A stretch of 64,000 bases of DNA from Candidatus Puniceispirillum sp. Lineage in GTDB: Bacteria > Pseudomonadota > Alphaproteobacteria > Caedimonadales > UBA1908. Below the pieces are notes generated by a model. That model was given only the letters and a program-made list of their open reading frames with translations, had not been told where the DNA came from and searched no databases. Shown here in pieces: positions 1-64,000 of this stretch. Location of the stretch: assembly GCA_013822015.1 (NCBI GenBank), contig PNJU01000008.1, forward strand, positions 1 through 64,000. Direction: 5' to 3'. The position numbers and the translations under genes are program-made. Within the stretch, counting starts at the first letter, position 1. Every line of letters starts with the position of its first letter.

Positions 1-508
1 AGGACGGCGCTGCAGAAACGACTGCACTTGCGGCAATTTGATCCTCAAGCACCTTAATGGCGCTGTCAAGCTGAAGCTGCGCTCGCCTTCCGGTCGCGTG
101 CATGCGCTGTGCCCTAAGATCGGCAAGCTGATCCTCGGGTGTCTTCACGACTGGGGTAGAGGGGGCGGACGTTATTGGCGATGTAGAAGGGCTCGCAACA
201 GGGCCTGCAGGGACTGATGGCGAGGAAGAAGACGCTGGAGCAGGCGTGGTTACGGAAACTGCTGTGCCTGCGGCAATTTGATCCTCCAGCACCTTAATGG
301 CGCTGTCAAGCTGAAGCTGCGCTCGCCTTGCGGTCGCACGCGCGCGCTGTGCCCTAAGATCGGCAAGCTGATCCTCGGGTGTCTTCGTGACCATCGTCGT
401 TGCGGTGGAAGTCGCATAGGCCGCATCAGATGCTATGCCAGGCAGCGTCAAAACGCCTGAGGAGCCAAGGAGAATGAGAGAGGTAGACAGAAGAAAAGAC
501 GTGCGCAT
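1..508 (-). CDS. Partial exported repeat protein (3' end outside window)
   Basis: Open from an ATG at 508 to the window edge (169 codons seen), so the C-terminus is missing. The first ~32 residues form a signal peptide (MRTSFLLSTSLILLGSSGVL, then a stretch ending AYA). The mature part contains two near-identical ~39-residue segments starting KTPEDQLADLRAQR and ending KVLEDQIAA, separated by a Ser/Pro/Thr/Ala-rich linker; the repeat period is exactly 240 bp (80 residues). The segments are charged and helix-prone, probably coiled-coil. A GGG-containing purine stretch lies about 8 nt before the start. Exported; function not recognised. The repeats may continue beyond the window. Confidence 0.75.
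   Translation of the reverse strand, partial: MRTSFLLSTSLILLGSSGVLTLPGIASDAAYATSTATTMVTKTPEDQLADLRAQRARATARRAQLQLDSAIKVLEDQIAAGTAVSVTTPAPASSSSPSVPAGPVASPSTSPITSAPSTPVVKTPEDQLADLRAQRMHATGRRAQLQLDSAIKVLEDQIAASAVVSAAPS
29..386. repeat. Two direct repeats, ~118 bp each, 240-bp period
   Basis: Positions 29-146 and 269-386 are almost identical (a few substitutions, e.g. the third bases and a short CGTGCATG/CACGCGCG difference). The spacing is a multiple of three, so the repeats are in frame within the exported coding sequence on the minus strand. Low divergence suggests recent or concerted duplication. Confidence 0.9.
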
Positions 509-523
509 AAAGATACCCTTTTT

Positions 524-555
524 GACAGAAACACTGTCCTTTAAACATACGTTTA
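524..555. promoter_or_regulatory. Two small inverted repeats upstream of the exported repeat gene
   Basis: GACAG-AAACA-CTGTC (524-538) and TTTAAAC-ATAC-GTTTAAA (about 540-557) lie 16-50 bp before the start codon at 508. They could be operator half-sites or a 5' leader hairpin. No clear -35/-10 pair was identified, so the role is open. Confidence 0.25.
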
Positions 556-646
556 AAAGGCAAAAAGGTCAATTGAAGAAGTTTGCGCGCCAATATTGCG
601 CTGTCTTGTTTTTTTTCAACAGGTTAAGGTGCGCAACTTTTGGGAT

Positions 647-674
647 AAAAAAAGGGCCACACGGGCCCTTTTTT
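647..674. terminator. Bidirectional Rho-independent terminator
   Basis: An A-tract (647-653), GGGCC (654-658), a short loop, GGCCC (664-668) and a T-tract (669-674). It reads as a terminator on both strands. On the minus strand it sits 20 bp after the peroxiredoxin stop codon and ends the peroxiredoxin transcription unit. Confidence 0.85.
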
Positions 675-694
675 CTTGAAATTCAGGAAGGTCT

Positions 695-1228
695 TTAAGC
701 GACTTTAATGACCTTTTCGCCCTTTTTCCAGTTGCAGGGCGTGAGCTCACCAGTCTTGAAAGCCTGCAAAAGTCGCAAGATTTCATCGGCGCTGCGCCCT
801 ACACTCAGGTCGTTTACGGACACGTGACGGATGACGCCTTCTGGGTCCACGATATAAGTTGCGCGGAGGCAGACGCCTTCTTGCTTGTGCAAGATACCAA
901 GGGCTTCAGACAGGCTGCGTGTGATGTCTGACAACATGGGGTAAGGCAAGGTTTGGAGCGCCGGATGGCTGTTACGCCACGCAAGGTGGACGAACTCAGA
1001 GTCTGTGCTTAGGCCGTAAACTTGAGCGCCTTGAGCTTTAAAGTCTTCATAGAGATCCCCAAATGCCGAAATCTCCGTGGGGCACACAAAAGTAAAGTCC
1101 TTGGGCCAGAACATATATACAGCCCATGAACCTTTGTGTGAAGCGGGTGTATACGTCTCAAAAGACATGTCATTGCTTACCACACCCTTGAGGGCATAGG
1201 CGGGAAAATGATCGCCAACTGTTAACAT
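695..1228 (-). CDS. Peroxiredoxin, AhpC/TSA type
   Basis: 177 residues, full length for a thioredoxin-fold 2-Cys peroxiredoxin that reduces hydroperoxides in the cytoplasm. The peroxidatic cysteine is C49 in FTFVCPTE; the T and P of the PxxxT/SxxC region are in place. A C-terminal cysteine (C165 in TPCNWKKGE) matches the resolving position of AhpC proteins that work with an AhpD-like partner, as in mycobacteria, rather than with AhpF; no ahpD or ahpF is visible here. Start supported by GAAGGAGA about 8 nt upstream. It follows the nitronate monooxygenase gene by 18 bp and is the last gene before the terminator at 647-674, so it is probably read from the rimP-pnp operon or a local promoter. Confidence 0.93.
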   Translation of the reverse strand: MLTVGDHFPAYALKGVVSNDMSFETYTPASHKGSWAVYMFWPKDFTFVCPTEISAFGDLYEDFKAQGAQVYGLSTDSEFVHLAWRNSHPALQTLPYPMLSDITRSLSEALGILHKQEGVCLRATYIVDPEGVIRHVSVNDLSVGRSADEILRLLQAFKTGELTPCNWKKGEKVIKVA

Positions 1229-1246
1229 CGTGTGTCTCCTTCTTTT

Positions 1247-2656
1247 CTATTTGCCTGTCTGTATACGGTCGACAAGCTGGGCCACCGTTGGGATAAAACC
1301 ATCCCGGTAAAAAGGATCTTTGCCAAAGCGGTAGGCGTTATGACCCGCAAACATCAGATGATGCTCTACATTTCCGCCGTGGGCAATCTCTTGAAGGGAT
1401 TTTTGGATACAGAAAGAGCGCGGATCCGCTTTCTTGCCCGTATTAAAGGGCTCATGCTGGCTCCAGTTACTGAAGCGGCAAGCACTTAGGCAGCCCATGC
1501 AGTCAATCTGGTCTTGACGAATTTCACGCGCCTTGGAGGGCGTGACAAACACCAAAGTGGAATCAGGGGAGCGCAGGGTTTCTGTATACCCCATCTCTAA
1601 CCAGATCTTGGCCTTTTCACGGTCCGCCATGGTGAGAAACAGCTTGCGTCCACGCACACCCGTTAAAAACTCGGCGCAGTGATCGCCCACGGGTTCCGTT
1701 GTATAGGCCAGTTGACGCTGAGAGCGCTCAATGAGCTCATTCAAGAACGCATTGCGCACACCCGACGAGTAAAAGCCCGTTGGTGAGAATTGATTGAGGT
1801 ACACGTCACCTTCTTCAATGGCCAGAAGACGCTGCTTCCACTGGGTAGAAATGGGGCTTTCCTGGGTGAGAAGCGGACGTGTGCCAAATTGAAATGCAAT
1901 GGGACCAAGCTCAGGATTATCGATCCAGTCGGACCATTCCTCAAGCCACCACACACCGCCCGCCATGATAATGGGGGTAGCGCCAAGGCCAAACTCAACC
2001 ATCAAGTCCCGTAGGGCCTTCACACGCGCGTAAGGAGGCTCAGGCTGCCTGGGGTTTTCGGCTGTGGACAGGCCATTGTGCCCGCCCGCAAGCCAAGGAT
2101 CCTCATAAACAACACCGCCAAGGGTCTGGGGGAACTTATGGAAGCTACGCTTCCACAGCGCCCGGAAGGCTCTGGCGGAGGACACGATTGGATAGGTGTA
2201 AACGCCGTGACCGGCTGCGATTTCCGCAAGGCGGTAGGGCATCCCTGCCCCGCACGTCACGCCGTGAATAAGGCCCTTGGCACCCCTAAGAACACCTTCT
2301 AAAATAGGCTCACATCCGCCCATTTCCCAGAGCACATTCATGTGAATGCGCCCGTGCCCTGAGGCAGTCTCATGGGCAATGCGGGCCTGGGTGATGCCTC
2401 CTTCAATACCATAGGCAATGAGCTCATCGTGTCGCTCACGCCTGGTCTTACCACGGTAGACCTGGCGAATAATGGTGCCGTCCGCCTCATAGGTGTCGGC
2501 GTTCACGGCTGAGAATGTTCCCACACCGCCTGCCCTGGCCCACGCTCCTGCGCTTTGGCCATTGGACACTGCCACACCCTTGCCCCCCTCAACGAGGGGC
2601 AGGACGTCGGCACCAGATACGCGCATGGATGAAAGAGGCTTCATGGTGTTAGGCAC
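1247..2656 (-). CDS. Nitronate monooxygenase / 2-nitropropane dioxygenase-like flavoprotein
   Basis: 469 residues resembling the NPD (2-nitropropane dioxygenase-like) TIM-barrel flavoproteins. Supporting features are an early glycine-rich [16 protein letters not shown] stretch, [13 protein letters not shown] in the middle and [17 protein letters not shown] where the FMN phosphate is normally held. A C-terminal cysteine cluster (CMGCLSAC) is an extension beyond the core barrel and could bind metal. The GTG at 2656 overlaps the end of pnp by 8 bp; an ATG at 2644, just after the pnp stop, is an equally possible start, and neither has an ideal ribosome binding site. Translational coupling to pnp is likely. 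The substrate is not predictable from sequence. Confidence 0.8.
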
Positions 2657-4793
2657 CCATCTCGGCGTCAGCTGCCTTGGCTGTCACCTCAAGGGCAGCG
2701 CCCGTTTCTTGGTCCACAACCTTCATGCTGAGCTTTGCCTTGCCACGATCATCAAAGCCAAGAAGCTTGACAAAAACGCTGTCGCCAAGCTTGACCACGT
2801 CTTCTGTCTTCTCAACACGCGCTGAGGCCAGCTGGCTGATGTGCACAAGACCTGAGCGTGTACCGCAATAGTCAACAAAGGCACCAAATTCCATGATCTT
2901 TACGACCTTGGCTGGATAGATTTGTCCAATCTCTGGCTCCATGGTCAGGTTACGAATGATGCCGATGGCTTCATCGATGCTCTTTTGATTCGGACCAGAT
3001 ACTTCAATGCGTCCATCCTCAGAGATGTCGATCTTGGTTTTTGTGGTCTCGGTAATCTCACGGATCACTTTTCCGCCCGAACCAATCACATCACGGATCT
3101 TATCCTTGTTGATTTGGATGGTCTCAATACGCGGTGCGTTCTCACGCACGTCTTGGCGCGAACCGGTCAAAGCCTTAGCCATTTCACCAAGGATATGTAG
3201 ACGGCCGTCCTTTGCCTGGGACAAAGCAACATCCATGATTTCCTTGGTAATTCCTGTGACCTTGATATCCATTTGGAGCGCAGTCACGCCTTCACTTGTG
3301 CCAGCAACCTTAAAGTCCATGTCACCCAGGTGATCCTCATCACCCAAAATGTCGGACAGAACTGCGTAATCCTTGCCGTCAAGAATGAGGCCCATGGCAA
3401 TACCCGCAACTGGGCTCGTCAAAGGCACACCCGCGTCCATCATGGCCAAAGAGCCACCGCACACCGTTGCCATGGAAGACGATCCATTGGACTCCGTGAT
3501 CTCAGAGACCACACGCATGGTGTAGGGGAAGGCTTCCTTTGCAGGCACGAGGGGATTGAGCGCACGCCAGGCAAGCTTACCGTGACCGATTTCACGGCGA
3601 CCCGGGCCACTCATGCGTCCAACCTCTCCCACAGAGAAAGGTGGGAAGTTATAGTGGAGCATGAAGCGTGAACGGTACTCACCCTCAAGGGCGTCAATGA
3701 TTTGCTCGTCTTGGGTGGTACCAAGGGTTGCCACCACAAGGGCTTGGGTCTCGCCACGCGTGAAAAGCGCGCTTCCGTGGGCGCCAGGCAGGAAGCCAAC
3801 TTCGCACTCAATGGGACGCACTGTTACAAGGTCACGTCCATCAATGCGACGCTTTGTCTTGATGATGTCACCGCGCACAACGTCTTGCTCAAGCTTCTTG
3901 AAAAGCTTGGACAGGTGTGTCTCGGCAACATCTGGGAAGGCACTAGCCAGGGCTTCCATGGCACGGGCGCGCACGGCGTCCACTGCTGCGTAACGCAGCT
4001 TCTTTTGGGTGTTGGCGTAGGCGGTGCGCAGATCTGCCTCAAAATCACTTTTGAGAATCTTAATAATAGCTGCGTCCTCGGGGTGCGCCTCAATAACGTC
4101 CCAAGCTTCGTTCCCGACTTCTTTGGCGAGCTCTTCAATGGCCTTGATCACAACCTGCATCGCGTCATGACCGAAGACAACAGCGCCCAGCATCACTTCT
4201 TCGCTGAGCTCTTTCGCCTCGGACTCAACCATCATCACGCCGTCCTGTGTGCCTGCCACAACCAGATCAAGGGCAGACTCAGGAAGGTCGTCATAGGTGG
4301 GATTCAAAACGTAATCGCCGTCCTGGTAACCCACGCGCGCAGCCGCCAATGGACCATGACAAGGGATACCGGAAATAGCTAGAGCTGCGGAGGCACCAAT
4401 AATGGCCACCACATCAGGATCGTTCTCAAGATCATGGCTCAAAAGCGTACAAACGATCTGAGTCTCATTCACAAAACGTTCATGGAAAAGAGGGCGCAGT
4501 GGACGGTCAATCAAGCGTGATGTAAGCACTTCTTTTTCACTGGGCTTGCCTTCGCGCTTAAAAAAGCCACCGGGAATTTTACCAGCGGCGAATGCCTTTT
4601 CTTGGTAGTGTACCGTCAAGGGGAAGAAGTCCAGGCCCACTTTTGGTGAGCGCTCTGCCACAACCGTACACAAAACCGTTGTCTGACCATAGGTGGCCAC
4701 AACCGACCCACTTGCTTGTCGCGCGACTTTACCTGTCTCCAGGGTCAGGGTGCGTCCTCCCCACTCAATTTCTTTTTTGTGAATTTTAAACAT
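2649..4793 (-). CDS. pnp: Polyribonucleotide nucleotidyltransferase (PNPase)
   Basis: 714 residues, the usual length. Two RNase PH-like domains (about 1-230 and 310-550) flank a helical linker, followed by a KH domain with the GSGGK loop ([15 protein letters not shown]) and an S1 domain ([18 protein letters not shown]). The second core carries the catalytic acidic segment [13 protein letters not shown]. It degrades RNA 3' to 5' phosphorolytically and is the core of the degradosome-like machinery. It lies downstream of rpsO with a hairpin in the 85-bp gap, the classic rpsO-pnp order in which expression is often controlled by processing of that leader. Confidence 0.98.
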
Positions 4794-4843
4794 ATATACT
4801 TATTCCTTTGTGAAAGTGCCCCTGATGAGGCCCTAAGAGGCAA

Positions 4844-4864
4844 GAGCTCCCCGGTGAGGGAGCC
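4844..4864 (-). terminator. Hairpin between rpsO and pnp
   Basis: GCTCCC (4846-4851) pairs with GGGAGC (4858-4863) around a 6-nt loop, 15 bp after the rpsO stop. There is no long U-tract on the minus strand, so it may be a partial terminator or an RNA-processing site, as known for the rpsO-pnp junction in other proteobacteria. Confidence 0.5.
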
Positions 4865-4878
4865 CTTTGATGTCTGGT

Positions 4879-5148
4879 CTAGTGGCGCAGACCAAGGCGC
4901 TTAATCAATGCTTCGTAGCGTGCCACGTCCTTGCCCTTAACATAGGCAAGCAGCTTGCGGCGTTGGTTTACCATCATTAGAAGGCCACGGCGTGAGTGGT
5001 TATCCTTCTTGTGTGACTTGAAATGCTCAGTCAAGTTGCGAATACGCTCGGTCAAAACTGCAACCTGAACCTCTGGAGAACCTGTGTCTCCCTCTTTTGT
5101 TGCGTATTCTTTAATCAAAGCTTGTTTTCTATCTGCCAGAATCGACAT
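4879..5148 (-). CDS. rpsO: 30S ribosomal protein S15
   Basis: 89 residues, the family length. Contains the conserved S15 core: [20 protein letters not shown] near the N-terminus, [19 protein letters not shown] in the middle and [20 protein letters not shown] at the end. Binds 16S rRNA at the central three-way junction early in 30S assembly. It lies 15 bp downstream of truB in the same operon. Confidence 0.99.
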
Positions 5149-5163
5149 CGTCTTTCTCTCCTT

Positions 5164-6075
5164 TTAATACATTAAAATGCGACGGGGTTTGACGACTCCT
5201 CCCGCCAGCGTTGCCAGGGCAAATATAAGGCCACTGTCACTTTTACACACAACCTCCTGCGCGTCAGCGCAAGGGTCAATGCCCCTCTCCCCAAGGGCCT
5301 TTGTCACACAAAGGGCTTGGCCTGCCATCAGTTTTTTTTCATCACTGTCGGCAAAGGAGAGGGCCGGGATGTCGTCCAGCACACACTCCAAAGAGCGAAC
5401 ATACTCTCTTATTAAGTCTATCTGCGGTAAAATTTCAAGCTTTTCTATTGAGAGAGCGTCTTTTTCTGTGAAGGGACCCACCTGGGTACGGCGAATATGA
5501 CGGGCATGTCCACAGCTTCCAAGGTGCTTTGCCAGATCCCGGGCGAGGGAACGCACGTAAAAGCCAGCACCGCATGTGACCTCAAGGGTACTCACATCCC
5601 CCTGGGTTTTCACAAGACGCAGACATGAGACGTGAACGCGGCGCGCAGCAAGCTCTGGTGCGACGCCGGCTCTGGCCAACGCATAGGCGCGCTTGCCCTC
5701 AACAAAGATGGCGCTATAGATGGGTGGGATTTGATCATAGTCCCCCGTGAAGTGCTCTAGGGCCGCCTCAATTTGGGTGGGCGTTGGTCGCACCGGTGAG
5801 GTTTCAACCACCTCGCCTTCCATATCGTCCGTGGTGCGCGCCTCACCCCACATAAGCTCAAAGGTATAGGTCTTTGTGTCCGTGGCGATATAGGAGATGG
5901 CTTTGGTGGCTTCTCCCAGCGCCAACGGCAAAATGCCCGATGCCTGGGGATCGAGAGTCCCTGCGTGCCCGACTTTGAGTTTTCGGCCAAAGCGCCAGCG
6001 CACCTTGGCCACAAGGGCCGCCGATGACAGGCCCTCCGGCTTATCAAGAATCAAAAAGCCGCGGGTCAGGGTCAT
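5164..6075 (-). CDS. truB: tRNA pseudouridine(55) synthase
   Basis: 303 residues. The catalytic motif GHAGTLDPQASGILP places the nucleophile at D42. Further TruB hallmarks are KTYTFELMWGEARTTDDMEG, a YDQIPPIYSAIFVEGKRAY segment and AGFYVRSLARDLAKHLG. Converts U55 of the tRNA T-loop to pseudouridine. The ATG overlaps the rbfA stop (ATGA at 6072-6075), so translation of the two is coupled. A C-terminal PUA-like region follows residue ~240. Confidence 0.97.
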   Translation of the reverse strand: MTLTRGFLILDKPEGLSSAALVAKVRWRFGRKLKVGHAGTLDPQASGILPLALGEATKAISYIATDTKTYTFELMWGEARTTDDMEGEVVETSPVRPTPTQIEAALEHFTGDYDQIPPIYSAIFVEGKRAYALARAGVAPELAARRVHVSCLRLVKTQGDVSTLEVTCGAGFYVRSLARDLAKHLGSCGHARHIRRTQVGPFTEKDALSIEKLEILPQIDLIREYVRSLECVLDDIPALSFADSDEKKLMAGQALCVTKALGERGIDPCADAQEVVCKSDSGLIFALATLAGGVVKPRRILMY

Positions 6076-6479
6076 TCGTTCTCTGGCGAAACGGGCCCCA
6101 AATCTTGGGCAACCTTTTCTGAATGGAAAAGAGCTTCAAGGGCGAGGGATTTTTGCAGGGTCTCATCCAGGGCAAAAATGATCTTTGGCACGTACTTTAT
6201 GCTAAGGGACTTTGCAACAAGGGTACGGAAATAAGGCGCTTTTTCCTTGAGAGCCGCCAGGACTTGGGCGTTGTCTCCGCCGCCCAGAAGCGTGAAGAAC
6301 ACCTTGGCTTGCTTCAGGTCGGGACTTGCGTCCACCCGTGTCAGGGTCACAGTCACCTGAGCCAGGACCGATCCGTAAAAATCATCACGGGACAGGGAAC
6401 TGGCAAGCAGGTGGCGGATTTCCTCCGCCACCTTGCGTTGTCTTTGTGAGGGACCTTGGGGTCCAGTCTTCTTTTGCAT
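6072..6479 (-). CDS. rbfA: 30S ribosome-binding factor A
   Basis: 135 residues from ATG 6479 (MQKKTGPQGPSQRQRK). An upstream in-frame start would overlap infB and add 17 residues with no family support. KH-like fold features: RKVAEEIRHLLASSL, VTVTLTRVDASPDLKQAKVF and PKIIFALDETLQKSLALEAL. Assists 16S rRNA 5'-end maturation and cold adaptation. Sits 11 bp after infB and overlaps truB by 4 bp. Ends with TGA, showing that UGA acts as a normal stop in this genome. Confidence 0.95.
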   Translation of the reverse strand: MQKKTGPQGPSQRQRKVAEEIRHLLASSLSRDDFYGSVLAQVTVTLTRVDASPDLKQAKVFFTLLGGGDNAQVLAALKEKAPYFRTLVAKSLSIKYVPKIIFALDETLQKSLALEALFHSEKVAQDLGPVSPENE

Positions 6480-6490
6480 TGTGATATCTC

Positions 6491-9001
6491 TTAGTCCAAG
6501 GTCCTTGCGATTTCTTCCACCTCGAAGCACTCAATGATGTCCCCTTCACGCACATCCTGGGCGCCGTCGAAGGTGATACCACACTCATAGCCTTCCTTGG
6601 CTTCTTTGATTTCGTCTTTGAAGCGTTTCAGGCTGCGCAGAACCGTATCATGGATCACCATGCTGTCACGCACCAAGCGCACACGGGCGCCGCGCTTGAC
6701 AAGACCCTGGGTTACATAGCAACCAGCAACCTTGCCCACCTTTGTGATGTTAAAGACCTGGCGTACAGCTGCGCTGCCCAGATACTTCTCACGCAACGTT
6801 GGTGCAAGAAGACCACCCATAAGGGCCTTCATGTCATCAAGGACGTCATAAATAATAGAGTAATAACGAATCTCCACCTGATCCCTGGCCGCAAGTTCCC
6901 TTGCTTGTGGGTTGGCACGTACGTTAAAGCCCACAACAAGACCATTGGATGCAGACGCCAGCGACACGTCGCTTTCGTTAATGCCGCCCACACCTGTGTG
7001 AAGGAAACGCACACGCACTTCCTCGGTCTCCAGGCGCTGCAGGCTTCCCATGATGGCCTCAACGGACCCTTGCACGTCGGATTTAATCACAAGTGCAAGT
7101 TCCTTAAGGGTTTCGGCAGCGGCCGCACCCTGCATAAGGTGCTGCATGGTTGCCTTGCGCACTTGCGCGGCTTTGGCCTCCTTGCGGCGATGGAGACGAT
7201 AGTCCGCAATCTCACGGGCGCGTGCTTCGTTTTCAACGACGATAAACTCTTCACCAGGTGTTGGCGCACCGCCAAAGCCCAAAATCTCAACGGGCTGCGA
7301 AGGCGTACCTTGGGTCAAGCGCGCGCCGTGGTGGTCAATGAGGGCACGCACGCGTCCCCACTCGCTGCCGGCAACAAAGATGTCGCCAACCTTAAGTGTC
7401 CCTTGTTGCACAAGGATCGTGGCCACAGGTCCCCTACCCGCTTCAACCTTGGACTCAATGACGATGCCCTTGGCTGTGCGGTTGGGGTTGGCCTTGAGAT
7501 CCATGATCTCAGCTTGGAGCATGACGCCCTCAAGCAGCTTGTCCAAATTCAAAGACTTCTTAGCAGAAACCTCCACGGTCATCACGTCACCACCCATCTC
7601 CTCAACAACAAGTTCATGTTGCAAAAGAGCTTGGCGTACGCGGTCGGCATTTGCCTCGGGCTTGTCCATCTTGTTAATGGCAACAATAATAGGCACACCA
7701 GCCGCTTTGGCGTGGTGGATGGCCTCAACTGTTTGCTCCATGATGCCGTCGTCCGCCGCCACCACCAAAATGACGATGTCTGTCACGTTGGCGCCTCTAG
7801 AGCGCATTTGGGTAAAAGCCGCGTGACCTGGCGTGTCAATGAAGGTTACAAGGCGTCCCTTAGGGTCCTTAACCTGGTACGCGCCAATGTGTTGGGTGAT
7901 ACCGCCGGCCTCGGACGAGACAACGTCCGTGGCGCGCAGGGCGTCCAAAAGAGAGGTTTTACCATGGTCAACGTGACCCATCACCGTCACGACCGGCGGG
8001 CGTGGCATGTAATCTTCAGGGGTATCTGTGACCTCACCAAGACCTTCCACGATATCATCCATGGAGACTTTCTTTGCCGTGTGACCAAACTCTGTCACAA
8101 CAAGCTCCGCCGTCTCTGCGTCCAGGCTTTGGTTAATGGTGGTCATCATGCCCATGGACATGAGGAACTTAATGACTTCGGCTGCACGAATGGCCATACG
8201 GTTGGAAAGCTCTCCCACAGTGATGGCTTCGGGAATAATCACCTCGCGCGCACTGACCTTGGCCTCCTGTGCCACAGGCTGATGCTTGCGCTTGGGTGCA
8301 CGGCGTCCACCAAAGTGGCGCCCAGGTAGGCCCTCTTCAGCGCCCAGGGCGTCCTCATAGGAAATTTGATGAAGCTGTTGACGGGTTTTGTGACGCTTGG
8401 CAGAGGACGTCGTGCTGGCGGCAGCTGGTGCCACCTTGCGGGACTCACCCTTTGCTGGAATGGCCTTTTTAGGGGCTTCCTCATCGGTGTCTTCGTCTTC
8501 TGAACGTTTCACAGGAGGACGCCCCTTCTTAAGGGCAGCCTCTAGGGAAATACCCTTGGGCGTTTCCTCAGCCACAACGGACTTACTTTGTGCAAGCACA
8601 CGCAGCTCTTCCGCCTCGCGTTTGCGCATCTCTTCACGCTCTCTCTCAAGGCGTGTGGCCTCTTCCTCGCGGGAGCGGCGCTCTTGTTCAAGGCCTTCAA
8701 CATCATTCTTCTTGCGTTGAAGCTCTGCCTCATACACATGGGCCTGCTCTTGAGCCTGCTTGAGGGCACGCACACGTGACTCCCACTCGGCCTCGGAAAG
8801 GCCTCCCGGGCGCCCTGATGCGCCGCCTTGGCCACCTTCGGCACGCTTGCGCTTCACCTCTACCTCGACGGTGCGGGTGCGCCCATGGGAGAAACTCTGT
8901 CGAATTTGGCCACCACCGTCGGGCTTTTTCAAAGAGAGCTTCTTCCCAGAAAGACTCAAGGTCTTTTTCTTGTCTTGATCATTTCCGTTGTCCGTTGTCA
9001 T
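6491..9001 (-). CDS. infB: Translation initiation factor IF-2
   Basis: 836 residues. N-terminal IF2-associated basic segment (residues 1-60), then a long charged Glu/Arg/Lys-rich coiled region (about 70-140) and a linker. The IF2_N helix bundle lies near 255-310. The GTPase domain has G1 GHVDHGKTS (342-350), G3 DTPGHAAF and G4 NKMDKP. Beta-barrel domains and the C-terminal fMet-tRNA-binding domain follow. Delivers initiator tRNA to the 30S subunit. It follows nusA by only 58 bp; the small ylxR gene often found between nusA and infB is absent. Confidence 0.98.
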
Positions 9002-9059
9002 CTCTTACCCCTACAGCGTGTGTGTCTTCATTCGTATATACCGTACTTTTGACAAAGGC

Positions 9060-10568
9060 TCACTCGTTTTCTTCTGAAAACCAGTGCTCTCTTGCCTTCA
9101 AAATCATTGAACTAGCTGCCGTCTGTGACAAATGAGGGCAAATCTCGCGCAACTCATCCACGGACAAGTCGGCAAAATCATCCAGCGTTTTCACGCCGTT
9201 CTCACCAAGCTTGACGACCACGTCGGCCGCAAGCCCATCAAAAGATGACAAGCTACTATCAATACCCAGCGTTTTCATGCGGGCAGCTAAGCGTTTATTT
9301 TCCTTATCCATGAAGATCTTTGCGCGATTTTGCAGCTCGGCCGCAATCTCTTCTTCAAAACCTTCAATGGTCATAAGCTCCGTCAAGCTTGCCTCGACCA
9401 CATCGCGGGCATGCTCATATCCTTCCGCCACAAGCAGGTGAGCGATCACATCGTCCACATCGAGAGCTTCCGTAAAGTGCGCGACCTGCGCCTTTGTCTG
9501 GGTGTTGCGTCGCTCTGTGGCAATGGTCTCGGACAAAATGTCAATGTGCCAGCCCGTGAGATCACTGGCCAGGCGTACGTTTTGACCACGCCTGCCAATG
9601 GCAAGGCTGAGTTGATCATCGGGCACGATGACCTCAACGCGCTGGGTATCTTCATCCAGGAACACCTTCGCCACTTCCGCGGGCACAAGGGCATTCACCA
9701 CAAAGATCGCAGGGTTTGAGGACCAGGGAATAATATCCACCTTCTCGCCCTGAAGCTCATTCACAATGACCTGTACGCGGCTACCACGCATACCCACGCA
9801 GGCCCCAATGGGATCAAGGGTGGGGTCAGCGGCGTAAACGGCCATCTTCGCGCGGCTACCAGGATCACGGGCAACGGCCTTCACCTCAATATCACCGTCA
9901 TAAATCTCGGGCACTTCTTGTTGGAAGAGCTTGGCCATAAAGTGGGGGTGTGAGCGTGACAGGAAGACTTGGGAGCCACGTGGCTCGCGCCTCACGTCCA
10001 TGACATAGGCCTTCACACGGTCACCGGGACGGAACATCTCGCGCGGAATCTGTTGATCGCGCATGATGATGGCTTCTGTGCGCCCTAAATCCACAATGAT
10101 ATTACCGAACTCAACACGCTTAACTTGACCGCTGACGATGTCACCAATGCGGTTTTGATACTCTTCATACTGGCGCTGACGCTCAGCCTCACGCACCTTT
10201 TGGAAGATGACTTGCTTGGCTGTTTGCGCCGCCACACGGCCAAAGTCCACAGGAGGCAAGGGATCAATGATGAACTCACCCACGGTAATGTCGGGGCGCA
10301 CTTTTTGCGCTTCCGCAAGATCCAGCTGGGTCATGTCGTTTTCGACCTCGTCCACAACTTCATGGTAAAGGGCCAGGCTCACCTCACCGGTCTTACGGTC
10401 GATGTGGGCACGAATGTCGCGCTCCATGCCATAGCGGGTGCGGCTGGCTTTTTGGATGGCAAGCTCCATGGCCTCCAGCACTTCTTCGCGATCAATCCCC
10501 TTTTCACGGGCAACGGTATCCGCCATTTCCAGAAGTTCTGTGCGCATCATTGTATTGCTTTGAGACAT
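9060..10568 (-). CDS. nusA: Transcription termination/antitermination protein NusA
   Basis: 502 residues. An N-terminal RNA-polymerase-binding domain (about 1-130), S1 domain (GDIVSGQVKRVEFGNIIVDLG), and two KH domains (GACVGMRGSRVQVIVNEL and LAIGRRGQNVRLASDLTGW) are all present. Two C-terminal helical acidic repeats follow: DVDDVIAHLLVAEGYEHAR and LAADVVVKLGENGVKTLDD. Modulates pausing, termination and antitermination. Starts 21 bp after rimP, the conserved rimP-nusA order. Confidence 0.98.
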   Translation of the reverse strand: MSQSNTMMRTELLEMADTVAREKGIDREEVLEAMELAIQKASRTRYGMERDIRAHIDRKTGEVSLALYHEVVDEVENDMTQLDLAEAQKVRPDITVGEFIIDPLPPVDFGRVAAQTAKQVIFQKVREAERQRQYEEYQNRIGDIVSGQVKRVEFGNIIVDLGRTEAIIMRDQQIPREMFRPGDRVKAYVMDVRREPRGSQVFLSRSHPHFMAKLFQQEVPEIYDGDIEVKAVARDPGSRAKMAVYAADPTLDPIGACVGMRGSRVQVIVNELQGEKVDIIPWSSNPAIFVVNALVPAEVAKVFLDEDTQRVEVIVPDDQLSLAIGRRGQNVRLASDLTGWHIDILSETIATERRNTQTKAQVAHFTEALDVDDVIAHLLVAEGYEHARDVVEASLTELMTIEGFEEEIAAELQNRAKIFMDKENKRLAARMKTLGIDSSLSSFDGLAADVVVKLGENGVKTLDDFADLSVDELREICPHLSQTAASSMILKAREHWFSEENE

Positions 10569-10589
10569 GATCCTTGATTCCTCCTCGTC

Positions 10590-11060
10590 CTAGTACGCCG
10601 GCACCAAATTGGCCCGCGTAATTTCTGCGTAGGCAAAGGAAATGTCTTGAACATTGTCCTTTTCACCCACGCGCACTGTGCATCCTTTATCATCAGCCTG
10701 CGTTAAAAGACCCTGAAACTTGCGCCGCCCTTCCTTGGGTGCAAACAAATGCACCTCAACCTTTTCACCCACAAAACGTGTGTAGTGCTCTGGCTTCACA
10801 AGGGGGCGATCAAGACCAGGAGATGTCACCTCAAGCGTATAGGCGTCCTCAATGGGATCCTCCACATCCAAGGTCACGGAAATCTCACGGCTGGCCGCAA
10901 CGCAGTCCTCCATGGAGATGTTCTCACCGTCCAATCGCTCAATCATCACCTGCAGGCGGCCACGCTTCACCTTCGCGTACATGACGCGCACAACGCCGTA
11001 CCCCATGCTTTCCAAAACAGGGGAGATGATTCCTTCCACACGTTCCACCAAGGATGACAT
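10590..11060 (-). CDS. rimP: Ribosome maturation factor RimP
   Basis: 156 residues. N-terminal RimP alpha/beta domain (LVERVEGIISPVLESMGYGV) with the VTSPGLDRPL signature in the centre and a C-terminal SH3-like barrel. Needed for 30S maturation, in particular assembly around S12. First structural gene of the rimP-nusA-infB-rbfA-truB-rpsO-pnp operon. A strong terminator hairpin lies only 26-51 bp upstream of its start on the same strand, leaving little room for a promoter between the two. Confidence 0.96.
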   Translation of the reverse strand: MSSLVERVEGIISPVLESMGYGVVRVMYAKVKRGRLQVMIERLDGENISMEDCVAASREISVTLDVEDPIEDAYTLEVTSPGLDRPLVKPEHYTRFVGEKVEVHLFAPKEGRRKFQGLLTQADDKGCTVRVGEKDNVQDISFAYAEITRANLVPAY

Positions 11061-11085
11061 AACGCTTTTCTACTCCACAGCTAAC

Positions 11086-11111
11086 AAAAAGGGCGGACCC
11101 TTGGCCCGCCC
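11086..11111 (-). terminator. Rho-independent terminator or attenuator just upstream of rimP
   Basis: On the minus strand GGGCGG pairs with CCGCCC (11106-11111 with 11091-11096), followed directly by five U (11090-11086). It ends transcripts from the family A gene at 11229-12344. Because it is only 26 bp from the rimP start, it would also interrupt any rimP transcript begun upstream, so it may act as an attenuator. Confidence 0.8.
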
Positions 11112-11162
11112 CACACAAATCTTTTGTTCAGTCTCGTGCAAGACCTAGAGGAGATTAGTAGC

Positions 11163-11204
11163 TTATCTCACACGCTCACGCAAGGAAATTCGTGCAGGGG
11201 CCAT
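11163..11204 (-). CDS. Possible 13-codon leader peptide upstream of rimP
   Basis: ATG at 11204 encodes MAPARISLRERVR then TAA. It is preceded by AGGAGGAG at ideal spacing (7 nt), the best Shine-Dalgarno in the neighbourhood. Four of 13 codons are Arg (CGA, CGT, CGT, AGA). The stop overlaps a small inverted repeat (GAGAT...ATCTC), which is followed by the terminator at 11086-11111 and then rimP. The arrangement of leader ORF, alternative hairpin and terminator resembles an attenuator, but nothing proves expression. Confidence 0.3.
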   Translation of the reverse strand: MAPARISLRERVR

Positions 11205-11228
11205 AAGGGCTCTCCTCCTGGGCCAGCT

Positions 11229-12344
11229 TTACGCATTGGCATGGGTTAAAAGGCGCGTCAGTAAAGTCGTCTCTACAAGGACGGAACGCCCAGCAGCAGG
11301 AGGCTTGCACGCTTCAACCATCGCCTTAAACTCCCGGTGTGTTACAACGCCCGATTGAAGCGCGCCCATCAGATCGACTGAGGGAGAAAAGCGCGCCCAA
11401 GATTTTGAAATAAGCTTAAGAAACGACGTACTCACAGGCGAAATAATCCTCATCAAAGAGCGGGTGTTCTCTTCACTTTTAGCGTTGACAAGGACGGCGA
11501 GTGTGGCCAAGGCACGCTCTTCCTCTTGCCCCGCCACCCATTGAAGGATTTCCATTTTCAAAGGAAGATCTTGGGGTAAAAGACTGGCACGCAGGCGCAC
11601 ACTGCGGGGAAGGCGCGACGCAAGCTCTTCAGCCTGCTTGGGCAGCGCCGCCTCCTGAGCACACCCCATGGTCTGTTTAAAAAGAAAGGCCTCAGCCGCA
11701 TCAAGGGTCAGACCCTCTTTGACTTTGCTATAAATATATGTCCTTTTTTCTAAAATGATGCGCGGCAACCCTTGAAAATTAAAAACCCCGTCTCGGCCAA
11801 TATGTTCCAAAGCGTTCAAAAATTCAGCCAACGCGTCTGTGTCATAGCTCAACAAATCATTTCCAGGCTCAAACCGGTAGGAGATGCTATGCCCCAGACA
11901 CGCCAACAACGCCCGCCTTTGATCGCCGTTTTCTGTCATGCTGAGAGAAAAATTAACCATAACGCCCCGGGGGATGTGGTGGGCATCAGCGTAACGCTTT
12001 TCCGCACGGCGCAACGTCTTATAGGGATTGGCATCCCCGTAAATACAGTCGATTTCCTCTTGGGTCAAAGCCGCCGCGTGTGCGCGCACAGCTTTTTGAA
12101 GAGCATAACTTGAAGACAATGTCCTCTCAAAAGACCCCCCGCTCCACAGCTGTGTACTGAGCTCGCTGCACAGCATGCCCCAACGCGTATTGGTGGCAGG
12201 GCCATATGGGACATAGGCACGAACAAGGGAAGGTTGCCCATTCAACTCTCCTGCAAAGGGCCCATCACCTTCGGCAGTCGCCTGGACGCTTTGAGCCTGG
12301 GCCACAAAAAATGCGGCAGCGGCTGAGAGGATTGCATGCTTCAT
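11229..12344 (-). CDS. Exported family A protein (member A1)
   Basis: 371 residues, signal peptide MKHAILSAAAAFFVAQAQ ending near QATA. First of six tandem paralogs. Shared landmarks are an early ALTQEEIDC segment, LPRSVRLRASLL, the EEERALATLAVL helix and a C-terminal block DLMGALQSGVVTHREFK...GRSVLVETTLLTRLL. All are predicted helical; no enzyme motif was recognised. AAAGGAGTGATCTT before the ATG supports the start. The C-terminal block is nearly identical to that of the adjacent short member A2, indicating recent duplication or gene conversion. Followed by the terminator at 11086-11111. Function unknown; export and family expansion suggest an outward-facing role. Confidence 0.8.
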   Translation of the reverse strand: MKHAILSAAAAFFVAQAQSVQATAEGDGPFAGELNGQPSLVRAYVPYGPATNTRWGMLCSELSTQLWSGGSFERTLSSSYALQKAVRAHAAALTQEEIDCIYGDANPYKTLRRAEKRYADAHHIPRGVMVNFSLSMTENGDQRRALLACLGHSISYRFEPGNDLLSYDTDALAEFLNALEHIGRDGVFNFQGLPRIILEKRTYIYSKVKEGLTLDAAEAFLFKQTMGCAQEAALPKQAEELASRLPRSVRLRASLLPQDLPLKMEILQWVAGQEEERALATLAVLVNAKSEENTRSLMRIISPVSTSFLKLISKSWARFSPSVDLMGALQSGVVTHREFKAMVEACKPPAAGRSVLVETTLLTRLLTHANA

Positions 12345-12441
12345 AAGATCACTCCTTTATGTGTTTGTAAAAACACCTCAAACGCCCTTAGGCGAGCATA
12401 ACATTTTTTGTCAACGCGTTGTGGTCAGCTTCGGGCCTTCG

Positions 12442-12981
12442 TTATGATAATTCATTCAAAAGACGCGTCAGCAACGTGCGCGCCACAAGGGCAGAACGCC
12501 CAGCAACAGGACGCTTATGGGCTTGCCCCATCTCCTTAAACTCTTGGTGCGTTACAACGCCCGCTTGAAGCGCGCCCATCAGATCTGTCGCCCTATTGCG
12601 GGGTGTATATTGAAGCATGTCAGAGCCACTATCTTTGTACTCCCAACTCTCGCTCTCCCGAAAGGTGTCTGCGCACCATAAAGAAGGTATGACTGTAGGC
12701 GAACCTGAATACCCAAAAGGGGTCGTGTGGCTAAACTGTGCGTGGGCCACGCCGGATAGCGCCCTGCTTTCTGCCTCTTGCTGCCAAAATGCATGAACCA
12801 TGGCCGCACGCAAACGTGTGTCACACCCGCGCGCGCTGTCATCTCCTATCCTCGCGTCGGCAAGGCGCAACTGCTCGCTCACCTCATCCCTAAAAGAATG
12901 ATCCTCTTGGCTGCTAGCCAAAAGGCTATGCGTGTGTAGTGTCAAAATTGTGGCAGCAGCGAGTAGGTGCGCGTGCGTCAT
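12442..12981 (-). CDS. Short exported family A protein (member A2, internally deleted)
   Basis: 179 residues from ATG 12981 (MTHAHLLAAATILTLHTHSL, signal peptide); AAAGGA 8 nt upstream supports this over a longer frame start. The C-terminal ~48 residues (DLMGALQAGVVTHQEFKEM to LLTRLL) closely match A1. A middle stretch (DTRLRAAMVHAFWQQEAESRALS) recalls the RLRA...EEERALA part of A1, but the ~190 residues between signal and this motif are missing. It looks like an internally deleted copy of A1 that kept both ends. Could be functional or decaying. Confidence 0.65.
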   Translation of the reverse strand: MTHAHLLAAATILTLHTHSLLASSQEDHSFRDEVSEQLRLADARIGDDSARGCDTRLRAAMVHAFWQQEAESRALSGVAHAQFSHTTPFGYSGSPTVIPSLWCADTFRESESWEYKDSGSDMLQYTPRNRATDLMGALQAGVVTHQEFKEMGQAHKRPVAGRSALVARTLLTRLLNELS

Positions 12982-13145
12982 GGAGAGTTCCTTTGTATAA
13001 AAATCAGGGCTTGCGCACTCTAGGTTACGACAAAGTGCTTTGTCAATTATCCACACTGAGCTGCGAGCCTATTTATTTTCCTAAAGGCTCAACCCGCAAA
13101 CCCATGTATAATGGAAAGACAAGAACATGGCCTGGGAGGCACCCC

Positions 13146-13640
13146 ATGACCCAACAAACCGCCTATGACTTTTCGTTTAAAACCCTAACGGGAGAGATCC
13201 CCCTGCCCCTCAGCCAGTTTGCGGGGAAGGTGCTTTTTATTGTGAACACCGCTTCCGCTTGCGGTTACACCCCTCAGTACGGGGAGCTTGAATCTCTCTA
13301 CCAGACTTATAAAGATAAAGGACTTGTGGTCCTGGGCGTGCCCAGCAATGACTTTGCGGGACAAGAGCCTGGCACAAGTGAGGAGATCGCCTCCTTTTGC
13401 CAATTGAACTACGGCGTCTCCTTTCCCATGACCGCAAAGGAGCACGTGCGCGGCAAAGACGCCCACCCCTTTTATAAATGGGCCAAGGGAGTTCTCGGCT
13501 TTGGCACAGCACCTAAATGGAACTTTCACAAGTACCTTGTGGGACGAGACGGCACCCTTCTTGATTATTTTGTCCCCCCCACCTCCCCCACCAGCGAGCG
13601 TGTCATCCAAAAGATTGAGGAAGCGCTCAAGGGGGATTAA
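13146..13640 (+). CDS. Glutathione peroxidase family protein
   Basis: 164 residues from ATG 13146 (MTQQTAYDFSFKTL); longer upstream starts are not part of the fold. The catalytic Cys is C39 in NTASACGYTPQY (Cys instead of Sec). VPSNDFAGQEPG replaces the Gln-containing loop of classic enzymes, and the Trp motif is KWNFHKYL. Reduces hydroperoxides, probably with thioredoxin. It is the only plus-strand gene inside the family A cluster and converges on A3 with 5 bp between stops. Confidence 0.92.
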   Translation: MTQQTAYDFSFKTLTGEIPLPLSQFAGKVLFIVNTASACGYTPQYGELESLYQTYKDKGLVVLGVPSNDFAGQEPGTSEEIASFCQLNYGVSFPMTAKEHVRGKDAHPFYKWAKGVLGFGTAPKWNFHKYLVGRDGTLLDYFVPPTSPTSERVIQKIEEALKGD

Positions 13641-13645
13641 CCCCC

Positions 13646-14647
13646 TCAAGCTGCGCCGCTCTTCTCCCTTAGCCACTCATTCACACGCGCATCCCTCTGG
13701 GCATAACTGGCCAGGGCGCGCAACTCCCGGCGCTGGTCCTCATTCAGTTCTCCGCACTTTAGAAGGGACCTCACGTTACAATAATTCATACAGTTAGCAG
13801 AGGTGAGCCACGTGATATAAGTCGTTGACAGCCCCTTCTCCGCCTCCCAAAACACCTCATGGGCAAGGGGAGAGATCCTTAGAAAAGATAAAATGGCCAG
13901 AGCGCGGGATTCTTCCATGGGTATGACGCGCATGAGAAGTCGCTCCACACCAAGATCTTTATTCACAAGGGGAATGGCCCGCAATTTAAGGGCAAGGGGC
14001 GCTTTGGCAAGGGTTTCCTCCCCTACGCTTTGTCCCAACACACGATTGGCAGCCTTGTCATAGTCTTGCTCCTGGAGATACGCGCTAAGGAGTACGCCTC
14101 TGGGAGATTTCCCGAACACGGCGTCCCCATGAACCAGAAAGAGATGCGTTAAAAGCTGCGTGAGGGCTACCTCATTGAAGTCCTGCAGGGACTCTTTTGG
14201 TTTGAGACAGCAATAATCCTCTACAAGAGAGACAAGACTCTCGCGCAGAGGTCTGCGGCTCATCTCACGTGCAAAGATGTCAGACAAAACCTCGGGGATG
14301 TTGTGGCGCGCTGCAAATCGTTTTGCGGCCGCGCCAATAACTTCAGGCACAGAGCACTGGGGATTTTTGAGCTTTTCCACATCTTCTGGCTCTAGGGCCG
14401 CAATGTGATCCTGTAGGTGGGCACTCTCATCACGTGCCTTCACAACCAAAGGCAGTGCGTTCCACTTTTCTTTCATTTCAGGCGCAAGGGCGCTGTAAAA
14501 CGATGGCGTTGCCTGGCACTCCTCGCAAGAAAACAGGTAATTCAAACCTGGGAGGTCATAGAGGAACGGCTCAGTGTCGGTGCGTTGAGTCCCACAAGCT
14601 GTACCGGCCCATAAGCTTACTGCAGCCGCTGTCAGAATAATCTTCAT
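13646..14647 (-). CDS. Exported family A protein (member A3)
   Basis: 333 residues and the most complete reference for the family. Signal peptide MKIILTAAAVSLWAGTACG. Then APEMKEKWNALPLVVKA, IAALEPEDVEKL, AAKRFAARHNIPEVLSDIFA, PLRESLVSLVEDY, LALKLRAIPLVNKDLG, MEESRALAILSFLR, a Trp-rich YITWL and the C-terminal LLKCGELNEDQRRELRAL...VNEWLREK. Alignment to A4-A6 is continuous along the whole length. Strong GAGGAAGTAGG before the ATG. Predicted all-helical, secreted or periplasmic; no known domain recognised. Confidence 0.82.
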   Translation of the reverse strand: MKIILTAAAVSLWAGTACGTQRTDTEPFLYDLPGLNYLFSCEECQATPSFYSALAPEMKEKWNALPLVVKARDESAHLQDHIAALEPEDVEKLKNPQCSVPEVIGAAAKRFAARHNIPEVLSDIFAREMSRRPLRESLVSLVEDYCCLKPKESLQDFNEVALTQLLTHLFLVHGDAVFGKSPRGVLLSAYLQEQDYDKAANRVLGQSVGEETLAKAPLALKLRAIPLVNKDLGVERLLMRVIPMEESRALAILSFLRISPLAHEVFWEAEKGLSTTYITWLTSANCMNYCNVRSLLKCGELNEDQRRELRALASYAQRDARVNEWLREKSGAA

Positions 14648-14695
14648 CCTACTTCCTCTCCCTTGGTTTATCGAACCTGACTAGGGCCGCAGCAC

Positions 14696-15670
14696 CTACG
14701 CCGTACTTTTCTCCCTTAGCCACTCATTCACACGCGCCTCGCGCTGAGAAGACCTTGGCAGGGCCAACAGTTCCCGGCGCCTTTCCCGGCTCAGCTCCCC
14801 GCACGCCAATAAGCGCGATATATCTCCCGTTCCATGTCATCCCGAGGCCAGCCACGCGATGTGGTCATTGGAAAGGGCGGGCTCTTGGGTCCAAAAAAGA
14901 TCATTTTGCCCTGGGTAATCCCTTAAGAACAATAAAATATCCAAGGCGCGCCCTTCTTCCATGTGGGCGACACGGTTCAAAATATTGTCGAGAAACAGAT
15001 TCCTCATTCGCAGTGAAATGGCCCGCAACTTTACGGGCAGTGAGACAAGCGACAGTGTTTCTGGCTTCACTTTCCAGGACAAAAGCAAATTAGCAGTTCT
15101 TGTTTGATCATTTTCTGTCAAATAAAGAACCAAGAACTGTGAGCGGTCATACCTACCGGAGTTTTCTCCCTGGTGAATCAGCCAGAGACTTTGCAGCACA
15201 GAAACCAGTTCTTCCTCATCTCTGGTGTTTAGGGTCTCATAATTATATTTTGTGTCGCACGCGGCCCAAATACACTGCTTGAGGGTCTCACGCAGACCCA
15301 TCCGGCTGCGTGTATAGGCAAAGTCCTTGGCCATATATTCAGGAATTCCAAAGCGGGCGCACACAACGGCGGCGGCGCAGTCCACAACGCCTCGCTGATC
15401 ATCCACCGGCGCCCTCACAAGACGCGCCACAGCCGCCTCATCCAGGACCGATATATGTGTTTGTATGTAAGACGCATGGGGACTGGCGCGCAGTGCCAAC
15501 GGCAAAGATTCCCACTTGTCCTTCATATCCTGTGACAGATCCTGATAAAAGTTCCCCTGTGCTTTTTGCGTGTGTGGTGGGGCCAAGAAATAGTCGCGCC
15601 AGGTTTCGTCACTCCCATAGGCCGTCATGGTCCACAGGCTTAAAACCGCCGTTGTGAAAATAATTCTCAT
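14696..15670 (-). pseudogene. Family A member A4 with in-frame UGA
   Basis: Starts at ATG 15670 (MRIIFTTAVLSLWTMTAYG, signal peptide) and reads 277 residues to a TGA at 14837-14839. In the same frame, the codons after the TGA continue for 46 residues that align with the family A C-terminus: LLACGELSRERRREL and REARVNEWLREKSTA, ending TAG at 14696-14698. So this is a single nonsense codon, not a frameshift. The missing piece is the conserved GEL block. It is either a recent pseudogene, a functional truncated protein, or a readthrough site; the stop is UGA-C, a leaky context in E. coli. Confidence 0.7.
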
Positions 15671-15746
15671 AATATACTTCTTTCTTAGAAGGTGATTTTT
15701 GATACCCCACAAACTAGATCACCCCATAAAAAATGCCAATAAAAAA

Positions 15747-16694
15747 CTATGACGGTGGAATCTTAAGTATGAGAAATTTTGCGCGTGCGTCGTATGGACC
15801 TTGGGCCAGTAAGTCGCGGCGCTGTTTTTTTGAAAGCTCGCCCCAGGCAAAAAGAATGGGGAGATCCTGCCCCCACTCAGGGCGCTTGGCCAGCCAAGCG
15901 ATGTAATTGTTTGAAAAGCCTCGCGAAACAGCCCAGAATGCGATGGCACTTTCAGGGTAGGTACGCAGGAAAGACAAAACGGCAAGGGCTCCCTGCAGAT
16001 CTAGGTCTTTTGAGGCGAGAGATGTCGCACGCAGTTTCAAGGACAAAGGCACCCGGGCGAGGACCTCATCACGCACCCGCCCTTTTAAAAGTGCATCAGC
16101 CGCATCCGCATAAGACTTCTCCACGAGAAACGCTTCAAGGAAATGCCTGCGCGGCACCGTCCCTTCGCAAAAATCCTCATGGACATAAAGAAGATTTGTT
16201 AAGAGCTCTTTAAGGCCCGCCTCATCAAAAGATGTCAGCTCATAATGCCTGATTATTGGTCCACATAGGGTCCCCACATGGTATAGAAGGCTCTCCCGCA
16301 AGGACATGTACCCCATGTCGGAGGCAAGAAAGGATCAGAGTGCCTGGGGCGCCCCTTGGGCAGCGGCAAAGCGTTTGGACGCTGCATCCACGACAGCGAA
16401 GCTTTTTTCCTCACTGCGCGCCGCCTCTAACGCTGCCATATCCTCGTCTTCAAGGGCCGCCACGTGGTTTCTGGCATAAACGTGCACCTGGGGCATCACC
16501 CTTGGATACCGCGCAGCAAAGTCATCCCATTTCTTGGCCATGGTTGATGAGAGATGACGCAGCGAGATTGGGCGCTGTTTTGCCAGATTTCTCCCCCGCG
16601 ATGGATACACGGCATCACTTTTTTCATGCCAGGACCCCTGAACCTGCCCTGAACACACTCCAAGAATGACCAACAACGCTTTTGCCAACCGCAT
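15747..16694 (-). pseudogene. Family A member A5 with in-frame UGA
   Basis: ATG 16694 with AGGTGAG upstream; signal peptide MRLAKALLVILGVCSGQVQG. The frame is stopped by TGA at 16335-16337 after 119 codons, right where A3 reads PEVLSDIFA. The same frame then continues for about 196 codons (SFLASDMGYMSLRESLL through MEE-like region, FLRTYPES, NNYIAWLA and WGELSKKQRRDLLA), aligning to A3 without gaps. No second lesion is visible. Either a very recent nonsense mutation or readthrough. A restart at the internal ATG 16316 would lack a signal peptide. Confidence 0.7.
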
Positions 16695-16728
16695 TTTTTT
16701 CTCACCTGTAAGGACATATTTTCATGCC

Positions 16729-16757
16729 CTTATAATAGAGGCCTATGCCACAGACAA
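16729..16757 (-). promoter_or_regulatory. Sigma70-like promoter of A5
   Basis: On the minus strand TTGTCT (16752-16757), 17-bp spacer and TATAAG (16729-16734), about 35 bp before the A5 start at 16694. Confidence 0.55.
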
Positions 16758-16800
16758 GCACTGGTGTTGATTATTATAGAGTCACATGCCCATCACATGA

Positions 16801-17976
16801 TTAATCCGTGCGCACTAACAGATTGATCAGCAGTGGCGTTCTTATCCTTGCCTCCTGGATCTTGAGGATCTGCTTGTCACTGGGCAAGGCGATCAACTCA
16901 CGAAAAAAACCCTCATCTAGTTCACCACAGCCCAGAAGCGCAATCAGCGGGTCCGCCTCCAAGTGCTGCGCATTTAATGCGCAAATATGGCGCGCTGAAA
17001 GAAAAGGCGTTGTGCGCCAAAAGGCCTCACGCACATGCGCGTCAGTGTGAAAGTGCATGAATGACAGAGCTGCGCGCGCTTTTTCTTCTTCCATGTCGCT
17101 TACGCGCTGCATAATACCATGCAACTCCTTATCTTTCCTAATGGACAAAGCCCTGAGTTGAACCGACAACGGGAGGGTCTTCCCAAGTGAATAATCCAAT
17201 ACTAAGTGGGACTGCACTGCAAATGTGAGGGGATCAGACACCTCACGCCAGTACTGACAGAATGTGATGAAGAATGTGATGCGATTCTCAAGGTCTTCGT
17301 TGCCACCTGCGCCTATCCACCTCAATGCACTAAAAAGCCCTTGCAGATCCTCGACAGTCGCCTTTTCTATAAAAGATTGTGCATTTTTTTGTTGAAACTC
17401 GTAGGTTAAATAGGGCATCAGCTCACGCCCAAGGGTTTCCATGAGGGCTCTTCTTAGAGGGTAGCGTCCCATGTCTTGCACAAAACCGTCTACAGTTCCT
17501 GAGAGATCCTCATACATACCATGGGCCTGGGCAAACCGGTAGCCCGCTTCCATCACGACACGGTCAAGGTTTTCCCCTTCAGCAAGGCGCTTCCCATCCT
17601 CGTGGGTCAGCGCAGCAATGGACACCAACAAATCAGGCTGTGCTGGCACACGGTGGCGCTGTGCCCAGTCATTCCACTTACGCTTCATCTCTGGAAGAAG
17701 TTGTTCGAATTGATACAAAAAAGTATACCTCAACGATTCTCGCTGATAGTCATTCGCCATCACAGCGGGATCAAAATCAGGCACGTAAGCTTCCAACGTC
17801 TCAACGAAGGGCGCAGACGCATAGACGTCGCCTTCAGGAACATCGCAAGCCGGTGGCGTAGAGGAGCACGCAGGCGCGCACAGATTTTCGTCAGGCTCTT
17901 GGCAAGCCAACGTTGCGACCGCACTTACCGCCGCCATCAGACACGCCGTCTCCCTAAAACGTCGCAAAAAGATCAT
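16801..17976 (-). CDS. Exported family A protein (member A6, divergent)
   Basis: 391 residues from ATG 17976 (MIFLRRFRETACLMAAVSAV, then ATLACQEPDEN); earlier in-frame starts lie in the promoter. A cysteine follows the hydrophobic stretch (TLAC) and could be a weak lipobox. Family landmarks: LLPEMKRKWNDWAQRH, IAALTHEDGKRLAEG, AGYRFAQAHGMYEDL, YPLRRALMETLG, LPLSVQLRALSI, MEEEKARAALSF and LLGCGELDEGFFRELIAL. A Cys-rich N-terminal stretch after the signal (CAPACSSTPPAC) is unique to this member. Most diverged of the six and at the upstream end of the array. Function unknown. Confidence 0.8.
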   Translation of the reverse strand: MIFLRRFRETACLMAAVSAVATLACQEPDENLCAPACSSTPPACDVPEGDVYASAPFVETLEAYVPDFDPAVMANDYQRESLRYTFLYQFEQLLPEMKRKWNDWAQRHRVPAQPDLLVSIAALTHEDGKRLAEGENLDRVVMEAGYRFAQAHGMYEDLSGTVDGFVQDMGRYPLRRALMETLGRELMPYLTYEFQQKNAQSFIEKATVEDLQGLFSALRWIGAGGNEDLENRITFFITFCQYWREVSDPLTFAVQSHLVLDYSLGKTLPLSVQLRALSIRKDKELHGIMQRVSDMEEEKARAALSFMHFHTDAHVREAFWRTTPFLSARHICALNAQHLEADPLIALLGCGELDEGFFRELIALPSDKQILKIQEARIRTPLLINLLVRTD

Positions 17977-18009
17977 CTTCTTCAACCCAATATTATCAAC
18001 ATACTGGGA

Positions 18010-18039
18010 AGTATAGCAGCAGCTTTGACAAAACTTCAA
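18010..18039 (-). promoter_or_regulatory. Sigma70-like promoter of A6
   Basis: Minus strand TTGAAG (18034-18039), 18-bp spacer, TATACT (18010-18015), 34 bp upstream of ATG 17976. Confidence 0.45.
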
Positions 18040-18220
18040 AGTGTGTTTTTTGAAAGTCAATATATGAAAAAGCCTCGCGGGAAGTAATACCACACGACGC
18101 CGTCTGCTCACGCAATCTTTTTAAAAAATATCCAGCAGGATGAACTTATTCATCATTTGTAAACCTTTTTCTTGGACTATATGGCTGAAAGCAAGGGAAA
18201 CACCACTCAAGGAGACAGAG

Positions 18221-18607
18221 ATGGCCGTCGACAAAAATATGCCTATTTTGATCGTGGACGACTATAAAACGATGTTGCGTATCGTACGTAACTTACTCAA
18301 ACAACTCGGTTTTGAGAATGTGGATGAGGCTACAGACGGGGCCTCCGCCCTTGAAAAACTCAACAGCGGAAACTATAGTCTCGTCATCTCCGACTGGAAT
18401 ATGGAGCCCATGACAGGCCTGGAGCTTCTTAAAACCGTACGCAGCGGTGGAAAAAATCCTCAGATTCCCTTCATCATGGTCACGGCCGAAAGCAAAACAG
18501 AAAACGTGATCGCGGCCAAGCAAGCTGGTGTGAATAATTATATCGTGAAGCCCTTTAACGCAGAGACCCTCAAAACAAAACTTGTGGGCGTGCTTGGCGA
18601 CTTCTAA
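18221..18607 (+). CDS. cheY: Chemotaxis response regulator CheY
   Basis: 128 residues from ATG 18221, preceded by AAGGAGACAGAG. A single receiver domain with acidic pair D13/D14 (ILIVDDY), phospho-acceptor D58 (VISDWNMEP), T88 (MVTAES), Y107 and K110 (YIVKPF), so all catalytic and switch positions are intact. CheY-P binds the flagellar motor switch. Followed 25 bp later by cheZ. Implies a chemotactic, motile stage although no flagellar genes are in the window. Confidence 0.95.
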
Positions 18608-18632
18608 ACAGCAACTGTAAGAGGACTTCTCC

Positions 18633-19265
18633 ATGAGCGCACGTACACATGCCCACGTCCATGATGATGGCACACTCCACACAGAATGCCTCACGAAAGA
18701 GGATGTAGAAACAATTGTTGGGGAAATCTTAAATACCTTGGAGGGAGAAGTGACACCGAAGGAGCTGTCTGTTTATGTGGAAATGGAGAAAATTCATGAG
18801 CTCATAGAGCACATGAAGGAAGAAATCCGTGCAGTGCGTCCCGATGAGATTCAGGAGTCTCACCTGCCCCAGGCCAAGGACGAGCTCACGGCCGTTGTGC
18901 AGGCAACAGAGGATGCAACGGGACGTATTCTTGACGCAGCCGAGATTATCGAAGAGGTTGCTGGAAAGCTGGAAGGGGAACATCAAGACAGACTTCTTCA
19001 GGCCGCCACCGCGATTTATGAGGCCTCTAACTTCCAAGACATTACAGGACAACGCATCACAAAGGTCACAACGGCATTGCGCGTCATTGATGACAAAATC
19101 TCAGCTCTCCTATCTGCCTTTTCCCCCGATGGAAGCGCACCTCGAAAAGCACCAGAACCTAAGGAAGAAAAGCCAATGACAGACGCTGATCTTCTCAATG
19201 GACCTCAGCTGCCTGATAGCGCAACAAGCCAAGACGACATTGATGCCCTCTTTAACACGCTTTAG
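18633..19265 (+). CDS. cheZ: Protein phosphatase CheZ
   Basis: 210 residues. The long helical hairpin carries the catalytic motif NFQDITGQRITKV, with D136 and Q140 at the positions known to be catalytic in E. coli CheZ. A flexible Pro/Lys/Glu linker (about 163-185) leads to a C-terminal amphipathic CheY-binding peptide (SQDDIDALFNTL). Dephosphorylates CheY-P. CheZ is not universal in alphaproteobacteria, so its pairing with cheY here is informative. Immediate start after an AAGAGG site. Confidence 0.93.
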   Translation: MSARTHAHVHDDGTLHTECLTKEDVETIVGEILNTLEGEVTPKELSVYVEMEKIHELIEHMKEEIRAVRPDEIQESHLPQAKDELTAVVQATEDATGRILDAAEIIEEVAGKLEGEHQDRLLQAATAIYEASNFQDITGQRITKVTTALRVIDDKISALLSAFSPDGSAPRKAPEPKEEKPMTDADLLNGPQLPDSATSQDDIDALFNTL

Positions 19266-19467
19266 GGGGAAGTTTTTTACGGCCTAGGCTTTTGATCTTA
19301 CGGTCAAAGCTGATGTGCGACACGTGCATGAGTATGCGCAAAGCGTCCTATGCGTCCCACATTTAACGATTTGGTAACACCCTTCCCTCGTTTTGAAAGA
19401 CGCCTTTTGCCAAGCGCACGTGTATTGTGTATGCTGTAAGAAAGAATATCGTGCGCAAGGGGGCCAT

Positions 19468-19872
19468 GTGACGAAAAGCGTTTTTTTCGAGAAAACATAT
19501 CAGGACGCCATTCAACTGCTTGAGCGCGCCCACGGGTATGCCGAAAGCGATCTCCCACGACATCTTGAGCGCATGGAACCTTTTGATGCCCTACGCACCA
19601 GCGCAGAAGTCATGCGCATTACCGCAAGGCTCAGCCAAGTCATGACATGGCTCATGGCCCAAAAGGCTGCTGACGCGGGCCTCATGTCCATAGAAGAAGC
19701 AAGCGGACCTGAATACAAACCCACCAACGAGCCAACGTGTGCAGACGCAACGGATGAAGAGCTTTTGAAGTTTATGCCATCAATGGTTGGCACGCTTTTG
19801 GATGAGTCTTTGAATCTGTACGTGCGCGTGGCCCGCTTATCGGACCTCCACGCACGCCAGGAAGAGAATTAG
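19468..19872 (+). CDS. rcdA: DUF1465 / RcdA-family protein (CtrA degradation adaptor)
   Basis: 134 residues from GTG 19468, supported by AAGGGGG 5 nt upstream; an upstream in-frame ATG would add a Cys-rich tail unlike the family. Matches the RcdA signature: [54 protein letters not shown] and a C-terminal [14 protein letters not shown]. In Caulobacter RcdA links ClpXP to degradation of the cell-cycle regulator CtrA. Whether CtrA exists in this organism cannot be seen here. Converges with rpmE, overlapping by 3 bp. Confidence 0.8.
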
Positions 19873-20093
19873 GACTTCAGACCGAAATCCTTGAAACGTG
19901 AAGAGAAGCGAGACAGCTGACCACCGGAGTCGATCAAGCGGTGTACGCCTGTCCATGCTGGGTGAGAGCTTGGATCCACATCAAGACGCAGTGTGTCACC
20001 TTCTTTGCCGTAGGTTGAGCGCGTTTGATAACTTGTACCATCTGTCATCACAACATTGATGGTGTGGTAATTAGGATGAATGCCTTTTTTCAT
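19869..20093 (-). CDS. rpmE: 50S ribosomal protein L31
   Basis: 74 residues from ATG 20093 ([20 protein letters not shown]); an in-frame ATG at 20105 is a weaker alternative. Alphaproteobacterial-type L31 with [20 protein letters not shown] and an [10 protein letters not shown] end. No cysteines, so it is the zinc-free (C-minus) form. Overlaps the rcdA stop tail to tail. Confidence 0.95.
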
Positions 20094-20190
20094 TTTAAAT
20101 CTCATCATGTCAGTAAAACCTATGCTTCTTATACCCAAAGCCACAAGGGATTGCAACCTTCTCGCGTGATAAGAAACAAACCATCCCTTT

Positions 20191-21027
20191 TTATTGCTGT
20201 ACCCCCTCTTCATCTTTGCGCATCTGTACATGAACAGCGCCCATGGCACCTACGCAGAAAAGGCCAGTGTACGCCATGACAACGTTCATGGCCGTCTTCA
20301 AAAGAGGCCAGCCGAGGGTGCCAAACACATTGAGGGACTCAATGTGGCTCCTCATGCTCTCCAAGACGGGTGCTGTCACGAGGACCACGCAGAAGATCGC
20401 CACAAGGAAAAAGATAAACCCATAAAGAAGGGCGCATCCAAGGCCAACCCTGTAGCGTGAAAGTTCTTGCTTCCCGTGAAAGGCCTCACCAGCAGCTGTG
20501 CGCACAAGGGTCGTGAGGGCGCCCATAAACAAGATGAGAAGACCAATCTCAGTCCACTGTGGCACGCGCCCCAAATCCAACAAAAAGGCAATCACCACAA
20601 GATCAAGCAGGACAATGGCGCTAACGGTCTTCCAAAGGGCAGGCTCCTTCAATGTACCCAGATACGTAAGTTCTTTCGCGTGCACATTCTTTTGTGCCGC
20701 GTAAACCATAAGTGGCGCAAAGGAGAGTATGGTGAGAAGATGGAGACCAACAACCTGTGCCATCTGGGACCACACAATTGGCGTCGCATTCAGGGACATG
20801 TATAAGCTACTTTGAGCAAGCATGCCCCCCCAGACTTCTAAACCAAGGGACACGATCAAAAACGTCCCCAGAAGCGCCAGAAGTCGACCATTGAGAGGCC
20901 ACACAAGACTTTTGCCCGCATCCATAAACATCCGTATGTTTTTGGCAAGAGACAATCGGCGCTCGTTCAATGTAAGGGCGCGACCTGTTGTGATATCATG
21001 GGGCTTTTCGTTGTTTTTCATTTTCAT
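20191..21027 (-). CDS. Unrecognised multi-pass membrane protein
   Basis: 278 residues from ATG 21027 (ATGs at 21039 and 21021 are alternatives; GGATTA precedes 21027). After a basic, cytoplasmic N-terminus of ~45 residues, about six hydrophobic segments follow, including [68 protein letters not shown] and [17 protein letters not shown]. No catalytic motif was recognised. Could be an inner-membrane DUF family. It lies ~100 bp upstream of rpmE on the same strand. Confidence 0.75.
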
Positions 21028-21268
21028 TAATCCAGTCAATGGGTCATACTTTTCAATATTATATCTAATGTTTGTTAAAAAAAGATATTAATAGCTGCAA
21101 TATATTGAATATGGCTTCACCCAAAAACACAAAAAAGTAATACAAGCTGAAAAATGAGACTCATTCAAAAATTGATTGCGCACTAGCCAATAGGTCATTT
21201 ATTCTTAAAAAATGAAAAAAATCACCTTTTGCGCGTGATACAACCCTTTATGAAAAAGGAGCTTTTCA

Positions 21269-21532
21269 ATGGAGCACGGTGTTAAACCTGACGATGTCTT
21301 GGCGGACAACGAGGATTTTGTAGATCTGAATGGTCTCAAGGTACGCAAAGGATCCATCGCAGCATTTTTGAAGAATATTGATCTTTTTGAAGACGCCCAC
21401 GGGTCTCAGGCCCAAAAAGACGCAGCTTTGGGGGCCATGAAGGACCTGGCCCCTGCCATAGTGGCCGCCGGCCTACATAAGCACGCCACCTTTAAAAACA
21501 AGGTAATCGAAGAGATCTTGGCGGGCGTGTGA
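21269..21532 (+). CDS. Small hypothetical protein
   Basis: 87 residues, acidic, cytoplasmic, with AAAAAGGAG 8 nt before the ATG. Starts MEHGVKPDDVLADNEDFVDL followed by GLKVRKGSIAAFLKNID. No family recognised. It is 33 bp upstream of the 2H phosphoesterase gene and probably co-transcribed. A 241-bp AT-rich divergent gap separates it from the membrane protein on the minus strand; no site in that gap was identified with confidence. Confidence 0.65.
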   Translation: MEHGVKPDDVLADNEDFVDLNGLKVRKGSIAAFLKNIDLFEDAHGSQAQKDAALGAMKDLAPAIVAAGLHKHATFKNKVIEEILAGV

Positions 21533-21565
21533 CGGCGCGCGGCGCCTACTCTTCACGGGAGCCCT

Positions 21566-22123
21566 ATGGTGGCACAAGACATCAAAAGATATAACTTTGC
21601 CCTCCTGCCCACCCAGCGCGCTGAGACATACATTGATGTTGCGCAAAGGTATTTTAAGCACCATGCGGTTGGCTATCTTCTTGGGGCGCACAGCCTACCC
21701 CACATCACGGTGTGTCAGTTCCACGCACTTGAATCCGTCCTTCCTGCACTGATGAAGGGGATTCAAGGCGTTAATACTTCCCCAAGGGTGCAATTGGCCG
21801 ACTTAAGGTTTTCCAACAAGCCAAATACAAACCTCTGGGGGGCCTCCCTCTCGGTGCAGCGCAGCCATGAGCTCCTCATATTGCAGCAAGCTGTTGTGAG
21901 CCTTTTGGCAGCCCAAGGCCTTGCGCCACTGAACCCCGTGGGGGACCTCTATACTCCCCACATGACCCTTGCCAAGGTGGACGCCGTCGATCTTAAGGAC
22001 TTTCCAAAATCTATCTTTGAGCCAAACAAGTTTTCCCTCGCGCTAGGAGAGTCAGACGTCCTTGGCCAATTTACAAAAGTGCTTCACCGGTTTGCCCAGG
22101 CAAAGCCACCTCCCGCGCCCTAA
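21566..22123 (+). CDS. 2H phosphoesterase superfamily protein (RNA ligase/cyclic phosphodiesterase-like)
   Basis: 185 residues with the two HxT/Sx motifs that define the 2H fold: H46-I-T48 (SLPHITVCQF) and H132-M-T134 (YTPHMTLAKV), 86 residues apart, as in LigT/ThpR-like 2'-5' RNA ligases and cyclic nucleotide phosphodiesterases. The substrate cannot be told from sequence; RNA 2',3'-cyclic phosphate is typical. Starts 33 bp after the small gene and converges on the next gene with a 3-4 bp overlap of stop codons. Confidence 0.8.
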   Translation: MVAQDIKRYNFALLPTQRAETYIDVAQRYFKHHAVGYLLGAHSLPHITVCQFHALESVLPALMKGIQGVNTSPRVQLADLRFSNKPNTNLWGASLSVQRSHELLILQQAVVSLLAAQGLAPLNPVGDLYTPHMTLAKVDAVDLKDFPKSIFEPNKFSLALGESDVLGQFTKVLHRFAQAKPPPAP

Positions 22124-23586
22124 AGGCGCGCCCTCAAAAGGGCCGTCCGCCTCCTACCCTTGACAGCAGAAAGCTCTGCCTCTAACTGCGCTTGGGTTTC
22201 TTGCGCTTTGGTGCGTACAGCTTCGTCTTGGGAGAGGCGCACAATCTTCGCGTATAGATCTTTGAGGACTCTAAACTGTTGCACGTGGTAAGGACGCGGC
22301 GCCCCTTTTCGAAAGCCCTCAAGATGGCCGTAAGCGCGCATCACAAAAGCGTCTTGAGGCAAAAGGGAAGCAGACGCCATAAGGGCACCCGGTATCGCGC
22401 TCACATAGTGCTGGGCAGCTGTGATCAGAAAGGGACCTGCATAGGCGCCCGGTTGCTCCTCGCCAAAGCGCGCGAAATAGTCCTCATGCAACGAGAGTGT
22501 GTAGAGGTGATACTGCCGCACGAGAAGGTCAAAGTCTTGGTGCGTATTGAATGGCAATTCCTTAGAAGGAGACACGAGACACGTCGCGAGCGCGTTGTAG
22601 GCCTGAATGACCTGCGCCAACTCTTGGAGTGATGCCTGGTCCCCTCGCTGATCAAGCAGCGCACTTTCAAGGGCCGCCACAACAAAGGCTTTTTTTGTGC
22701 TGTCAAAGCAGCTAGATTCCCGCAGGAGCGTCAAAAGATTTTGGATTTTTTCGCAGTCCATGGGCGCACACAGGGATTGAAAGTAGCGGCCCACAGTGTC
22801 ATCGGGGAAAAGTGCGTCTTTTATGAAGCCAGGTTTAAAAATGTCCACCCTTTGGCCTTTTTGCCAGCGGTGAAGAATGGGCATGTCCTCTAGGCCATCC
22901 CACACGGGCATATAGGCCTGACAGGTGGGCATCTTGAGGGCGTACATAAGGACTGCGACGAGCTCTCGCTCCCGCGTGCGCGTGGGGTCTTGGGCCAGCT
23001 CCCACGTCCGCCCCGTAAACACTTGCCACATATCCTCTTCGCGAAGCGTCAGGTGCTCTTGACGCTTCGCAGCGCCTACGCAGGCCGTATACTGACGCAC
23101 CAAATCAAGGGCGTGCCAGGTTGCTTCCTGGGGAAAGGTTCTTTCAACCCCCTGGAGAGCCGTGTTTAGGGGCGCAAGCCTTGTAAAGCGTGTGCTTTCA
23201 CAAAACGGCACCTCTCCCGACAACAGGACCTCATGCATTACCCGCCACATGGCGCAGTTAAAGGCATAGTTCTCGGGTGTTGCAGGCGCATATCCTTGCT
23301 CCCATCCCCGTAAAAACAAATGACGACGGGGGTCAGTTTGCATGTATTTTGGCGCAGTGGTGAGACTCGTTTCAACGGGCTGATCAAGCAGCGCGTGATA
23401 CCTTATATGAGGCAGAAAAGCCGGCGCTCCTTGGTCATAAGATGCAACGGCATCTGGCACTTGTGCCACCTGCCAGCTGGTTTCATAGACACCTTCCTCT
23501 GATTCTGGCACGTCGGTGGTCGCCAGCACTGGCTGTACCAAACACAAAGCAGAAAACGCGAAAAACTTGCAAACAGACACACGCAT
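22120..23586 (-). CDS. Exported hypothetical protein
   Basis: 488 residues from ATG 23586 (MRVSVCKFFAFSALCLVQPV, signal peptide, cleaved near VLATTD), supported by AAAGGAGG upstream; longer in-frame starts lie in noncoding sequence. Largely helical, with many scattered cysteines and Trp/Tyr-rich blocks (PRRHLFLRGWEQGYAP, NYAFNCAMWRVMHEVL). Ends with a coiled-coil-like basic tail (QAQLEAELSAVKGRRR). It does not align with family A or B at a level visible by eye. Exported; function unknown. Confidence 0.75.
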   Translation of the reverse strand: MRVSVCKFFAFSALCLVQPVLATTDVPESEEGVYETSWQVAQVPDAVASYDQGAPAFLPHIRYHALLDQPVETSLTTAPKYMQTDPRRHLFLRGWEQGYAPATPENYAFNCAMWRVMHEVLLSGEVPFCESTRFTRLAPLNTALQGVERTFPQEATWHALDLVRQYTACVGAAKRQEHLTLREEDMWQVFTGRTWELAQDPTRTRERELVAVLMYALKMPTCQAYMPVWDGLEDMPILHRWQKGQRVDIFKPGFIKDALFPDDTVGRYFQSLCAPMDCEKIQNLLTLLRESSCFDSTKKAFVVAALESALLDQRGDQASLQELAQVIQAYNALATCLVSPSKELPFNTHQDFDLLVRQYHLYTLSLHEDYFARFGEEQPGAYAGPFLITAAQHYVSAIPGALMASASLLPQDAFVMRAYGHLEGFRKGAPRPYHVQQFRVLKDLYAKIVRLSQDEAVRTKAQETQAQLEAELSAVKGRRRTALLRARL

Positions 23587-23686
23587 GGCAGAAGCCTCCT
23601 TTTTTATTGTCACGCATTTCTTAGGGAGAATTTTACGCGCAGTCAATGAGCAATCACGTCTTTTATAAAGCGCCAGCAATAAGCAG

Positions 23687-25492
23687 CTACCTCTTCGCAC
23701 CTTGCAGGGACAGCGCCGGCGAGGGCAAACCGCAGGATTTAGCACTCATTTCAAAGGCGGCCGTCAAATCAAGTCGTCCATGGCCAAAATTGCGCGCAGG
23801 CCCAATGCTGACCGCTGTGTCGAGGATATTTTGGGCAAGGGTTTGAGGGCTGCAGGAGGGAAAGGCCTCCAAGAGAAGCCCCAGTGCCCCCAGCACCATG
23901 GGCGCGGCCATGGAGGTGCCCGTTTGTGCGCGTCGGTCCTTGTCGCGCACGGTGGAGGGAACATTGGTACCCCACGCGCACACGTAACGCGGCGCCAGCA
24001 CCCCTGCCCTGTTGCTGGTATCATCAAAGTCCTTTGCAGAGCGCATATTGCCCACAAAGATATAGGCTGGCGCTAAGTTCTTTGCGTCTTGAAACACCGC
24101 TTTGATAAGCCCCAGATCCACACCCAATTGGTATTCTTGCACCCAGTCCAGCTGGCGGGCGCGCAAAGTGATAGGCAGGGCCATACGCACACCTGCGTTT
24201 CCTGACGCCTTCACAATGACGCCCCCCTGGCTCGCAAATTTCGCCAGAGACGCACGTGTTTTAGGCCCTACACTGTACACCATGGATGTATTAATGAGAC
24301 GCACACCAGCCGTCATCATGTCCTCAATACGTCCCGCAAAAAGAGCGTCCCAGGCGGCACTGGGGACGCTTGTCACAAGGGTACGGGTTGTGCCCGCCGG
24401 CTCCTTGGTCACAAGTCCTTTGGGGCCTTGATAATAGATAACACCCCTGTCATCGGAAGGAACCTCCTTATAAAGAAGGGTTGCCTTAGGCGCGACCCCT
24501 GCCCGGTCAAAAATGGTTTTAGCACGGGACACAACAATGCCAGCCACGTGGGACCCATGGAGGGCAGCCGGCGCGCTGGAGGCTGCGTGAAGGCGCTTTT
24601 TGATATCCTCATGGACACCGGCCTTACGCTCGGCCGTTGTTTCATAAAAGGGCGGCGGCTCCAAAACCCCCAGCAAGACACCTTTTCCCGTATAACCCAT
24701 TTCTTTCACAGCCTCGATCCCCATGACCTGGTCAAGGGTGAACTGGGCGCGTGTGGCGGGGGCGGCCGTTTTGGCTTGCCACTTGGCAATTTTTGCTTTG
24801 GTTTTGGCGATATCCGCCTCAAGGGACGCTAAGCGCTCTTTATTGGCCGCCTTGTCTGCCAAAAGCGGCGCGCGTGCTTTATGAAGAAGGGCCAGAAAAT
24901 CCTCATAGAACTTGACCTTACGTGCCTGATATTCGGCAGCGTATTTGGGCTTTAAGAACCTCTCCTCAAAGGAAGCCCCCGCGTTGGAAGGTGGCGTCAT
25001 GGTCTCCACATAAAAATGGACATTCACAAGGGCTTTAGGATCTTTTTCCTTCAAGACATAGAGGTCAAAGGCTTTGAGTAAATCCCGGTAAAACTCCCGC
25101 CGGTGGTCCGTATAAAGGCCATAGGTGATTTTCGTGCGCACACGCCCCACCCAGTCATTGAGGGATCGGCGAAAAAAGCGCAGCTGCTTTGCGGCAAAGT
25201 CCCGCCTCTCTTTGGCTTTTTTATATTCAGGAGAAGGAGCGACCTTGGCGGCCGTATGGGCCTTCATGCGCTCAAAATCGGCAATCTGTTGCAAGGCTTG
25301 GGCATAGCTTGTGGAGAGGGATTTGGGATAGTCCTGGGACAGGGTCAAAAGGGCGTACCAATCCTGCCCTAAGGGTTGCCCCTTTTTTTCCTTCACAAGA
25401 CGCGCGGCGCTCTTTTCCATGTTGGACGCAGCGTAAAGAGGACTCACCCCCCATAGACAACAGAGAAAAATACCAACGAAAACTACGCGCAC
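23687..25492 (-). CDS. Exported S8 (subtilisin)-like protease with altered catalytic Asp
   Basis: 601 residues from GTG 25492, which has AAAGGGGGGG upstream and gives a compact signal peptide (VRVRVVFVGIFLCCLWGV, ending LYAA); an in-frame ATG at 25579 would add 29 residues. An N-terminal helical region of about 230 residues, ending in a coiled-coil (LEADIAKTKAKIAKWQAK), precedes an S8 domain. His is in HGSHVAGIV (H312), the oxyanion Asn in KASGNAG (N432), Ser in GTSMAAPMV (S527). Where S8 enzymes have the catalytic Asp (V-L-D-T/S-G), this protein reads GVLLGVLEPPP (E278). Either a Glu-variant protease or an inactive relative. Confidence 0.82.
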   Translation of the reverse strand: MRVVFVGIFLCCLWGVSPLYAASNMEKSAARLVKEKKGQPLGQDWYALLTLSQDYPKSLSTSYAQALQQIADFERMKAHTAAKVAPSPEYKKAKERRDFAAKQLRFFRRSLNDWVGRVRTKITYGLYTDHRREFYRDLLKAFDLYVLKEKDPKALVNVHFYVETMTPPSNAGASFEERFLKPKYAAEYQARKVKFYEDFLALLHKARAPLLADKAANKERLASLEADIAKTKAKIAKWQAKTAAPATRAQFTLDQVMGIEAVKEMGYTGKGVLLGVLEPPPFYETTAERKAGVHEDIKKRLHAASSAPAALHGSHVAGIVVSRAKTIFDRAGVAPKATLLYKEVPSDDRGVIYYQGPKGLVTKEPAGTTRTLVTSVPSAAWDALFAGRIEDMMTAGVRLINTSMVYSVGPKTRASLAKFASQGGVIVKASGNAGVRMALPITLRARQLDWVQEYQLGVDLGLIKAVFQDAKNLAPAYIFVGNMRSAKDFDDTSNRAGVLAPRYVCAWGTNVPSTVRDKDRRAQTGTSMAAPMVLGALGLLLEAFPSCSPQTLAQNILDTAVSIGPARNFGHGRLDLTAAFEMSAKSCGLPSPALSLQGAKR

Positions 25493-25689
25493 ACGAACGC
25501 CCCCCCTTTTTTCTTCTATGATAGCAAAGGGGAGACAAAACACAAAAGATTGATGATGAAAAAAGGTATTAAATCTCAACCATTAAAATTTGGATTATGC
25601 TTTATATGGCGCGTTCAAATATTTTTTCAAAACTATTTACAAGGAAAAATAACCACGTATATTCTCCTTAAAAAAACAGGGGTTCCTTC

Positions 25690-26694
25690 ATGGGCAGTCA
25701 AATTTGTTTATTTCGATTAAACCGTGGCACAAGCTTTGATCTTTTTGATCCGCAAAACTCATGCACAAGAGAGATCTGCATGCAAAATCAAAGAAATGGT
25801 GTAGAAACAAATATTTACCTAGACAACAACATAATCTCAGCCATTCGCAAATTTGTTAAACCTACTGAAGAAAATAAAGAAGTCGATGAGGAAACAAAAA
25901 ATACCGTTAAGCAGATAATAGAAACACTCAAACATCTTACGCATATCTTTATATCTCCGGGCTTAGCATTTGAGGAGGCGTGCCCTAATCTAAAAAAGGC
26001 TAATATAGAGGCCTTTGAAACATTCTGCAAAGAACACATATTTTTTGGAGACGCCTACAATGCCATCCCATATACACCACAAGAAAAGAAACAAAAACGC
26101 TACCTTATTAATATGTGGGCTTCTATAATGTGCATGCGCTACGTTAGAAAAAAGAATCCACACGGCAATTCTTTTGAAAAATTCAAGACCTACCTTGAAT
26201 TGTTATGCGCAAATTTGCCTTTCATGGACGCCATATGCATTCACGTAGCTATGTGTGCCTTTATGAATCCCCATGGCCTGAGTGAGAATTATAGTAAGAT
26301 TGTAAAAAACTTTGTAACAAAGGGTAAATTCAAGGAGGGGTCTTTAAACGCAGCTCATGACGTTGTTTTCATGCGCACAATTATGTCTGCTAATTTTCTT
26401 AATCCGACACCCGGCCAACCAAATAAGATTCAGGCTTGGGGTCTTACGGATGACCGTGGGATCTTTGAGCTTGCAAAACTCATCTCCTCACCGCAAGAGT
26501 TGTCGCCTTTCAATTTTTGCGATCTAACAAGTGCAGCAGAACATACGGATTACTTTTACCAATGTATTAACTATCAAAACAAGCTTGCGCTGCAACGCAA
26601 CAAATATTTAACACTTCATGAAAATTTTGACCAAGAAAAAGCCATTCAAATGGCGGACGGCTTCATGGAAAAAATGGAGACAAACTCACTTTAA
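25690..26694 (+). CDS. AT-rich orphan gene, PIN-like nuclease domain
   Basis: 334 residues, or 304 from ATG 25780. Clearly lower G+C than its neighbours, suggesting recent transfer. The order of acidic motifs fits a PIN domain: NIYLDNNIIS (first Asp), FISPGLAFEEA (Glu), AAHDVVFMRTIM (third acidic) and GLTDDRGIFELA (fourth). PIN domains are Mg-dependent RNases, often toxins. No antitoxin-sized gene lies beside it. The family match is by motif pattern only. AGGGG about 9 nt before the first ATG supports the long form. A TAAGTTC-TGATCAC-GAACTTA inverted repeat overlaps the stop codon. Confidence 0.6.
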   Translation: MGSQICLFRLNRGTSFDLFDPQNSCTREICMQNQRNGVETNIYLDNNIISAIRKFVKPTEENKEVDEETKNTVKQIIETLKHLTHIFISPGLAFEEACPNLKKANIEAFETFCKEHIFFGDAYNAIPYTPQEKKQKRYLINMWASIMCMRYVRKKNPHGNSFEKFKTYLELLCANLPFMDAICIHVAMCAFMNPHGLSENYSKIVKNFVTKGKFKEGSLNAAHDVVFMRTIMSANFLNPTPGQPNKIQAWGLTDDRGIFELAKLISSPQELSPFNFCDLTSAAEHTDYFYQCINYQNKLALQRNKYLTLHENFDQEKAIQMADGFMEKMETNSL

Positions 26695-26712
26695 GTTCTG
26701 ATCACGAACTTA
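26692..26712. repeat. Perfect 7-bp inverted repeat at the stop of the PIN-like gene
   Basis: TAAGTTC / GAACTTA arms with a 7-nt loop; the first arm starts with the stop codon. No U-tract follows, so terminator function is doubtful. Confidence 0.4.
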
Positions 26713-26765
26713 GCGCCTGAGCCCCATAATTAGGTGCATCCATAACCACACAACGGGTTCCAATC

Positions 26766-27464
26766 TTAAGTCACGCCCATATACCGGGCGCGCACCCATG
26801 GCTCTAAACGTTCAAGTGCGTAGCGCAGCATGGTGCGGGGCATGCGGGGGGTGAAGCGGTCAAGGAAGGCAAGGAGTGTGGCCTCATCTTTTTTTCCCAT
26901 CTCACGCAGCATCCAGCCGCAGGCTTTGTGCATCAGGTCCTCGCCGTCATCCAGGAGCATCTCACACAGACGCTGGGTCATGTCAAAGCGCCCCATCTGA
27001 ATAAAGCGCCAAGTCGCCACAACGCCGATGCGCCGCACCCAAAGGTCTTGATCCTTGGCGTACGCGACAAGAAGCTCTTCGCCCCCCTTAAGGAGCGGAT
27101 CCCCCATGAGCATGGGTGCCGAGCCGTCCACAAGGTTCCAGTTATTGACGCGGCCCATGTGGTCTTTATAAAAGGCGTGGAGCGCCTGCTTATCGGCCTC
27201 GCCCCCTTGCTTATACATCTCCACAAGGCCCAAAAGTGCGCACAGGCGCACCTCGTTATAAGGGCTCTCCAAAAGGCGGGCCACGTCGTGGGTGGTCATC
27301 CCATCAAAAGCCTTGATGGCCTTGCGCAAGAAAGGAATGGGAAGCCCTAAAAACCGATCATGGGCGCCGTAGGTGCCAGGCGCCGTTTTAAAAAAGCGAG
27401 AAACGGTTTTGGGATCGGCGGTGCGAGCTGCCTCCATCAAGTGCGTGTGTAGGGCGTCGTACAA
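26766..27464 (-). CDS. DNA alkylation repair protein, AlkD-like
   Basis: 232 residues from TTG 27464. HEAT-like helical repeat protein: FLGLPIPFLRKAIKAF, NEVRLCALLGLVEMYKQGG, NNWNLVDGSAPMLMGDPL and DLWVRRIGVVATWRFIQMG match the AlkD family of DNA glycosylases that excise N3- and N7-alkyl purines. The NWNLVD Asp corresponds to the catalytic Asp region of AlkD. The TTG start gives a weak initiation site, with GAGAGG ~10 nt upstream. Divergent from the pirin gene, 114 bp away. Confidence 0.88.
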   Translation of the reverse strand: MYDALHTHLMEAARTADPKTVSRFFKTAPGTYGAHDRFLGLPIPFLRKAIKAFDGMTTHDVARLLESPYNEVRLCALLGLVEMYKQGGEADKQALHAFYKDHMGRVNNWNLVDGSAPMLMGDPLLKGGEELLVAYAKDQDLWVRRIGVVATWRFIQMGRFDMTQRLCEMLLDDGEDLMHKACGWMLREMGKKDEATLLAFLDRFTPRMPRTMLRYALERLEPWVRARYMGVT

Positions 27465-27578
27465 CGGGGAACCTCTCTTTCTTCAAAAATGTGAGCTAGC
27501 GCGTTAACCCTTTGGGCACAAGGTCCATGATAGAGTGTTAGAAGACAAAATACACGCCACATAAACGGGAGCAGCACC

Positions 27579-28472
27579 ATGGATATTCTCCTACCAAAAG
27601 TCAGCGATCTTGGAAACTTTAAAGTTCTTCGTGTTCTGCCAACCTCGAACCCCAAGCGCTACACCGTCGGGCCCTTTATCTTCTGGGATCAAATGGGTCC
27701 TGGTGAGTTTCTCAAAGACCAAGGCCTTGACGTGCGCCCGCACCCCCACATTGGTCTTGAGACCATTACCTATCTTTTCGATGGACGCGTCACCCACAAA
27801 GATTCGCTGGGGTCAGACCAAATCATCACACCCGGGGACGTGAATATTATGTGCGCAGGACGCGGCATTGTGCACAGCGAGCGCACGCCCTTTGAAGACC
27901 GCACCCGTGACAGCCGTCTCTTTGGTATCCAAGCGTGGCTGGTTTTGCCCACCGCGCGTGAGCAAACAGGGCCGACCTTCACGCACCACGCGCAGAACGC
28001 TCTGCCCCTCATTCAAGAAAAGGGGGTACACGCCCGGCTTATTCTAGGAGAAGCGTTTGGGCGTGCCTCCCCTGCCTTCACACATAGCAAATCTATTTAC
28101 ATGGATGTTCATATGGAGGCGGATGCCGCGTTTGTCCTTCCCTCCCTTGGAGAGGAAATGGGGATTTATCTTCTAGAGGGAGATCTTTCCATTAACGCGC
28201 AGGCGCTCACCCCCACCCATATGGCGCTTTTGCCTGAAGGAGAAGAGGTGCGCCTCACCTCACGCACACCCGCGCGCTTCATGGTTCTTGGAGGTGAGGC
28301 GACTCAAGGCGAACGGTTCATGTGGTGGAATTTTGTCTCCAGCGACAAGGCGTGCCTTGCCCAAGCGGCCATTGATTGGCAAGAGGGTCGTTTTGCGGGC
28401 GTGAGCGGGGACAGCGAATATATTCCCCTGCCCCATGCTCCACGTAGCTGCGATCCGGATGCGTGCTCTTAG
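27579..28472 (+). CDS. Pirin family protein
   Basis: 297 residues, bicupin. The N-terminal cupin keeps the iron ligands H55 and H57 (RPHPHIGLETITYLFDG) and the later His and Glu (GRGIVHSERTP). DSLGSDQIITPGDVNIMCAG is the usual pirin core. A second cupin lies at about 175-270. Pirins are cytoplasmic iron proteins variously described as quercetinases or regulators; the physiological role here is open. Overlaps the small minus-strand gene tail to tail by 4 bp. Confidence 0.92.
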   Translation: MDILLPKVSDLGNFKVLRVLPTSNPKRYTVGPFIFWDQMGPGEFLKDQGLDVRPHPHIGLETITYLFDGRVTHKDSLGSDQIITPGDVNIMCAGRGIVHSERTPFEDRTRDSRLFGIQAWLVLPTAREQTGPTFTHHAQNALPLIQEKGVHARLILGEAFGRASPAFTHSKSIYMDVHMEADAAFVLPSLGEEMGIYLLEGDLSINAQALTPTHMALLPEGEEVRLTSRTPARFMVLGGEATQGERFMWWNFVSSDKACLAQAAIDWQEGRFAGVSGDSEYIPLPHAPRSCDPDACS

Positions 28473-28660
28473 GTGACGTTAGTGACGTGCTTTTGGGCAC
28501 GCAACTCATCTGCAGGGCAAGTGCCGCTGTCGGGGCCTGTCGGCGTTGGATTAAACTGGACGGGAAGCTCTGCGTTCAAAAGCCCTTTGTGCATGGCAAG
28601 GGCAAGCCCCATGGCAACAATGGCAAGAAGTATAAGTCCCAAGGCCCATCTTTTATCCAT
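28469..28660 (-). CDS. Small single-pass membrane protein
   Basis: 63 residues from ATG 28660 (a GTG at 28663 is adjacent); AGGAAGGA lies 8 nt upstream. One N-terminal transmembrane helix (WALGLILLAIVAMGLALAM) and a short polar tail. Sits 14 bp after ftsB and completes a prs-ftsB-small ORF unit. No family recognised; its position suggests an inner-membrane protein expressed with FtsB. Confidence 0.6.
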   Translation of the reverse strand: MDKRWALGLILLAIVAMGLALAMHKGLLNAELPVQFNPTPTGPDSGTCPADELRAQKHVTNVT

Positions 28661-28674
28661 CACGTAAATCCTTC

Positions 28675-28974
28675 CTATTCAACCACCATAACTTCATTTT
28701 GTTTGGCGTACCCGAGGCGCCTTGCCTCCTCCTCCAAGAGGTGGGGGCACACGTCTGTCTTCAAGAGCGTCACATCGCGCTCAAGGGCATCGTTTTCCCC
28801 TTGGAGCTTCTCCAGCTCGGCGCGCGTCACCTCCACACCTACCTCAAGCTCTCGCCAAGCACGGATACCTCGCTTGCCTTCAATCAAGTGATACGCAAAG
28901 TACAGGATAAGACAAAGGGCAAGGCTTGGCCCCAGAAGGAGCTTGGCGCGGCGCCTTAGGTCTCTGACTAGCAT
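28675..28974 (-). CDS. ftsB: Septum formation initiator, FtsB/DivIC family
   Basis: 99 residues from ATG 28974, with GGGGGGC just upstream. One N-terminal transmembrane segment (LLLGPSLALCLILYFAYHLI) followed by a coiled-coil (ELEKLQGENDALERDVTLLK) and the typical C-terminal EEEARRLGYAKQNEVMVVE. Bridges FtsL and FtsQ in the divisome. Directly downstream of prs (9 bp). Confidence 0.85.
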   Translation of the reverse strand: MLVRDLRRRAKLLLGPSLALCLILYFAYHLIEGKRGIRAWRELEVGVEVTRAELEKLQGENDALERDVTLLKTDVCPHLLEEEARRLGYAKQNEVMVVE

Positions 28975-28983
28975 CACGCCCCC

Positions 28984-29937
28984 CTAAACACGCTTAAGGA
29001 CCACCGCCTCTTCCGCAAACAGACAAGACACTGAACGCTCTTCATTAACGCGGTCAATGGCCTCGGCCAAAAGGGGGGCAATGGAGACGTGTCTAATTTT
29101 GGGGCATGCCAAAATGTCTTCGCGCGCTTGGATACTGTCGGTGATGACCAGGGTCTCAAGGGCGGACGCCATAATACTTTCAACGGCGCTTCCAGACAAA
29201 ACGCCGTGGATAGCATAGGCACTCACAGACAGAGCGCCTTCTTCCATCAGCGCCTTAGCGGCCTTACACAAGGTACCGCCCGAGTCCACAATGTCGTCAA
29301 GGAGCACACAGTGACGACCAGCCACGTTACCCACAATATGCATCACTTCCGCGACCCCTGCCCGCTCACGCCTTTTGTCGATGATGGCGATTTCTGCGCC
29401 CAGGCGCTTGGCCATGGCGCGGGTACGCACAACGCCCCCCATATCCGGCGACACCATAAGGCACTTAGGAAAATGCTTTGCTATGTCTTCGCAAAACACG
29501 GGAGAGGCAAACAGGTTATCCACGGGAATATCAAAAAAGCCCTGAATTTGGGTGGCGTGTAGATCAAAGGTCAAAACCCGGTGGGCGCCTGCCTGGGTCA
29601 AAAGATTGGCCACAAGCTTGGCGGCAATGGGTGTGCGGGGGGCAAACTTGCGGTCCTGGCGCGCATATCCATAATAGGGAATCACAGCCGTAATACGCCG
29701 GGCGGAACTTCGCCTGAGCGCGTCAATGGTCAGCAAAAGCTCCATCAGGTGATCGTTGGCTGGATAGGACGTTGATTGCAGAATAAAAACATCTTCGCCG
29801 CGCATATTCTCTTGAATTTCAACGAAAATTTCTTTGTCAGAGTACGTTGTAATCACGGCCTCTGTGAGGGGAACACCCAAAGCCTTTGAAACGGCCAGAG
29901 CCAGGGGTTTGTTGCTATTGCCAGCGATCAGCTTCAT
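28984..29937 (-). CDS. prs: Ribose-phosphate pyrophosphokinase
   Basis: 317 residues, standard length. N-terminal [23 protein letters not shown]-binding [35 protein letters not shown]; and the PRPP-binding loop [13 protein letters not shown]. Makes PRPP from ribose 5-phosphate and ATP for nucleotide, His and Trp synthesis. First gene of the prs-ftsB unit. Confidence 0.98.
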
Positions 29938-30101
29938 GGGGCCACCTTATTTTTGTTGGGCGCCAAACATTCAAAACACTTTCGTAAATTTCTGCTGCAC
30001 TGTAGCAATTTCTGACGTGTGTGTAAACGAACTGTTAGCGTGACAAGAACACGCACAGCGCGCCCCTTTGCACTGTGCGTGTCGTATAAGCGAAGATCCA
30101 A

Positions 30102-30632
30102 CTAGCCCGCAGCGGGAACCGTCACCGTCTTCATGAGAGCGCCGCAGGCTGTATTCACCGCAGGAATTGCTCCAGCCCCCGCACCCGTGCTCAAAAGACC
30201 TGCCTTTGTGACAGCACATCCAACCTTAAGGGCATCGGATTTTGCTTTGCGAATTTCACTCACAAAGATGGTGCGAATCTGAGCAATGTCGGATGTTCCC
30301 AGCGTCTTAACTGCATTTGCGTGAAAATGGGATGCATTAAAATCTGAGACATTTTGGGGTTGGCAAATCAGCTCACCCATGGCGGCGAAATATTTATTTT
30401 TTCCAAGAATGCCCTCGAAGGAACGAATGGTAAACGGCGCAACGGTATTCCCTTTTTGGCAGAACTTCTTTCCACCCAAGCTTTGCATGGTACTTAGGAG
30501 TTTGGTGGCAATGGCATCAGAACTTGGAGAAAAACTGATACCCAGAAATGCAGAAGCATTTTGTGCACTCGCCAACCCCAAAACCACAGTACCAGCTACA
30601 AGAAATTTCTTTGTTTGTATGAGGTGCATCAT
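30102..30632 (-). CDS. Exported hypothetical protein
   Basis: 176 residues from ATG 30632 (two consecutive ATGs; GGGAGAG 8 nt upstream). Signal peptide MMHLIQTKKFLVAGTVVLGL ending near NASA. Mature part has four cysteines (FCQKG, LICQP, VGCAV, TACGA), suggesting two disulfides, and a glycine/alanine-rich end (STGAGAGAIPAVNTACGAL). Periplasmic or secreted. Not recognised. About 240 bp without a gene separate it from trmJ. Confidence 0.7.
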   Translation of the reverse strand: MMHLIQTKKFLVAGTVVLGLASAQNASAFLGISFSPSSDAIATKLLSTMQSLGGKKFCQKGNTVAPFTIRSFEGILGKNKYFAAMGELICQPQNVSDFNASHFHANAVKTLGTSDIAQIRTIFVSEIRKAKSDALKVGCAVTKAGLLSTGAGAGAIPAVNTACGALMKTVTVPAAG

Positions 30633-30871
30633 GACTGCTCTCCCAAATGACTCATTACATAATTTACTATAAGGCAAACAAACTAAGAATTTGTTAATAA
30701 TGAAAAAAAGAGGCGCTTGTGCTGTCACTTATTATGACAATCTTACAGGAAAGCATAAGCCTCTAAATATGCGAGCGTGCCGCCCTGCCCCATGTCACAC
30801 AGCAAAGACCCTTGCATTTTTGTGCCTGCGTGCTAGATTTTGCCCATACACTTTCTAACGCATTTTCCTCC

Positions 30872-31630
30872 ATGAAGCCCGTAATTATCCTTGTCGAAAC
30901 CCAGCTTGATCAAAACATCGGCAAAGTTGCCCGCGCCATGCTCAATTTTGATTTGACAGACTTGCGCCTTGTACGCCCCAAAACCGAGCACAACAATGAT
31001 ACGGCAAGGCGCCTGAGCGCCGGCGCTGAGCGTGTCCTGGAAAAGGCTAGGGTCTTTGATACCCTGCCCCGTGCTGCCCATGACCTGACCTATCTTTACG
31101 CCACGACCGCAAGGCCTCGGGAGTTGATTAAGGATGTTTATTCCCCTAGGGAGGTGGCCACACGCCTGGAGACCATTCACGCACCAAGGGATGAGCGCGT
31201 GGGCTTTGTCTTTGGATCGGAAAGATGCGGACTTGAGAACGAGGACATCGCCCTGTGCAAGGCTATTGTGAGCGTGCCTTTATCCCGGGAATTCAGCTCC
31301 CTCAATTTGGCCCAGGCGGTGATTCTTTTGGCCTACGAGTGCTTTCAAGCGTCACCTACAAAGGAAAACCTTCAGGCCTATGACGAACCCCCGGCGACCC
31401 TTGCCGAGTACGAAGGATTCTTTGAACACCTAACGGGCGAGCTGGAGAAGGCCGGGTATTTCCGCGAAAAAAACAGGAAGGGCGTCATGACACGCACCCT
31501 CCACAACATGTTCTCGCGCATGCCTTTTTCTTCCCAAGAAGTGCGCACACTGCGCGGTGTGGTGGCGACCCTGGTGAATCCCCAAGGCATCTACTCACGT
31601 CCCAAGAAAACCCGCACACCCCAGTCATAA
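30872..31630 (+). CDS. trmJ: tRNA (cytidine/uridine-2'-O-)-methyltransferase, TrmJ/TrmH family
   Basis: 252 residues from ATG 30872 (MKPVIILVETQLDQNIGKVA); upstream start choices lack homology. SPOUT-fold methyltransferase: NIGKVARAMLNFDLTDLRLV, VGFVFGSERCGLENEDIALC and LSREFSSLNLAQAVILLAYE are the three knot motifs, and a C-terminal extension (FFEHLTGELEKAGYF) is typical of TrmJ, which methylates position 32 of tRNA. No clear Shine-Dalgarno site. Confidence 0.87.
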   Translation: MKPVIILVETQLDQNIGKVARAMLNFDLTDLRLVRPKTEHNNDTARRLSAGAERVLEKARVFDTLPRAAHDLTYLYATTARPRELIKDVYSPREVATRLETIHAPRDERVGFVFGSERCGLENEDIALCKAIVSVPLSREFSSLNLAQAVILLAYECFQASPTKENLQAYDEPPATLAEYEGFFEHLTGELEKAGYFREKNRKGVMTRTLHNMFSRMPFSSQEVRTLRGVVATLVNPQGIYSRPKKTRTPQS

Positions 31631-31655
31631 TTAAAGACAAGGCGCCGACGTAATT

Positions 31656-33341
31656 TTAAGAAACCTGTCCTTGTGCCTGGGACACAATGCCTTGCATAAA
31701 GCCAGAGGCCCGCTGCAAGTATGCGTAATTTCTTCTCTGGTGCGCACTAAGGTAAGCCTCATCATCCTCGAAGTCTTCCTGCACCAGAAAGACGTTACGG
31801 TCGGCCATGACAGAGTGCAAGTAGGTGCTCAAATCATGACGCGTGAGGTAATTTAGCGCCTTTCCCCAAACAAACAAATACTGCATAACCCAGCTGTCCT
31901 TTTGGTATGCCTTCATAAATGAATGGAGGAGATCAAGGGTCTGGGTTGTCAGATCCTTCAAATCATAAAATGTGCGCGTCCCTCCCAAACCAAGAATGGC
32001 CCCCTCTTGCACAGCTCTTGCGTCGCAGCCCTTTGCGATTTCATAAGCGCGCACAAAGCATGCTTGTCGTGAAGGATATTTCTCACCTCCAAAAGAGCGC
32101 CCGTTTCTGCCGCACGCAACCCCTGTAAAACCCGCACTCACCAGGCACTGGGCATGCATGGCGGGCAAACGGTTTTTTACGGCCAAATCGACGGCCCTTT
32201 GGTGCACAGCGTAAGTTTGCATTTTTTCCCCACCAATGGTTTCCAACCCGCTTTGCACGCGACCAATGGCCAAAAGGGCCCTGACTTGGTCTGCGGGCGA
32301 CAAGGTCATGCTTTTCTCGTATGCTGTAATGAAGGCATCAATAGGACGCTGAATGATTTTATCCGCAAGATGCCCAATGAACTTTGTGTTTCCAAGTCCC
32401 ATGAGCGCCTCAAACATGCGTCCTTGATCTTTATGGTCACTGGCGAGATTGTAAGCATTCATAAAGACGCAGGATGTGTGTTTATAGTCTGTGTAACCTA
32501 GGCGACCAGTGAAACCACAGCTTCCCAGACCTAAGAGCGCGTCAATGTGGTAGACACTTTTCTGAGAAGGATCCATTTGACGCAGGTCCATAAGGGCTTG
32601 GCTATAACAAACGCGCGGATCAAGATAGACCCCGCTCACGCGCCCTGAAAAATTCTCCCCTGCAAGGGCCATGAGTAGCCCAGGCGGCAGGGGTGTTTTT
32701 TGGGCCAGACAAGCCTGGGCAGCAAATAGATGGAAGCGCAAAGGCGTATAGTCCAGTTCACGGAAATTATGCTGGACAAGGAATGAACATCCATCAAGAA
32801 TTGCGCGCACGCTCAAGGGGTTCTTAAGGGTGTCAATCAAGTCATAATAAAGAGGTATTTGCTGATTCCGGGAACCTTGTAATTTTTCTTGTTTGATACG
32901 CTCCATCAGCGCGCGAAGGGTCCGTTCATTGCGTACAGCATGATCTTCCGTGCAAAGGGTCCGTTCATTACGTGCGGCAGGATCTTCCGCGCGAAGGGTC
33001 CGTTCATTACGTGCGGCATGATCTTCCGTGCAAAGGGTCTGTTCATTACGTGCGGCTGAAACTTCTTGCGCGTCCCTTTGCCCTTGCTCCAAGAACTTTC
33101 CTAAGTTGCTCCAGGAAAAAGAGCCACTCACATCAACGGAAAAGGAAAAACCCTCTTCATCAGAGAATTTGTAGGGCGTTGCGTCCGCATCATTTTTTTC
33201 AGCGTCTATGCGCTCACTGGGCCTGTAACCCTGGCCAGCCTCGAGCTTTTGCCTTTTCTCCGGAGGCTCCCCTACAATCTCATCACTACTAAAAACACAC
33301 TGAAACGAAAGCAAAAGACACTGAAATATTATTTTTTTCAT
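31656..33341 (-). CDS. Exported family B repeat protein (B1)
   Basis: 561 residues. Signal peptide MKKIIFQCLLLSFQCVFSS, then PPEKRQKLE (26-34), a basic motif like the c-Myc nuclear localisation signal. About residues 95-145 hold four 13-residue repeats (AARNERTLRAEDP type). From ~150 on, a family module (LYYDLIDTLKNPLSVRAILD, HNFRELDYTPLRFHLFAAQ) leads into Sel1/TPR-like repeats: DALLGLGSCGFTGRL, FEALMGLGNTKFIGHL, RALLAIGRVQSGLE. GAGGACATC precedes the ATG. Upstream promoter shared with B2 and B3. No enzymatic motif; probably a protein-interaction effector (inference). Confidence 0.82.
   Translation of the reverse strand: MKKIIFQCLLLSFQCVFSSDEIVGEPPEKRQKLEAGQGYRPSERIDAEKNDADATPYKFSDEEGFSFSVDVSGSFSWSNLGKFLEQGQRDAQEVSAARNEQTLCTEDHAARNERTLRAEDPAARNERTLCTEDHAVRNERTLRALMERIKQEKLQGSRNQQIPLYYDLIDTLKNPLSVRAILDGCSFLVQHNFRELDYTPLRFHLFAAQACLAQKTPLPPGLLMALAGENFSGRVSGVYLDPRVCYSQALMDLRQMDPSQKSVYHIDALLGLGSCGFTGRLGYTDYKHTSCVFMNAYNLASDHKDQGRMFEALMGLGNTKFIGHLADKIIQRPIDAFITAYEKSMTLSPADQVRALLAIGRVQSGLETIGGEKMQTYAVHQRAVDLAVKNRLPAMHAQCLVSAGFTGVACGRNGRSFGGEKYPSRQACFVRAYEIAKGCDARAVQEGAILGLGGTRTFYDLKDLTTQTLDLLHSFMKAYQKDSWVMQYLFVWGKALNYLTRHDLSTYLHSVMADRNVFLVQEDFEDDEAYLSAHQRRNYAYLQRASGFMQGIVSQAQGQVS
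32911..33066. repeat. Four 39-bp tandem repeats inside B1
   Basis: Units start GCGCGAAGGGTCC or GTGCAAAGGGTCC and alternate in type, giving a 78-bp higher-order period. Each unit is 13 codons, so copy-number change keeps the frame. First unit at 32911, last ends near 33066; the last unit is diverged. Confidence 0.9.
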
Positions 33342-33375
33342 GATGTCCTCACAGGCCTTAGCTGCTATTTCAGAC

Positions 33376-33400
33376 TTACATGGTCGAGTTTTGGTGTCAA
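33376..33400 (-). promoter_or_regulatory. Conserved upstream element of B1
   Basis: Minus strand TTGACA (33395-33400), exactly 13 bp, then ATGTAA (33376-33381), about 35 bp before the B1 ATG. The same pair with the same spacing precedes B2 and B3. TTGACA is a consensus -35; the -10 is probably within ATGTAAGTC. Confidence 0.55.
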
Positions 33401-33454
33401 GTCAGGATCTTGACCAGGGGACACGGGGGTGGGCCGTGGGCGGTATCTTCGCCG

Positions 33455-35068
33455 TTACTGAAGGCTGGAAACCTGAGAGGACATGTCGTGCGCCTCCCTC
33501 CCTTGGGCAATCCTTTGCATAAAGACGGCCGTGCCGACAGTGCACGTATAATCCCTGTTGGCACATGCTTCGAAATACAAGGCGCTATTTGCAAATAATC
33601 TTGGGTCTAGCCTGACATGTCGGTCAATCATGACACTGCCTAAGAATTCTTCAAGCTGGGCCAGTGTCAATCCATTGAGCCGTTCACGCCATGGCAACAA
33701 GTACTTCAAAACCCATCGATCATTCATATGTGTTTGTATAAAGGCATAAAGGACGTCAAGGGTTTGGGGGGTGAGGGTATACAGTGCCTCCTCATGGGAG
33801 GAACTCAAAGACAGCGCAGCTATGGCGCGCACTTGCACTGCCCGTGCGCCACACCCCCTTGCAATCTCATAGGCGTGCATCAAGCAGTCATCTTTTGATG
33901 CGTACTTGTGGCGTGCAAAAATGCGCTCTGCGTTTTGCGACTTTACGTCGAGGATCCCGACACTCAAAAGACACTGGGCATGGAGCGACCCCAGTCTGTT
34001 TTCACAAGCAAGATGGGCCGCCATCTGGTAAAGCTCATAGGATTGAGCACGCTCACCCGCCCCAGCTTCAAAGCGCGACTGATAACGCGCAATTCCCATG
34101 AGCGCTTTAGTCTGCTCAGCAGCACTCAAGAAGTTACTCAATTCGTACGCGTAAAAAAGCGCGTCCACGGGGCGCTCTATTGTTCTGTCCACAAGATGAC
34201 CAATGAAATTGGCGTTCCCCAGCGCCATGAGTGACTCAAACATTCGCCTATGGTCCTGGAGACGAAAAGCCAGAGCGTAAGCATCCTTCAAGACGTCACT
34301 GCGATGGGCATAGATTGAACCGCCTAAAATCCCTGTGTAGCCGTGCCGCCCAAGCTCAAGCAGCGCGTCTATTTGGCTGGCCTCATTGGCCCCTTGCCCG
34401 GGTTCACGAAAGCCTAGTAACGCTTGTTTGAGTGAGGTCTCTGGATCAAAGCTGACCCCTTGTATCTGACCCCGAAACCCTTCCTTTCCCAAGCCAAGAT
34501 AAAGGCGTGCGGGCACGCGAAGCTGCCGTGTCAAGCAGGCACTTGTGGCAAAAACATGGAACCAAAGGGGAGTGTACCCCGCCTCACGAAACTCAAGTTG
34601 TGCCAAAAGCGCGCAAGCATCCAACACACTAGGAACAGGCAGTGGCGCTTTAAGACAGTTGATTAGCTCAAAACACAAGGCAGACAACCGACGCTCCCCA
34701 TGAGCTTGCCCCTTGGCCACCGCAAGGCGCTTCATAAGCCTTTGCACAGCTTCTAGGTTATCAGCTTCTGTACGCACAAGGTCTACCACACCACAAATCC
34801 AGTCCTCTGCTTCCTGAGCGTTGTCGCAAAGCGCGCCATGAGAGCTGTCCTCACATGAGGACATTTCCTCCTCAGTCACGTCATCTTCTAAGGCCGTATC
34901 ACCGAGGAGATTTGACCTACTCACGGGCGACAGAATCTGAGGGTTTTGTAAATGTTCACTGAGTCGCTGCTTCTTCGCACACGGCCTTTGTAGGTCGTCT
35001 GTCAAAACATTTGAGCCACAAGCCGCTTGAAAAGAAAGAAAAAAAATAGTTGATGCAATTTTTTTCAT
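33455..35068 (-). CDS. Exported family B repeat protein (B2)
   Basis: 537 residues from ATG 35068 (MKKIASTIFFLSFQAACGS, signal peptide); an in-frame upstream ATG would start inside the conserved promoter. PCAKKQRLS (29-37) occupies the same place as the basic motif of B1. An acidic stretch (DDVTEEEMSSCEDS) follows. The shared module ALCFELINCLKAPLPVPSVL and FREAGYTPLWFHVFATSACL leads into repeats DALLELGRHGYTGILGG, FESLMALGNANFIGHL and ALMGIARYQSRFE. Lacks the 13-residue repeats of B1. Family member of unknown function, presumably exported. Confidence 0.82.
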   Translation of the reverse strand: MKKIASTIFFLSFQAACGSNVLTDDLQRPCAKKQRLSEHLQNPQILSPVSRSNLLGDTALEDDVTEEEMSSCEDSSHGALCDNAQEAEDWICGVVDLVRTEADNLEAVQRLMKRLAVAKGQAHGERRLSALCFELINCLKAPLPVPSVLDACALLAQLEFREAGYTPLWFHVFATSACLTRQLRVPARLYLGLGKEGFRGQIQGVSFDPETSLKQALLGFREPGQGANEASQIDALLELGRHGYTGILGGSIYAHRSDVLKDAYALAFRLQDHRRMFESLMALGNANFIGHLVDRTIERPVDALFYAYELSNFLSAAEQTKALMGIARYQSRFEAGAGERAQSYELYQMAAHLACENRLGSLHAQCLLSVGILDVKSQNAERIFARHKYASKDDCLMHAYEIARGCGARAVQVRAIAALSLSSSHEEALYTLTPQTLDVLYAFIQTHMNDRWVLKYLLPWRERLNGLTLAQLEEFLGSVMIDRHVRLDPRLFANSALYFEACANRDYTCTVGTAVFMQRIAQGREAHDMSSQVSSLQ

Positions 35069-35103
35069 AGGACAAAGAAAATCCACAGGCGTCTTGCCGA
35101 GGC

Positions 35104-35128
35104 TTACATGGACAGGTCTGCGTGTCAA
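35104..35128 (-). promoter_or_regulatory. Conserved upstream element of B2
   Basis: Minus strand TTGACA (35123-35128), 13 bp, ATGTAA (35104-35109), then GCCTGTG at 35084-35090, as in B1 and B3. Confidence 0.55.
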
Positions 35129-35202
35129 GAATCACTCTGACGACATGGAACACAGCAGATCATGTTGCCTGCATTTTGCTAGCGCGCAACCATCAACGAT
35201 CG

Positions 35203-36765
35203 CTATCCGTTCCCTTGAGTCGTTCCCCTGCGCGCAACATCTTCCATAAAGGACTTTGTGCGTTCCTGGTATATCTTTTTCCCGTCAGCACATGCTTGTT
35301 CATACGCTTGATCATCTTCAAAAGTACCCCTTTCAAAGTACACATATCGATCACCCATGACGTCCTCTAAGAACCTCTCCAGATCTCCTCGTGTCAGATA
35401 ATTCTGCTTATTTTCGCACTCAAACAAGTACTGCAGCACCCAACGATCATCCATATGCTCTCTTACAAAAGCGTTATAAAGATCGAGGGTTTCGGGATTA
35501 AGAGAAGATAACCTGTTACAGATCTGACTTTCACACAAACCTAAAATAGCGCGTTCTTGCACGTCTTTCGCGCCGCTGTTTCTTGCAATGTCATAGGCAT
35601 GGAGAAGACACTCATGCCGTGTTTTATAGGGACGGCCGCCAAAGTTCTGGACGCCTTTATCAAATCCCGCGCCCAAAACACCGATATTTAACAGACACTG
35701 GGCGTGCATGACCTCCAAACCATTATCGCGCGCAAGCTCTACCGCTTTGTTGTGCACATCGTAGAGGCCCATGGTTTGACGTGCAATGTTTTCAAAACCC
35801 TTTTGTGCGCGTGCAATGGCCAAAAGAGCGCGGATTTGATCAGCAGGAAAAAGGCGCAGGCTGTACTCATAAGCAGCAATATGCGCGTCAATGGGACGTT
35901 TAAGCGTGATCCCTGAAAGCAAGCCGTAATAGCCTGTATTGCCAAGACCCATCAATGCCTCATACAAACGCCTTTGATCTTGCTGAAGATACGAAAGGGT
36001 GTATGCATCCTTAAATACATCGGCTATCCCTAAATACAAAGCGCCCCCTAAGCGGCCCGTGTACCCATGACGGCCAAGCCCTAGAAGAGCGTCGATTTTC
36101 AACGCGTCGCTGTGTTCAGCGTATGTGCTGTCCAAAACATCGGCCTTGTGCAAATCCACAAATGCCTGTGCGTAACACAGCACGGGAGTCAGTTTTTTCC
36201 CGCATATTTCCCCATGAAAACCTTCTCTGGCAAGGGCAAGCAAAAGCGTTGGCGGTAAGGTGTGACCTTGCGCTACGCAAGCCTGAGCAGCAAAAGCATA
36301 GCACCAAAGCGGGTTGTAATCCCCCTCACGAAAATCACGCTGAGCTAGAAAAGCGCACCCTTCAAAGACAGCGTTCAAGGACAAAGGTCGTTTCAGTGTT
36401 GCAATGAGATCCAAACACAACGCACGCGCCTGAGCGGTCACTCCTTGCGCTTCCGCTTGGGTAACGTTCCCCATTAGTACACGAAGGATTGCTTCATTCA
36501 GGCTCTCAAGGCTTGCCCCATTCGTGGAGGTAGGCACACAAGACGGATGTGCATTGTGCGTGAAGACAGTATACTGGCAAGCATCAACCCCTATGGAGGT
36601 GGTATCTTCCTCTTCCTGAGGATTGACCAAGGGCCACATCTGAGGACTGGAGGGGAGACTCGCAAGCTGCTGCGCTTCAGTGAGAAAAATCTCTTGCATC
36701 TCAGGGGAACCCAAAACACATTGAAAAGACATAAAAAAACTTAAGCACGCGATCTTTTGCATCAT
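35203..36765 (-). CDS. Exported family B repeat protein (B3)
   Basis: 520 residues from ATG 36765 (tandem ATGs; signal peptide MMQKIACLSFFMSFQCVLGS). Shared module ALCLDLIATLKRPLSLNAVF and FREGDYNPLWCYAFAAQACV, then repeats DALLGLGRHGYTGRLGG, YEALMGLGNTGYYGLLSG, RALLAIARAQKGFE and MHAQCLLNIGVLG. No basic motif after the signal and no 13-residue repeats. Upstream element identical in layout to B1 and B2. Probably exported; repeats suggest binding to other proteins. Confidence 0.82.
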   Translation of the reverse strand: MMQKIACLSFFMSFQCVLGSPEMQEIFLTEAQQLASLPSSPQMWPLVNPQEEEDTTSIGVDACQYTVFTHNAHPSCVPTSTNGASLESLNEAILRVLMGNVTQAEAQGVTAQARALCLDLIATLKRPLSLNAVFEGCAFLAQRDFREGDYNPLWCYAFAAQACVAQGHTLPPTLLLALAREGFHGEICGKKLTPVLCYAQAFVDLHKADVLDSTYAEHSDALKIDALLGLGRHGYTGRLGGALYLGIADVFKDAYTLSYLQQDQRRLYEALMGLGNTGYYGLLSGITLKRPIDAHIAAYEYSLRLFPADQIRALLAIARAQKGFENIARQTMGLYDVHNKAVELARDNGLEVMHAQCLLNIGVLGAGFDKGVQNFGGRPYKTRHECLLHAYDIARNSGAKDVQERAILGLCESQICNRLSSLNPETLDLYNAFVREHMDDRWVLQYLFECENKQNYLTRGDLERFLEDVMGDRYVYFERGTFEDDQAYEQACADGKKIYQERTKSFMEDVARRGTTQGNG

Positions 36766-36796
36766 AAAAACACAGGCCACACACGGTGTCGCACAT

Positions 36797-36821
36797 TTAC
36801 ATGACCGGGTATATGTGTCAA
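36797..36821 (-). promoter_or_regulatory. Conserved upstream element of B3
   Basis: Minus strand TTGACA (36816-36821), 13 bp, ATGTAA (36797-36802), then GGCCTGTG at 36771-36778, about 32 bp before the ATG. Confidence 0.55.
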
Positions 36822-36868
36822 GGAAGGGCGTTGACTAAGTGGCGTCCAACGTCCATGAAAACGCGCCC

Positions 36869-37867
36869 TTACGCGAGCCCAAAATGCCGCCAATTAGGCT
36901 CGCATTTGGTGGATCCTCGCGTGTATTCGGCCAGAAATTCTTGGATATCCTTCTCAGGATCTAAGAATGCGAGGTCGGGCAAATAGCCCCTGTGGAGGGT
37001 CATGCGGGTGTGCGTGTCCAGGAGGTTCTCTCTAATGCCGCCATGTTGTGTCAGGTGCGCACTCAAAGTGGTCAGCTCTTCGGGGCACGGGAAATTTTGC
37101 GCAGCGCAAGCGTCGCTTGCTAGGGTGCATAACATAAGTGGCAAGTAATGTTGGGTGCAAAACCCCTGCCCCATTAGAAACCAACATGCGTCACACACGA
37201 CACGCGCGGGCAAGTTTGTCTTTTCAATATACTGCGCAAGGGCAAGACACAGGGAAAAGGGAGGTGCTTCTTCACGCCTTTTGTGGATTTCTTCAAGGCG
37301 CGTCTTGTAGGTGTAGAGCTTTATAAGGGGGGCGCCCTCCTCGCCCAAATCCCACTCAAGCTGCCGGCGCAAGAAGTTTGCGCGCTCATCCCAATCGGTA
37401 GGTTTTTCTCGCCTCAAACACGCTTCTTTTTCCACAATCTCCACATATTGCGGGTGAATCCATGTTGCAAAAAACTCATTAAGATCAGGCAACAGCAATA
37501 GCAGCTCATTTGCGCGGTCGCCAGGATCTGCATGTTCTATGCGGGACATAAGATAATACTTACCCCCACTGCTCAGGCAATCTAAGATCCTATATACATC
37601 CTCCCAACATGCCACGACCAGGGCGTCATTGGTTTTTAAAATGCCCACCCGCAGCTCAGCAATATAGTCTAGCCGGCGATCATCGCCCAAACATAGACGC
37701 TGGGTTTGATAACGAATCGTTGCCACAACGTTTGCCCAAAACGGGTCATCTTCAGCCTCAGCTGCGGCGCGCTCACGCGTATACTGTGTACTTTCTTCCC
37801 GGGGGGGCATGCCAGCTAAAGACGTTTGAAACAAGACAAACAATCCAAGCAATATTTTTTTTCTCAT
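36869..37867 (-). CDS. Exported short family B relative (C1)
   Basis: 332 residues, signal peptide MRKKILLGLFVLFQTSLAG. The signal shares the LFQ signature of B1-B3. The C-terminal third (LCLALAQYIEKTNLPARVV, CDACWFLMGQGFC, YLPLMLCTLASDACAAQ) resembles the B module but ends before the repeat array. The middle has WDERANFLRRQLEWDLGE, matched by C2 (WDARLEVLRQETAPILGE). AAAGGG lies 8 nt upstream of the start. Function unknown. Confidence 0.78.
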   Translation of the reverse strand: MRKKILLGLFVLFQTSLAGMPPREESTQYTRERAAAEAEDDPFWANVVATIRYQTQRLCLGDDRRLDYIAELRVGILKTNDALVVACWEDVYRILDCLSSGGKYYLMSRIEHADPGDRANELLLLLPDLNEFFATWIHPQYVEIVEKEACLRREKPTDWDERANFLRRQLEWDLGEEGAPLIKLYTYKTRLEEIHKRREEAPPFSLCLALAQYIEKTNLPARVVCDACWFLMGQGFCTQHYLPLMLCTLASDACAAQNFPCPEELTTLSAHLTQHGGIRENLLDTHTRMTLHRGYLPDLAFLDPEKDIQEFLAEYTRGSTKCEPNWRHFGLA

Positions 37868-37928
37868 TATGCACCCTTTCTACCTGTCACCGAAGCAAGC
37901 CTCCCACACCCCATTCTTGGGGTCAAGG
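37865..37928. repeat. Duplicated upstream region, copy 1 (C1)
   Basis: About 63 bp from the C1 start codon outward, nearly identical to 39039-39102: CATTATGC, CCCTTTCTACCTGTGAC and GAAGCCTCCCACACCCC types of blocks, ending GGGGTCAAG. Contains the inverted repeat CCCCA-TTCT-TGGGG. On the minus strand it offers TTGACC as -35 and the SD AAAGGG. It overlaps the end of C2 by a few bases. Confidence 0.85.
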
Positions 37929-39041
37929 GAAGGCGTTTTCGCCTTGATTGGAAGCTGTTACGAGTGGCGTTTGTCCATCTTGTATGCCGTATAGTATCTG
38001 CTTGAGCCCACTTGGCACATCAAAAGAGAAGCCCTGCCTCGCTATTGCAAGCTGCAACTGCCTCAATTTCTCGTGCCTGAATGTTTCTCGCAAGGCAGCC
38101 CCAAGTGGATCAAGATTGTTTATGTTGATGGGCCACTTCTTTAAAAGATTATCCCACTGAATCATCTCGTGGGGATAAAGAACTGGCCCCATGAGCGTCC
38201 CTTTGTCCTTGGCCTCACGGTAAAGATCTGCAAGAATCTGGGGCGCGGGACAACTTTGCGCAAGACAAGCTTTCGTCATTTTCAAGCAATACCAAATCGC
38301 CTGACGCGTATCGGGCTCCTTTCGCATGAGTGCGGCGCACCCATCGCACACAAGGCGCGCAGGCAGATCCTCCCGTTGCTCAAGGGCCTTCGCAAGCTCC
38401 TCGCACATAGCCAGGGCAGACGATTGTGACCTGCGCAGATCAATGTTTTGAATGGATTTATCCATCTCAAAAAGCGCAATGACATGGGAATAGCTTTCCC
38501 CTAAGATAGGCGCCGTCTCTTGTCTCAGCACCTCCAGTCTAGCGTCCCAGTCCGCTGGTTTTTCAAGGGAAAGGGGATCAATGCGCTGCCATAGAACGGC
38601 CACAGATGGGTAATTTTGGGTGATAAAAGTTGTTAAGGCTCCCCGATAGGATGGTAAGCACCAAACGCCTTTATCTCGCTGCATAAGTTTGAGATTGAAT
38701 TCAACTGAGGACTGCTTTGACTGACAAACCCAGCGATGGTCTTCATCCGGTGCAGTGTGCGAAATTTCCCCCAATAAATGACATACCTGATACCACTTTT
38801 TCAGGAGTGTGCTCAGATGCGTCTCTTCAATATTCTTGATAAGTTCCCTCACATGAAGGACCTCAGGGGCATCGTCCGCCAGCACCATCATGTTCGAAGT
38901 TTTGGGCGCATCGTCGGTCACAAAATTAAATTGCTGGCGCATCATATTACTGTGCAGAATCTGCTGGTCCCACGATTCAACAATCGACGCAAATGACGTT
39001 TGAAACAATAGGGCAAATCCAAGCAGTACGACCTTTCCCAT
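37923..39041 (-). CDS. Exported short family B relative (C2)
   Basis: 372 residues, signal peptide MGKVVLLGFALLFQTSFAS. Aligns with C1 in the middle (EKPADWDARLEVLRQETAP) and in the DLPARLVCDGCAALM...MTKACLAQSCPAPQIL module shared with B1-B3. N-terminal part has Met-rich repeats (NMMRQQF, NMMVLADDAPE). Lacks the Sel1/TPR-like array. GAAAGGGGGCATA precedes the ATG. Function unknown; same expression unit style as C1 through the duplicated upstream DNA. Confidence 0.78.
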   Translation of the reverse strand: MGKVVLLGFALLFQTSFASIVESWDQQILHSNMMRQQFNFVTDDAPKTSNMMVLADDAPEVLHVRELIKNIEETHLSTLLKKWYQVCHLLGEISHTAPDEDHRWVCQSKQSSVEFNLKLMQRDKGVWCLPSYRGALTTFITQNYPSVAVLWQRIDPLSLEKPADWDARLEVLRQETAPILGESYSHVIALFEMDKSIQNIDLRRSQSSALAMCEELAKALEQREDLPARLVCDGCAALMRKEPDTRQAIWYCLKMTKACLAQSCPAPQILADLYREAKDKGTLMGPVLYPHEMIQWDNLLKKWPININNLDPLGAALRETFRHEKLRQLQLAIARQGFSFDVPSGLKQILYGIQDGQTPLVTASNQGENAFP

Positions 39042-39102
39042 TATGCCCCCTTTCTACCTGTGACTGAAGGAAGCCTCCCACACCCCATTCTTGGGGTCAA
39101 GA
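39039..39102. repeat. Duplicated upstream region, copy 2 (C2)
   Basis: Second copy of the 63-bp segment seen at 37865-37928; only a handful of substitutions separate them. Also contains CCCCATTCTTGGGG. It shows that gene and regulatory DNA were duplicated together. Confidence 0.85.
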
Positions 39103-39188
39103 AGGGATAGATTCACGATCACGCCTTTCACGGTCACACGTTTTTTGCTAGTGTGTGGAACGTCTTTTTCGCACCCAGGAGCGCGCCC

Positions 39189-40442
39189 ATGTACACACCT
39201 CATCTTCATGCACAAGATCCAGAACTCGCAGCTTTTGTGGACCATGAGCTGGACCGACAAAGGAATCAACTGGAGCTCATTGCCTCTGAAAACTTTGTGT
39301 CGCGCGCGGTTCTGGAGGCGCAGGGGTCTGTCCTAACCAACAAGTACGCCGAAGGGTATCCGGGGCGTCGCTATTATGGTGGCTGCACCTTTGTGGACGG
39401 GGCTGAGTCCTTGGCCATTGCACGTGCAAAAGAGCTTTTTGGATGCACCTTTGTGAACGTTCAGCCCCACGCGGGCGCCCAGGCCAACCAGGCTGTGTTC
39501 TTGGCCCTTTTAAGTCCCGGCGACACATTCCTTGGGATGCGCCTTGATTGCGGCGGGCACTTGACCCACGGCAGTCCTGTGAACATGTCCGGCAAGTGGT
39601 TTAACCCCATCGGGTACGGCGTGGATCCGGTGACACACCTCATCGATATGGAGGAAGTTGCAAGACTTGCCAGAGAACATAAACCCAAGCTAATCGTTGC
39701 AGGCGGGTCCGCCTACGCGCGCATCATTGACTTTGCCGCCTTTCGGGCCATTGCCGATGAGGTGGGCGCCTATCTCATGGTGGACATGGCCCACTTTGCG
39801 GGCTTAGTTGCGGGCGGCGTCTACCCCTCCCCCCTGCCCCACGCCCATGTGGTGACAACCACCACCCATAAAACCCTGCGCGGTCCCCGGGGCGGCATGA
39901 TCTTGTCGAACGACGAAACCTTTGCCAAGAAAGTGAACTCTGCCGTATTCCCAGGCAACCAAGGCGGCCCCCTCATGCACGTCATTGCCGCCAAGGCTGT
40001 GGCCTTTGGAGAGGCGCTTGCCCCCACCTTCAAAACATACGCGGCACAAGTTGTAAAAAATGCCCGCGCCATGGCCGAGGCCTTCACGGCTGGGGGATTT
40101 GATTTGGTCTCAGGAGGAACGGACTCACACCTCATCCTCGTGGATCTGCGCGCCCAGGGTCTGACTGGACATGACGCGTGCGAGGCCCTGGAGCACGCCG
40201 GCATCACCTGCAACAAAAACGGCACGCCTCAAGATCCCCTGCCCCCCATGCAGACCTCCGGTATTCGCTTAGGATCTCCCGCGTGCACCACACGGGGCCT
40301 GGGTGAGGAAGACTTCGCGCAAATCGGGCATCACTGCGTAGAGGTCCTCAAGGGACTGGTGAACGGCGATCCTGTGTCGGCCCAGACAAAGGCCCGCGCC
40401 TTTGTGGACGACATGTGCCGCAAATATCCTTTGTACCCTTAA
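39189..40442 (+). CDS. glyA: Serine hydroxymethyltransferase
   Basis: 417 residues from ATG 39189 ([13 protein letters not shown]), with AGGAG 9 nt upstream. Typical motifs: [33 protein letters not shown], the PLP lysine in [13 protein letters not shown] and [15 protein letters not shown]. Interconverts Ser and Gly while loading tetrahydrofolate with a one-carbon unit. It is a housekeeping gene between two exported-protein blocks, followed by a strong terminator. Confidence 0.98.
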
Positions 40443-40480
40443 ATCCGGCCCCACCCGGTATCCTGGCGAGGACAACACCG

Positions 40481-40513
40481 AAGGGTGAAAAGACGTCTTT
40501 TCACCCTTTTTCA
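40481..40513 (+). terminator. Rho-independent terminator of glyA
   Basis: Perfect palindrome AAGGGTGAAAAGA-CG-TCTTTTCACCCTT followed by more T residues (40506-40511), 38 bp after the glyA stop. Confidence 0.9.
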
Positions 40514-40587
40514 TGCCTACAAAATAGCGATTTAGCGCATTGTACCATTTAAAAAGATCTACCCACAATCCGTTTTAAGTTTTTTTA

Positions 40588-40616
40588 TTGACAAAAAAAC
40601 TTATCGGCAATAGAAA
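40588..40616 (+). promoter_or_regulatory. Promoter of the OTU-like gene
   Basis: TTGACA (40588-40593), 17-bp spacer, TAGAAA (40611-40616) in an AT-rich stretch; the ATG lies 36 bp downstream. Confidence 0.6.
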
Positions 40617-40651
40617 TAACCCGGCGTTATTTCATTTTGTATAATTTTTCT

Positions 40652-43600
40652 ATGTCGATCTTAAAAAAGATTTTAAGTGCTGCGCTCACGCACACCCTTA
40701 TCTTGCAGCTGACCCTTTCGCCTGTTGTGGCGAGCATTCACGAAGAACCCATCGTTCAAAATGCCCGTCCCGACAGGTCTAAGCCCCATAGGTATGTTGA
40801 TAGGAATGGAAGGACGTTCTTCTATGACGAGTACTTTTTAGGCGCGCACAACAATGATTGTTTCTTCAACGCCCTTGGCGCACAAAGGATTGAAGCTATT
40901 GAAAAGGTTGAGTTTATACTTGGAGAGAGACGTCAAAAAACCCTCGCTCTTCTTGACCTGGCCATCGAAGACCAAGCACATGAGCCTTCATTTCACAACT
41001 TGCGCTTACTTTCCCAAGAAGAAAAACGGGCCGCGTATCTCGCGGCTTACAAAACAACCTCACGCATGATTGAATGCGCGCAAAACATAGGCGACACCTC
41101 ACACGTCAGACATAATACCATCACGCTTTTTGATGTGCTTGCCTATGCCTACCAGCGCACTATTTCTGTTTTCAGGCCGCTGGACGTCGCTGAAAAAGAC
41201 CTCGAGATTTTCCACCGCGTCACCTATGGCAAACGGTCCCAAAAGCCAACCCTCTCCCTTTTACTCAAGGGGAGTCACTTCAACGTGTTGATCCCACGCA
41301 AATGGGACGGGTCCCACCGGGAACAAGCACAGATGGCGGAAGAGCGGTACTTGGCAGAACTGCGCAGCCGCGTTTTTCAAGAAAGCCTTGCCCCCGACTT
41401 AGCCCCCTTTGACAGTCCATTGCGCCCGACCCAAAGCAGCACGCCTGAGGCTGTGATGGACGAGGAACAGGAAGCGCCCACACAAGAGGCGCAAGCTGCA
41501 GCCTCTCATCAATCACCCTCAGCCCATCTGGATGAAGAGCCTTTGCGGGCGGCTCCCAGAGTCTTCGCCCGCGATGATGTCCTTGGCTTTCTTCTTAAGA
41601 AGAACCGCACCGTTGCACATCTCTCGCCGGAAGACTCTCTCCAGGCATCTTGGGACGCTCTTTCTGCGTCTAGCTGGGCAACACCTTACGAAAAGTTTGC
41701 GGGCAAGTGCACCCTCATCCTAGAGCACGACTTTCTCCCTGGTGAGGCTCCCCAGGCGCATATCCTGACCCAACTGATAGAAGAGGCACCAAGAGCCCTA
41801 CAAAAGAAAGCACACATGCACCAGGTTGGCATTTATATGGGCCGCCTGCATAAGCGCATGGGCAATCAAGCCCAAGCTTGGCGTTACTTTGCGTGCAGCC
41901 TGGAAGAAAAGAAATATTCTCAGATTGCAAAACTCTATATGGCAGAGATGATTCTAATGAGTGGGTACCGCCCTCTTGGTATTCCCGACCCCCAAGCCTA
42001 CGCCCAGGAACTGCTTGAACAACTTGCCCACACCCCATCTACGCGCAGAAGAATCACTAGCGCACGGGACGGTGGGAGCGTCTCCTATGATCTTCACAAT
42101 CCTTACTTAAATCACCGCTCAAGCCACCAGAAAGCGGCCAGACTTGTGGAGGCCCTTGACACACCACCCGCCAGGCAGCGGGGTCCTGTCACCGCAAGCC
42201 GTGAGTCTGCGCACCGTGATGTCGCTCAAGTAAGAAGCCACGCACCCAGGAACCAACGCCAAAGCGGGTCACCTCGGGAACCGCGCCCTCAGGAAACAGA
42301 GCGTTCCCCCACACCAGCCTCTGTACCCACAAACCACGGCGCTCAAAAACGTCATTTTGGACTCTTAGGCATTTCCGGCCAGGACGCCTCCACAGCCTCT
42401 CCCCCGGCTGAAAAGCGTCCAAGGCTTGATGGTCGCGTATCGTCTCAGAGCCCCGTGACCCCTGACGAGCAAGAGCCAGGCATCCCTGGCATCACCCAAA
42501 GCCCTAATAATGCAGGCGCGGCATTTACTCCTTCCCCTACCCTCAGCTTACACGGGTCATCGGAAACTGAAGACGAGGATGAAGCCCAGGAACTTAAAGA
42601 TACCTTTTCCAATGACAGTACGTCTGACGGGTTTATTCAGGTGAGGGCAATTTTACTGCAAGCGATGTCGCAGTCTAAATACCACCAACAAGCAAGATGT
42701 CACGCGCTGTGTTTTGAGGGCCTTGAAAAGCTGGACAAAATCAACATGCTTGACGTAACGGCCAACACCCGAGACAAACTTTTAATGCTTAAAGGCCATC
42801 TGTTTTTACAGCTTGGAAATAGCCTTCACGCGGGAACCTATCGTGGACAAGACTACCGTTCATCGGACTGGTTCCTAGAGGCGATTGTGGTTGCAAAAAA
42901 AACAGGCAGAAGCAACATTTACTACCGAGCTCTCGTTGGCCTGGGGAATAGAAATTTCGCCGGCCGCATTGATGGCAAAGTTTACACGCCAGAAGACTGT
43001 TTTGAAGAGGTCATCTCGAAAGCCCCCCGTGCGCATGATGATTTGCGCGTGCGCGCTATGCTGGGTCTTGCAAACATGGGAGGTGGGGCAGATAATCTCC
43101 AACGACAGCGCCTTTTTCTCAATGCGCGCAAACTTGCCAGAGATTTGAACGACCCAAATAACGAGATGCGGGCGTACTTAGGGCTGGGCAACGCACACTT
43201 TCACGGACTTATTGACGGAAAACTCTATACGAATAAGGACTGTTTCCTTGCTGCCCTCGACATAGCGCGCGACATAAAAGATCCCATATGGAAAATGCAA
43301 GCCTACCTTGGCCTTGGAAATGCACAGTACAACGGCACCCACAAAGGAAAGGCGTTCACCACTGAAGGCTCGTTCCTAAAAGCCTTAAAAATTGCCAGAT
43401 TGTATGACCAAAGGGATATTCAAATGCGTGCTTTCCTGGGACTTGGCAACTGCAGGTTTCAAGGCACCATAGAGGGTAAGTTTTACTCAGAAGAAGAATG
43501 CTACCATGAGGCCATTGCCCTTGCCCACAAGATTGACGATAAGCAGGGCGAGATGCGTGCACACATGGGACTTGGTAATATGAAAAGCCGCACCAGGTCC

Positions 43601-43837
43601 CAAAGATACGCGTCTTACAGAAAGGCTTATGTTCTGGCAAGAGAGATTAACGATCGTCGTGGAAAAATTCAGTCAATGATTGGCCTTGGCAGAAGCTGCT
43701 TTATCAACGAGCACCGCACCATACGAGAATACTATCATGACGCCATTAACCTGTGCACGCGTGAAGATGAAGACTTGCGTAACCTCGCCATGGATGGTCT
43801 TAAATTTTTGGACCAAGCACGCTCCAATCGAAAGTAA
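40652..43837 (+). CDS. Exported OTU-like cysteine protease with C-terminal repeat array
   Basis: 1061 residues from ATG 40652. Long signal peptide (MSILKKILSAALTHTLILQL, to ~residue 28). Residues ~48-215 fit an OTU fold: N68-D-C70-FFNALG (nucleophile), LFDVLAYAYQRTISVF and a C-terminal KGSHFNVLIP with H209. A helical region follows (300-460), then a Pro/Ser/Arg-rich linker with PAEKRPRLD (585-593). From ~655, a family B-type module leads into about eight ~43-residue repeats (MRAYLGLGNAHFHGLIDGK type). OTU proteases cleave ubiquitin chains in eukaryotes and are used as effectors by intracellular bacteria; activity here is inference. No good Shine-Dalgarno site. Confidence 0.78.
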   Translation: MSILKKILSAALTHTLILQLTLSPVVASIHEEPIVQNARPDRSKPHRYVDRNGRTFFYDEYFLGAHNNDCFFNALGAQRIEAIEKVEFILGERRQKTLALLDLAIEDQAHEPSFHNLRLLSQEEKRAAYLAAYKTTSRMIECAQNIGDTSHVRHNTITLFDVLAYAYQRTISVFRPLDVAEKDLEIFHRVTYGKRSQKPTLSLLLKGSHFNVLIPRKWDGSHREQAQMAEERYLAELRSRVFQESLAPDLAPFDSPLRPTQSSTPEAVMDEEQEAPTQEAQAAASHQSPSAHLDEEPLRAAPRVFARDDVLGFLLKKNRTVAHLSPEDSLQASWDALSASSWATPYEKFAGKCTLILEHDFLPGEAPQAHILTQLIEEAPRALQKKAHMHQVGIYMGRLHKRMGNQAQAWRYFACSLEEKKYSQIAKLYMAEMILMSGYRPLGIPDPQAYAQELLEQLAHTPSTRRRITSARDGGSVSYDLHNPYLNHRSSHQKAARLVEALDTPPARQRGPVTASRESAHRDVAQVRSHAPRNQRQSGSPREPRPQETERSPTPASVPTNHGAQKRHFGLLGISGQDASTASPPAEKRPRLDGRVSSQSPVTPDEQEPGIPGITQSPNNAGAAFTPSPTLSLHGSSETEDEDEAQELKDTFSNDSTSDGFIQVRAILLQAMSQSKYHQQARCHALCFEGLEKLDKINMLDVTANTRDKLLMLKGHLFLQLGNSLHAGTYRGQDYRSSDWFLEAIVVAKKTGRSNIYYRALVGLGNRNFAGRIDGKVYTPEDCFEEVISKAPRAHDDLRVRAMLGLANMGGGADNLQRQRLFLNARKLARDLNDPNNEMRAYLGLGNAHFHGLIDGKLYTNKDCFLAALDIARDIKDPIWKMQAYLGLGNAQYNGTHKGKAFTTEGSFLKALKIARLYDQRDIQMRAFLGLGNCRFQGTIEGKFYSEEECYHEAIALAHKIDDKQGEMRAHMGLGNMKSRTRSQRYASYRKAYVLAREINDRRGKIQSMIGLGRSCFINEHRTIREYYHDAINLCTREDEDLRNLAMDGLKFLDQARSNRK

Positions 43838-43849
43838 TCACAGTCTCAT

Positions 43850-43887
43850 AAAAAAGGGTTGGAAGACTTTTCCTCCAACCCTGTTTT
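43850..43887. terminator. Bidirectional terminator between the OTU-like gene and dnaJ
   Basis: A-tract, GGGTTGGA (43856-43863), 10-nt loop, TCCAACCC (43874-43881), then TGTTTTTG. Works for the plus-strand gene and, with the A-tract, for dnaJ on the minus strand. Confidence 0.85.
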
Positions 43888-43909
43888 TGTTTTACCTGAA
43901 ATAACGCTT

Positions 43910-45076
43910 TCAATCTTTGAGGGAATCCCAGAAGTTCTTTACCTTCTTCAGGAAGGAATCACACTCAGGACTATTAGACGCTTTGGCGCCAAGCTGGGCG
44001 AACTCCTCCATAAGCTCCCTTTGGCGCTTACTGAGTTTCACGGGCGTTTCAACCCGCGCATGCAGATACATGTCGCCCCTTGTTGTGCGGCGCAGCATGG
44101 TCATGCCCTTACCCTTCAAGCGGAAGGTCTTGCCGGACTGGGTCCCTTCAGGAATGGTGATACGCGCTTTGCCGCCTTCAATGGTGGGCACCTCGATGTC
44201 ACCACCGAGCGTTGCCGTTGACATGGGAATGGGCACCTCACAGTGCAGATCCGCCCCTTCCCGGGCAAACACAGGATGGGGCTTCACGCTGACAAACACA
44301 TAGAGATCACCGTTGGCACCGCCCCGAAGGCCTGCCTCGCCCTCACCGGTCAGGCGAATGCGCGAGCCGTCTTCAATGCCTGCAGGCACACTGACGGTCA
44401 GATTTTTCTCGGAGAGGGTGCGCCCCTGACCGCGGCATGTCCCGCAAGGCTTTTCAATGATTTGCCCTGCCCCGCCACACTGGTGACAGGTGCGCTCCAA
44501 GGTAAAGAATCCTTGGCGAGAGCGCACGGTGCCGCTGCCCTGACACAGGGTACAGGTCTTTACGCCCGTGCCTTTTTCGGCGCCGGACCCGCTGCATGTC
44601 CCGCACGCCTTCATGGTGGCAACTTTAATCTTGGCGTTGTACCCCTTAAAGGCTTGCTCCAGGGTAATTTTCAGGTCATGACGCACGTCCGCGCCCTCGA
44701 CACCGCTGGACGCGCGTCGTGCACGCCCGCCGCCTGCCGCCCCCATAAAGTCGCCAAAGACTTCTTCGAAAATGTCGGAAAAACCGCCAGCACCACGGGC
44801 ACCAAAACCGCCTCCAAAGCCACCGGCTCCTCCCCCCATGGACGGGTCGAAGGCCGCGTGCCCCATGCGGTCATAGGCCGCGCGCTTATCTTTATCCTTG
44901 AGGACCTCATAGGCCTCATTGAGTTCTTTAAACTTGGCCTCGGCCGTCTTGTCATCTTTGTTACGATCGGGGTGATACTTCATGGCCAGGGAGCGGTAAG
45001 CCTTTTTCAGCTCCTCCTCGCTCGCCCCTTTGGCGACACCCAGAACGTCGTAATAATCACGCTTTGCCATTGTCAT
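43910..45076 (-). CDS. dnaJ: Chaperone protein DnaJ
   Basis: 388 residues. J domain with HPD ([18 protein letters not shown]), Gly/Phe-rich linker ([19 protein letters not shown]), four zinc repeats ([32 protein letters not shown]) and C-terminal substrate-binding domains. Stimulates DnaK ATPase. GGGATAGA precedes ATG 45076; [11 protein letters not shown] at 45070 is an alternative start. Downstream of dnaK with a strong intercistronic hairpin. Confidence 0.98.
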
Positions 45077-45090
45077 TCTATCCCATAAAG

Positions 45091-45120
45091 AACACCCCGG
45101 GGCTCGCGTCCCGGGGTGTT
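45091..45120 (-). terminator. Intercistronic hairpin between dnaK and dnaJ
   Basis: Perfect 11-bp stem AACACCCCGGG / CCCGGGGTGTT with an 8-nt loop, 23 bp after dnaK. Only a weak U-rich run follows on the minus strand, so partial termination or 3'-end protection is likelier than a full stop. Confidence 0.6.
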
Positions 45121-45142
45121 TGTTTGGACCATTTTATGCGCC

Positions 45143-47065
45143 TTAGCCCTTCTTGGCGTCAGCGCCGTCCACGTCTTCGTACTCGGCGTCGAGGATATCG
45201 CCCTCAACGGGCTTGTCCTGCCCCTCAGGCGCACTCGCGCTAGCCGCAGCAGCCTCATCCTGTGTCGCCTTATAGACCGCTTCACCCATTTTCATGGAGA
45301 CTTGCATCAAGGCCTGGGTCTTGGCTTGAATGCCCTCCAGATCCTCGCCGGTCAGCGCGTCCTTAAGATCCTTCAAAGCGGCCTCAATGGCTTCCTTGTC
45401 CGCAGGCGCAACTTTATCACCGTGCTCCGACAGGCTCTTTTCAGTGCTGTGGGCAAGGCTTTCACCGTGGTTCTTGGCATCAACAAGGGCCCGGCGCTTC
45501 TTATCCTCTTCCGCGTGGGCTTCGGCGTCCTTCACCATCTGATCGATGTCCTTGTCGGACAAGCCGCCGGATGCCTGGATCTGGATCTGTTGCTCTTTTC
45601 CAGTCGCCTTATCCTTGGCGGACACATTGACGATACCGTTGGCGTCGATGTCAAAGGTCACCTCAATTTGGGGCATGCCGCGCGGTGCGGGGGGAATGCC
45701 CATAAGATCAAACTGACCCAGCATCTTGTTGTCCGCCGCCATCTCACGCTCGCCTTGGAACACGCGGATGGTCACGGCGGACTGGTTATCGTCGGCCGTT
45801 GAGAACACCTGACTCTTCTTGGTTGGGATGGTGGTGTTGCGGTCAATGAGGCGCGTGAACACACCGCCCAAAGTCTCAATACCCAAAGACAGTGGCGTCA
45901 CGTCAAGGAGCAAAACGTCCTTCACATCACCGCGCAAAACGCCTCCCTGGATCGCAGCGCCAATGGCCACAACCTCGTCGGGGTTTACGCCGCGGTGGGG
46001 CTCACGTCCGAAGAACTTTTGAACCTCTTCAATGACCTTAGGCATACGTGTCATACCACCAACCAAGATCACTTCTTGGATGTCGCTGGCGGTCAGGCCC
46101 GCATCCTTAAGCGCCTTGCGGCATGGCTCAATGGTGCGCTTGATAAGATCTTCCACCAGCGCCTCGAGCTTGGCGCGGGTCAACTTAATGTTCAAGTGCT
46201 TAGGGCCGGAAGCGTCCGCAGTAATAAAGGGCAGGTTTACGTCTGTTTGGGTAGCACTGGAAAGCTCAATCTTGGCTTTCTCGGCGGCCTCTTTCAAACG
46301 CTGAAGGGCCAGGCGATCTTGGCGCAGATCAACGCCTTGCTCACGCTTAAACTCATCGGCCAAATAGTCGATGATTTTCATATCAAAGTCTTCACCGCCC
46401 AGGAACGTATCACCGTTGGTGGACTTCACTTCAAAAACGCCGTCACCAATTTCAAGAACGGACACGTCGAAGGTACCACCACCCAGGTCATAAACGGCGA
46501 TCACGCCGGAGTTCTTTTTCTCTAGACCATAGGCAAGGGCCGCAGCCGTTGGCTCGTTGATGATACGCAAGACCTCAAGACCCGCGATTTTACCCGCGTC
46601 CTTTGTGGCCTGACGCTGGGCGTCGTTAAAGTAGGCAGGCACCGTGATGACCGCTTGAGTGACTTTTTCGCCCAGGTAATTCTCGGCGGTTTCTTTCATT
46701 TTTTGCAAGATGAACGCGCTGACTTGGCTGGGACTATAGTCCTCGCCGTGTGCATTCACCCACGCGTCCCCGGCCTTGGAGGGAACAATTTTATATGGCA
46801 CCAGCTCCATATCCTTTTTGGTCAAAGGATCGTCGAAGCGGCGGCCAATCAGGCGCTTAATGGCAAAGAGTGTGTTTTCGGGGTTGGTCACAGCTTGGCG
46901 CTTGGCCGCTTGACCCACAAGTTTTTCGCCGCCGGATGTAAAGGCGACCATGGAAGGCGTTGTACGCACACCTTCAGCGTTTTCAATAACCTTTGCCTGC
47001 GCCCCTTCCATAACGGCAACGCAAGAGTTGGTTGTACCCAGGTCAATACCAATGACTTTACTCAT
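45143..47065 (-). CDS. dnaK: Chaperone protein DnaK (Hsp70)
   Basis: 640 residues, standard length. ATPase domain motifs [34 protein letters not shown] and [14 protein letters not shown]; linker [11 protein letters not shown]; substrate-binding and lid domains; acidic tail ending with [13 protein letters not shown]. Works with DnaJ downstream; grpE is not in the window. AAGGAGAATCTTC precedes the ATG and is partly covered by a possible ROSE-like hairpin. A 120-nt leader runs from the promoter at 47189-47216. Confidence 0.99.
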
Positions 47066-47072
47066 GAAGATT

Positions 47073-47092
47073 CTCCTTAAGATATTAGCAAG
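47073..47092 (-). promoter_or_regulatory. Possible ROSE-like thermometer at the dnaK ribosome binding site
   Basis: On the minus strand CUUGCU (47092-47087) can pair with AGGAG (47077-47073), leaving one bulged G, across a 9-nt loop. The UUGCU-to-SD pairing with an unpaired G is the hallmark of ROSE-type RNA thermometers. It sits 7 nt upstream of the dnaK ATG. Based on one short pairing only. Confidence 0.35.
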
Positions 47093-47188
47093 TTCTCACC
47101 GCCTCATACGCGAGCGCTGGCGAGTTCTCCCAAAAGACTGCGACTGGCACAGCCGTAAGATGAGGACCTTTCCTCGCCTCACATGGGC

Positions 47189-47216
47189 ATTTTAGCATAA
47201 TTTCCCCCAATTTCAA
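47189..47216 (-). promoter_or_regulatory. dnaK promoter
   Basis: Minus strand TTGAAA (47211-47216), 16-bp spacer, TAAAAT (47189-47194), preceded by TGC. A sigma70-like match; CTTGAAA at the -35 also resembles the heat-shock sigma -35, but no matching CCCAT -10 lies at correct spacing. No CIRCE inverted repeat was found. The rest of the 258-bp gap to valS shows no other gene. Confidence 0.6.
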
Positions 47217-47323
47217 GTAGAACAAGACAAATAGGCACGCCGTGCTCGTCCCCTCTTCAAACGGGCGCCCAAGGGTGGTATGGTGCCAAACGTATAGTCC
47301 AATCCCCTCAAGCGATCACGAGC

Positions 47324-49984
47324 ATGCTAGACAAAACCTTTGACCCCGCTTCCTTTGAAAAAGACCTTTATGCTGCCTGGGAATCCTCAGGCGCCTTTGC
47401 CCCACGCCAAGACGAGCAAGGCAGAGATCCCTATGTGCTCATGATGCCCCCACCCAATGTCACGGGCACCCTGCACATGGGGCACGCCCTCACTTATACG
47501 CTGCCCGATATTCTCGTGCGCATGGCGCGCATGCAGGGGCGCGAAGTCTTATGGCAGCCCGGCATGGACCACGCAGGCATCGCGACACAGCTTGTGGTGG
47601 AAAAGCAGCTGGCAGCCAAGGGCGAAAACCGCCGGGATCTAGGGCGCGAGGAATTTTTAAAGCGCGTCTGGGCCTGGAAAGAAGAGTCCGGCGGCATCAT
47701 CGCCAATCAACAGCGCCGCTTAGGCATCTCCCCCCACTGGGCCAGAGAACGCTTTACCCTGGACGAGGGGCTCAACAAATCCGTACGCGCAGCTTTTGTG
47801 ACCCTTTACCACCGAGGCCTTCTCCACCGCGCAAAGCGCCTTGTGAACTGGGACCCCAAGCTTCTCACAGCCGTATCTGATCTTGAGGTCCAAAACACAG
47901 AAACAAAAGGCAAATATTGGTACATTCGCTACGCCATTGACGGGCAAAAGGACACCTTTATTACCGTTGCCACCTCGCGCCCAGAGACCCTTTTTGGCGA
48001 CCAGGCCATCGCAGTTCACCCCTCAGACGAGCGCTATTTTGCCCTCCACGGCCGATACGCCATCCTCCCCCTCACTGGCCGGCGCATTCCCATTGTGACC
48101 GATGAGTACTGTGATCCCGAAAAGGGAACGGGCGCCGTCAAGATCACGCCTGCCCACGACTTTAACGACTTTGAGGTGGGCAAACGCCACAACCTTGAGC
48201 CCCTCAATATCTTCGATATCCACGCGTGCTTAAACGAGAATGTACCAAAGTTCTACAAGGGCTTAGAGCGCTTTGAGGCGCGCAAGAAAGTCCTTGAGGA
48301 TCTGGAAGCGGACGGGCTTCTCGAGAGCACCCAAGAGGTCACCCTCATGGTGCCCATCTGTGAGCGCACGGGCGAGATTGTTGAGCCGTACCTAACGGAC
48401 CAGTGGTTTGTGGATACATCGCGTGTGGCCAAGCGTGCCTTAGACGCCGTACGCAACAAGGAAGTAGAGATTGTGCCTGAGCAGTGGAAGGCGACGTACT
48501 ACCACTGGCTTGAGAATATCCAGCCCTGGTGTGTGTCCCGTCAGTTGTGGTGGGGACACCGTATCCCTGCGTGGTACGGCCCCGATGGACGTGTATTTGT
48601 GGCCCATGATGAAGCTGAAGCCAAGGCTTACGCCTTCACACACTACGGCGAAGAGGTTACGCTCGCCCAAGACGAAGACGTCCTTGATACCTGGTTCTCC
48701 TCGGCGCTGTGGCCTTTCTCAACCCTCGGGTGGCCAGAAAAGACCACGACCCTGCGTCGCTATTACCCCACAAGTGTCCTTGTGACGGGCGTTGACATCC
48801 TCTTTTTCTGGGTCGCTCGCATGATGATGATGGGCTACTGCTTTATGGACGAGCCTCCCTTTCGCACCATTTATCTCCACGCCCTTGTGCGTGATGAAAA
48901 GGGCCAAAAGATGTCCAAGTCCAAGGGCAACATCATTAACCCCCTCGACCTTATTGAGTCCGTGGGGGCAGACGCCCTGCGCTTTACATTGGCGAGTCTT
49001 TCCGCACCGGGGCGCAACATCAACTTCTCCAACAGTGTTGTGGAAGGCTACCGCAACTTTGCCACAAAAATCTGGAACGCAGCGCGCTTTTGCGACCATT
49101 ACGAGTGCGCCTATCATCCTGATTTCAAAGCGCAAACATTAAATGCACCCCTCAACAGATGGATCGTGGGAGAGCTTGCCAGCGCCCAGGCAAATCTTGA
49201 GGACGCCCTAAGTCGCTACCGCTTTGATGAGGCCTGTAGCCTCGTTTACCAATTCGTCTGGGGACGCTTTTGTGACTGGTATCTGGAGCTTGCAAAGCCC
49301 CTTTTGTCCCAGGACAACGACGCACAAGAAGAAACAAAAGCCACAGCCGCCTGGGTCCTTGGACAAATCTGTCATCTCCTGCATCCCTTCATGCCGTTCA
49401 TCACTGAAAAAATCTGGATGCACCAAGTGGCAGAAGACGCCCCTTCCCTCATCACCTCCCCGTGGCCAGAGCTGGCCACCCTCAAGGATTTGGCCAAAGA
49501 CAGCCTCTTCCCGTGGCTCATTGATCTCATCACCGCCACCCGCTCCATGCGTCAGGAGGTAGGCGTGCCAGCTGGCGCGTCTGTCATCCTTGGTTTTTCT
49601 GCACTGTCTGAGGCACAAAAAGAGTTCCTCGTCTCCCAGAAGGATCTTGTCCTGCGCATGACACGCGCCAGTGACTTCACCCTTGACGTGGCAGGGGACG
49701 CGCGCTTTGACAAGGGGGTCATCACAAGCCTCGTTCACGACGTGACCCTCCACATTCCCGTGGCTGGGCTCATTGATCTGGATAGCGAACGCGCACGTCT
49801 TGAAAAGGTCATGGCCCAGGCTGAAAAGGACATGAAGCCTCTCACAGCCAAGCTTGAGAACAGAGCCTTCATGGATAAAGCGCCTGCCGACATTGTGGCC
49901 GGCATCCAAGCGCGCCTTGAGGAAGCTCAAGGTCAAATGGACCACGCGCGCCAAGCCATCGCGCGCCTCGACACGCTCGGGTAA
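47324..49984 (+). CDS. valS: Valine-tRNA ligase
   Basis: 886 residues. Class I synthetase with PPPNVTGTLHMGHAL (HIGH-type) near residue 43, KGQKMSKSKGN (KMSKS loop), an editing domain containing TVATSRPETLFGDQAI, an anticodon-binding helical domain and the C-terminal coiled-coil typical of ValRS (LEKVMAQAEKDMKPL). Charges tRNA-Val and edits Thr-tRNA-Val. Divergent from dnaK. No ribosome binding site of strength is seen; AGCGATCACGAGC precedes the ATG. Confidence 0.98.
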   Translation: MLDKTFDPASFEKDLYAAWESSGAFAPRQDEQGRDPYVLMMPPPNVTGTLHMGHALTYTLPDILVRMARMQGREVLWQPGMDHAGIATQLVVEKQLAAKGENRRDLGREEFLKRVWAWKEESGGIIANQQRRLGISPHWARERFTLDEGLNKSVRAAFVTLYHRGLLHRAKRLVNWDPKLLTAVSDLEVQNTETKGKYWYIRYAIDGQKDTFITVATSRPETLFGDQAIAVHPSDERYFALHGRYAILPLTGRRIPIVTDEYCDPEKGTGAVKITPAHDFNDFEVGKRHNLEPLNIFDIHACLNENVPKFYKGLERFEARKKVLEDLEADGLLESTQEVTLMVPICERTGEIVEPYLTDQWFVDTSRVAKRALDAVRNKEVEIVPEQWKATYYHWLENIQPWCVSRQLWWGHRIPAWYGPDGRVFVAHDEAEAKAYAFTHYGEEVTLAQDEDVLDTWFSSALWPFSTLGWPEKTTTLRRYYPTSVLVTGVDILFFWVARMMMMGYCFMDEPPFRTIYLHALVRDEKGQKMSKSKGNIINPLDLIESVGADALRFTLASLSAPGRNINFSNSVVEGYRNFATKIWNAARFCDHYECAYHPDFKAQTLNAPLNRWIVGELASAQANLEDALSRYRFDEACSLVYQFVWGRFCDWYLELAKPLLSQDNDAQEETKATAAWVLGQICHLLHPFMPFITEKIWMHQVAEDAPSLITSPWPELATLKDLAKDSLFPWLIDLITATRSMRQEVGVPAGASVILGFSALSEAQKEFLVSQKDLVLRMTRASDFTLDVAGDARFDKGVITSLVHDVTLHIPVAGLIDLDSERARLEKVMAQAEKDMKPLTAKLENRAFMDKAPADIVAGIQARLEEAQGQMDHARQAIARLDTLG

Positions 49985-49988
49985 ATAA

Positions 49989-50036
49989 GATAGGGCGCGC
50001 TCAGCTTACTCAGGTATAAGCCGGGCGCGCCCTATC
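49989..50036 (+). terminator. Long hairpin downstream of valS
   Basis: GATAGGGCGCGC (49989-50000) pairs with GCGCGCCCTATC (50025-50036), a perfect 12-bp stem with a 24-nt loop, 5 bp after the stop. A second hairpin, TGAAGCC/GGCTTCA (50038-50062), follows. No T-tract, so the site may be a Rho-assisted terminator or a 3' stabiliser. The remaining 312-bp gap (49985-50296) holds only an AT-rich stretch and the next promoter. Confidence 0.65.
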
Positions 50037-50226
50037 CTGAAGCCTAAGGCTGTACGGCTTCAAAAGAGAGAAAATGCATCTCTAATATCTTTAAAGATAT
50101 TCCGAAAAAAGACTGAAATCTGAAGTTTTTCACAATGTGCTTTTGATACAAAACAACTTGCTTGCACCACAAAAAGCAAGTCTAAAATTCTTGGCAAACA
50201 CGACAGGGAACATTTTCGGGATATTA

Positions 50227-50256
50227 TTGACTTCCAGAAACGACCTTTGCTATAGA
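50227..50256 (+). promoter_or_regulatory. Extended -10 promoter of the histidine-kinase-like gene
   Basis: TTGACT (50227-50232), 18-bp spacer, TGC-TATAGA (50248-50256), 41 bp before the ATG. Confidence 0.6.
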
Positions 50257-50296
50257 AGGTGAAAAATTCTTAACAGGGAATAAAACTGGATAAATT

Positions 50297-51796
50297 ATGT
50301 CCAACAAAAAGTATTCGCATATTTATACATTGTGGACCGACATCAAAAAAAGGTGCTCAAATACAATTAAGAAGCGCCCTTTTACAAAAAAACGTTATTT
50401 TCATGAGTTGAAACTCGTTTTTTCATCAGCTGCTGCCCGTTGGGCACCGACCTTCTTAGGCATCGCACTTGCTTTATTTGTAGGCGCCACGCTTGGGTCA
50501 CTTATCTATCATCGGGTTCATTTTGATGGGCAAAAAAGCAAGGACGCCTTACGGGTGCAACATGCTTATGAGCACATCGTGGAAGAGATAAAAGAGCACC
50601 TCACCTTTGTTGCGAGGCTTTCACACACAAACACTCTTCATAAGGAGAAGGAGACCCTGCAGAATGCACCCCTTTCCTTTGCGCAAAATCGCCTTACGTA
50701 TTTGCCGAACGAGCACAAGTCAGGGCTTTCCGCTGATGCCAATGACATTTGCTTTTATAAGGCCTTCGCGCGCGCCCATGGTACGCTTGTGCTTAAAATC
50801 CCCTTAGAACAGATGGCAAGGAAGCTAGGCTTGAAAGCTCTTTCTGTTCAAAAAAGTGAGGGTATTCTCAAAACAGAGGCTGGGAACCTTTACTATCCCT
50901 ATCAAAGTGGCTCCTTCTGGGAGAGCTTTGTGGACAAGAGGATACCACCCTTTCTTGTCTTTCTTGCGTGCGCATATGGATTCATGCTGATCATCTTTTG
51001 TGTGGCGGGCGTTACCCGTGCACGGGCCCGCTTTGAGATCGCCGATGAATTAGATAAACTTCAGCAAAACATCACCCATGCTGATGGCCTGATCCGTTCC
51101 ATGGGGGACGACATGCACGCACTTAAAAAGACTCTCACAAGCACGCAAAAGGCGCAGAAGCTTCTTTCATCCTTAAGCCACAAACGCGCGCATCGACAGG
51201 CGCAGGCCTGGGGCAGCGCACGCTCTCTTGCAACACTTGTGAGGCACGTGTCCAATGAAGATGTGTGTCTGTCTCAAATCGACGCACTCATGCAAGAGCT
51301 GCACCACGTGCTTGTGACTGGCCAAGAGAGCACGGTGCAGCAAGATGTCACACACATTGATGTCCCCCAAACTCTGGCGCGCGTTTTTGCCATGCTAGAG
51401 CCGTTTATGGACCGCGCCCGTGTCACATGCATCAGTCACGTGAATGAAACAGATTTTCCCATTGAAGCGGACCCGTATTTGTTTGAGCTGTGTCTGCTCA
51501 TTCTGTGTAAAGACTTAGTCTTTTACTCCCTTGAGGGGGCACGTGTGGTTGTTTCGTCGTGTGAAGGAGCGCTCTGCCTAGCCCTTGAAGGGAATTTTGT
51601 AAACGTGGGCACAACCTTTGGCCGAGATACCGTAGATCTTGGCTTTATGGGTTTTCCTCGAGACCACATTCCACAACTTGTAAGCTCGCTAGGCATGACG
51701 TTGTACCAAACAAAATCAGGCTTCGCGCTCTTCCTTTGCGATGCCCCCCATCAAGAAAGTGCCTCCCATGACACTGTTATCCCTCTTTTTGCGTAG
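50297..51796 (+). CDS. Degenerate sensor histidine-kinase-like membrane protein
   Basis: 499 residues. Transmembrane helices at about 49-71 (APTFLGIALALFVGATLG) and 217-239 (IPPFLVFLACAYGFMLIIF) bracket a ~145-residue extracytoplasmic domain. After TM2 comes a charged linker and a helical-pair region (about 245-340). A C-terminal alpha/beta part (TLARVFAMLEPFMDRARV, YLFELCLLILCKDLVFYS) has the layout of a HATPase domain. No phospho-accepting H box and no canonical N, G1 or G2 boxes could be identified, so kinase activity is doubtful. It overlaps the STAND gene by 29 or 56 bp and has its own promoter. Confidence 0.6.
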   Translation: MSNKKYSHIYTLWTDIKKRCSNTIKKRPFTKKRYFHELKLVFSSAAARWAPTFLGIALALFVGATLGSLIYHRVHFDGQKSKDALRVQHAYEHIVEEIKEHLTFVARLSHTNTLHKEKETLQNAPLSFAQNRLTYLPNEHKSGLSADANDICFYKAFARAHGTLVLKIPLEQMARKLGLKALSVQKSEGILKTEAGNLYYPYQSGSFWESFVDKRIPPFLVFLACAYGFMLIIFCVAGVTRARARFEIADELDKLQQNITHADGLIRSMGDDMHALKKTLTSTQKAQKLLSSLSHKRAHRQAQAWGSARSLATLVRHVSNEDVCLSQIDALMQELHHVLVTGQESTVQQDVTHIDVPQTLARVFAMLEPFMDRARVTCISHVNETDFPIEADPYLFELCLLILCKDLVFYSLEGARVVVSSCEGALCLALEGNFVNVGTTFGRDTVDLGFMGFPRDHIPQLVSSLGMTLYQTKSGFALFLCDAPHQESASHDTVIPLFA

Positions 51797-54044
51797 CCTT
51801 TTTGTCGCATCGCTGTTTGCGGGGTGTGAGGGTTATGCGCGCCCTTCTCCTGAGCTGTGGAATGTGCCTGTTTCCCACGCGCCGTTTTGGGGTAGAAAAG
51901 CGCAACTCATTGAGCTAGAACAAAAATTGACAAAAGAACCCGTGGTGGTCACGGGGCTGTCTGGTATGGGAAAGTCGCGTCTGGCCTTTACCTATGCTAA
52001 AAAACAAGCGCACAAATACCGTATCGTGTGGGTTTTTGATGCGTCACAGGGAATGGATAACCAAATGATTAATTTTGCAAACAAACTGCATGCCGTGAAC
52101 AACAAGGGGGAAAAGGGGTCATTTTCGAACAAAGAAGATGCCACCCACTACGTCAAAACGCTTCTACGCACATGCACCTTTTCCTGGCTTTTGATTTTCG
52201 ATGGCACCGCAAGCTTTGCTCATGCAAAAGACAGCCTTCCCGAAACACACGGTGCAACAGACAAGCACGTTATCATGACATCGCTATCTGACAAGGGTGC
52301 CAGCGGCGTTTTACAGTTGGACGCACTCTCGGACCAAGAAGCCTTTGCACTTCTGTCGCACTACTTAAAAGATGCGTCCTCACAAGATATCGCACGCCTT
52401 GCAAAAACCCTTCACAACCATCCCCTGGCTATGGTGCAAGCTTCCGCCTATATCAACGCAACTCCCGGCATGGGCGTAGATGCCTATATCGCTTTTTTCA
52501 CAAAGAGCAAAAATGATTATTGGGCATCAGAAGCCAAAGCGCTCCAAGGACAACCCCTTCTTTTTACAACCATTAAAATGTCCGTAGAGAAACTGAAGGC
52601 TGCCAGTCCCCAAGATTACACCCTGCTTGTGGCCTTGTGCATGCTGGACACCCACAAGATCGAGCGCCCCCTTATCGAGCAGGCTTACGTAAATCTCACC
52701 AACGGGGACATGGCGGGCTTTGGCAAAATCACAGACGTGGCCCTCATCTCTAAAGCCAGCCCAGATACTTACGCCGTCCATGACTACGTGCGTGATGTGG
52801 TCTTAAACACGGCAGATAAGGATACCCTTAAGGCAGCTGCAGCCTTAACCGCTCAGGTGCTTCTCAAGCGCTTTCCCGAGAAAATTGAGGACTGTATCGC
52901 GGTATTCGAAAAAAATCCAAGATTACACCGTCATACGAAAATGGCTTTCGAGCATGCTGATTATATGCCCGCCAAAGATGCGCTCAACCTCGGTATCAGG
53001 CTTTTCTATTTTTCGGAGCGTCGAAATCATGATTTTGATTTTGCGGTGCCAAACAAAAAGAAAATGAAAGATATTTTTGAAAAACAGCCTAATGCCGATC
53101 CACTTATTGCTGGCATATTTTTTGAAAATTATGGATATACCGTTCTCACGGGGGGAACCATCGATGACACCATCGTTGAGCTTAAAAAATCTTACGCATT
53201 TTTCAAAAAGGCTGATCCGGAAGCTGCGCGTCCCCATATGATTGCACTTCTTGTGGATGGATTGGGTTTTTTCAATCACTGGAAGGGTGATATCGAAACT
53301 GCCCAGCGCCATTTGGAAGAGGCCAAAGCACTCCTGAGGAAAGGAGATGATCCATATTTTTATGTGTCTGTGCACCAGCTTGAAGCGGTCCTCACGCAAG
53401 ACAGGGGAAGCTTTCAAGCGGCCATTAACACGCTGGACACAAGCAAGCCATTCTTTGAGGCAAATGACTCACTCAGGAGTGCGAGCTGGCCATTCTCATC
53501 GTCTTTGAAGGCGTGCTCTCTTGTGAAACTTGGTCGTTACGCAGAGGCAAAACGCCTCAGTGAGGAAGCCATAGAGGTCGCGCTCAAACATGCAGATGGA
53601 GACGAGGGTATTGATCAAATTGGCCGTCTATACGTTTATCTTTCACAAGCCCAAAGCGGTCTAGGACAGCATAAGGTTGCGCAAGAGAACGCACTCAAAG
53701 CCATCGACATCATGAACAAATCTTACGGCGAGGCTGTCATACGTCGTCAGGGCGTGGCTCACATCGCCCTAGGGGACGCCCTTGTGGGGCAAGGGAAGTT
53801 TGCGGAAGCAGAAGCGGCCTACCGCTCGGCCCAGGACATTTTTGATGCGATCTCTACCCACAAGGCATTTGATGATATGAGTGAGGTGCTCTACAAGATG
53901 TTCATCCTTGGAAAAAAACAAGAAGGCACACCTCAAGGGAATGTCTTGATGATCCATGCCATGGATAACCACCGCGCTCTTTTTGAAAAGCTTCACCCGC
54001 GCTTCATTGCCATGACCAGGATGAGCTTGGACCTGCCTGCTTAA
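51768..54044 (+). CDS. Exported STAND-type NTPase with TPR-like repeats
   Basis: 758 residues from ATG 51768 (MTLLSLFLRSLFVASLFAGC); ATG 51741 adds 9 residues. Both starts overlap the preceding gene. The N-terminus is a signal peptide, possibly lipoprotein-like (FAGC). An NB-ARC/STAND domain follows: FWGRKAQLIELEQKL, Walker A VTGLSGMGKSRLAF, Walker B WLLIFDG, then VIMTSLSDKG and LDALSDQEAFALLSHYL. The C-terminal half has TPR-like helices (RHLEEAKALLRKGDDPY, GRYAEAKRLSEEAIEVAL, GKFAEAEAAYRSAQ). STAND proteins are normally cytoplasmic signal switches; an export signal in front of one is unusual. Confidence 0.75.
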   Translation: MTLLSLFLRSLFVASLFAGCEGYARPSPELWNVPVSHAPFWGRKAQLIELEQKLTKEPVVVTGLSGMGKSRLAFTYAKKQAHKYRIVWVFDASQGMDNQMINFANKLHAVNNKGEKGSFSNKEDATHYVKTLLRTCTFSWLLIFDGTASFAHAKDSLPETHGATDKHVIMTSLSDKGASGVLQLDALSDQEAFALLSHYLKDASSQDIARLAKTLHNHPLAMVQASAYINATPGMGVDAYIAFFTKSKNDYWASEAKALQGQPLLFTTIKMSVEKLKAASPQDYTLLVALCMLDTHKIERPLIEQAYVNLTNGDMAGFGKITDVALISKASPDTYAVHDYVRDVVLNTADKDTLKAAAALTAQVLLKRFPEKIEDCIAVFEKNPRLHRHTKMAFEHADYMPAKDALNLGIRLFYFSERRNHDFDFAVPNKKKMKDIFEKQPNADPLIAGIFFENYGYTVLTGGTIDDTIVELKKSYAFFKKADPEAARPHMIALLVDGLGFFNHWKGDIETAQRHLEEAKALLRKGDDPYFYVSVHQLEAVLTQDRGSFQAAINTLDTSKPFFEANDSLRSASWPFSSSLKACSLVKLGRYAEAKRLSEEAIEVALKHADGDEGIDQIGRLYVYLSQAQSGLGQHKVAQENALKAIDIMNKSYGEAVIRRQGVAHIALGDALVGQGKFAEAEAAYRSAQDIFDAISTHKAFDDMSEVLYKMFILGKKQEGTPQGNVLMIHAMDNHRALFEKLHPRFIAMTRMSLDLPA

Positions 54045-54061
54045 GGGCGCAACTCCTCCTA

Positions 54062-54099
54062 CACGCGGCCCTTTTCGGATTCTCCAGAAGGGCCGTGTG
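54062..54099 (+). terminator. Hairpin between the STAND gene and the TPR gene
   Basis: A 12-bp stem (54062-54073 with 54088-54099, one G-U pair) around a 14-nt loop, 18 bp after the STAND stop. It has no T-tract but is the only strong structure in the convergent gap. Confidence 0.55.
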
Positions 54100-54223
54100 C
54101 CTTCTAAAGGCGAACTTTCCCAAAAAGGGAAGCGTGCCTCAGCCTCTAACGACAGAGATGAACTGGCGGGAACCCGAAACTTGGCGCTTTCTCCCGTTAA
54201 AAGGTGTGCGCAAAAGCTCCTCC

Positions 54224-56842
54224 TCACGCGGCGCTGTCTGGATTTGCCGCCAGCTTTGACAGCAAATCTTGAAATTTCTGGACCTTGGCAAGCTGCTCTT
54301 GAAAGGCTTGCTTTGTGGCCTCGGACGGGGTCTCTAGGGGTGCGAGGGTTAAAAGGTCAAAGAGCGTCCCTTGGGGTGTTTTCTCCATGCGAGCAAGAAA
54401 ACTTGTGCGCAGCAAATGTAGTCCTTGCCTATCCTTCATCACGTTAAGGGTCACCGCCAGATTCAGCAGGAATTTGTTTTGATCAGAAGGCGTGGCCTCC
54501 TTATGCGCAATGAGCTGTGTCAAAAGGCTGCGCACAAGGCTCCAATTGGACATGTCCCACGCAATATGGAGACGGTGCTTGAGCCCTTCATAGGTCGCGT
54601 CATCACCCAACAGCGCCAACGCCTGCGCCTTGTGTCCACCTTTTGCCAGATAATCCGCCTCTAGGTAGCGCACTTTTGCGTCATAGAGAGGATCCGGGGG
54701 CAGCGCCTTAAGCTGCGTGAGAGTACCTTCGAGGCCTTTCATGTCTGAAATTTTCTCTTGAATTTGAGATAACTTTAAAAGAAATTGCGCTTTCTTGGGA
54801 CTTTCGGATGATTTCTGAATAAGATACTGAAGACTGCGCTGGGCTTGCGTGTAAAAACCGAGGGTCTCGTAATCCTTGGAAAGCTGCTCAATGACCTGAA
54901 CTTGACGAGGGCCCGCGGGCAACATTTCCTTGAAACGGTCATAGAGAGCAACGGTCATAAAAAGCGGGCGCTTTTTGCGATCCATAAACGCATCACAGAA
55001 GTAATTCTCGCCCTTTTGCACAAGGGCGGCCACGCCTGGCAGATCCTCAAATTGCTCCTTGATCATGCGGTAGAGAAAGAGTGCCTTATCTGGTTGATTT
55101 TCCTTAGCATAAAGATCAGCTAAGGTTGCGGCAATATTCATCTCAAGGGAGTTTCCGCGCCACAAAAAGCGTACATCCTCCAAATGTTGAATCTGGGTTT
55201 GGGCGTCCCATTTGTTTTTGTTTTGCGCAACAAGGGCAAAGGTGGCTTCGGCTCTGACCTGGATGCTTTTTGCCTTTTTTGCAAATTTTTCCACCATATT
55301 ATCGTGCTCTGGTGTGCGCGGAGCTAAGAACAAATACAAATAATTGTAAAGATCCTTCTCAAAAGGGATGAGCCGGGATTGATCAATGAGCTTTAAAAAC
55401 AAAAGTCCTGGATAATTAATACGATATGACGCAAGGGCCATGAGCAGGTAAACAGGGTTTGTCACGGATTGCGGATACTCTTTCAGATACTTGAGGCGTT
55501 CCACCGTCTTCTTGAGTCCCTCGTGGTAATGCTCCTGCATCATGTCGGCAACGCCCTGCCATAAAATTGCGTGCTCTTCCCCTTCGTCAGCTTGCTCTTG
55601 AAGAAGGGCCTGGGTCATGTCCGCCTGACCAAGCTCAACGTGGGCAATGGCGCGCAGCAAGCGCACAAGAGGATCTTTGATGGTGGTAGGCTCTTTGATA
55701 TCTAGATACTCGAGAACATTGAGGGCGTCACCGATATCGCCCGCGGCCATAAGGGAAAGTGCGAGCTCTTTGTGATCACTGATAAACTGCTTGTGGTCAG
55801 CATTATCCCCCTCAAAGCGTCCTTCATTGTAAAGCTTACGAATGTGCTTTTCACTTTTCGCAGCAACTTGCCACATAGTTGCGTCAACGGGCGCGGGAGG
55901 AATAGCTTTATTGCGTGCCGTTTGTCGGTCGCCCATGGGAGAGACACGTGGGGATAATACAACGATATTCTTTTCAGTTACTTGTGGCGCAAAGGTATCG
56001 GCTTTCTTCAAGAGAACTAGCCCCCTCAAAGACGGTACGATATCAAAGTCTTCAAAGTTTCTTGGATCAATTTGCCGCCTGGGCGCGGGCACAGCCACAA
56101 GCATGTCCTTGGTAAGTGGATCCACAAGGCTCACTGGGTGTGTCTGGGATTTAAGAGGTGTCTCCAGTGCGACCTCGACCTGGGGCGGCACTTGCGTATC
56201 CAGAGACGTCACATATTCTTTACCCGTCTCAGGATTGTCCTCAGCAATATTTTGATCCCTTCCGAAGTCTGGCTCCTCTAAGCGCAAGGTCCATGCCGTG
56301 TCACGCCGCCCATAATGAACCTTCACATCATCGGCAATGGTCAGACAAAAGCCGCATCCGTTTTCCAACGGCAAAACTTGAAAGTCATGCCAGAGTCCAC
56401 TTGCTTTGTCCAAGTGCGTAAGATCGAAATTCGCTTTTTGTGAAAATATCATAAAAACCCGCTGCCCCCTTACAAAAAGGGCCATCTCCGTTGGCACCGT
56501 CCACTCAAGGGCAATTTTTTCTTGGTTTTGGTCTTGCGTAATGGAGAACACTTTGACCGCGCTCCATATTTCTGCAAGGGACTTAGGCCCGGTTTGGGGG
56601 GCGGATGGAACAGCGCCTTGGGCGCTGTCCAAGGGCACGGATGCGTCCTTTGGCGCGACCACGGGCGTAGGCCCTGACGCAAGTGCTTTCTTTGGCGCAG
56701 CAGAGTCAGGTGCGGTTGCTGAAGTCTTCTTCTGCGAGAGCGTTTTCTTGGGCTCTGGCGCTGCCTTCGCGCCCCAAAGGCCACCATGGATCAGCACGCA
56801 CGCTATCCCTCCAGCCTTTATAAGACGCATCACCGCCTGCAT
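54224..56842 (-). CDS. Large periplasmic TPR-like protein
   Basis: 872 residues, signal peptide MQAVMRLIKAGGIACVLIHG ending GAKAA, then a Lys/Pro/Ala-rich linker. Residues ~90-200 form a beta-rich segment with a two-cysteine loop (LENGCGFCLTIADDVK) reminiscent of AMIN-like modules. From ~345 to the end are helical TPR-type repeats (MAAGDIGDALNVLEYL, YAKENQPDKALFLYRMI, LGFYTQAQRSLQYLIQ). Alphaproteobacteria have similar large TPR proteins at the envelope; no specific function can be assigned. Convergent with the STAND gene. Confidence 0.7.
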   Translation of the reverse strand: MQAVMRLIKAGGIACVLIHGGLWGAKAAPEPKKTLSQKKTSATAPDSAAPKKALASGPTPVVAPKDASVPLDSAQGAVPSAPQTGPKSLAEIWSAVKVFSITQDQNQEKIALEWTVPTEMALFVRGQRVFMIFSQKANFDLTHLDKASGLWHDFQVLPLENGCGFCLTIADDVKVHYGRRDTAWTLRLEEPDFGRDQNIAEDNPETGKEYVTSLDTQVPPQVEVALETPLKSQTHPVSLVDPLTKDMLVAVPAPRRQIDPRNFEDFDIVPSLRGLVLLKKADTFAPQVTEKNIVVLSPRVSPMGDRQTARNKAIPPAPVDATMWQVAAKSEKHIRKLYNEGRFEGDNADHKQFISDHKELALSLMAAGDIGDALNVLEYLDIKEPTTIKDPLVRLLRAIAHVELGQADMTQALLQEQADEGEEHAILWQGVADMMQEHYHEGLKKTVERLKYLKEYPQSVTNPVYLLMALASYRINYPGLLFLKLIDQSRLIPFEKDLYNYLYLFLAPRTPEHDNMVEKFAKKAKSIQVRAEATFALVAQNKNKWDAQTQIQHLEDVRFLWRGNSLEMNIAATLADLYAKENQPDKALFLYRMIKEQFEDLPGVAALVQKGENYFCDAFMDRKKRPLFMTVALYDRFKEMLPAGPRQVQVIEQLSKDYETLGFYTQAQRSLQYLIQKSSESPKKAQFLLKLSQIQEKISDMKGLEGTLTQLKALPPDPLYDAKVRYLEADYLAKGGHKAQALALLGDDATYEGLKHRLHIAWDMSNWSLVRSLLTQLIAHKEATPSDQNKFLLNLAVTLNVMKDRQGLHLLRTSFLARMEKTPQGTLFDLLTLAPLETPSEATKQAFQEQLAKVQKFQDLLSKLAANPDSAA

Positions 56843-57159
56843 CGGGTCTCCCGTTATTTCAATGCACTCCCGGCCTTATCTTACCATTATCACAGACATT
56901 TCCCACAGATTTTTCAACACATATCACATGTGTTATGTGCGAATACTCTCATTACTTGACTCATTTTTTATCCCAAAAAACTCTTGGATTATAATGTGAT
57001 AAGGTATATCATCGAACAACTACGTATTTTTTGTTTGAAGTTGTGACTTTTTGGCAATAAGATGAAATTGCAAAGATGTGTGTTTTTGACCCTCCTTTGC
57101 AAGGATTTGCAACGATAAATTATGCCAGCCCCCCAGGGGCCACTTATATGGAGAATAAT
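56843..57159. other. Divergent intergenic region upstream of hfq
   Basis: 317 bp without a gene. It is AT-rich from about 56900. A consensus -10 TATAAT lies at 56990-56995 on the plus strand, but its -35 (TTTATC) is poor. A GTTTGAAGTTGTGAC stretch near 57030 and the hfq SD (GGAG at 57149-57152) follow. No RNA gene or repeat recognised. Confidence 0.4.
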
Positions 57160-57414
57160 ATGGCAGCAGATAAAGGGCAAAGTCTTCAAGACGTCTTCTT
57201 GAATACGATGCGCAAGAACAAGGCCCCCCTTACGGTCTTTTTGGTTAATGGTGTAAAATTGCAAGGTATTATCACGTGGTTTGATAGCTTCTCGATTTTG
57301 CTGCGTCGCGACGCCCAATCACAACTTGTGTACAAGCACGCCATTTCAACCATTATGCCCATGGGTGCTGTACCTTTGTATGACGCTGAAACGGACCCAA
57401 CGCCAGCGTCTTAA
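57160..57414 (+). CDS. hfq: RNA chaperone Hfq
   Basis: 84 residues from ATG 57160 ([15 protein letters not shown]), GGAG 7 nt upstream. Sm1 motif [20 protein letters not shown] and Sm2 motif [13 protein letters not shown] are intact. Hexameric RNA chaperone for small-RNA pairing. Nine bp ahead of hflX, the conserved order. Confidence 0.98.
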
Positions 57415-57423
57415 TCACACACC

Positions 57424-58791
57424 GTGGATAACGATCACATCTCTCAAACAGATCAGAACACGGTTAACAGGCGGGTGGTGGTTATCCACCCTGCCAAAAA
57501 GTCAAAAGAGTCTACCTCCCACGGTGATGACGCTGCCCGCTTAGAAGAGGCTTGCGGCCTTGCACTGGCCATTGATTTGGAAGTTGTGCACAGAGAAGTC
57601 ATCCCTGTGCGCGAGGAGCGTCCCTCAACGCTTCTGGGCAAAGGCGCAGTCGACATCCTTCAAACCATGATTGCCAACGCAGAAGCATCTCTTGTGGTGG
57701 TTGACGCGGCCCTTTCTCCCATTCAGCAGCGCAACCTTGAAAAGGCCTGGAAGTGCAAGGTCATTGATCGCACGGGGCTTATCTTAGAGATCTTTGGCGC
57801 CAGGGCGCGCACGTCTGAGGGTAGCCTGCAGGTTGAGCTTGCCGCCCTCATGTACCAACGCAGCCGCTTGGTGCGTTCCTGGACCCACCTAGAGCGTCAG
57901 CGTGGCGGCCTTGGCTTCATTGGAGGCCCTGGCGAGACCCAACTGGAAATCGATCGGCGCCTCATCACAAACCGCATTGTCAAAATTAAAAAGGAACTCG
58001 CCCAGGTCAAGCGCACCCGCGCCCTTCACCGCAAAGCAAGAAGACGCGTCCCCTACCCCATTGTCGCCCTTGTGGGATACACCAATGCAGGAAAGTCGAC
58101 CCTTTTTAACCGCCTGACCAAGGCGGACGTTTTTGCCAAGGATCTGCTGTTTGCGACCTTGGATCCCACCATGCGCGGCGTGCGACTGCCCTCGGGACGC
58201 GAAATTATCCTGTCCGACACCGTTGGCTTTATCTCTGATCTGCCGACCCAGCTTATTGCGGCCTTCCAGGCAACCTTAGAGGAGGTCCTTGAGGCAGATC
58301 TTATTTTGCACGTACGCGACATCTCACATCCCCAAAGCGAGAAGCAAAACCAAGACGTGCGCCAGGTCCTAGAAGAAATGGGCCTGACCACGATCCTTGA
58401 GGAGGGCATCATGGAGGTCCTCAATAAGGCAGATCTTGTGCCCCACCTGGATGACATGCCCCGCCTACCCTCAAACCGCGTGTATGTGAGCGCGCTGACA
58501 GGACAAGGGATCGATGATCTACTCAAACTCATCGACGACCGCCTGGCCCTCACTGAAAATGTTTACAGATACGCCATTGACTTTGAAGAAGGCCAAGCCA
58601 TTGCGTGGCTCCACGCCCACGGCGAGGTGCTTTTACAAAAGGATGAAGAGAGCGCTTTGTTTTTGGACGTACGCATGAGCGCAACCAACGCCCATCGTTT
58701 CGCCAAAAAGTTCCCGCATCTTATGATCAAGAGCCTGCAGCTCCTGAAAGCCCACACGGATCAAACGGACGTCAGCTCTTTGGACGATTGA
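57424..58791 (+). CDS. hflX: GTPase HflX
   Basis: 455 residues from GTG 57424. N-terminal HflX domain with the glycine-rich RGGLGFIGGPGETQLEIDRR segment; GTPase motifs G1 VGYTNAGKST, G3 DTVGFISDLP and G4 NKADLV. Ribosome-associated GTPase that splits stalled ribosomes. Downstream of hfq. The GTG start has no evident SD and may be translationally coupled to hfq. Confidence 0.96.
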   Translation: MDNDHISQTDQNTVNRRVVVIHPAKKSKESTSHGDDAARLEEACGLALAIDLEVVHREVIPVREERPSTLLGKGAVDILQTMIANAEASLVVVDAALSPIQQRNLEKAWKCKVIDRTGLILEIFGARARTSEGSLQVELAALMYQRSRLVRSWTHLERQRGGLGFIGGPGETQLEIDRRLITNRIVKIKKELAQVKRTRALHRKARRRVPYPIVALVGYTNAGKSTLFNRLTKADVFAKDLLFATLDPTMRGVRLPSGREIILSDTVGFISDLPTQLIAAFQATLEEVLEADLILHVRDISHPQSEKQNQDVRQVLEEMGLTTILEEGIMEVLNKADLVPHLDDMPRLPSNRVYVSALTGQGIDDLLKLIDDRLALTENVYRYAIDFEEGQAIAWLHAHGEVLLQKDEESALFLDVRMSATNAHRFAKKFPHLMIKSLQLLKAHTDQTDVSSLDD

Positions 58792-58794
58792 TGC

Positions 58795-59100
58795 TCAACT
58801 AAAAAACCCACCCACGGCCTCGTGCCACCTTGTGGGCGTGAAAGCAATCACCTCATAGGTCGCCAGTTCATGGCTTTGGAATGGATCTTGCGCAAGGATC
58901 TCTTCGAGCTTCTCTTTACTTTCGCACCGGGCAAGAATCACGCCACCCTGCCGGGGCGCTTGGGGGCCGGACATTAAAAAGACCCCTGCCCCATAAAAGC
59001 GATCCAAAAACGCCATGTGACCCTGGCGAAAGGCATCTATCGTCTCCAAGGGCACTTTATACCTCAAAATCACAACAAAAAAGCCGGCACCTTGCGCCAT
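58795..59100 (-). CDS. YciI family protein
   Basis: 101 residues from ATG 59100 (MAQGAGFFVVILRYKVPL), chosen because GGGAGAG lies 8-9 nt upstream; ATG 59127 adds nine residues. Dimeric alpha-beta ferredoxin-like fold: RQGHMAFLDRFYGAGVF, MSGPQAPRQGGVILA and AQDPFQSHELATYEVIAF match YciI, with the conserved His-Asp pair region (HMAFLDRF). Small-molecule role unknown. Converges on hflX (3 bp apart). Confidence 0.9.
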   Translation of the reverse strand: MAQGAGFFVVILRYKVPLETIDAFRQGHMAFLDRFYGAGVFLMSGPQAPRQGGVILARCESKEKLEEILAQDPFQSHELATYEVIAFTPTRWHEAVGGFFS

Positions 59101-59158
59101 CACATGATCTCTCCCAACATTTTCCATATGGTGAGTGTGTCACAAAAGGCGGATTTGT

Positions 59159-60001
59159 CTAGATAGTGTCGTCAAATTATCACATTTGCTGTATAGTGAT
59201 TGCTGAATCTATTTTTGGAGACAGCAATGGGATCTCACCGCCGGCACGATATATCAGATAAAGTGTGGACATTACTCCAGCCGCATTTACCTGGAAGAAA
59301 AGGAAGCGTTGGCCGCCCTTCGTCAGATAATCGTTTATTTATCAATGGTATTTTCTGGATTTTGCGCACAGGTGCTCCGTGGCGTGATCTGCCGCCGGAT
59401 TACGGAGACTGGAAGAACACGCAAAGACGCTTTTGCCGGTGGAGAGACCGTGGTATTTGGGAAAAGCTGCTGGAAGTCTTTGCGGATGAACCCGATTGCC
59501 AATGGCTTATGATTGATGCGAGTCATTGCAAGGTGCACCCTCACGCAAGCGGCGCAAAGGGAGGAAATCAGGACATGGGTCGCACAAAAGGGGGCTCAAC
59601 ACAAAGATACATCTGGCCGTGGATGCGCATGGTATGCCGATCCGAGCGATTATTACGGCAGGTACCGTTGCTGATTGTACGCAGGCTGCGCACTTGATCC
59701 ATGGGCTGACTGCCCAAATGCTGATGGCCGACAAGGGCTACGGGTGGCAACGCAATTGTTGCTCAGGCCTTATCACAGGGCATGCAGCCCGTGATCCCAC
59801 CGAAGAAAAACCGCAAAGATCAGCGCGCATACGACAAGGACTTTTACAAGCTCCGTCACCTTGTTGAGAACGCCTTTCTTCATCTCAAGCGTTGGCGAGG
59901 CATTGCAACACGCTACGCAAAACATACCGCTTCCTTCCTCGCAGCTGTCCACATCAGATGCATCGACCTATGGAGTAAAATAATTTGACGACACTATCTA
60001 G
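59159..60001 (+). mobile_element. IS5 family (IS427-type) insertion sequence, inactivated
   Basis: Perfect 18-bp terminal inverted repeats (59163-59180 and 59980-59997), ATAGTGTCGTCAAATTAT on the left, each flanked by CTAG (59159-59162 and 59998-60001), a target duplication. Total about 835 bp plus duplication. Encodes a DDE transposase split by a probable programmed -1 shift and an additional 1-nt insertion. It lies directly between the YciI gene and the stop codon of the downstream subtilase gene. Confidence 0.9.
59227..59988 (+). pseudogene. IS5/IS427 transposase, two-frame gene with extra frameshift
   Basis: The first frame starts at ATG 59227 (MGSHRRHDISDKVWTLLQP, RTGAPWRDLPPDYG, WLMIDASHCKVHPHA with the first Asp). 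A -1 shift near ACAAAAGGGGG (59582-59592) joins the second frame (GLNTKIHLAVDAHGMPIR, VADCTQA, MADKGY). There the frame breaks again at about 59742-59744, where one extra G is present (TACGGGTGGC); the original frame then gives QPVIPPKKNRKDQRAYDKDF and ENAFLHLKRWRGIATRYAK with the final Glu. The first shift is typical for IS427; the second is a lesion. Confidence 0.8.
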
Positions 60002-61851
60002 GCGACTTGTCTTGCCACGCGTCCAAAGAACGCGAAGGCACGGCGTGTATTTTGTGCTTGGCACTCACCAAGACGCATCTTTGCGATTCCACGCAGTGAA
60101 GCGGGCACGTTGTGACATGCCAGCACCTTCTCGTACCAGTGGCTTGCAAGGTCCGTGTCCACCACAAAACCAAAGCGCCCTGTCTCATGACACATGCCTA
60201 GGGTGATAAAGAGAAAGGGATTACCTTGGGATTTTGCCCCAAGAGGGCGGGTGCGCAAATGCGCCTCTGCCTTTTGCATCATGGCATTCATCACATCTGC
60301 ACCAAGATCCCAGCCCCACTTACCTTTCGCACGCATCTCCATGTCTAACAAAACGGATTCTATTTTATAGGTGTTGAAAAAATCATAATCCCCCATGCAC
60401 TGCAGCAACCTTAAGCATATAGGAATCTCCTGTTTATCTCCCAGAAGAGTCCCATGGACGTCACCCATGGCGCCTTGTACGCCCAAATCATCTAGACACG
60501 TAGAAAGCATCGGCAAATCCGCTTTTTTATACGTCATCATACAAAGCTCTAAGATATCCTCATCTGTCTGTGCGCCACATGCGTAAGGCAAAAATTCATT
60601 TACGATGGCTGGACTGACTCCTTGAATGTTACTCAGGAAGAGGTACGTCGCACAACCAGGGTAAATTTTGCTAAAGGGTGAGTGCACAAGAGAGTTCGCA
60701 AACCCCTTAAAAGAGCAGTGCTTTTTTTGGTATATCTCTTCCACTTCTTGCAACATTTGGACGGCGTCACCACGCGCAACCACAAAGGACTCATTTGCCC
60801 CCTCAAAAATCTGCCTATTCGTCATAAAGTGAGACGCAGGATACCCGAAGGTCATCACATAATTGCTTGTGTTGCGCGCGGCTGCAACCCACTGAAACAT
60901 GTGATAATCTTGACAGAAGGCGTCATAATCAGGCTCTGTTTCTTGGCGCGTTGGATGGGGACTGGGCAGCGCATTTTGCATCACGTGCGCAGCCGCGTGC
61001 GCGTAATCCACGTAACCTCTTCCATGCTTGCCTGGCTCATACGCATGGGGGTTGCGGGGTTTTTTTGCCGTTTCAAGAAGCACCCCAGCGGCATCATTTG
61101 AGGCCAGTCCATAAACCTGGCAAAGCCTTGCAATGCACCCTGCAATGCGCGGGGCTGCAAATGAGCTTCCACCCGTTTCCCCCAACTCACCTGGCGCCAC
61201 CAGGGAGCGCTCTTGGTAAAACGCGCGCATGTCAAAGTCCTTTGGCGTCATAGAAAAAGTTGACACAATTTCTTCTTGTTGATGCGCGTCTCTTTGGGAC
61301 CATATGGCAAATGTCAGCTGGTGCTTTACACGCGCAAGCATTTCTTTACTCGCCTGTGGATAAGGATATCCACGGGGAGACATCCCTTTATTGCCAATGG
61401 CCACAACGAAATGTGCCTCAGGAAAGTGGCGGGCTAAGGCGTACAGTAGTGCAAAATCATGACTCTCACCGCAATACCCTGTGATAGATATGTTCACAAT
61501 AGCAAACTTCTCGTTCACAAAAATATCAAAGAAATCTGCGATACCGCGCCCTTGTAAGTCGGATAACTCAGCATTGAAAATACGGCTCGAGGCGTCTGTT
61601 TGTGAAAATGCATTCAAAACATGTGTCATATGACTGTGCTCTGCCGCATCAAGAATCAACACATTTGGCTGAACATTGCCGATCACTTCAGCTGTACCAG
61701 CAAAACCCATGCGATGGCGCATGGCATGGGTGTCTAGCTCACATAAAGTCGGCTCACCCCCAGAAGATGGAGCGGTTGGCGAAGCGCTTACCGTCACATT
61801 GGCAAGAAAAAGAATCAGAGATAAATACTTAACAGCCGATTGAGCAATCAT
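59998..61851 (-). CDS. Exported subtilase with compact catalytic site
   Basis: 617 residues, signal peptide MIAQSAVKYLSLILFLANVT. S8-like: Asp in NVLILDAAEH (D68), His in HSHMTHV (H72-H77), oxyanion Asn in FVVAIGNKG (N154) and Ser in GSSFAAPRIAGC (S230). D and H are only ~6-9 residues apart, against ~30-60 in usual S8 enzymes, so the fold between them is shortened. The C-terminal ~330 residues are Cys-rich and end in Sel1-like helices (ASHWYEKVLACHNVPASL). The TAG stop is formed by the CTAG at the IS boundary; it existed before the insertion. Confidence 0.8.
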   Translation of the reverse strand: MIAQSAVKYLSLILFLANVTVSASPTAPSSGGEPTLCELDTHAMRHRMGFAGTAEVIGNVQPNVLILDAAEHSHMTHVLNAFSQTDASSRIFNAELSDLQGRGIADFFDIFVNEKFAIVNISITGYCGESHDFALLYALARHFPEAHFVVAIGNKGMSPRGYPYPQASKEMLARVKHQLTFAIWSQRDAHQQEEIVSTFSMTPKDFDMRAFYQERSLVAPGELGETGGSSFAAPRIAGCIARLCQVYGLASNDAAGVLLETAKKPRNPHAYEPGKHGRGYVDYAHAAAHVMQNALPSPHPTRQETEPDYDAFCQDYHMFQWVAAARNTSNYVMTFGYPASHFMTNRQIFEGANESFVVARGDAVQMLQEVEEIYQKKHCSFKGFANSLVHSPFSKIYPGCATYLFLSNIQGVSPAIVNEFLPYACGAQTDEDILELCMMTYKKADLPMLSTCLDDLGVQGAMGDVHGTLLGDKQEIPICLRLLQCMGDYDFFNTYKIESVLLDMEMRAKGKWGWDLGADVMNAMMQKAEAHLRTRPLGAKSQGNPFLFITLGMCHETGRFGFVVDTDLASHWYEKVLACHNVPASLRGIAKMRLGECQAQNTRRAFAFFGRVARQVA

Positions 61852-61944
61852 GTTCTCATATAGTCCTTTATGGATATTTTTTATATAGGATTTATATATA
61901 TGATTACAAAATTCTCACTTCAAGGACTTTGTCAAAAATATGAT

Positions 61945-62991
61945 TTATTTGAGCTCCTTATTTTCGCCCTCCTTGCGTATCCCGCTTTTCTGGGACACCG
62001 CCCAATCTTTTTCAAATACCTCCTGTACGCGCGCAATGAGGGCCTCATTTTCGCTCGCGACACCCAGCTCCCTGGCCCCGTCCAAGGTAGGCGCATAAAA
62101 GTTGCTTGATCCCAGATACATGGTGCGCCCATCCACAATGACAATTTTTGCGTGGATATAGAGGTGTGTTGCCAGATTAAGCTGAGCGCCCGCCTCCATG
62201 AGCAGATTTTGACTGGGAATATTGGGATCCTTTTTGGGACCAAAGGGAAAGGCCATCATGAGAAGGCGCACCTGAACACCCGCGCGCGCAGCCCCAGCAA
62301 GTGCCAAGGCAAGCCCCTCGTCCTGGACACTTTGCTGATAGACATCGATGCTTTTTTGCGCGCTGTTTATAAGGGCAAGAAAAGTGCTTCTGCCGTTGTC
62401 TGGTCCCCACACAAGATGGGCGTCTTTAAGGGGAAGCCTTGCATCCTTGATATCGGCTTGAAAAACACGCGCCATCTCCTCAACGCGCGCCTTATCCAAA
62501 ATAGGAACGGCAAAGTCACGTGCGGGCTTGATGCCCTTGTCGGTGATCCCATCAAAGGACTCCGCGTCCAGATTCCCTGTGGACACAAGGCCCCACTGAC
62601 CATCCACCAATATCATCTTATGGTGGGACTGGGTAAAGCGTTTTGACAGGGTATAGAGCGTTGCAAAATCCTTTAATGCGGCCACGGGCGAGGCCGCATT
62701 CCCGCTACCCCCATGCTGATAAGTATCCTCTTCCAGAAGCAAATGAATGGATACGCCGCGCTGGGAGGCAGCTTTCAAAGCAGCAATAATCTGGGGATCA
62801 GTCAACTTATAGGCGGACATCTCAATGGTCTTCTCAGCCCCTGCAATGGCGTCAAGCCAGGGGTTACGCCCCGCATCCGGCAGCACAAAGACCGTATCGT
62901 CTTGCCACCCCTTGGGGAGCCCCGCCTGTGCCTGCAGCGCAATGGAGCTCATCAACACACAAACAGCTATAATACGAGAACGCCTAAACAT
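61945..62991 (-). CDS. Exported phospholipase D family protein
   Basis: 348 residues, signal peptide MFRRSRIIAVCVLMSSIALQ ending AQAG. Two HKD motifs: H123-x-K125-x4-D130 (SHHKMILVDG) and H280-x-K282-x4-D287 (YIHAKIVIVDG), each followed by a G-N/S-x-N segment (STGNLD, LGSSNF). PLD superfamily hydrolase or transphosphatidylase; the signal peptide sets it apart from membrane-bound cardiolipin synthases. Located 24 bp after rlmH on the same strand. Confidence 0.88.
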   Translation of the reverse strand: MFRRSRIIAVCVLMSSIALQAQAGLPKGWQDDTVFVLPDAGRNPWLDAIAGAEKTIEMSAYKLTDPQIIAALKAASQRGVSIHLLLEEDTYQHGGSGNAASPVAALKDFATLYTLSKRFTQSHHKMILVDGQWGLVSTGNLDAESFDGITDKGIKPARDFAVPILDKARVEEMARVFQADIKDARLPLKDAHLVWGPDNGRSTFLALINSAQKSIDVYQQSVQDEGLALALAGAARAGVQVRLLMMAFPFGPKKDPNIPSQNLLMEAGAQLNLATHLYIHAKIVIVDGRTMYLGSSNFYAPTLDGARELGVASENEALIARVQEVFEKDWAVSQKSGIRKEGENKELK

Positions 62992-63015
62992 GTTTTTTCC
63001 CTCTTTCTTTCGTGA

Positions 63016-63474
63016 CTAGTCTCTGTGGTAGGGGTGCCCTGCCGCAATTTGCTGGGCGCGGTAAAGTTGTTCCATCAGCATAACCCGCACAAGCTTATGA
63101 GGCCAGACCATAGTGCCAAAGGACAAGAGAAGGTTCGCGCGTGAGCGCACCGCCTCTGTCAGACCATCGGCGCCCCCAATGATAAAAACAAGCTCGCGCT
63201 TGCCTAATGCGCGCACCTCATCCAATACCTTTGCAAAGCCAGGGCTTGTCATGGCTTTACCCCGCTCATCAAGGGCTATCATAAAAGCGTCTTGGGCGAT
63301 TCCTTTGAGAAGCCACCCCACTTCCTCTTCCTGGACTTGGGCAGGAGCGCCTTTTTTCTTTGCCTCATAGTCCTCAATCATAATCTCACCGCGCATACGT
63401 TTTGCGTACTCAGCAATAAGATCCTCCAAAGGCCCCGCCTTCATGCGCCCAATGGCACGTATTTTTATCTGCAT
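63016..63474 (-). CDS. rlmH: 23S rRNA (pseudouridine(1915)-N3)-methyltransferase
   Basis: 152 residues. SPOUT methyltransferase with IAEYAKRMRGEIMIED, FMIALDERGKAMTSPGFA, VFIIGGADGLTEAVRSRA and a C-terminal HKLVRVMLMEQLYRAQQI ending in HPYHRD. Methylates the pseudouridine in helix 69 of the large subunit. Upstream region 63475-63624 holds no other gene on this strand. Confidence 0.97.
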   Translation of the reverse strand: MQIKIRAIGRMKAGPLEDLIAEYAKRMRGEIMIEDYEAKKKGAPAQVQEEEVGWLLKGIAQDAFMIALDERGKAMTSPGFAKVLDEVRALGKRELVFIIGGADGLTEAVRSRANLLLSFGTMVWPHKLVRVMLMEQLYRAQQIAAGHPYHRD

Positions 63475-63560
63475 AGACTTGATTCACGGTTAATTTAGGG
63501 CATCTTAGCGTGCTTGGCGGCCAATGCATACGTGTGATGGAAAATATTTCACATTTTTTA

Positions 63561-63590
63561 TTGCCAATCTGACATTTATTCCTATATAGA
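63561..63590 (+). promoter_or_regulatory. Promoter of the last exported gene
   Basis: TTGCCA (63561-63566), 18-bp spacer, TATAGA (63585-63590), 34 bp before ATG 63625. Confidence 0.45.
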
Positions 63591-63624
63591 AATCATGCAC
63601 TCTCTGCACTTAAAGGCATCCACT

Positions 63625-64000
63625 ATGAATACATCCAAAAAACACATTAGTCAGGCTCTCCTTCTTTGTACATTTCTCACCAGCGGCGACCTCGTAAACG
63701 CAAGCTCTCAAAACCCCTTTGATGACGCACAGGGTGACGCCCGCCTTGCACAGCTCTTGGCTCCCTCACACGCGACTTTTCTCCAAGATGTGACGCAGGA
63801 CGCCTATAACAATATGAAATTGAGCGTCACCAGCAAAGTAGATGTTATGTGGCGCATTGGCCAGGGCATCATGAGAGGCGATTGGAGCATTTTGGCTGGC
63901 GAGGCTGTGCATCTGACGCTCTGTCACCTGGCAGACCGCACGCAAGTGGAACTTTTTAGCGCCCATGATAAAGATTTTGACAGAGTCTCCTTGGACAGAT
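63625..64000 (+). CDS. Partial exported hypothetical protein (3' end outside window)
   Basis: 125 codons seen, open to the window edge. Signal peptide MNTSKKHISQALLLCTFLTS, cleaved near NASS. Continues with NPFDDAQGDARLAQLLAP, FLQDVTQDAYNNMKLSVTS and a possible helical WRIGQGIMRGDW. Not recognised. Adds to the series of exported proteins. Start supported only by promoter position; no clear SD. Confidence 0.6.
   Translation, partial: MNTSKKHISQALLLCTFLTSGDLVNASSQNPFDDAQGDARLAQLLAPSHATFLQDVTQDAYNNMKLSVTSKVDVMWRIGQGIMRGDWSILAGEAVHLTLCHLADRTQVELFSAHDKDFDRVSLDR

Follow-up and report, generated by a model that had tools for sequence, protein, structure and literature searches.

A divergent OTU-fold domain with a GLGN repeat tail in a predicted exported protein of Candidatus Puniceispirillum

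Why would a bacterium carry a gene that seems to join the motifs of an ovarian-tumour (OTU) protease to a signal-like N-terminus and a long repeat tail? To our knowledge bacteria have no ubiquitin system, and bacterial OTU proteases are therefore good signposts of host manipulation. Members of the Holosporales are intracellular, with protists as their usual hosts. Here we ask what the front part of this protein is, whether its putative active site is preserved, and which role is best supported by its architecture and relatives.

The window—the whole 64,000-nucleotide stretch of DNA analysed—holds the gene at 40652-43837 (+), reading from an ATG at 40652 to a stop at 43835-43837 and encoding 1061 residues with no internal stops; the open reading frame listing also gives an alternative upstream start, a TTG at 40637. 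The parts of the protein follow in the order signal-like N-terminus, HNND-C70, KGS-H209-F-N211, middle region, polar low-complexity linker and repeats (Table 1). A first-pass annotation of the DNA letters had proposed an exported OTU-like deubiquitinase fused to a repeat array, and its residue numbering is correct: in the translation D69, C70, S208, H209, F210 and N211 are all where it put them, with H209 lying 139 residues after C70.

Table 1. Features of the window protein, with coordinates in the window.
Feature	Window coordinates	Strand	Basis
Signal-like N-terminus, residues 1-28	40652..40735	+	By eye: KK, hydrophobic stretch, PVVAS; same layout in both nearest relatives
Predicted OTU-fold cysteine protease domain, about residues 45-217	40784..41302	+	hhalign, leave-out profile, predicted fold
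Cys70, predicted nucleophile, first helix residue in the model	40859..40861	+	Kept in 44/45 rows of A6; aligns with the Cys of otubains and viral OTU
Asp161, helix residue conserved in the family	41132..41134	+	39/45 rows of A6
His188, on a strand, conserved in the family	41213..41215	+	40/45 rows of A6; aligns with His of otubains (OTUB2/OTUB1)
His209-Phe210-Asn211, predicted general base, aromatic gatekeeper and third triad residue	41276..41284	+	Conservation in A6
Middle helical domain, residues 305-477	41564..42082	+	Common to the five proteins of the architecture; helical nature by eye
Pro/Ser/Gln/Arg/Glu-rich linker, about residues 490-680	42119..42691	+	Composition seen in the translation
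Eight TPR-like GLGN repeats, residues 710-1042	42779..43777	+	Hand segmentation, repeat profile, blastp, weak TPR_12

The 5' neighbour, at 39153-40442 on the same strand, is a gene that we take from its translation to be glyA. On the 3' side lies a convergent pair at 43910-47065 (-), presumably dnaJ and dnaK, with dnaJ the nearer at 72 bases. Promoter and terminator scans returned about what chance would give (4 found against 3.1 expected and 6 against 4.6, respectively). Further away, genes at 31656-36780 (-) encode three paralogues with signal-like N-termini and pairwise identities of 37-46%; their repeats are related to those of the window protein (blastp E values against it of 1e-12 to 3e-7), and this repeat type is thus common to several proteins of the locus.

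Tracing the N-terminal domain to the OTU fold

Searched directly, the protein is not recognised as an OTU. A Pfam scan of the protein and of its domain gave no OTU or C65 match; the whole protein drew only weak matches to TPR_12 and to Astrovir_pp_1 (0.083), the latter dismissed as implausible. NCBIfam and PHROGs gave no match for the protein, phmmer of the domain against the PDB gave a single, irrelevant one (0.74), and a profile built from the protein and its two nearest relatives gave none in the PDB; the alignment of these three sequences folds at a pLDDT of only 47.8. The OTU model PF02338 has no match in the window genome, a result to be read against a weak control in which one of 14 control genomes matches and none exceeds the cut-off. 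Plasmids searched with the domain and phages searched with the domain of a relative were likewise without a match, and genome contigs searched with the window domain gave no confirmed one. When 45 family members were scanned singly against Pfam, Peptidase_C65 was touched by six (best E 0.014) and OTU by one (0.023), none below 0.01. Because the window protein matches neither OTU (PF02338) nor Peptidase_C65 (PF10275) above the curated cut-off, it is not filed in these families; with none of the 45 members scanned clearly recognised by the Pfam models, such repertoires may be under-counted.

The bridge to the OTU family runs through relatives. Those in the genus are a paralogue in the same genome (L009, 1344 residues) and L024, whose frame is open at a contig end. 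The three window-type proteins are 32-36% identical; 59 columns are invariant over their first 238 residues—C70, H209 and N211 among them, D69 not. Used alone, the window domain matches two of 94 genomes, its own and one other of the genus; G001, also of this genus, has no window-type gene. Within the order, the three-sequence profile has three weak matches beyond itself (E 0.05-0.1; 4 of 11 genomes at E <= 0.1), and these frames of 1123-1182 residues, found in G000, G001 and G007, carry the textbook OTU motifs GDGNC and GNH[FY]NR. Profile-profile comparison links the window-type group to this GDGNC group with a probability of 96.5 (E 7e-10), in an alignment that sets His on His and Cys on Cys with a one-column gap beside the Cys. 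Extending the search from the GDGNC group yielded relatives in 7 of the 386 genomes searched in the class (E <= 0.01); two further orders gave 13 of 17 genomes and 15 of 42. Relatives often occur several to a genome, with up to six matches in one. Caedimonas is placed in Holosporales by NCBI.

Four alignments carry the comparison with known structures: A1, the window family of three sequences; A4, which includes this family; A5, made up of 42 relatives and excluding all three window-type proteins; and A6, with 45 rows. Run on the three genomes of the genus, the A5 profile recovers both nearest relatives as well as the window gene, whose His half scores 3.8e-11 and whose Cys half 1.2e-5. Comparing A1 with A5 by hhalign gives a probability of 99.2 and an E of 2.4e-19; in a trimmed rerun the score is 119.5, against at most 15.5 for 60 column-shuffled versions of A5, 18.6 for reversed A5 and 19.4 for reversed A1. 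Against all PDB sequences, the best 13 of 32 matches of A5 are otubains or viral polymerase chains with a solved OTU domain (4.8e-7 to 6.5e-3, with vOTU 7y5m at 4.8e-7 and OTUB1 at 3.8e-5), and the first non-OTU, 6h9l, appears at rank 14 (6.7e-3). For A4 the best 8 of 38 are OTUs (2.6e-4 to 2.7e-3, OTUB2 at 2.6e-4); the ninth, CLF1 (0.011), is not. The PDB alignments listed place the family Cys on the Cys of DG[ND]C and the family His on the His of H-[YF] in these OTUs.

Structure prediction agrees. The fold predicted from the 45-sequence alignment has a pLDDT of 90.5, and all 50 solved structures among the matches listed in a structure search with it are OTUs. C70 is residue 46 of the model, where it opens a helix (46-50), and H209 is residue 185, where it opens a strand (185-191). 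The first-pass annotation had suggested a structure prediction and a profile-profile search as checks on its OTU assignment; the former puts C70 at a helix start and H209 at a strand start, as in OTUs, while the latter arrives at OTU by way of the family but not from the protein alone. The assignment itself is backed by the profile-profile comparison, the leave-family-out profile, the remote matches to solved OTUs and the confident fold, and we regard it as very probable that the front part of the protein is an OTU-fold domain.

Active-site residues and the Cys-loop

At the position of His209 all 45 rows of A6 have His, and the residue that follows is aromatic in every one (F in 30, Y in 15). 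Two residues after the His, A6 has N in 29 rows, D in 7, Q in 5, T in 3 and S in 1. Passages of PMC7396840 describe this position as typically acidic in OTUs and the effect of mutating it as variable. The aromatic residue, according to excerpted text of PMC7391069, sets deubiquitinases and other Gly-Gly proteases apart from most cysteine proteases and contacts Gly75 of ubiquitin.

The Cys-loop is altered. The canonical OTU motif here is D-G-[ND]-C, in place of which the window protein has HNND-C and its nearest relatives TGNA-C and LGHE-C. The Asp next to the Cys had been offered as support for an OTU, an argument that we drop: the two nearest relatives have Ala and Glu at this position, and Asp occupies it in only 15 of 45 rows (N in 8, A in 7, others in the rest), for which reason D69 was rejected as a conserved active-site residue. 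Three positions before the Cys, 26 of 45 rows have Asp and the window protein has Asn67; we take this position to be the equivalent of D10 in LotA OTU1. That D10 is part of the oxyanion hole, and changing it to Ala abolished cleavage, in the account excerpted from PMC10133868. The NND-C form is found in other members too: L048 and L093 have NNDCGFNCL and keep the Cys and H-Y-N.

The row of A6 without the Cys has a gap there (L065). In building A6, three of 31 candidates were left out—L083 and L074, which have no Cys in the expected motif, and L103, whose Cys motif is that of L082. From the 56 loci scanned, the weak or split ones (L062, L069, L073, L075, L076, L089-L091, L098, L099 and L104-L106) were omitted, as were the interrupted L056 and repeats of genes already in the set. 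Since rows were dropped before counting, the Cys count is flattered; with eight dropped rows added to A6 (L062, L073, L074, L083, L089, L090, L099 and L103), the Cys is present in 50 of 53, the His in 52 of 53 and the aromatic residue in 53 of 53. The relatives without the Cys are L065, L074 and L083, and part of the family may therefore be inactive. For the window protein, the predicted fold and the Cys-His dyad are supported by alignment and model, catalytic activity is likely from the residues retained, and the His-aromatic motif is suggestive of deubiquitinase activity.

Architecture, repeats and predicted export

Behind the OTU domain lies the middle domain. A profile of it made from the three genus members has L130 (1.4e-15) and L129 (4.8e-11) as its hits, followed, as the next separate gene, by L095, an OTU relative, at 0.0017. 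The linker that follows is likely disordered, judging by its composition. The tail had been described as eight repeats of about 43 residues with LGLGN cores, which is right in outline only: the units, segmented by hand, measure 49, 42, 39, 43, 43, 43, 38 and 36 residues, and the exact LGLGN core occurs in three of them, xGLGN in five. A repeat profile from four units, which necessarily finds these four, picks up two more (one at 8.4e-6, one weakly at 0.049), leaving two hand-called units unrecovered. By blastp the repeats align with the paralogue's tail at 9e-38 and with that of a protein in a different order at 3e-24, and are therefore beyond chance. Pfam TPR_12 scores them at E 3.4e-4 and 21.2 bits against a cut-off of 30.1, with the paralogue at 28.9 against 30.1. 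A TPR-like tail of this kind would fit protein binding.

L129 (G399) and the partly masked L130 (G397), both in the order to which G015 belongs, show the same arrangement of parts. By blastp, the parts of the window protein match L130 at 5e-9 (OTU), 1e-9 (middle) and 4e-11 (repeats), and L129 at 1e-4 (middle) and 3e-24 (repeats); the OTU part of L129 is not significant by blastp and is recovered by the A4 profile (as L067, the same gene). At least five predicted proteins in two orders therefore have the OTU domain at the N-terminus, followed by the middle domain and the GLGN repeats, and by eye each of the five has a hydrophobic N-terminus.

The signal peptide proposed for the window protein looks Sec-like by eye (MSILKK, a hydrophobic stretch, LSPVVAS) and its layout is common to the two nearest relatives, but a crude hydrophobicity rule adds nothing to this. 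The rule, which we rejected, flagged 21 of 57 background frames, compared with 19 of the 45 family rows; it flagged the window protein marginally, from an internal Leu, and missed both nearest relatives. The window genome, G000, has three secretin matches, and its TolC-type OEP genes amount to three open frames with six matches. Of the two secretin frames that were scanned, one is nearest to GspD and the other to MshL, both below cut-offs. A Bac_export_1 gene lies near one of the secretins; a flagellar origin is possible. VirB4 was not found in the three genomes searched.

Proposed role and comparison with known proteins

We give a probability of about 0.57 to the reading that the window protein is an exported, active OTU-fold cysteine protease acting on host ubiquitin or on a ubiquitin-like modifier ending in Gly-Gly; most likely, it is a deubiquitinase aimed at the host and equipped with a targeting tail, belonging to a divergent OTU family of Holosporales type. 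The protein would leave the cytoplasm by Sec export and could be released from the bacterial cell through channels of the secretin or TolC type, whose genes are present. The middle domain and the GLGN tail might then dock it on a host protein or complex, where Cys70, His209 and Asn211 of the predicted fold would cleave, with Phe210 as gatekeeper for Gly75. Removing ubiquitin or a related modifier may blunt a ubiquitin-based defence or alter the fate of the target.

The domain might instead have kept the OTU fold with catalysis weak or lost, binding ubiquitin or another modifier while the repeats do the work. The residues before the Cys in the three window-type proteins (NND, GNA and GHE), the patchy -3 Asp of the family and the three relatives without the Cys all lean this way, and BurkOTU, in passages of PMC7396840, bound a ubiquitin substrate without cleaving it. 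We consider this unlikely, as the Cys, the His-aromatic pair and the Asn persist among the window-type proteins despite their low identity, the NND-C members L048 and L093 retain the Cys and H-Y-N, and the hydrogen bond to the oxyanion could in principle come from an Asn.

Less probable still is a toxin or processing protease aimed at competing bacteria, of the kind found in polymorphic toxin systems, although excerpted text of Zhang et al. 2012 (PMC3482391) proposes such a role for some OTU domains, exported ones of Odyssella included. Polymorphic toxins have a C-terminal toxin and an adjacent immunity gene; here the OTU domain comes first, directly behind the signal-like segment, rather than at a variable C-terminus, and no co-directional candidate immunity gene lies downstream, the next gene being the convergent one 72 bases away. 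A housekeeping protease of the cell envelope or periplasm, with a TPR scaffold and no host role, seems about equally remote. A signal peptide by itself takes a protein across the inner membrane and no further, and the searches for secretin, TolC-type and VirB4 genes linked no dedicated effector system to this one; the patchy distribution, with no window-type gene in G001, the divergence and frequent multiplicity of relatives, and a His-aromatic motif that passages of PMC7391069 treat as typical of Gly-Gly-specific proteases all speak against a housekeeping role.

Among solved structures, the best relatives by the family profile are otubains and the nairovirus vOTU. Excerpts of PMC7396840 give Cys before His, with H-aromatic-N, as the arrangement of OTUB1 and vOTU; the window protein has this order, and the conserved strand His of its family aligns with the otubain His. 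It differs from them in its low identity (9-18% in the structural alignments listed), in having NND-C in place of DGNC, in being bacterial with a signal-like N-terminus, middle domain and TPR-like tail, and in being missed by the Pfam OTU and C65 models. The Legionella LOT-DUBs (LotA-D) have helical lobes of 178-210 residues according to passages of PMC7690952; no extended lobe of this size lies between Cys-loop and variable loop in the window protein, where about 85 residues separate Cys70 from the conserved C-terminal half and C70 to H209 spans 139 in all. LOT triads, described in part of PMC10133868 as A20-type, also contrast with the likely third residue here, the Asn two after the His. 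We would therefore file the window protein as a divergent OTU-fold protein that lies outside the Pfam OTU and C65 families as curated and is not a LOT-DUB.

Excerpted text of Zhang et al. 2012 (PMC3482391) reports OTU-like domains in endosymbionts, some with Sel1, ankyrin or TPR repeats and proposed to suppress host ubiquitin defences, as well as exported OTU proteins in Odyssella, an Acanthamoeba endosymbiont. The window protein resembles these in joining an OTU-fold domain to TPR-like repeats, and OTU-plus-repeat proteins of intracellular bacteria are thus a kind already known since 2012. As described in those excerpts, the repeat proteins have an OTU at the extreme C-terminus or internally, which sets them apart from an N-terminal OTU with C-terminal repeats. 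A functional analogy may be drawn with RARP-2 of Rickettsia, which in passages of PMC11077975 has an N-terminal cysteine protease and C-terminal repeats, varying in number and said to drive localisation; RARP-2 differs in its Clan CD-like protease, its ankyrin repeats and its T4SS link. Schubert et al. 2020 (PMC7396840), on wMelOTU and other OTUs, names neither Holospor-, Caedi- nor Odyssella. Among the matches listed in literature searches, whose scope excludes most subscription papers, there is no published account of this OTU family in Holosporales, and in the literature searched we did not find a Holosporales OTU branch with an altered Cys-loop and a fixed architecture.

A wider proposal, which we hold only tentatively, is that Holosporales-type bacteria carry an unmodelled OTU branch with its Cys-loop remodelled (no -3 Asp) and partly fused to a fixed targeting module of middle domain and GLGN repeats in variable number; its members would be delivered, address-tagged modifier proteases, possibly directed against a host ubiquitin-like modifier that standard ubiquitin probes miss. 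The altered Cys-loop would probe how far the OTU oxyanion hole can change with the enzyme still active. The repeats of L129 are very similar to each other, with spacings of 33-37 residues, and this similarity points to a probable recent expansion of the array.

Features in the window and beside the OTU relative L024 (same genus, open at the contig end)
Location	Strand	Feature	Basis or remark
11229–18111	-	Second tandem protein group, signal-like N-termini in most	
23687–25579	-	Subtilisin-type protease, signal-like N-terminus	Peptidase_S8 match
31656–39041	-	Five consecutive genes, signal-like N-termini	Three GLGN-type paralogues and two others
51741–54044	+	Signal-like N-terminus, then P-loop STAND/AAA-type NTPase, TPR repeats	Pfam
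59998–61851	-	Subtilisin-type protease, signal-like N-terminus	Peptidase_S8 match
L024:1353–2531	+	Presumed Fic-type protein	Directly upstream of the OTU relative; HPFEDGNGRIAR motif

Protein families near the OTU gene

The five-gene group close to the OTU gene looks like an expanding secreted family. The three paralogues carrying GLGN-type repeats, the repeat type of the OTU protein's tail, share 37–46% identity, and the other two genes are mutually similar (25%); a Pfam scan of four of the five proteins gave no match over its cut-off. Tandem Repeats Finder reported a single tandem DNA array in the whole window—3.6 copies of a 39-base unit at 32910–33056, within the coding sequence of the first GLGN-repeat paralogue. 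The second tandem group includes four related proteins (at 13646, 14837, 15747, and 16801), with detected pairs 32–38% identical; a Pfam scan of two of its six proteins gave no match.

Proteases and a STAND-type NTPase

The protease at 59998 continues into a long C-terminal extension that matched no Pfam model. The NTPase gave TPR_12 at 4e-13 and nSTAND1 at 6.5e-4, the latter under the cut-off; given how little ATP there is outside the cytoplasm, export would be surprising for a STAND ATPase.

OTU relatives in other genomes

Next to L024, the gene with the HPFEDGNGRIAR motif, which we take to encode a Fic-type protein, is adjoined by an ATPase-like gene—possibly a mobile or toxin-antitoxin context. 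Within a related order (genome G260), OTU-family domains lie in open frames of 2599–2797 residues (loci L047, L045, and L048), with several per genome; these could be giant effectors. Three members of the OTU family (L065, L074, and L083) have lost the Cys and kept the H-[FY]-[ND] strand, and are possibly inactive, modifier-binding proteins.
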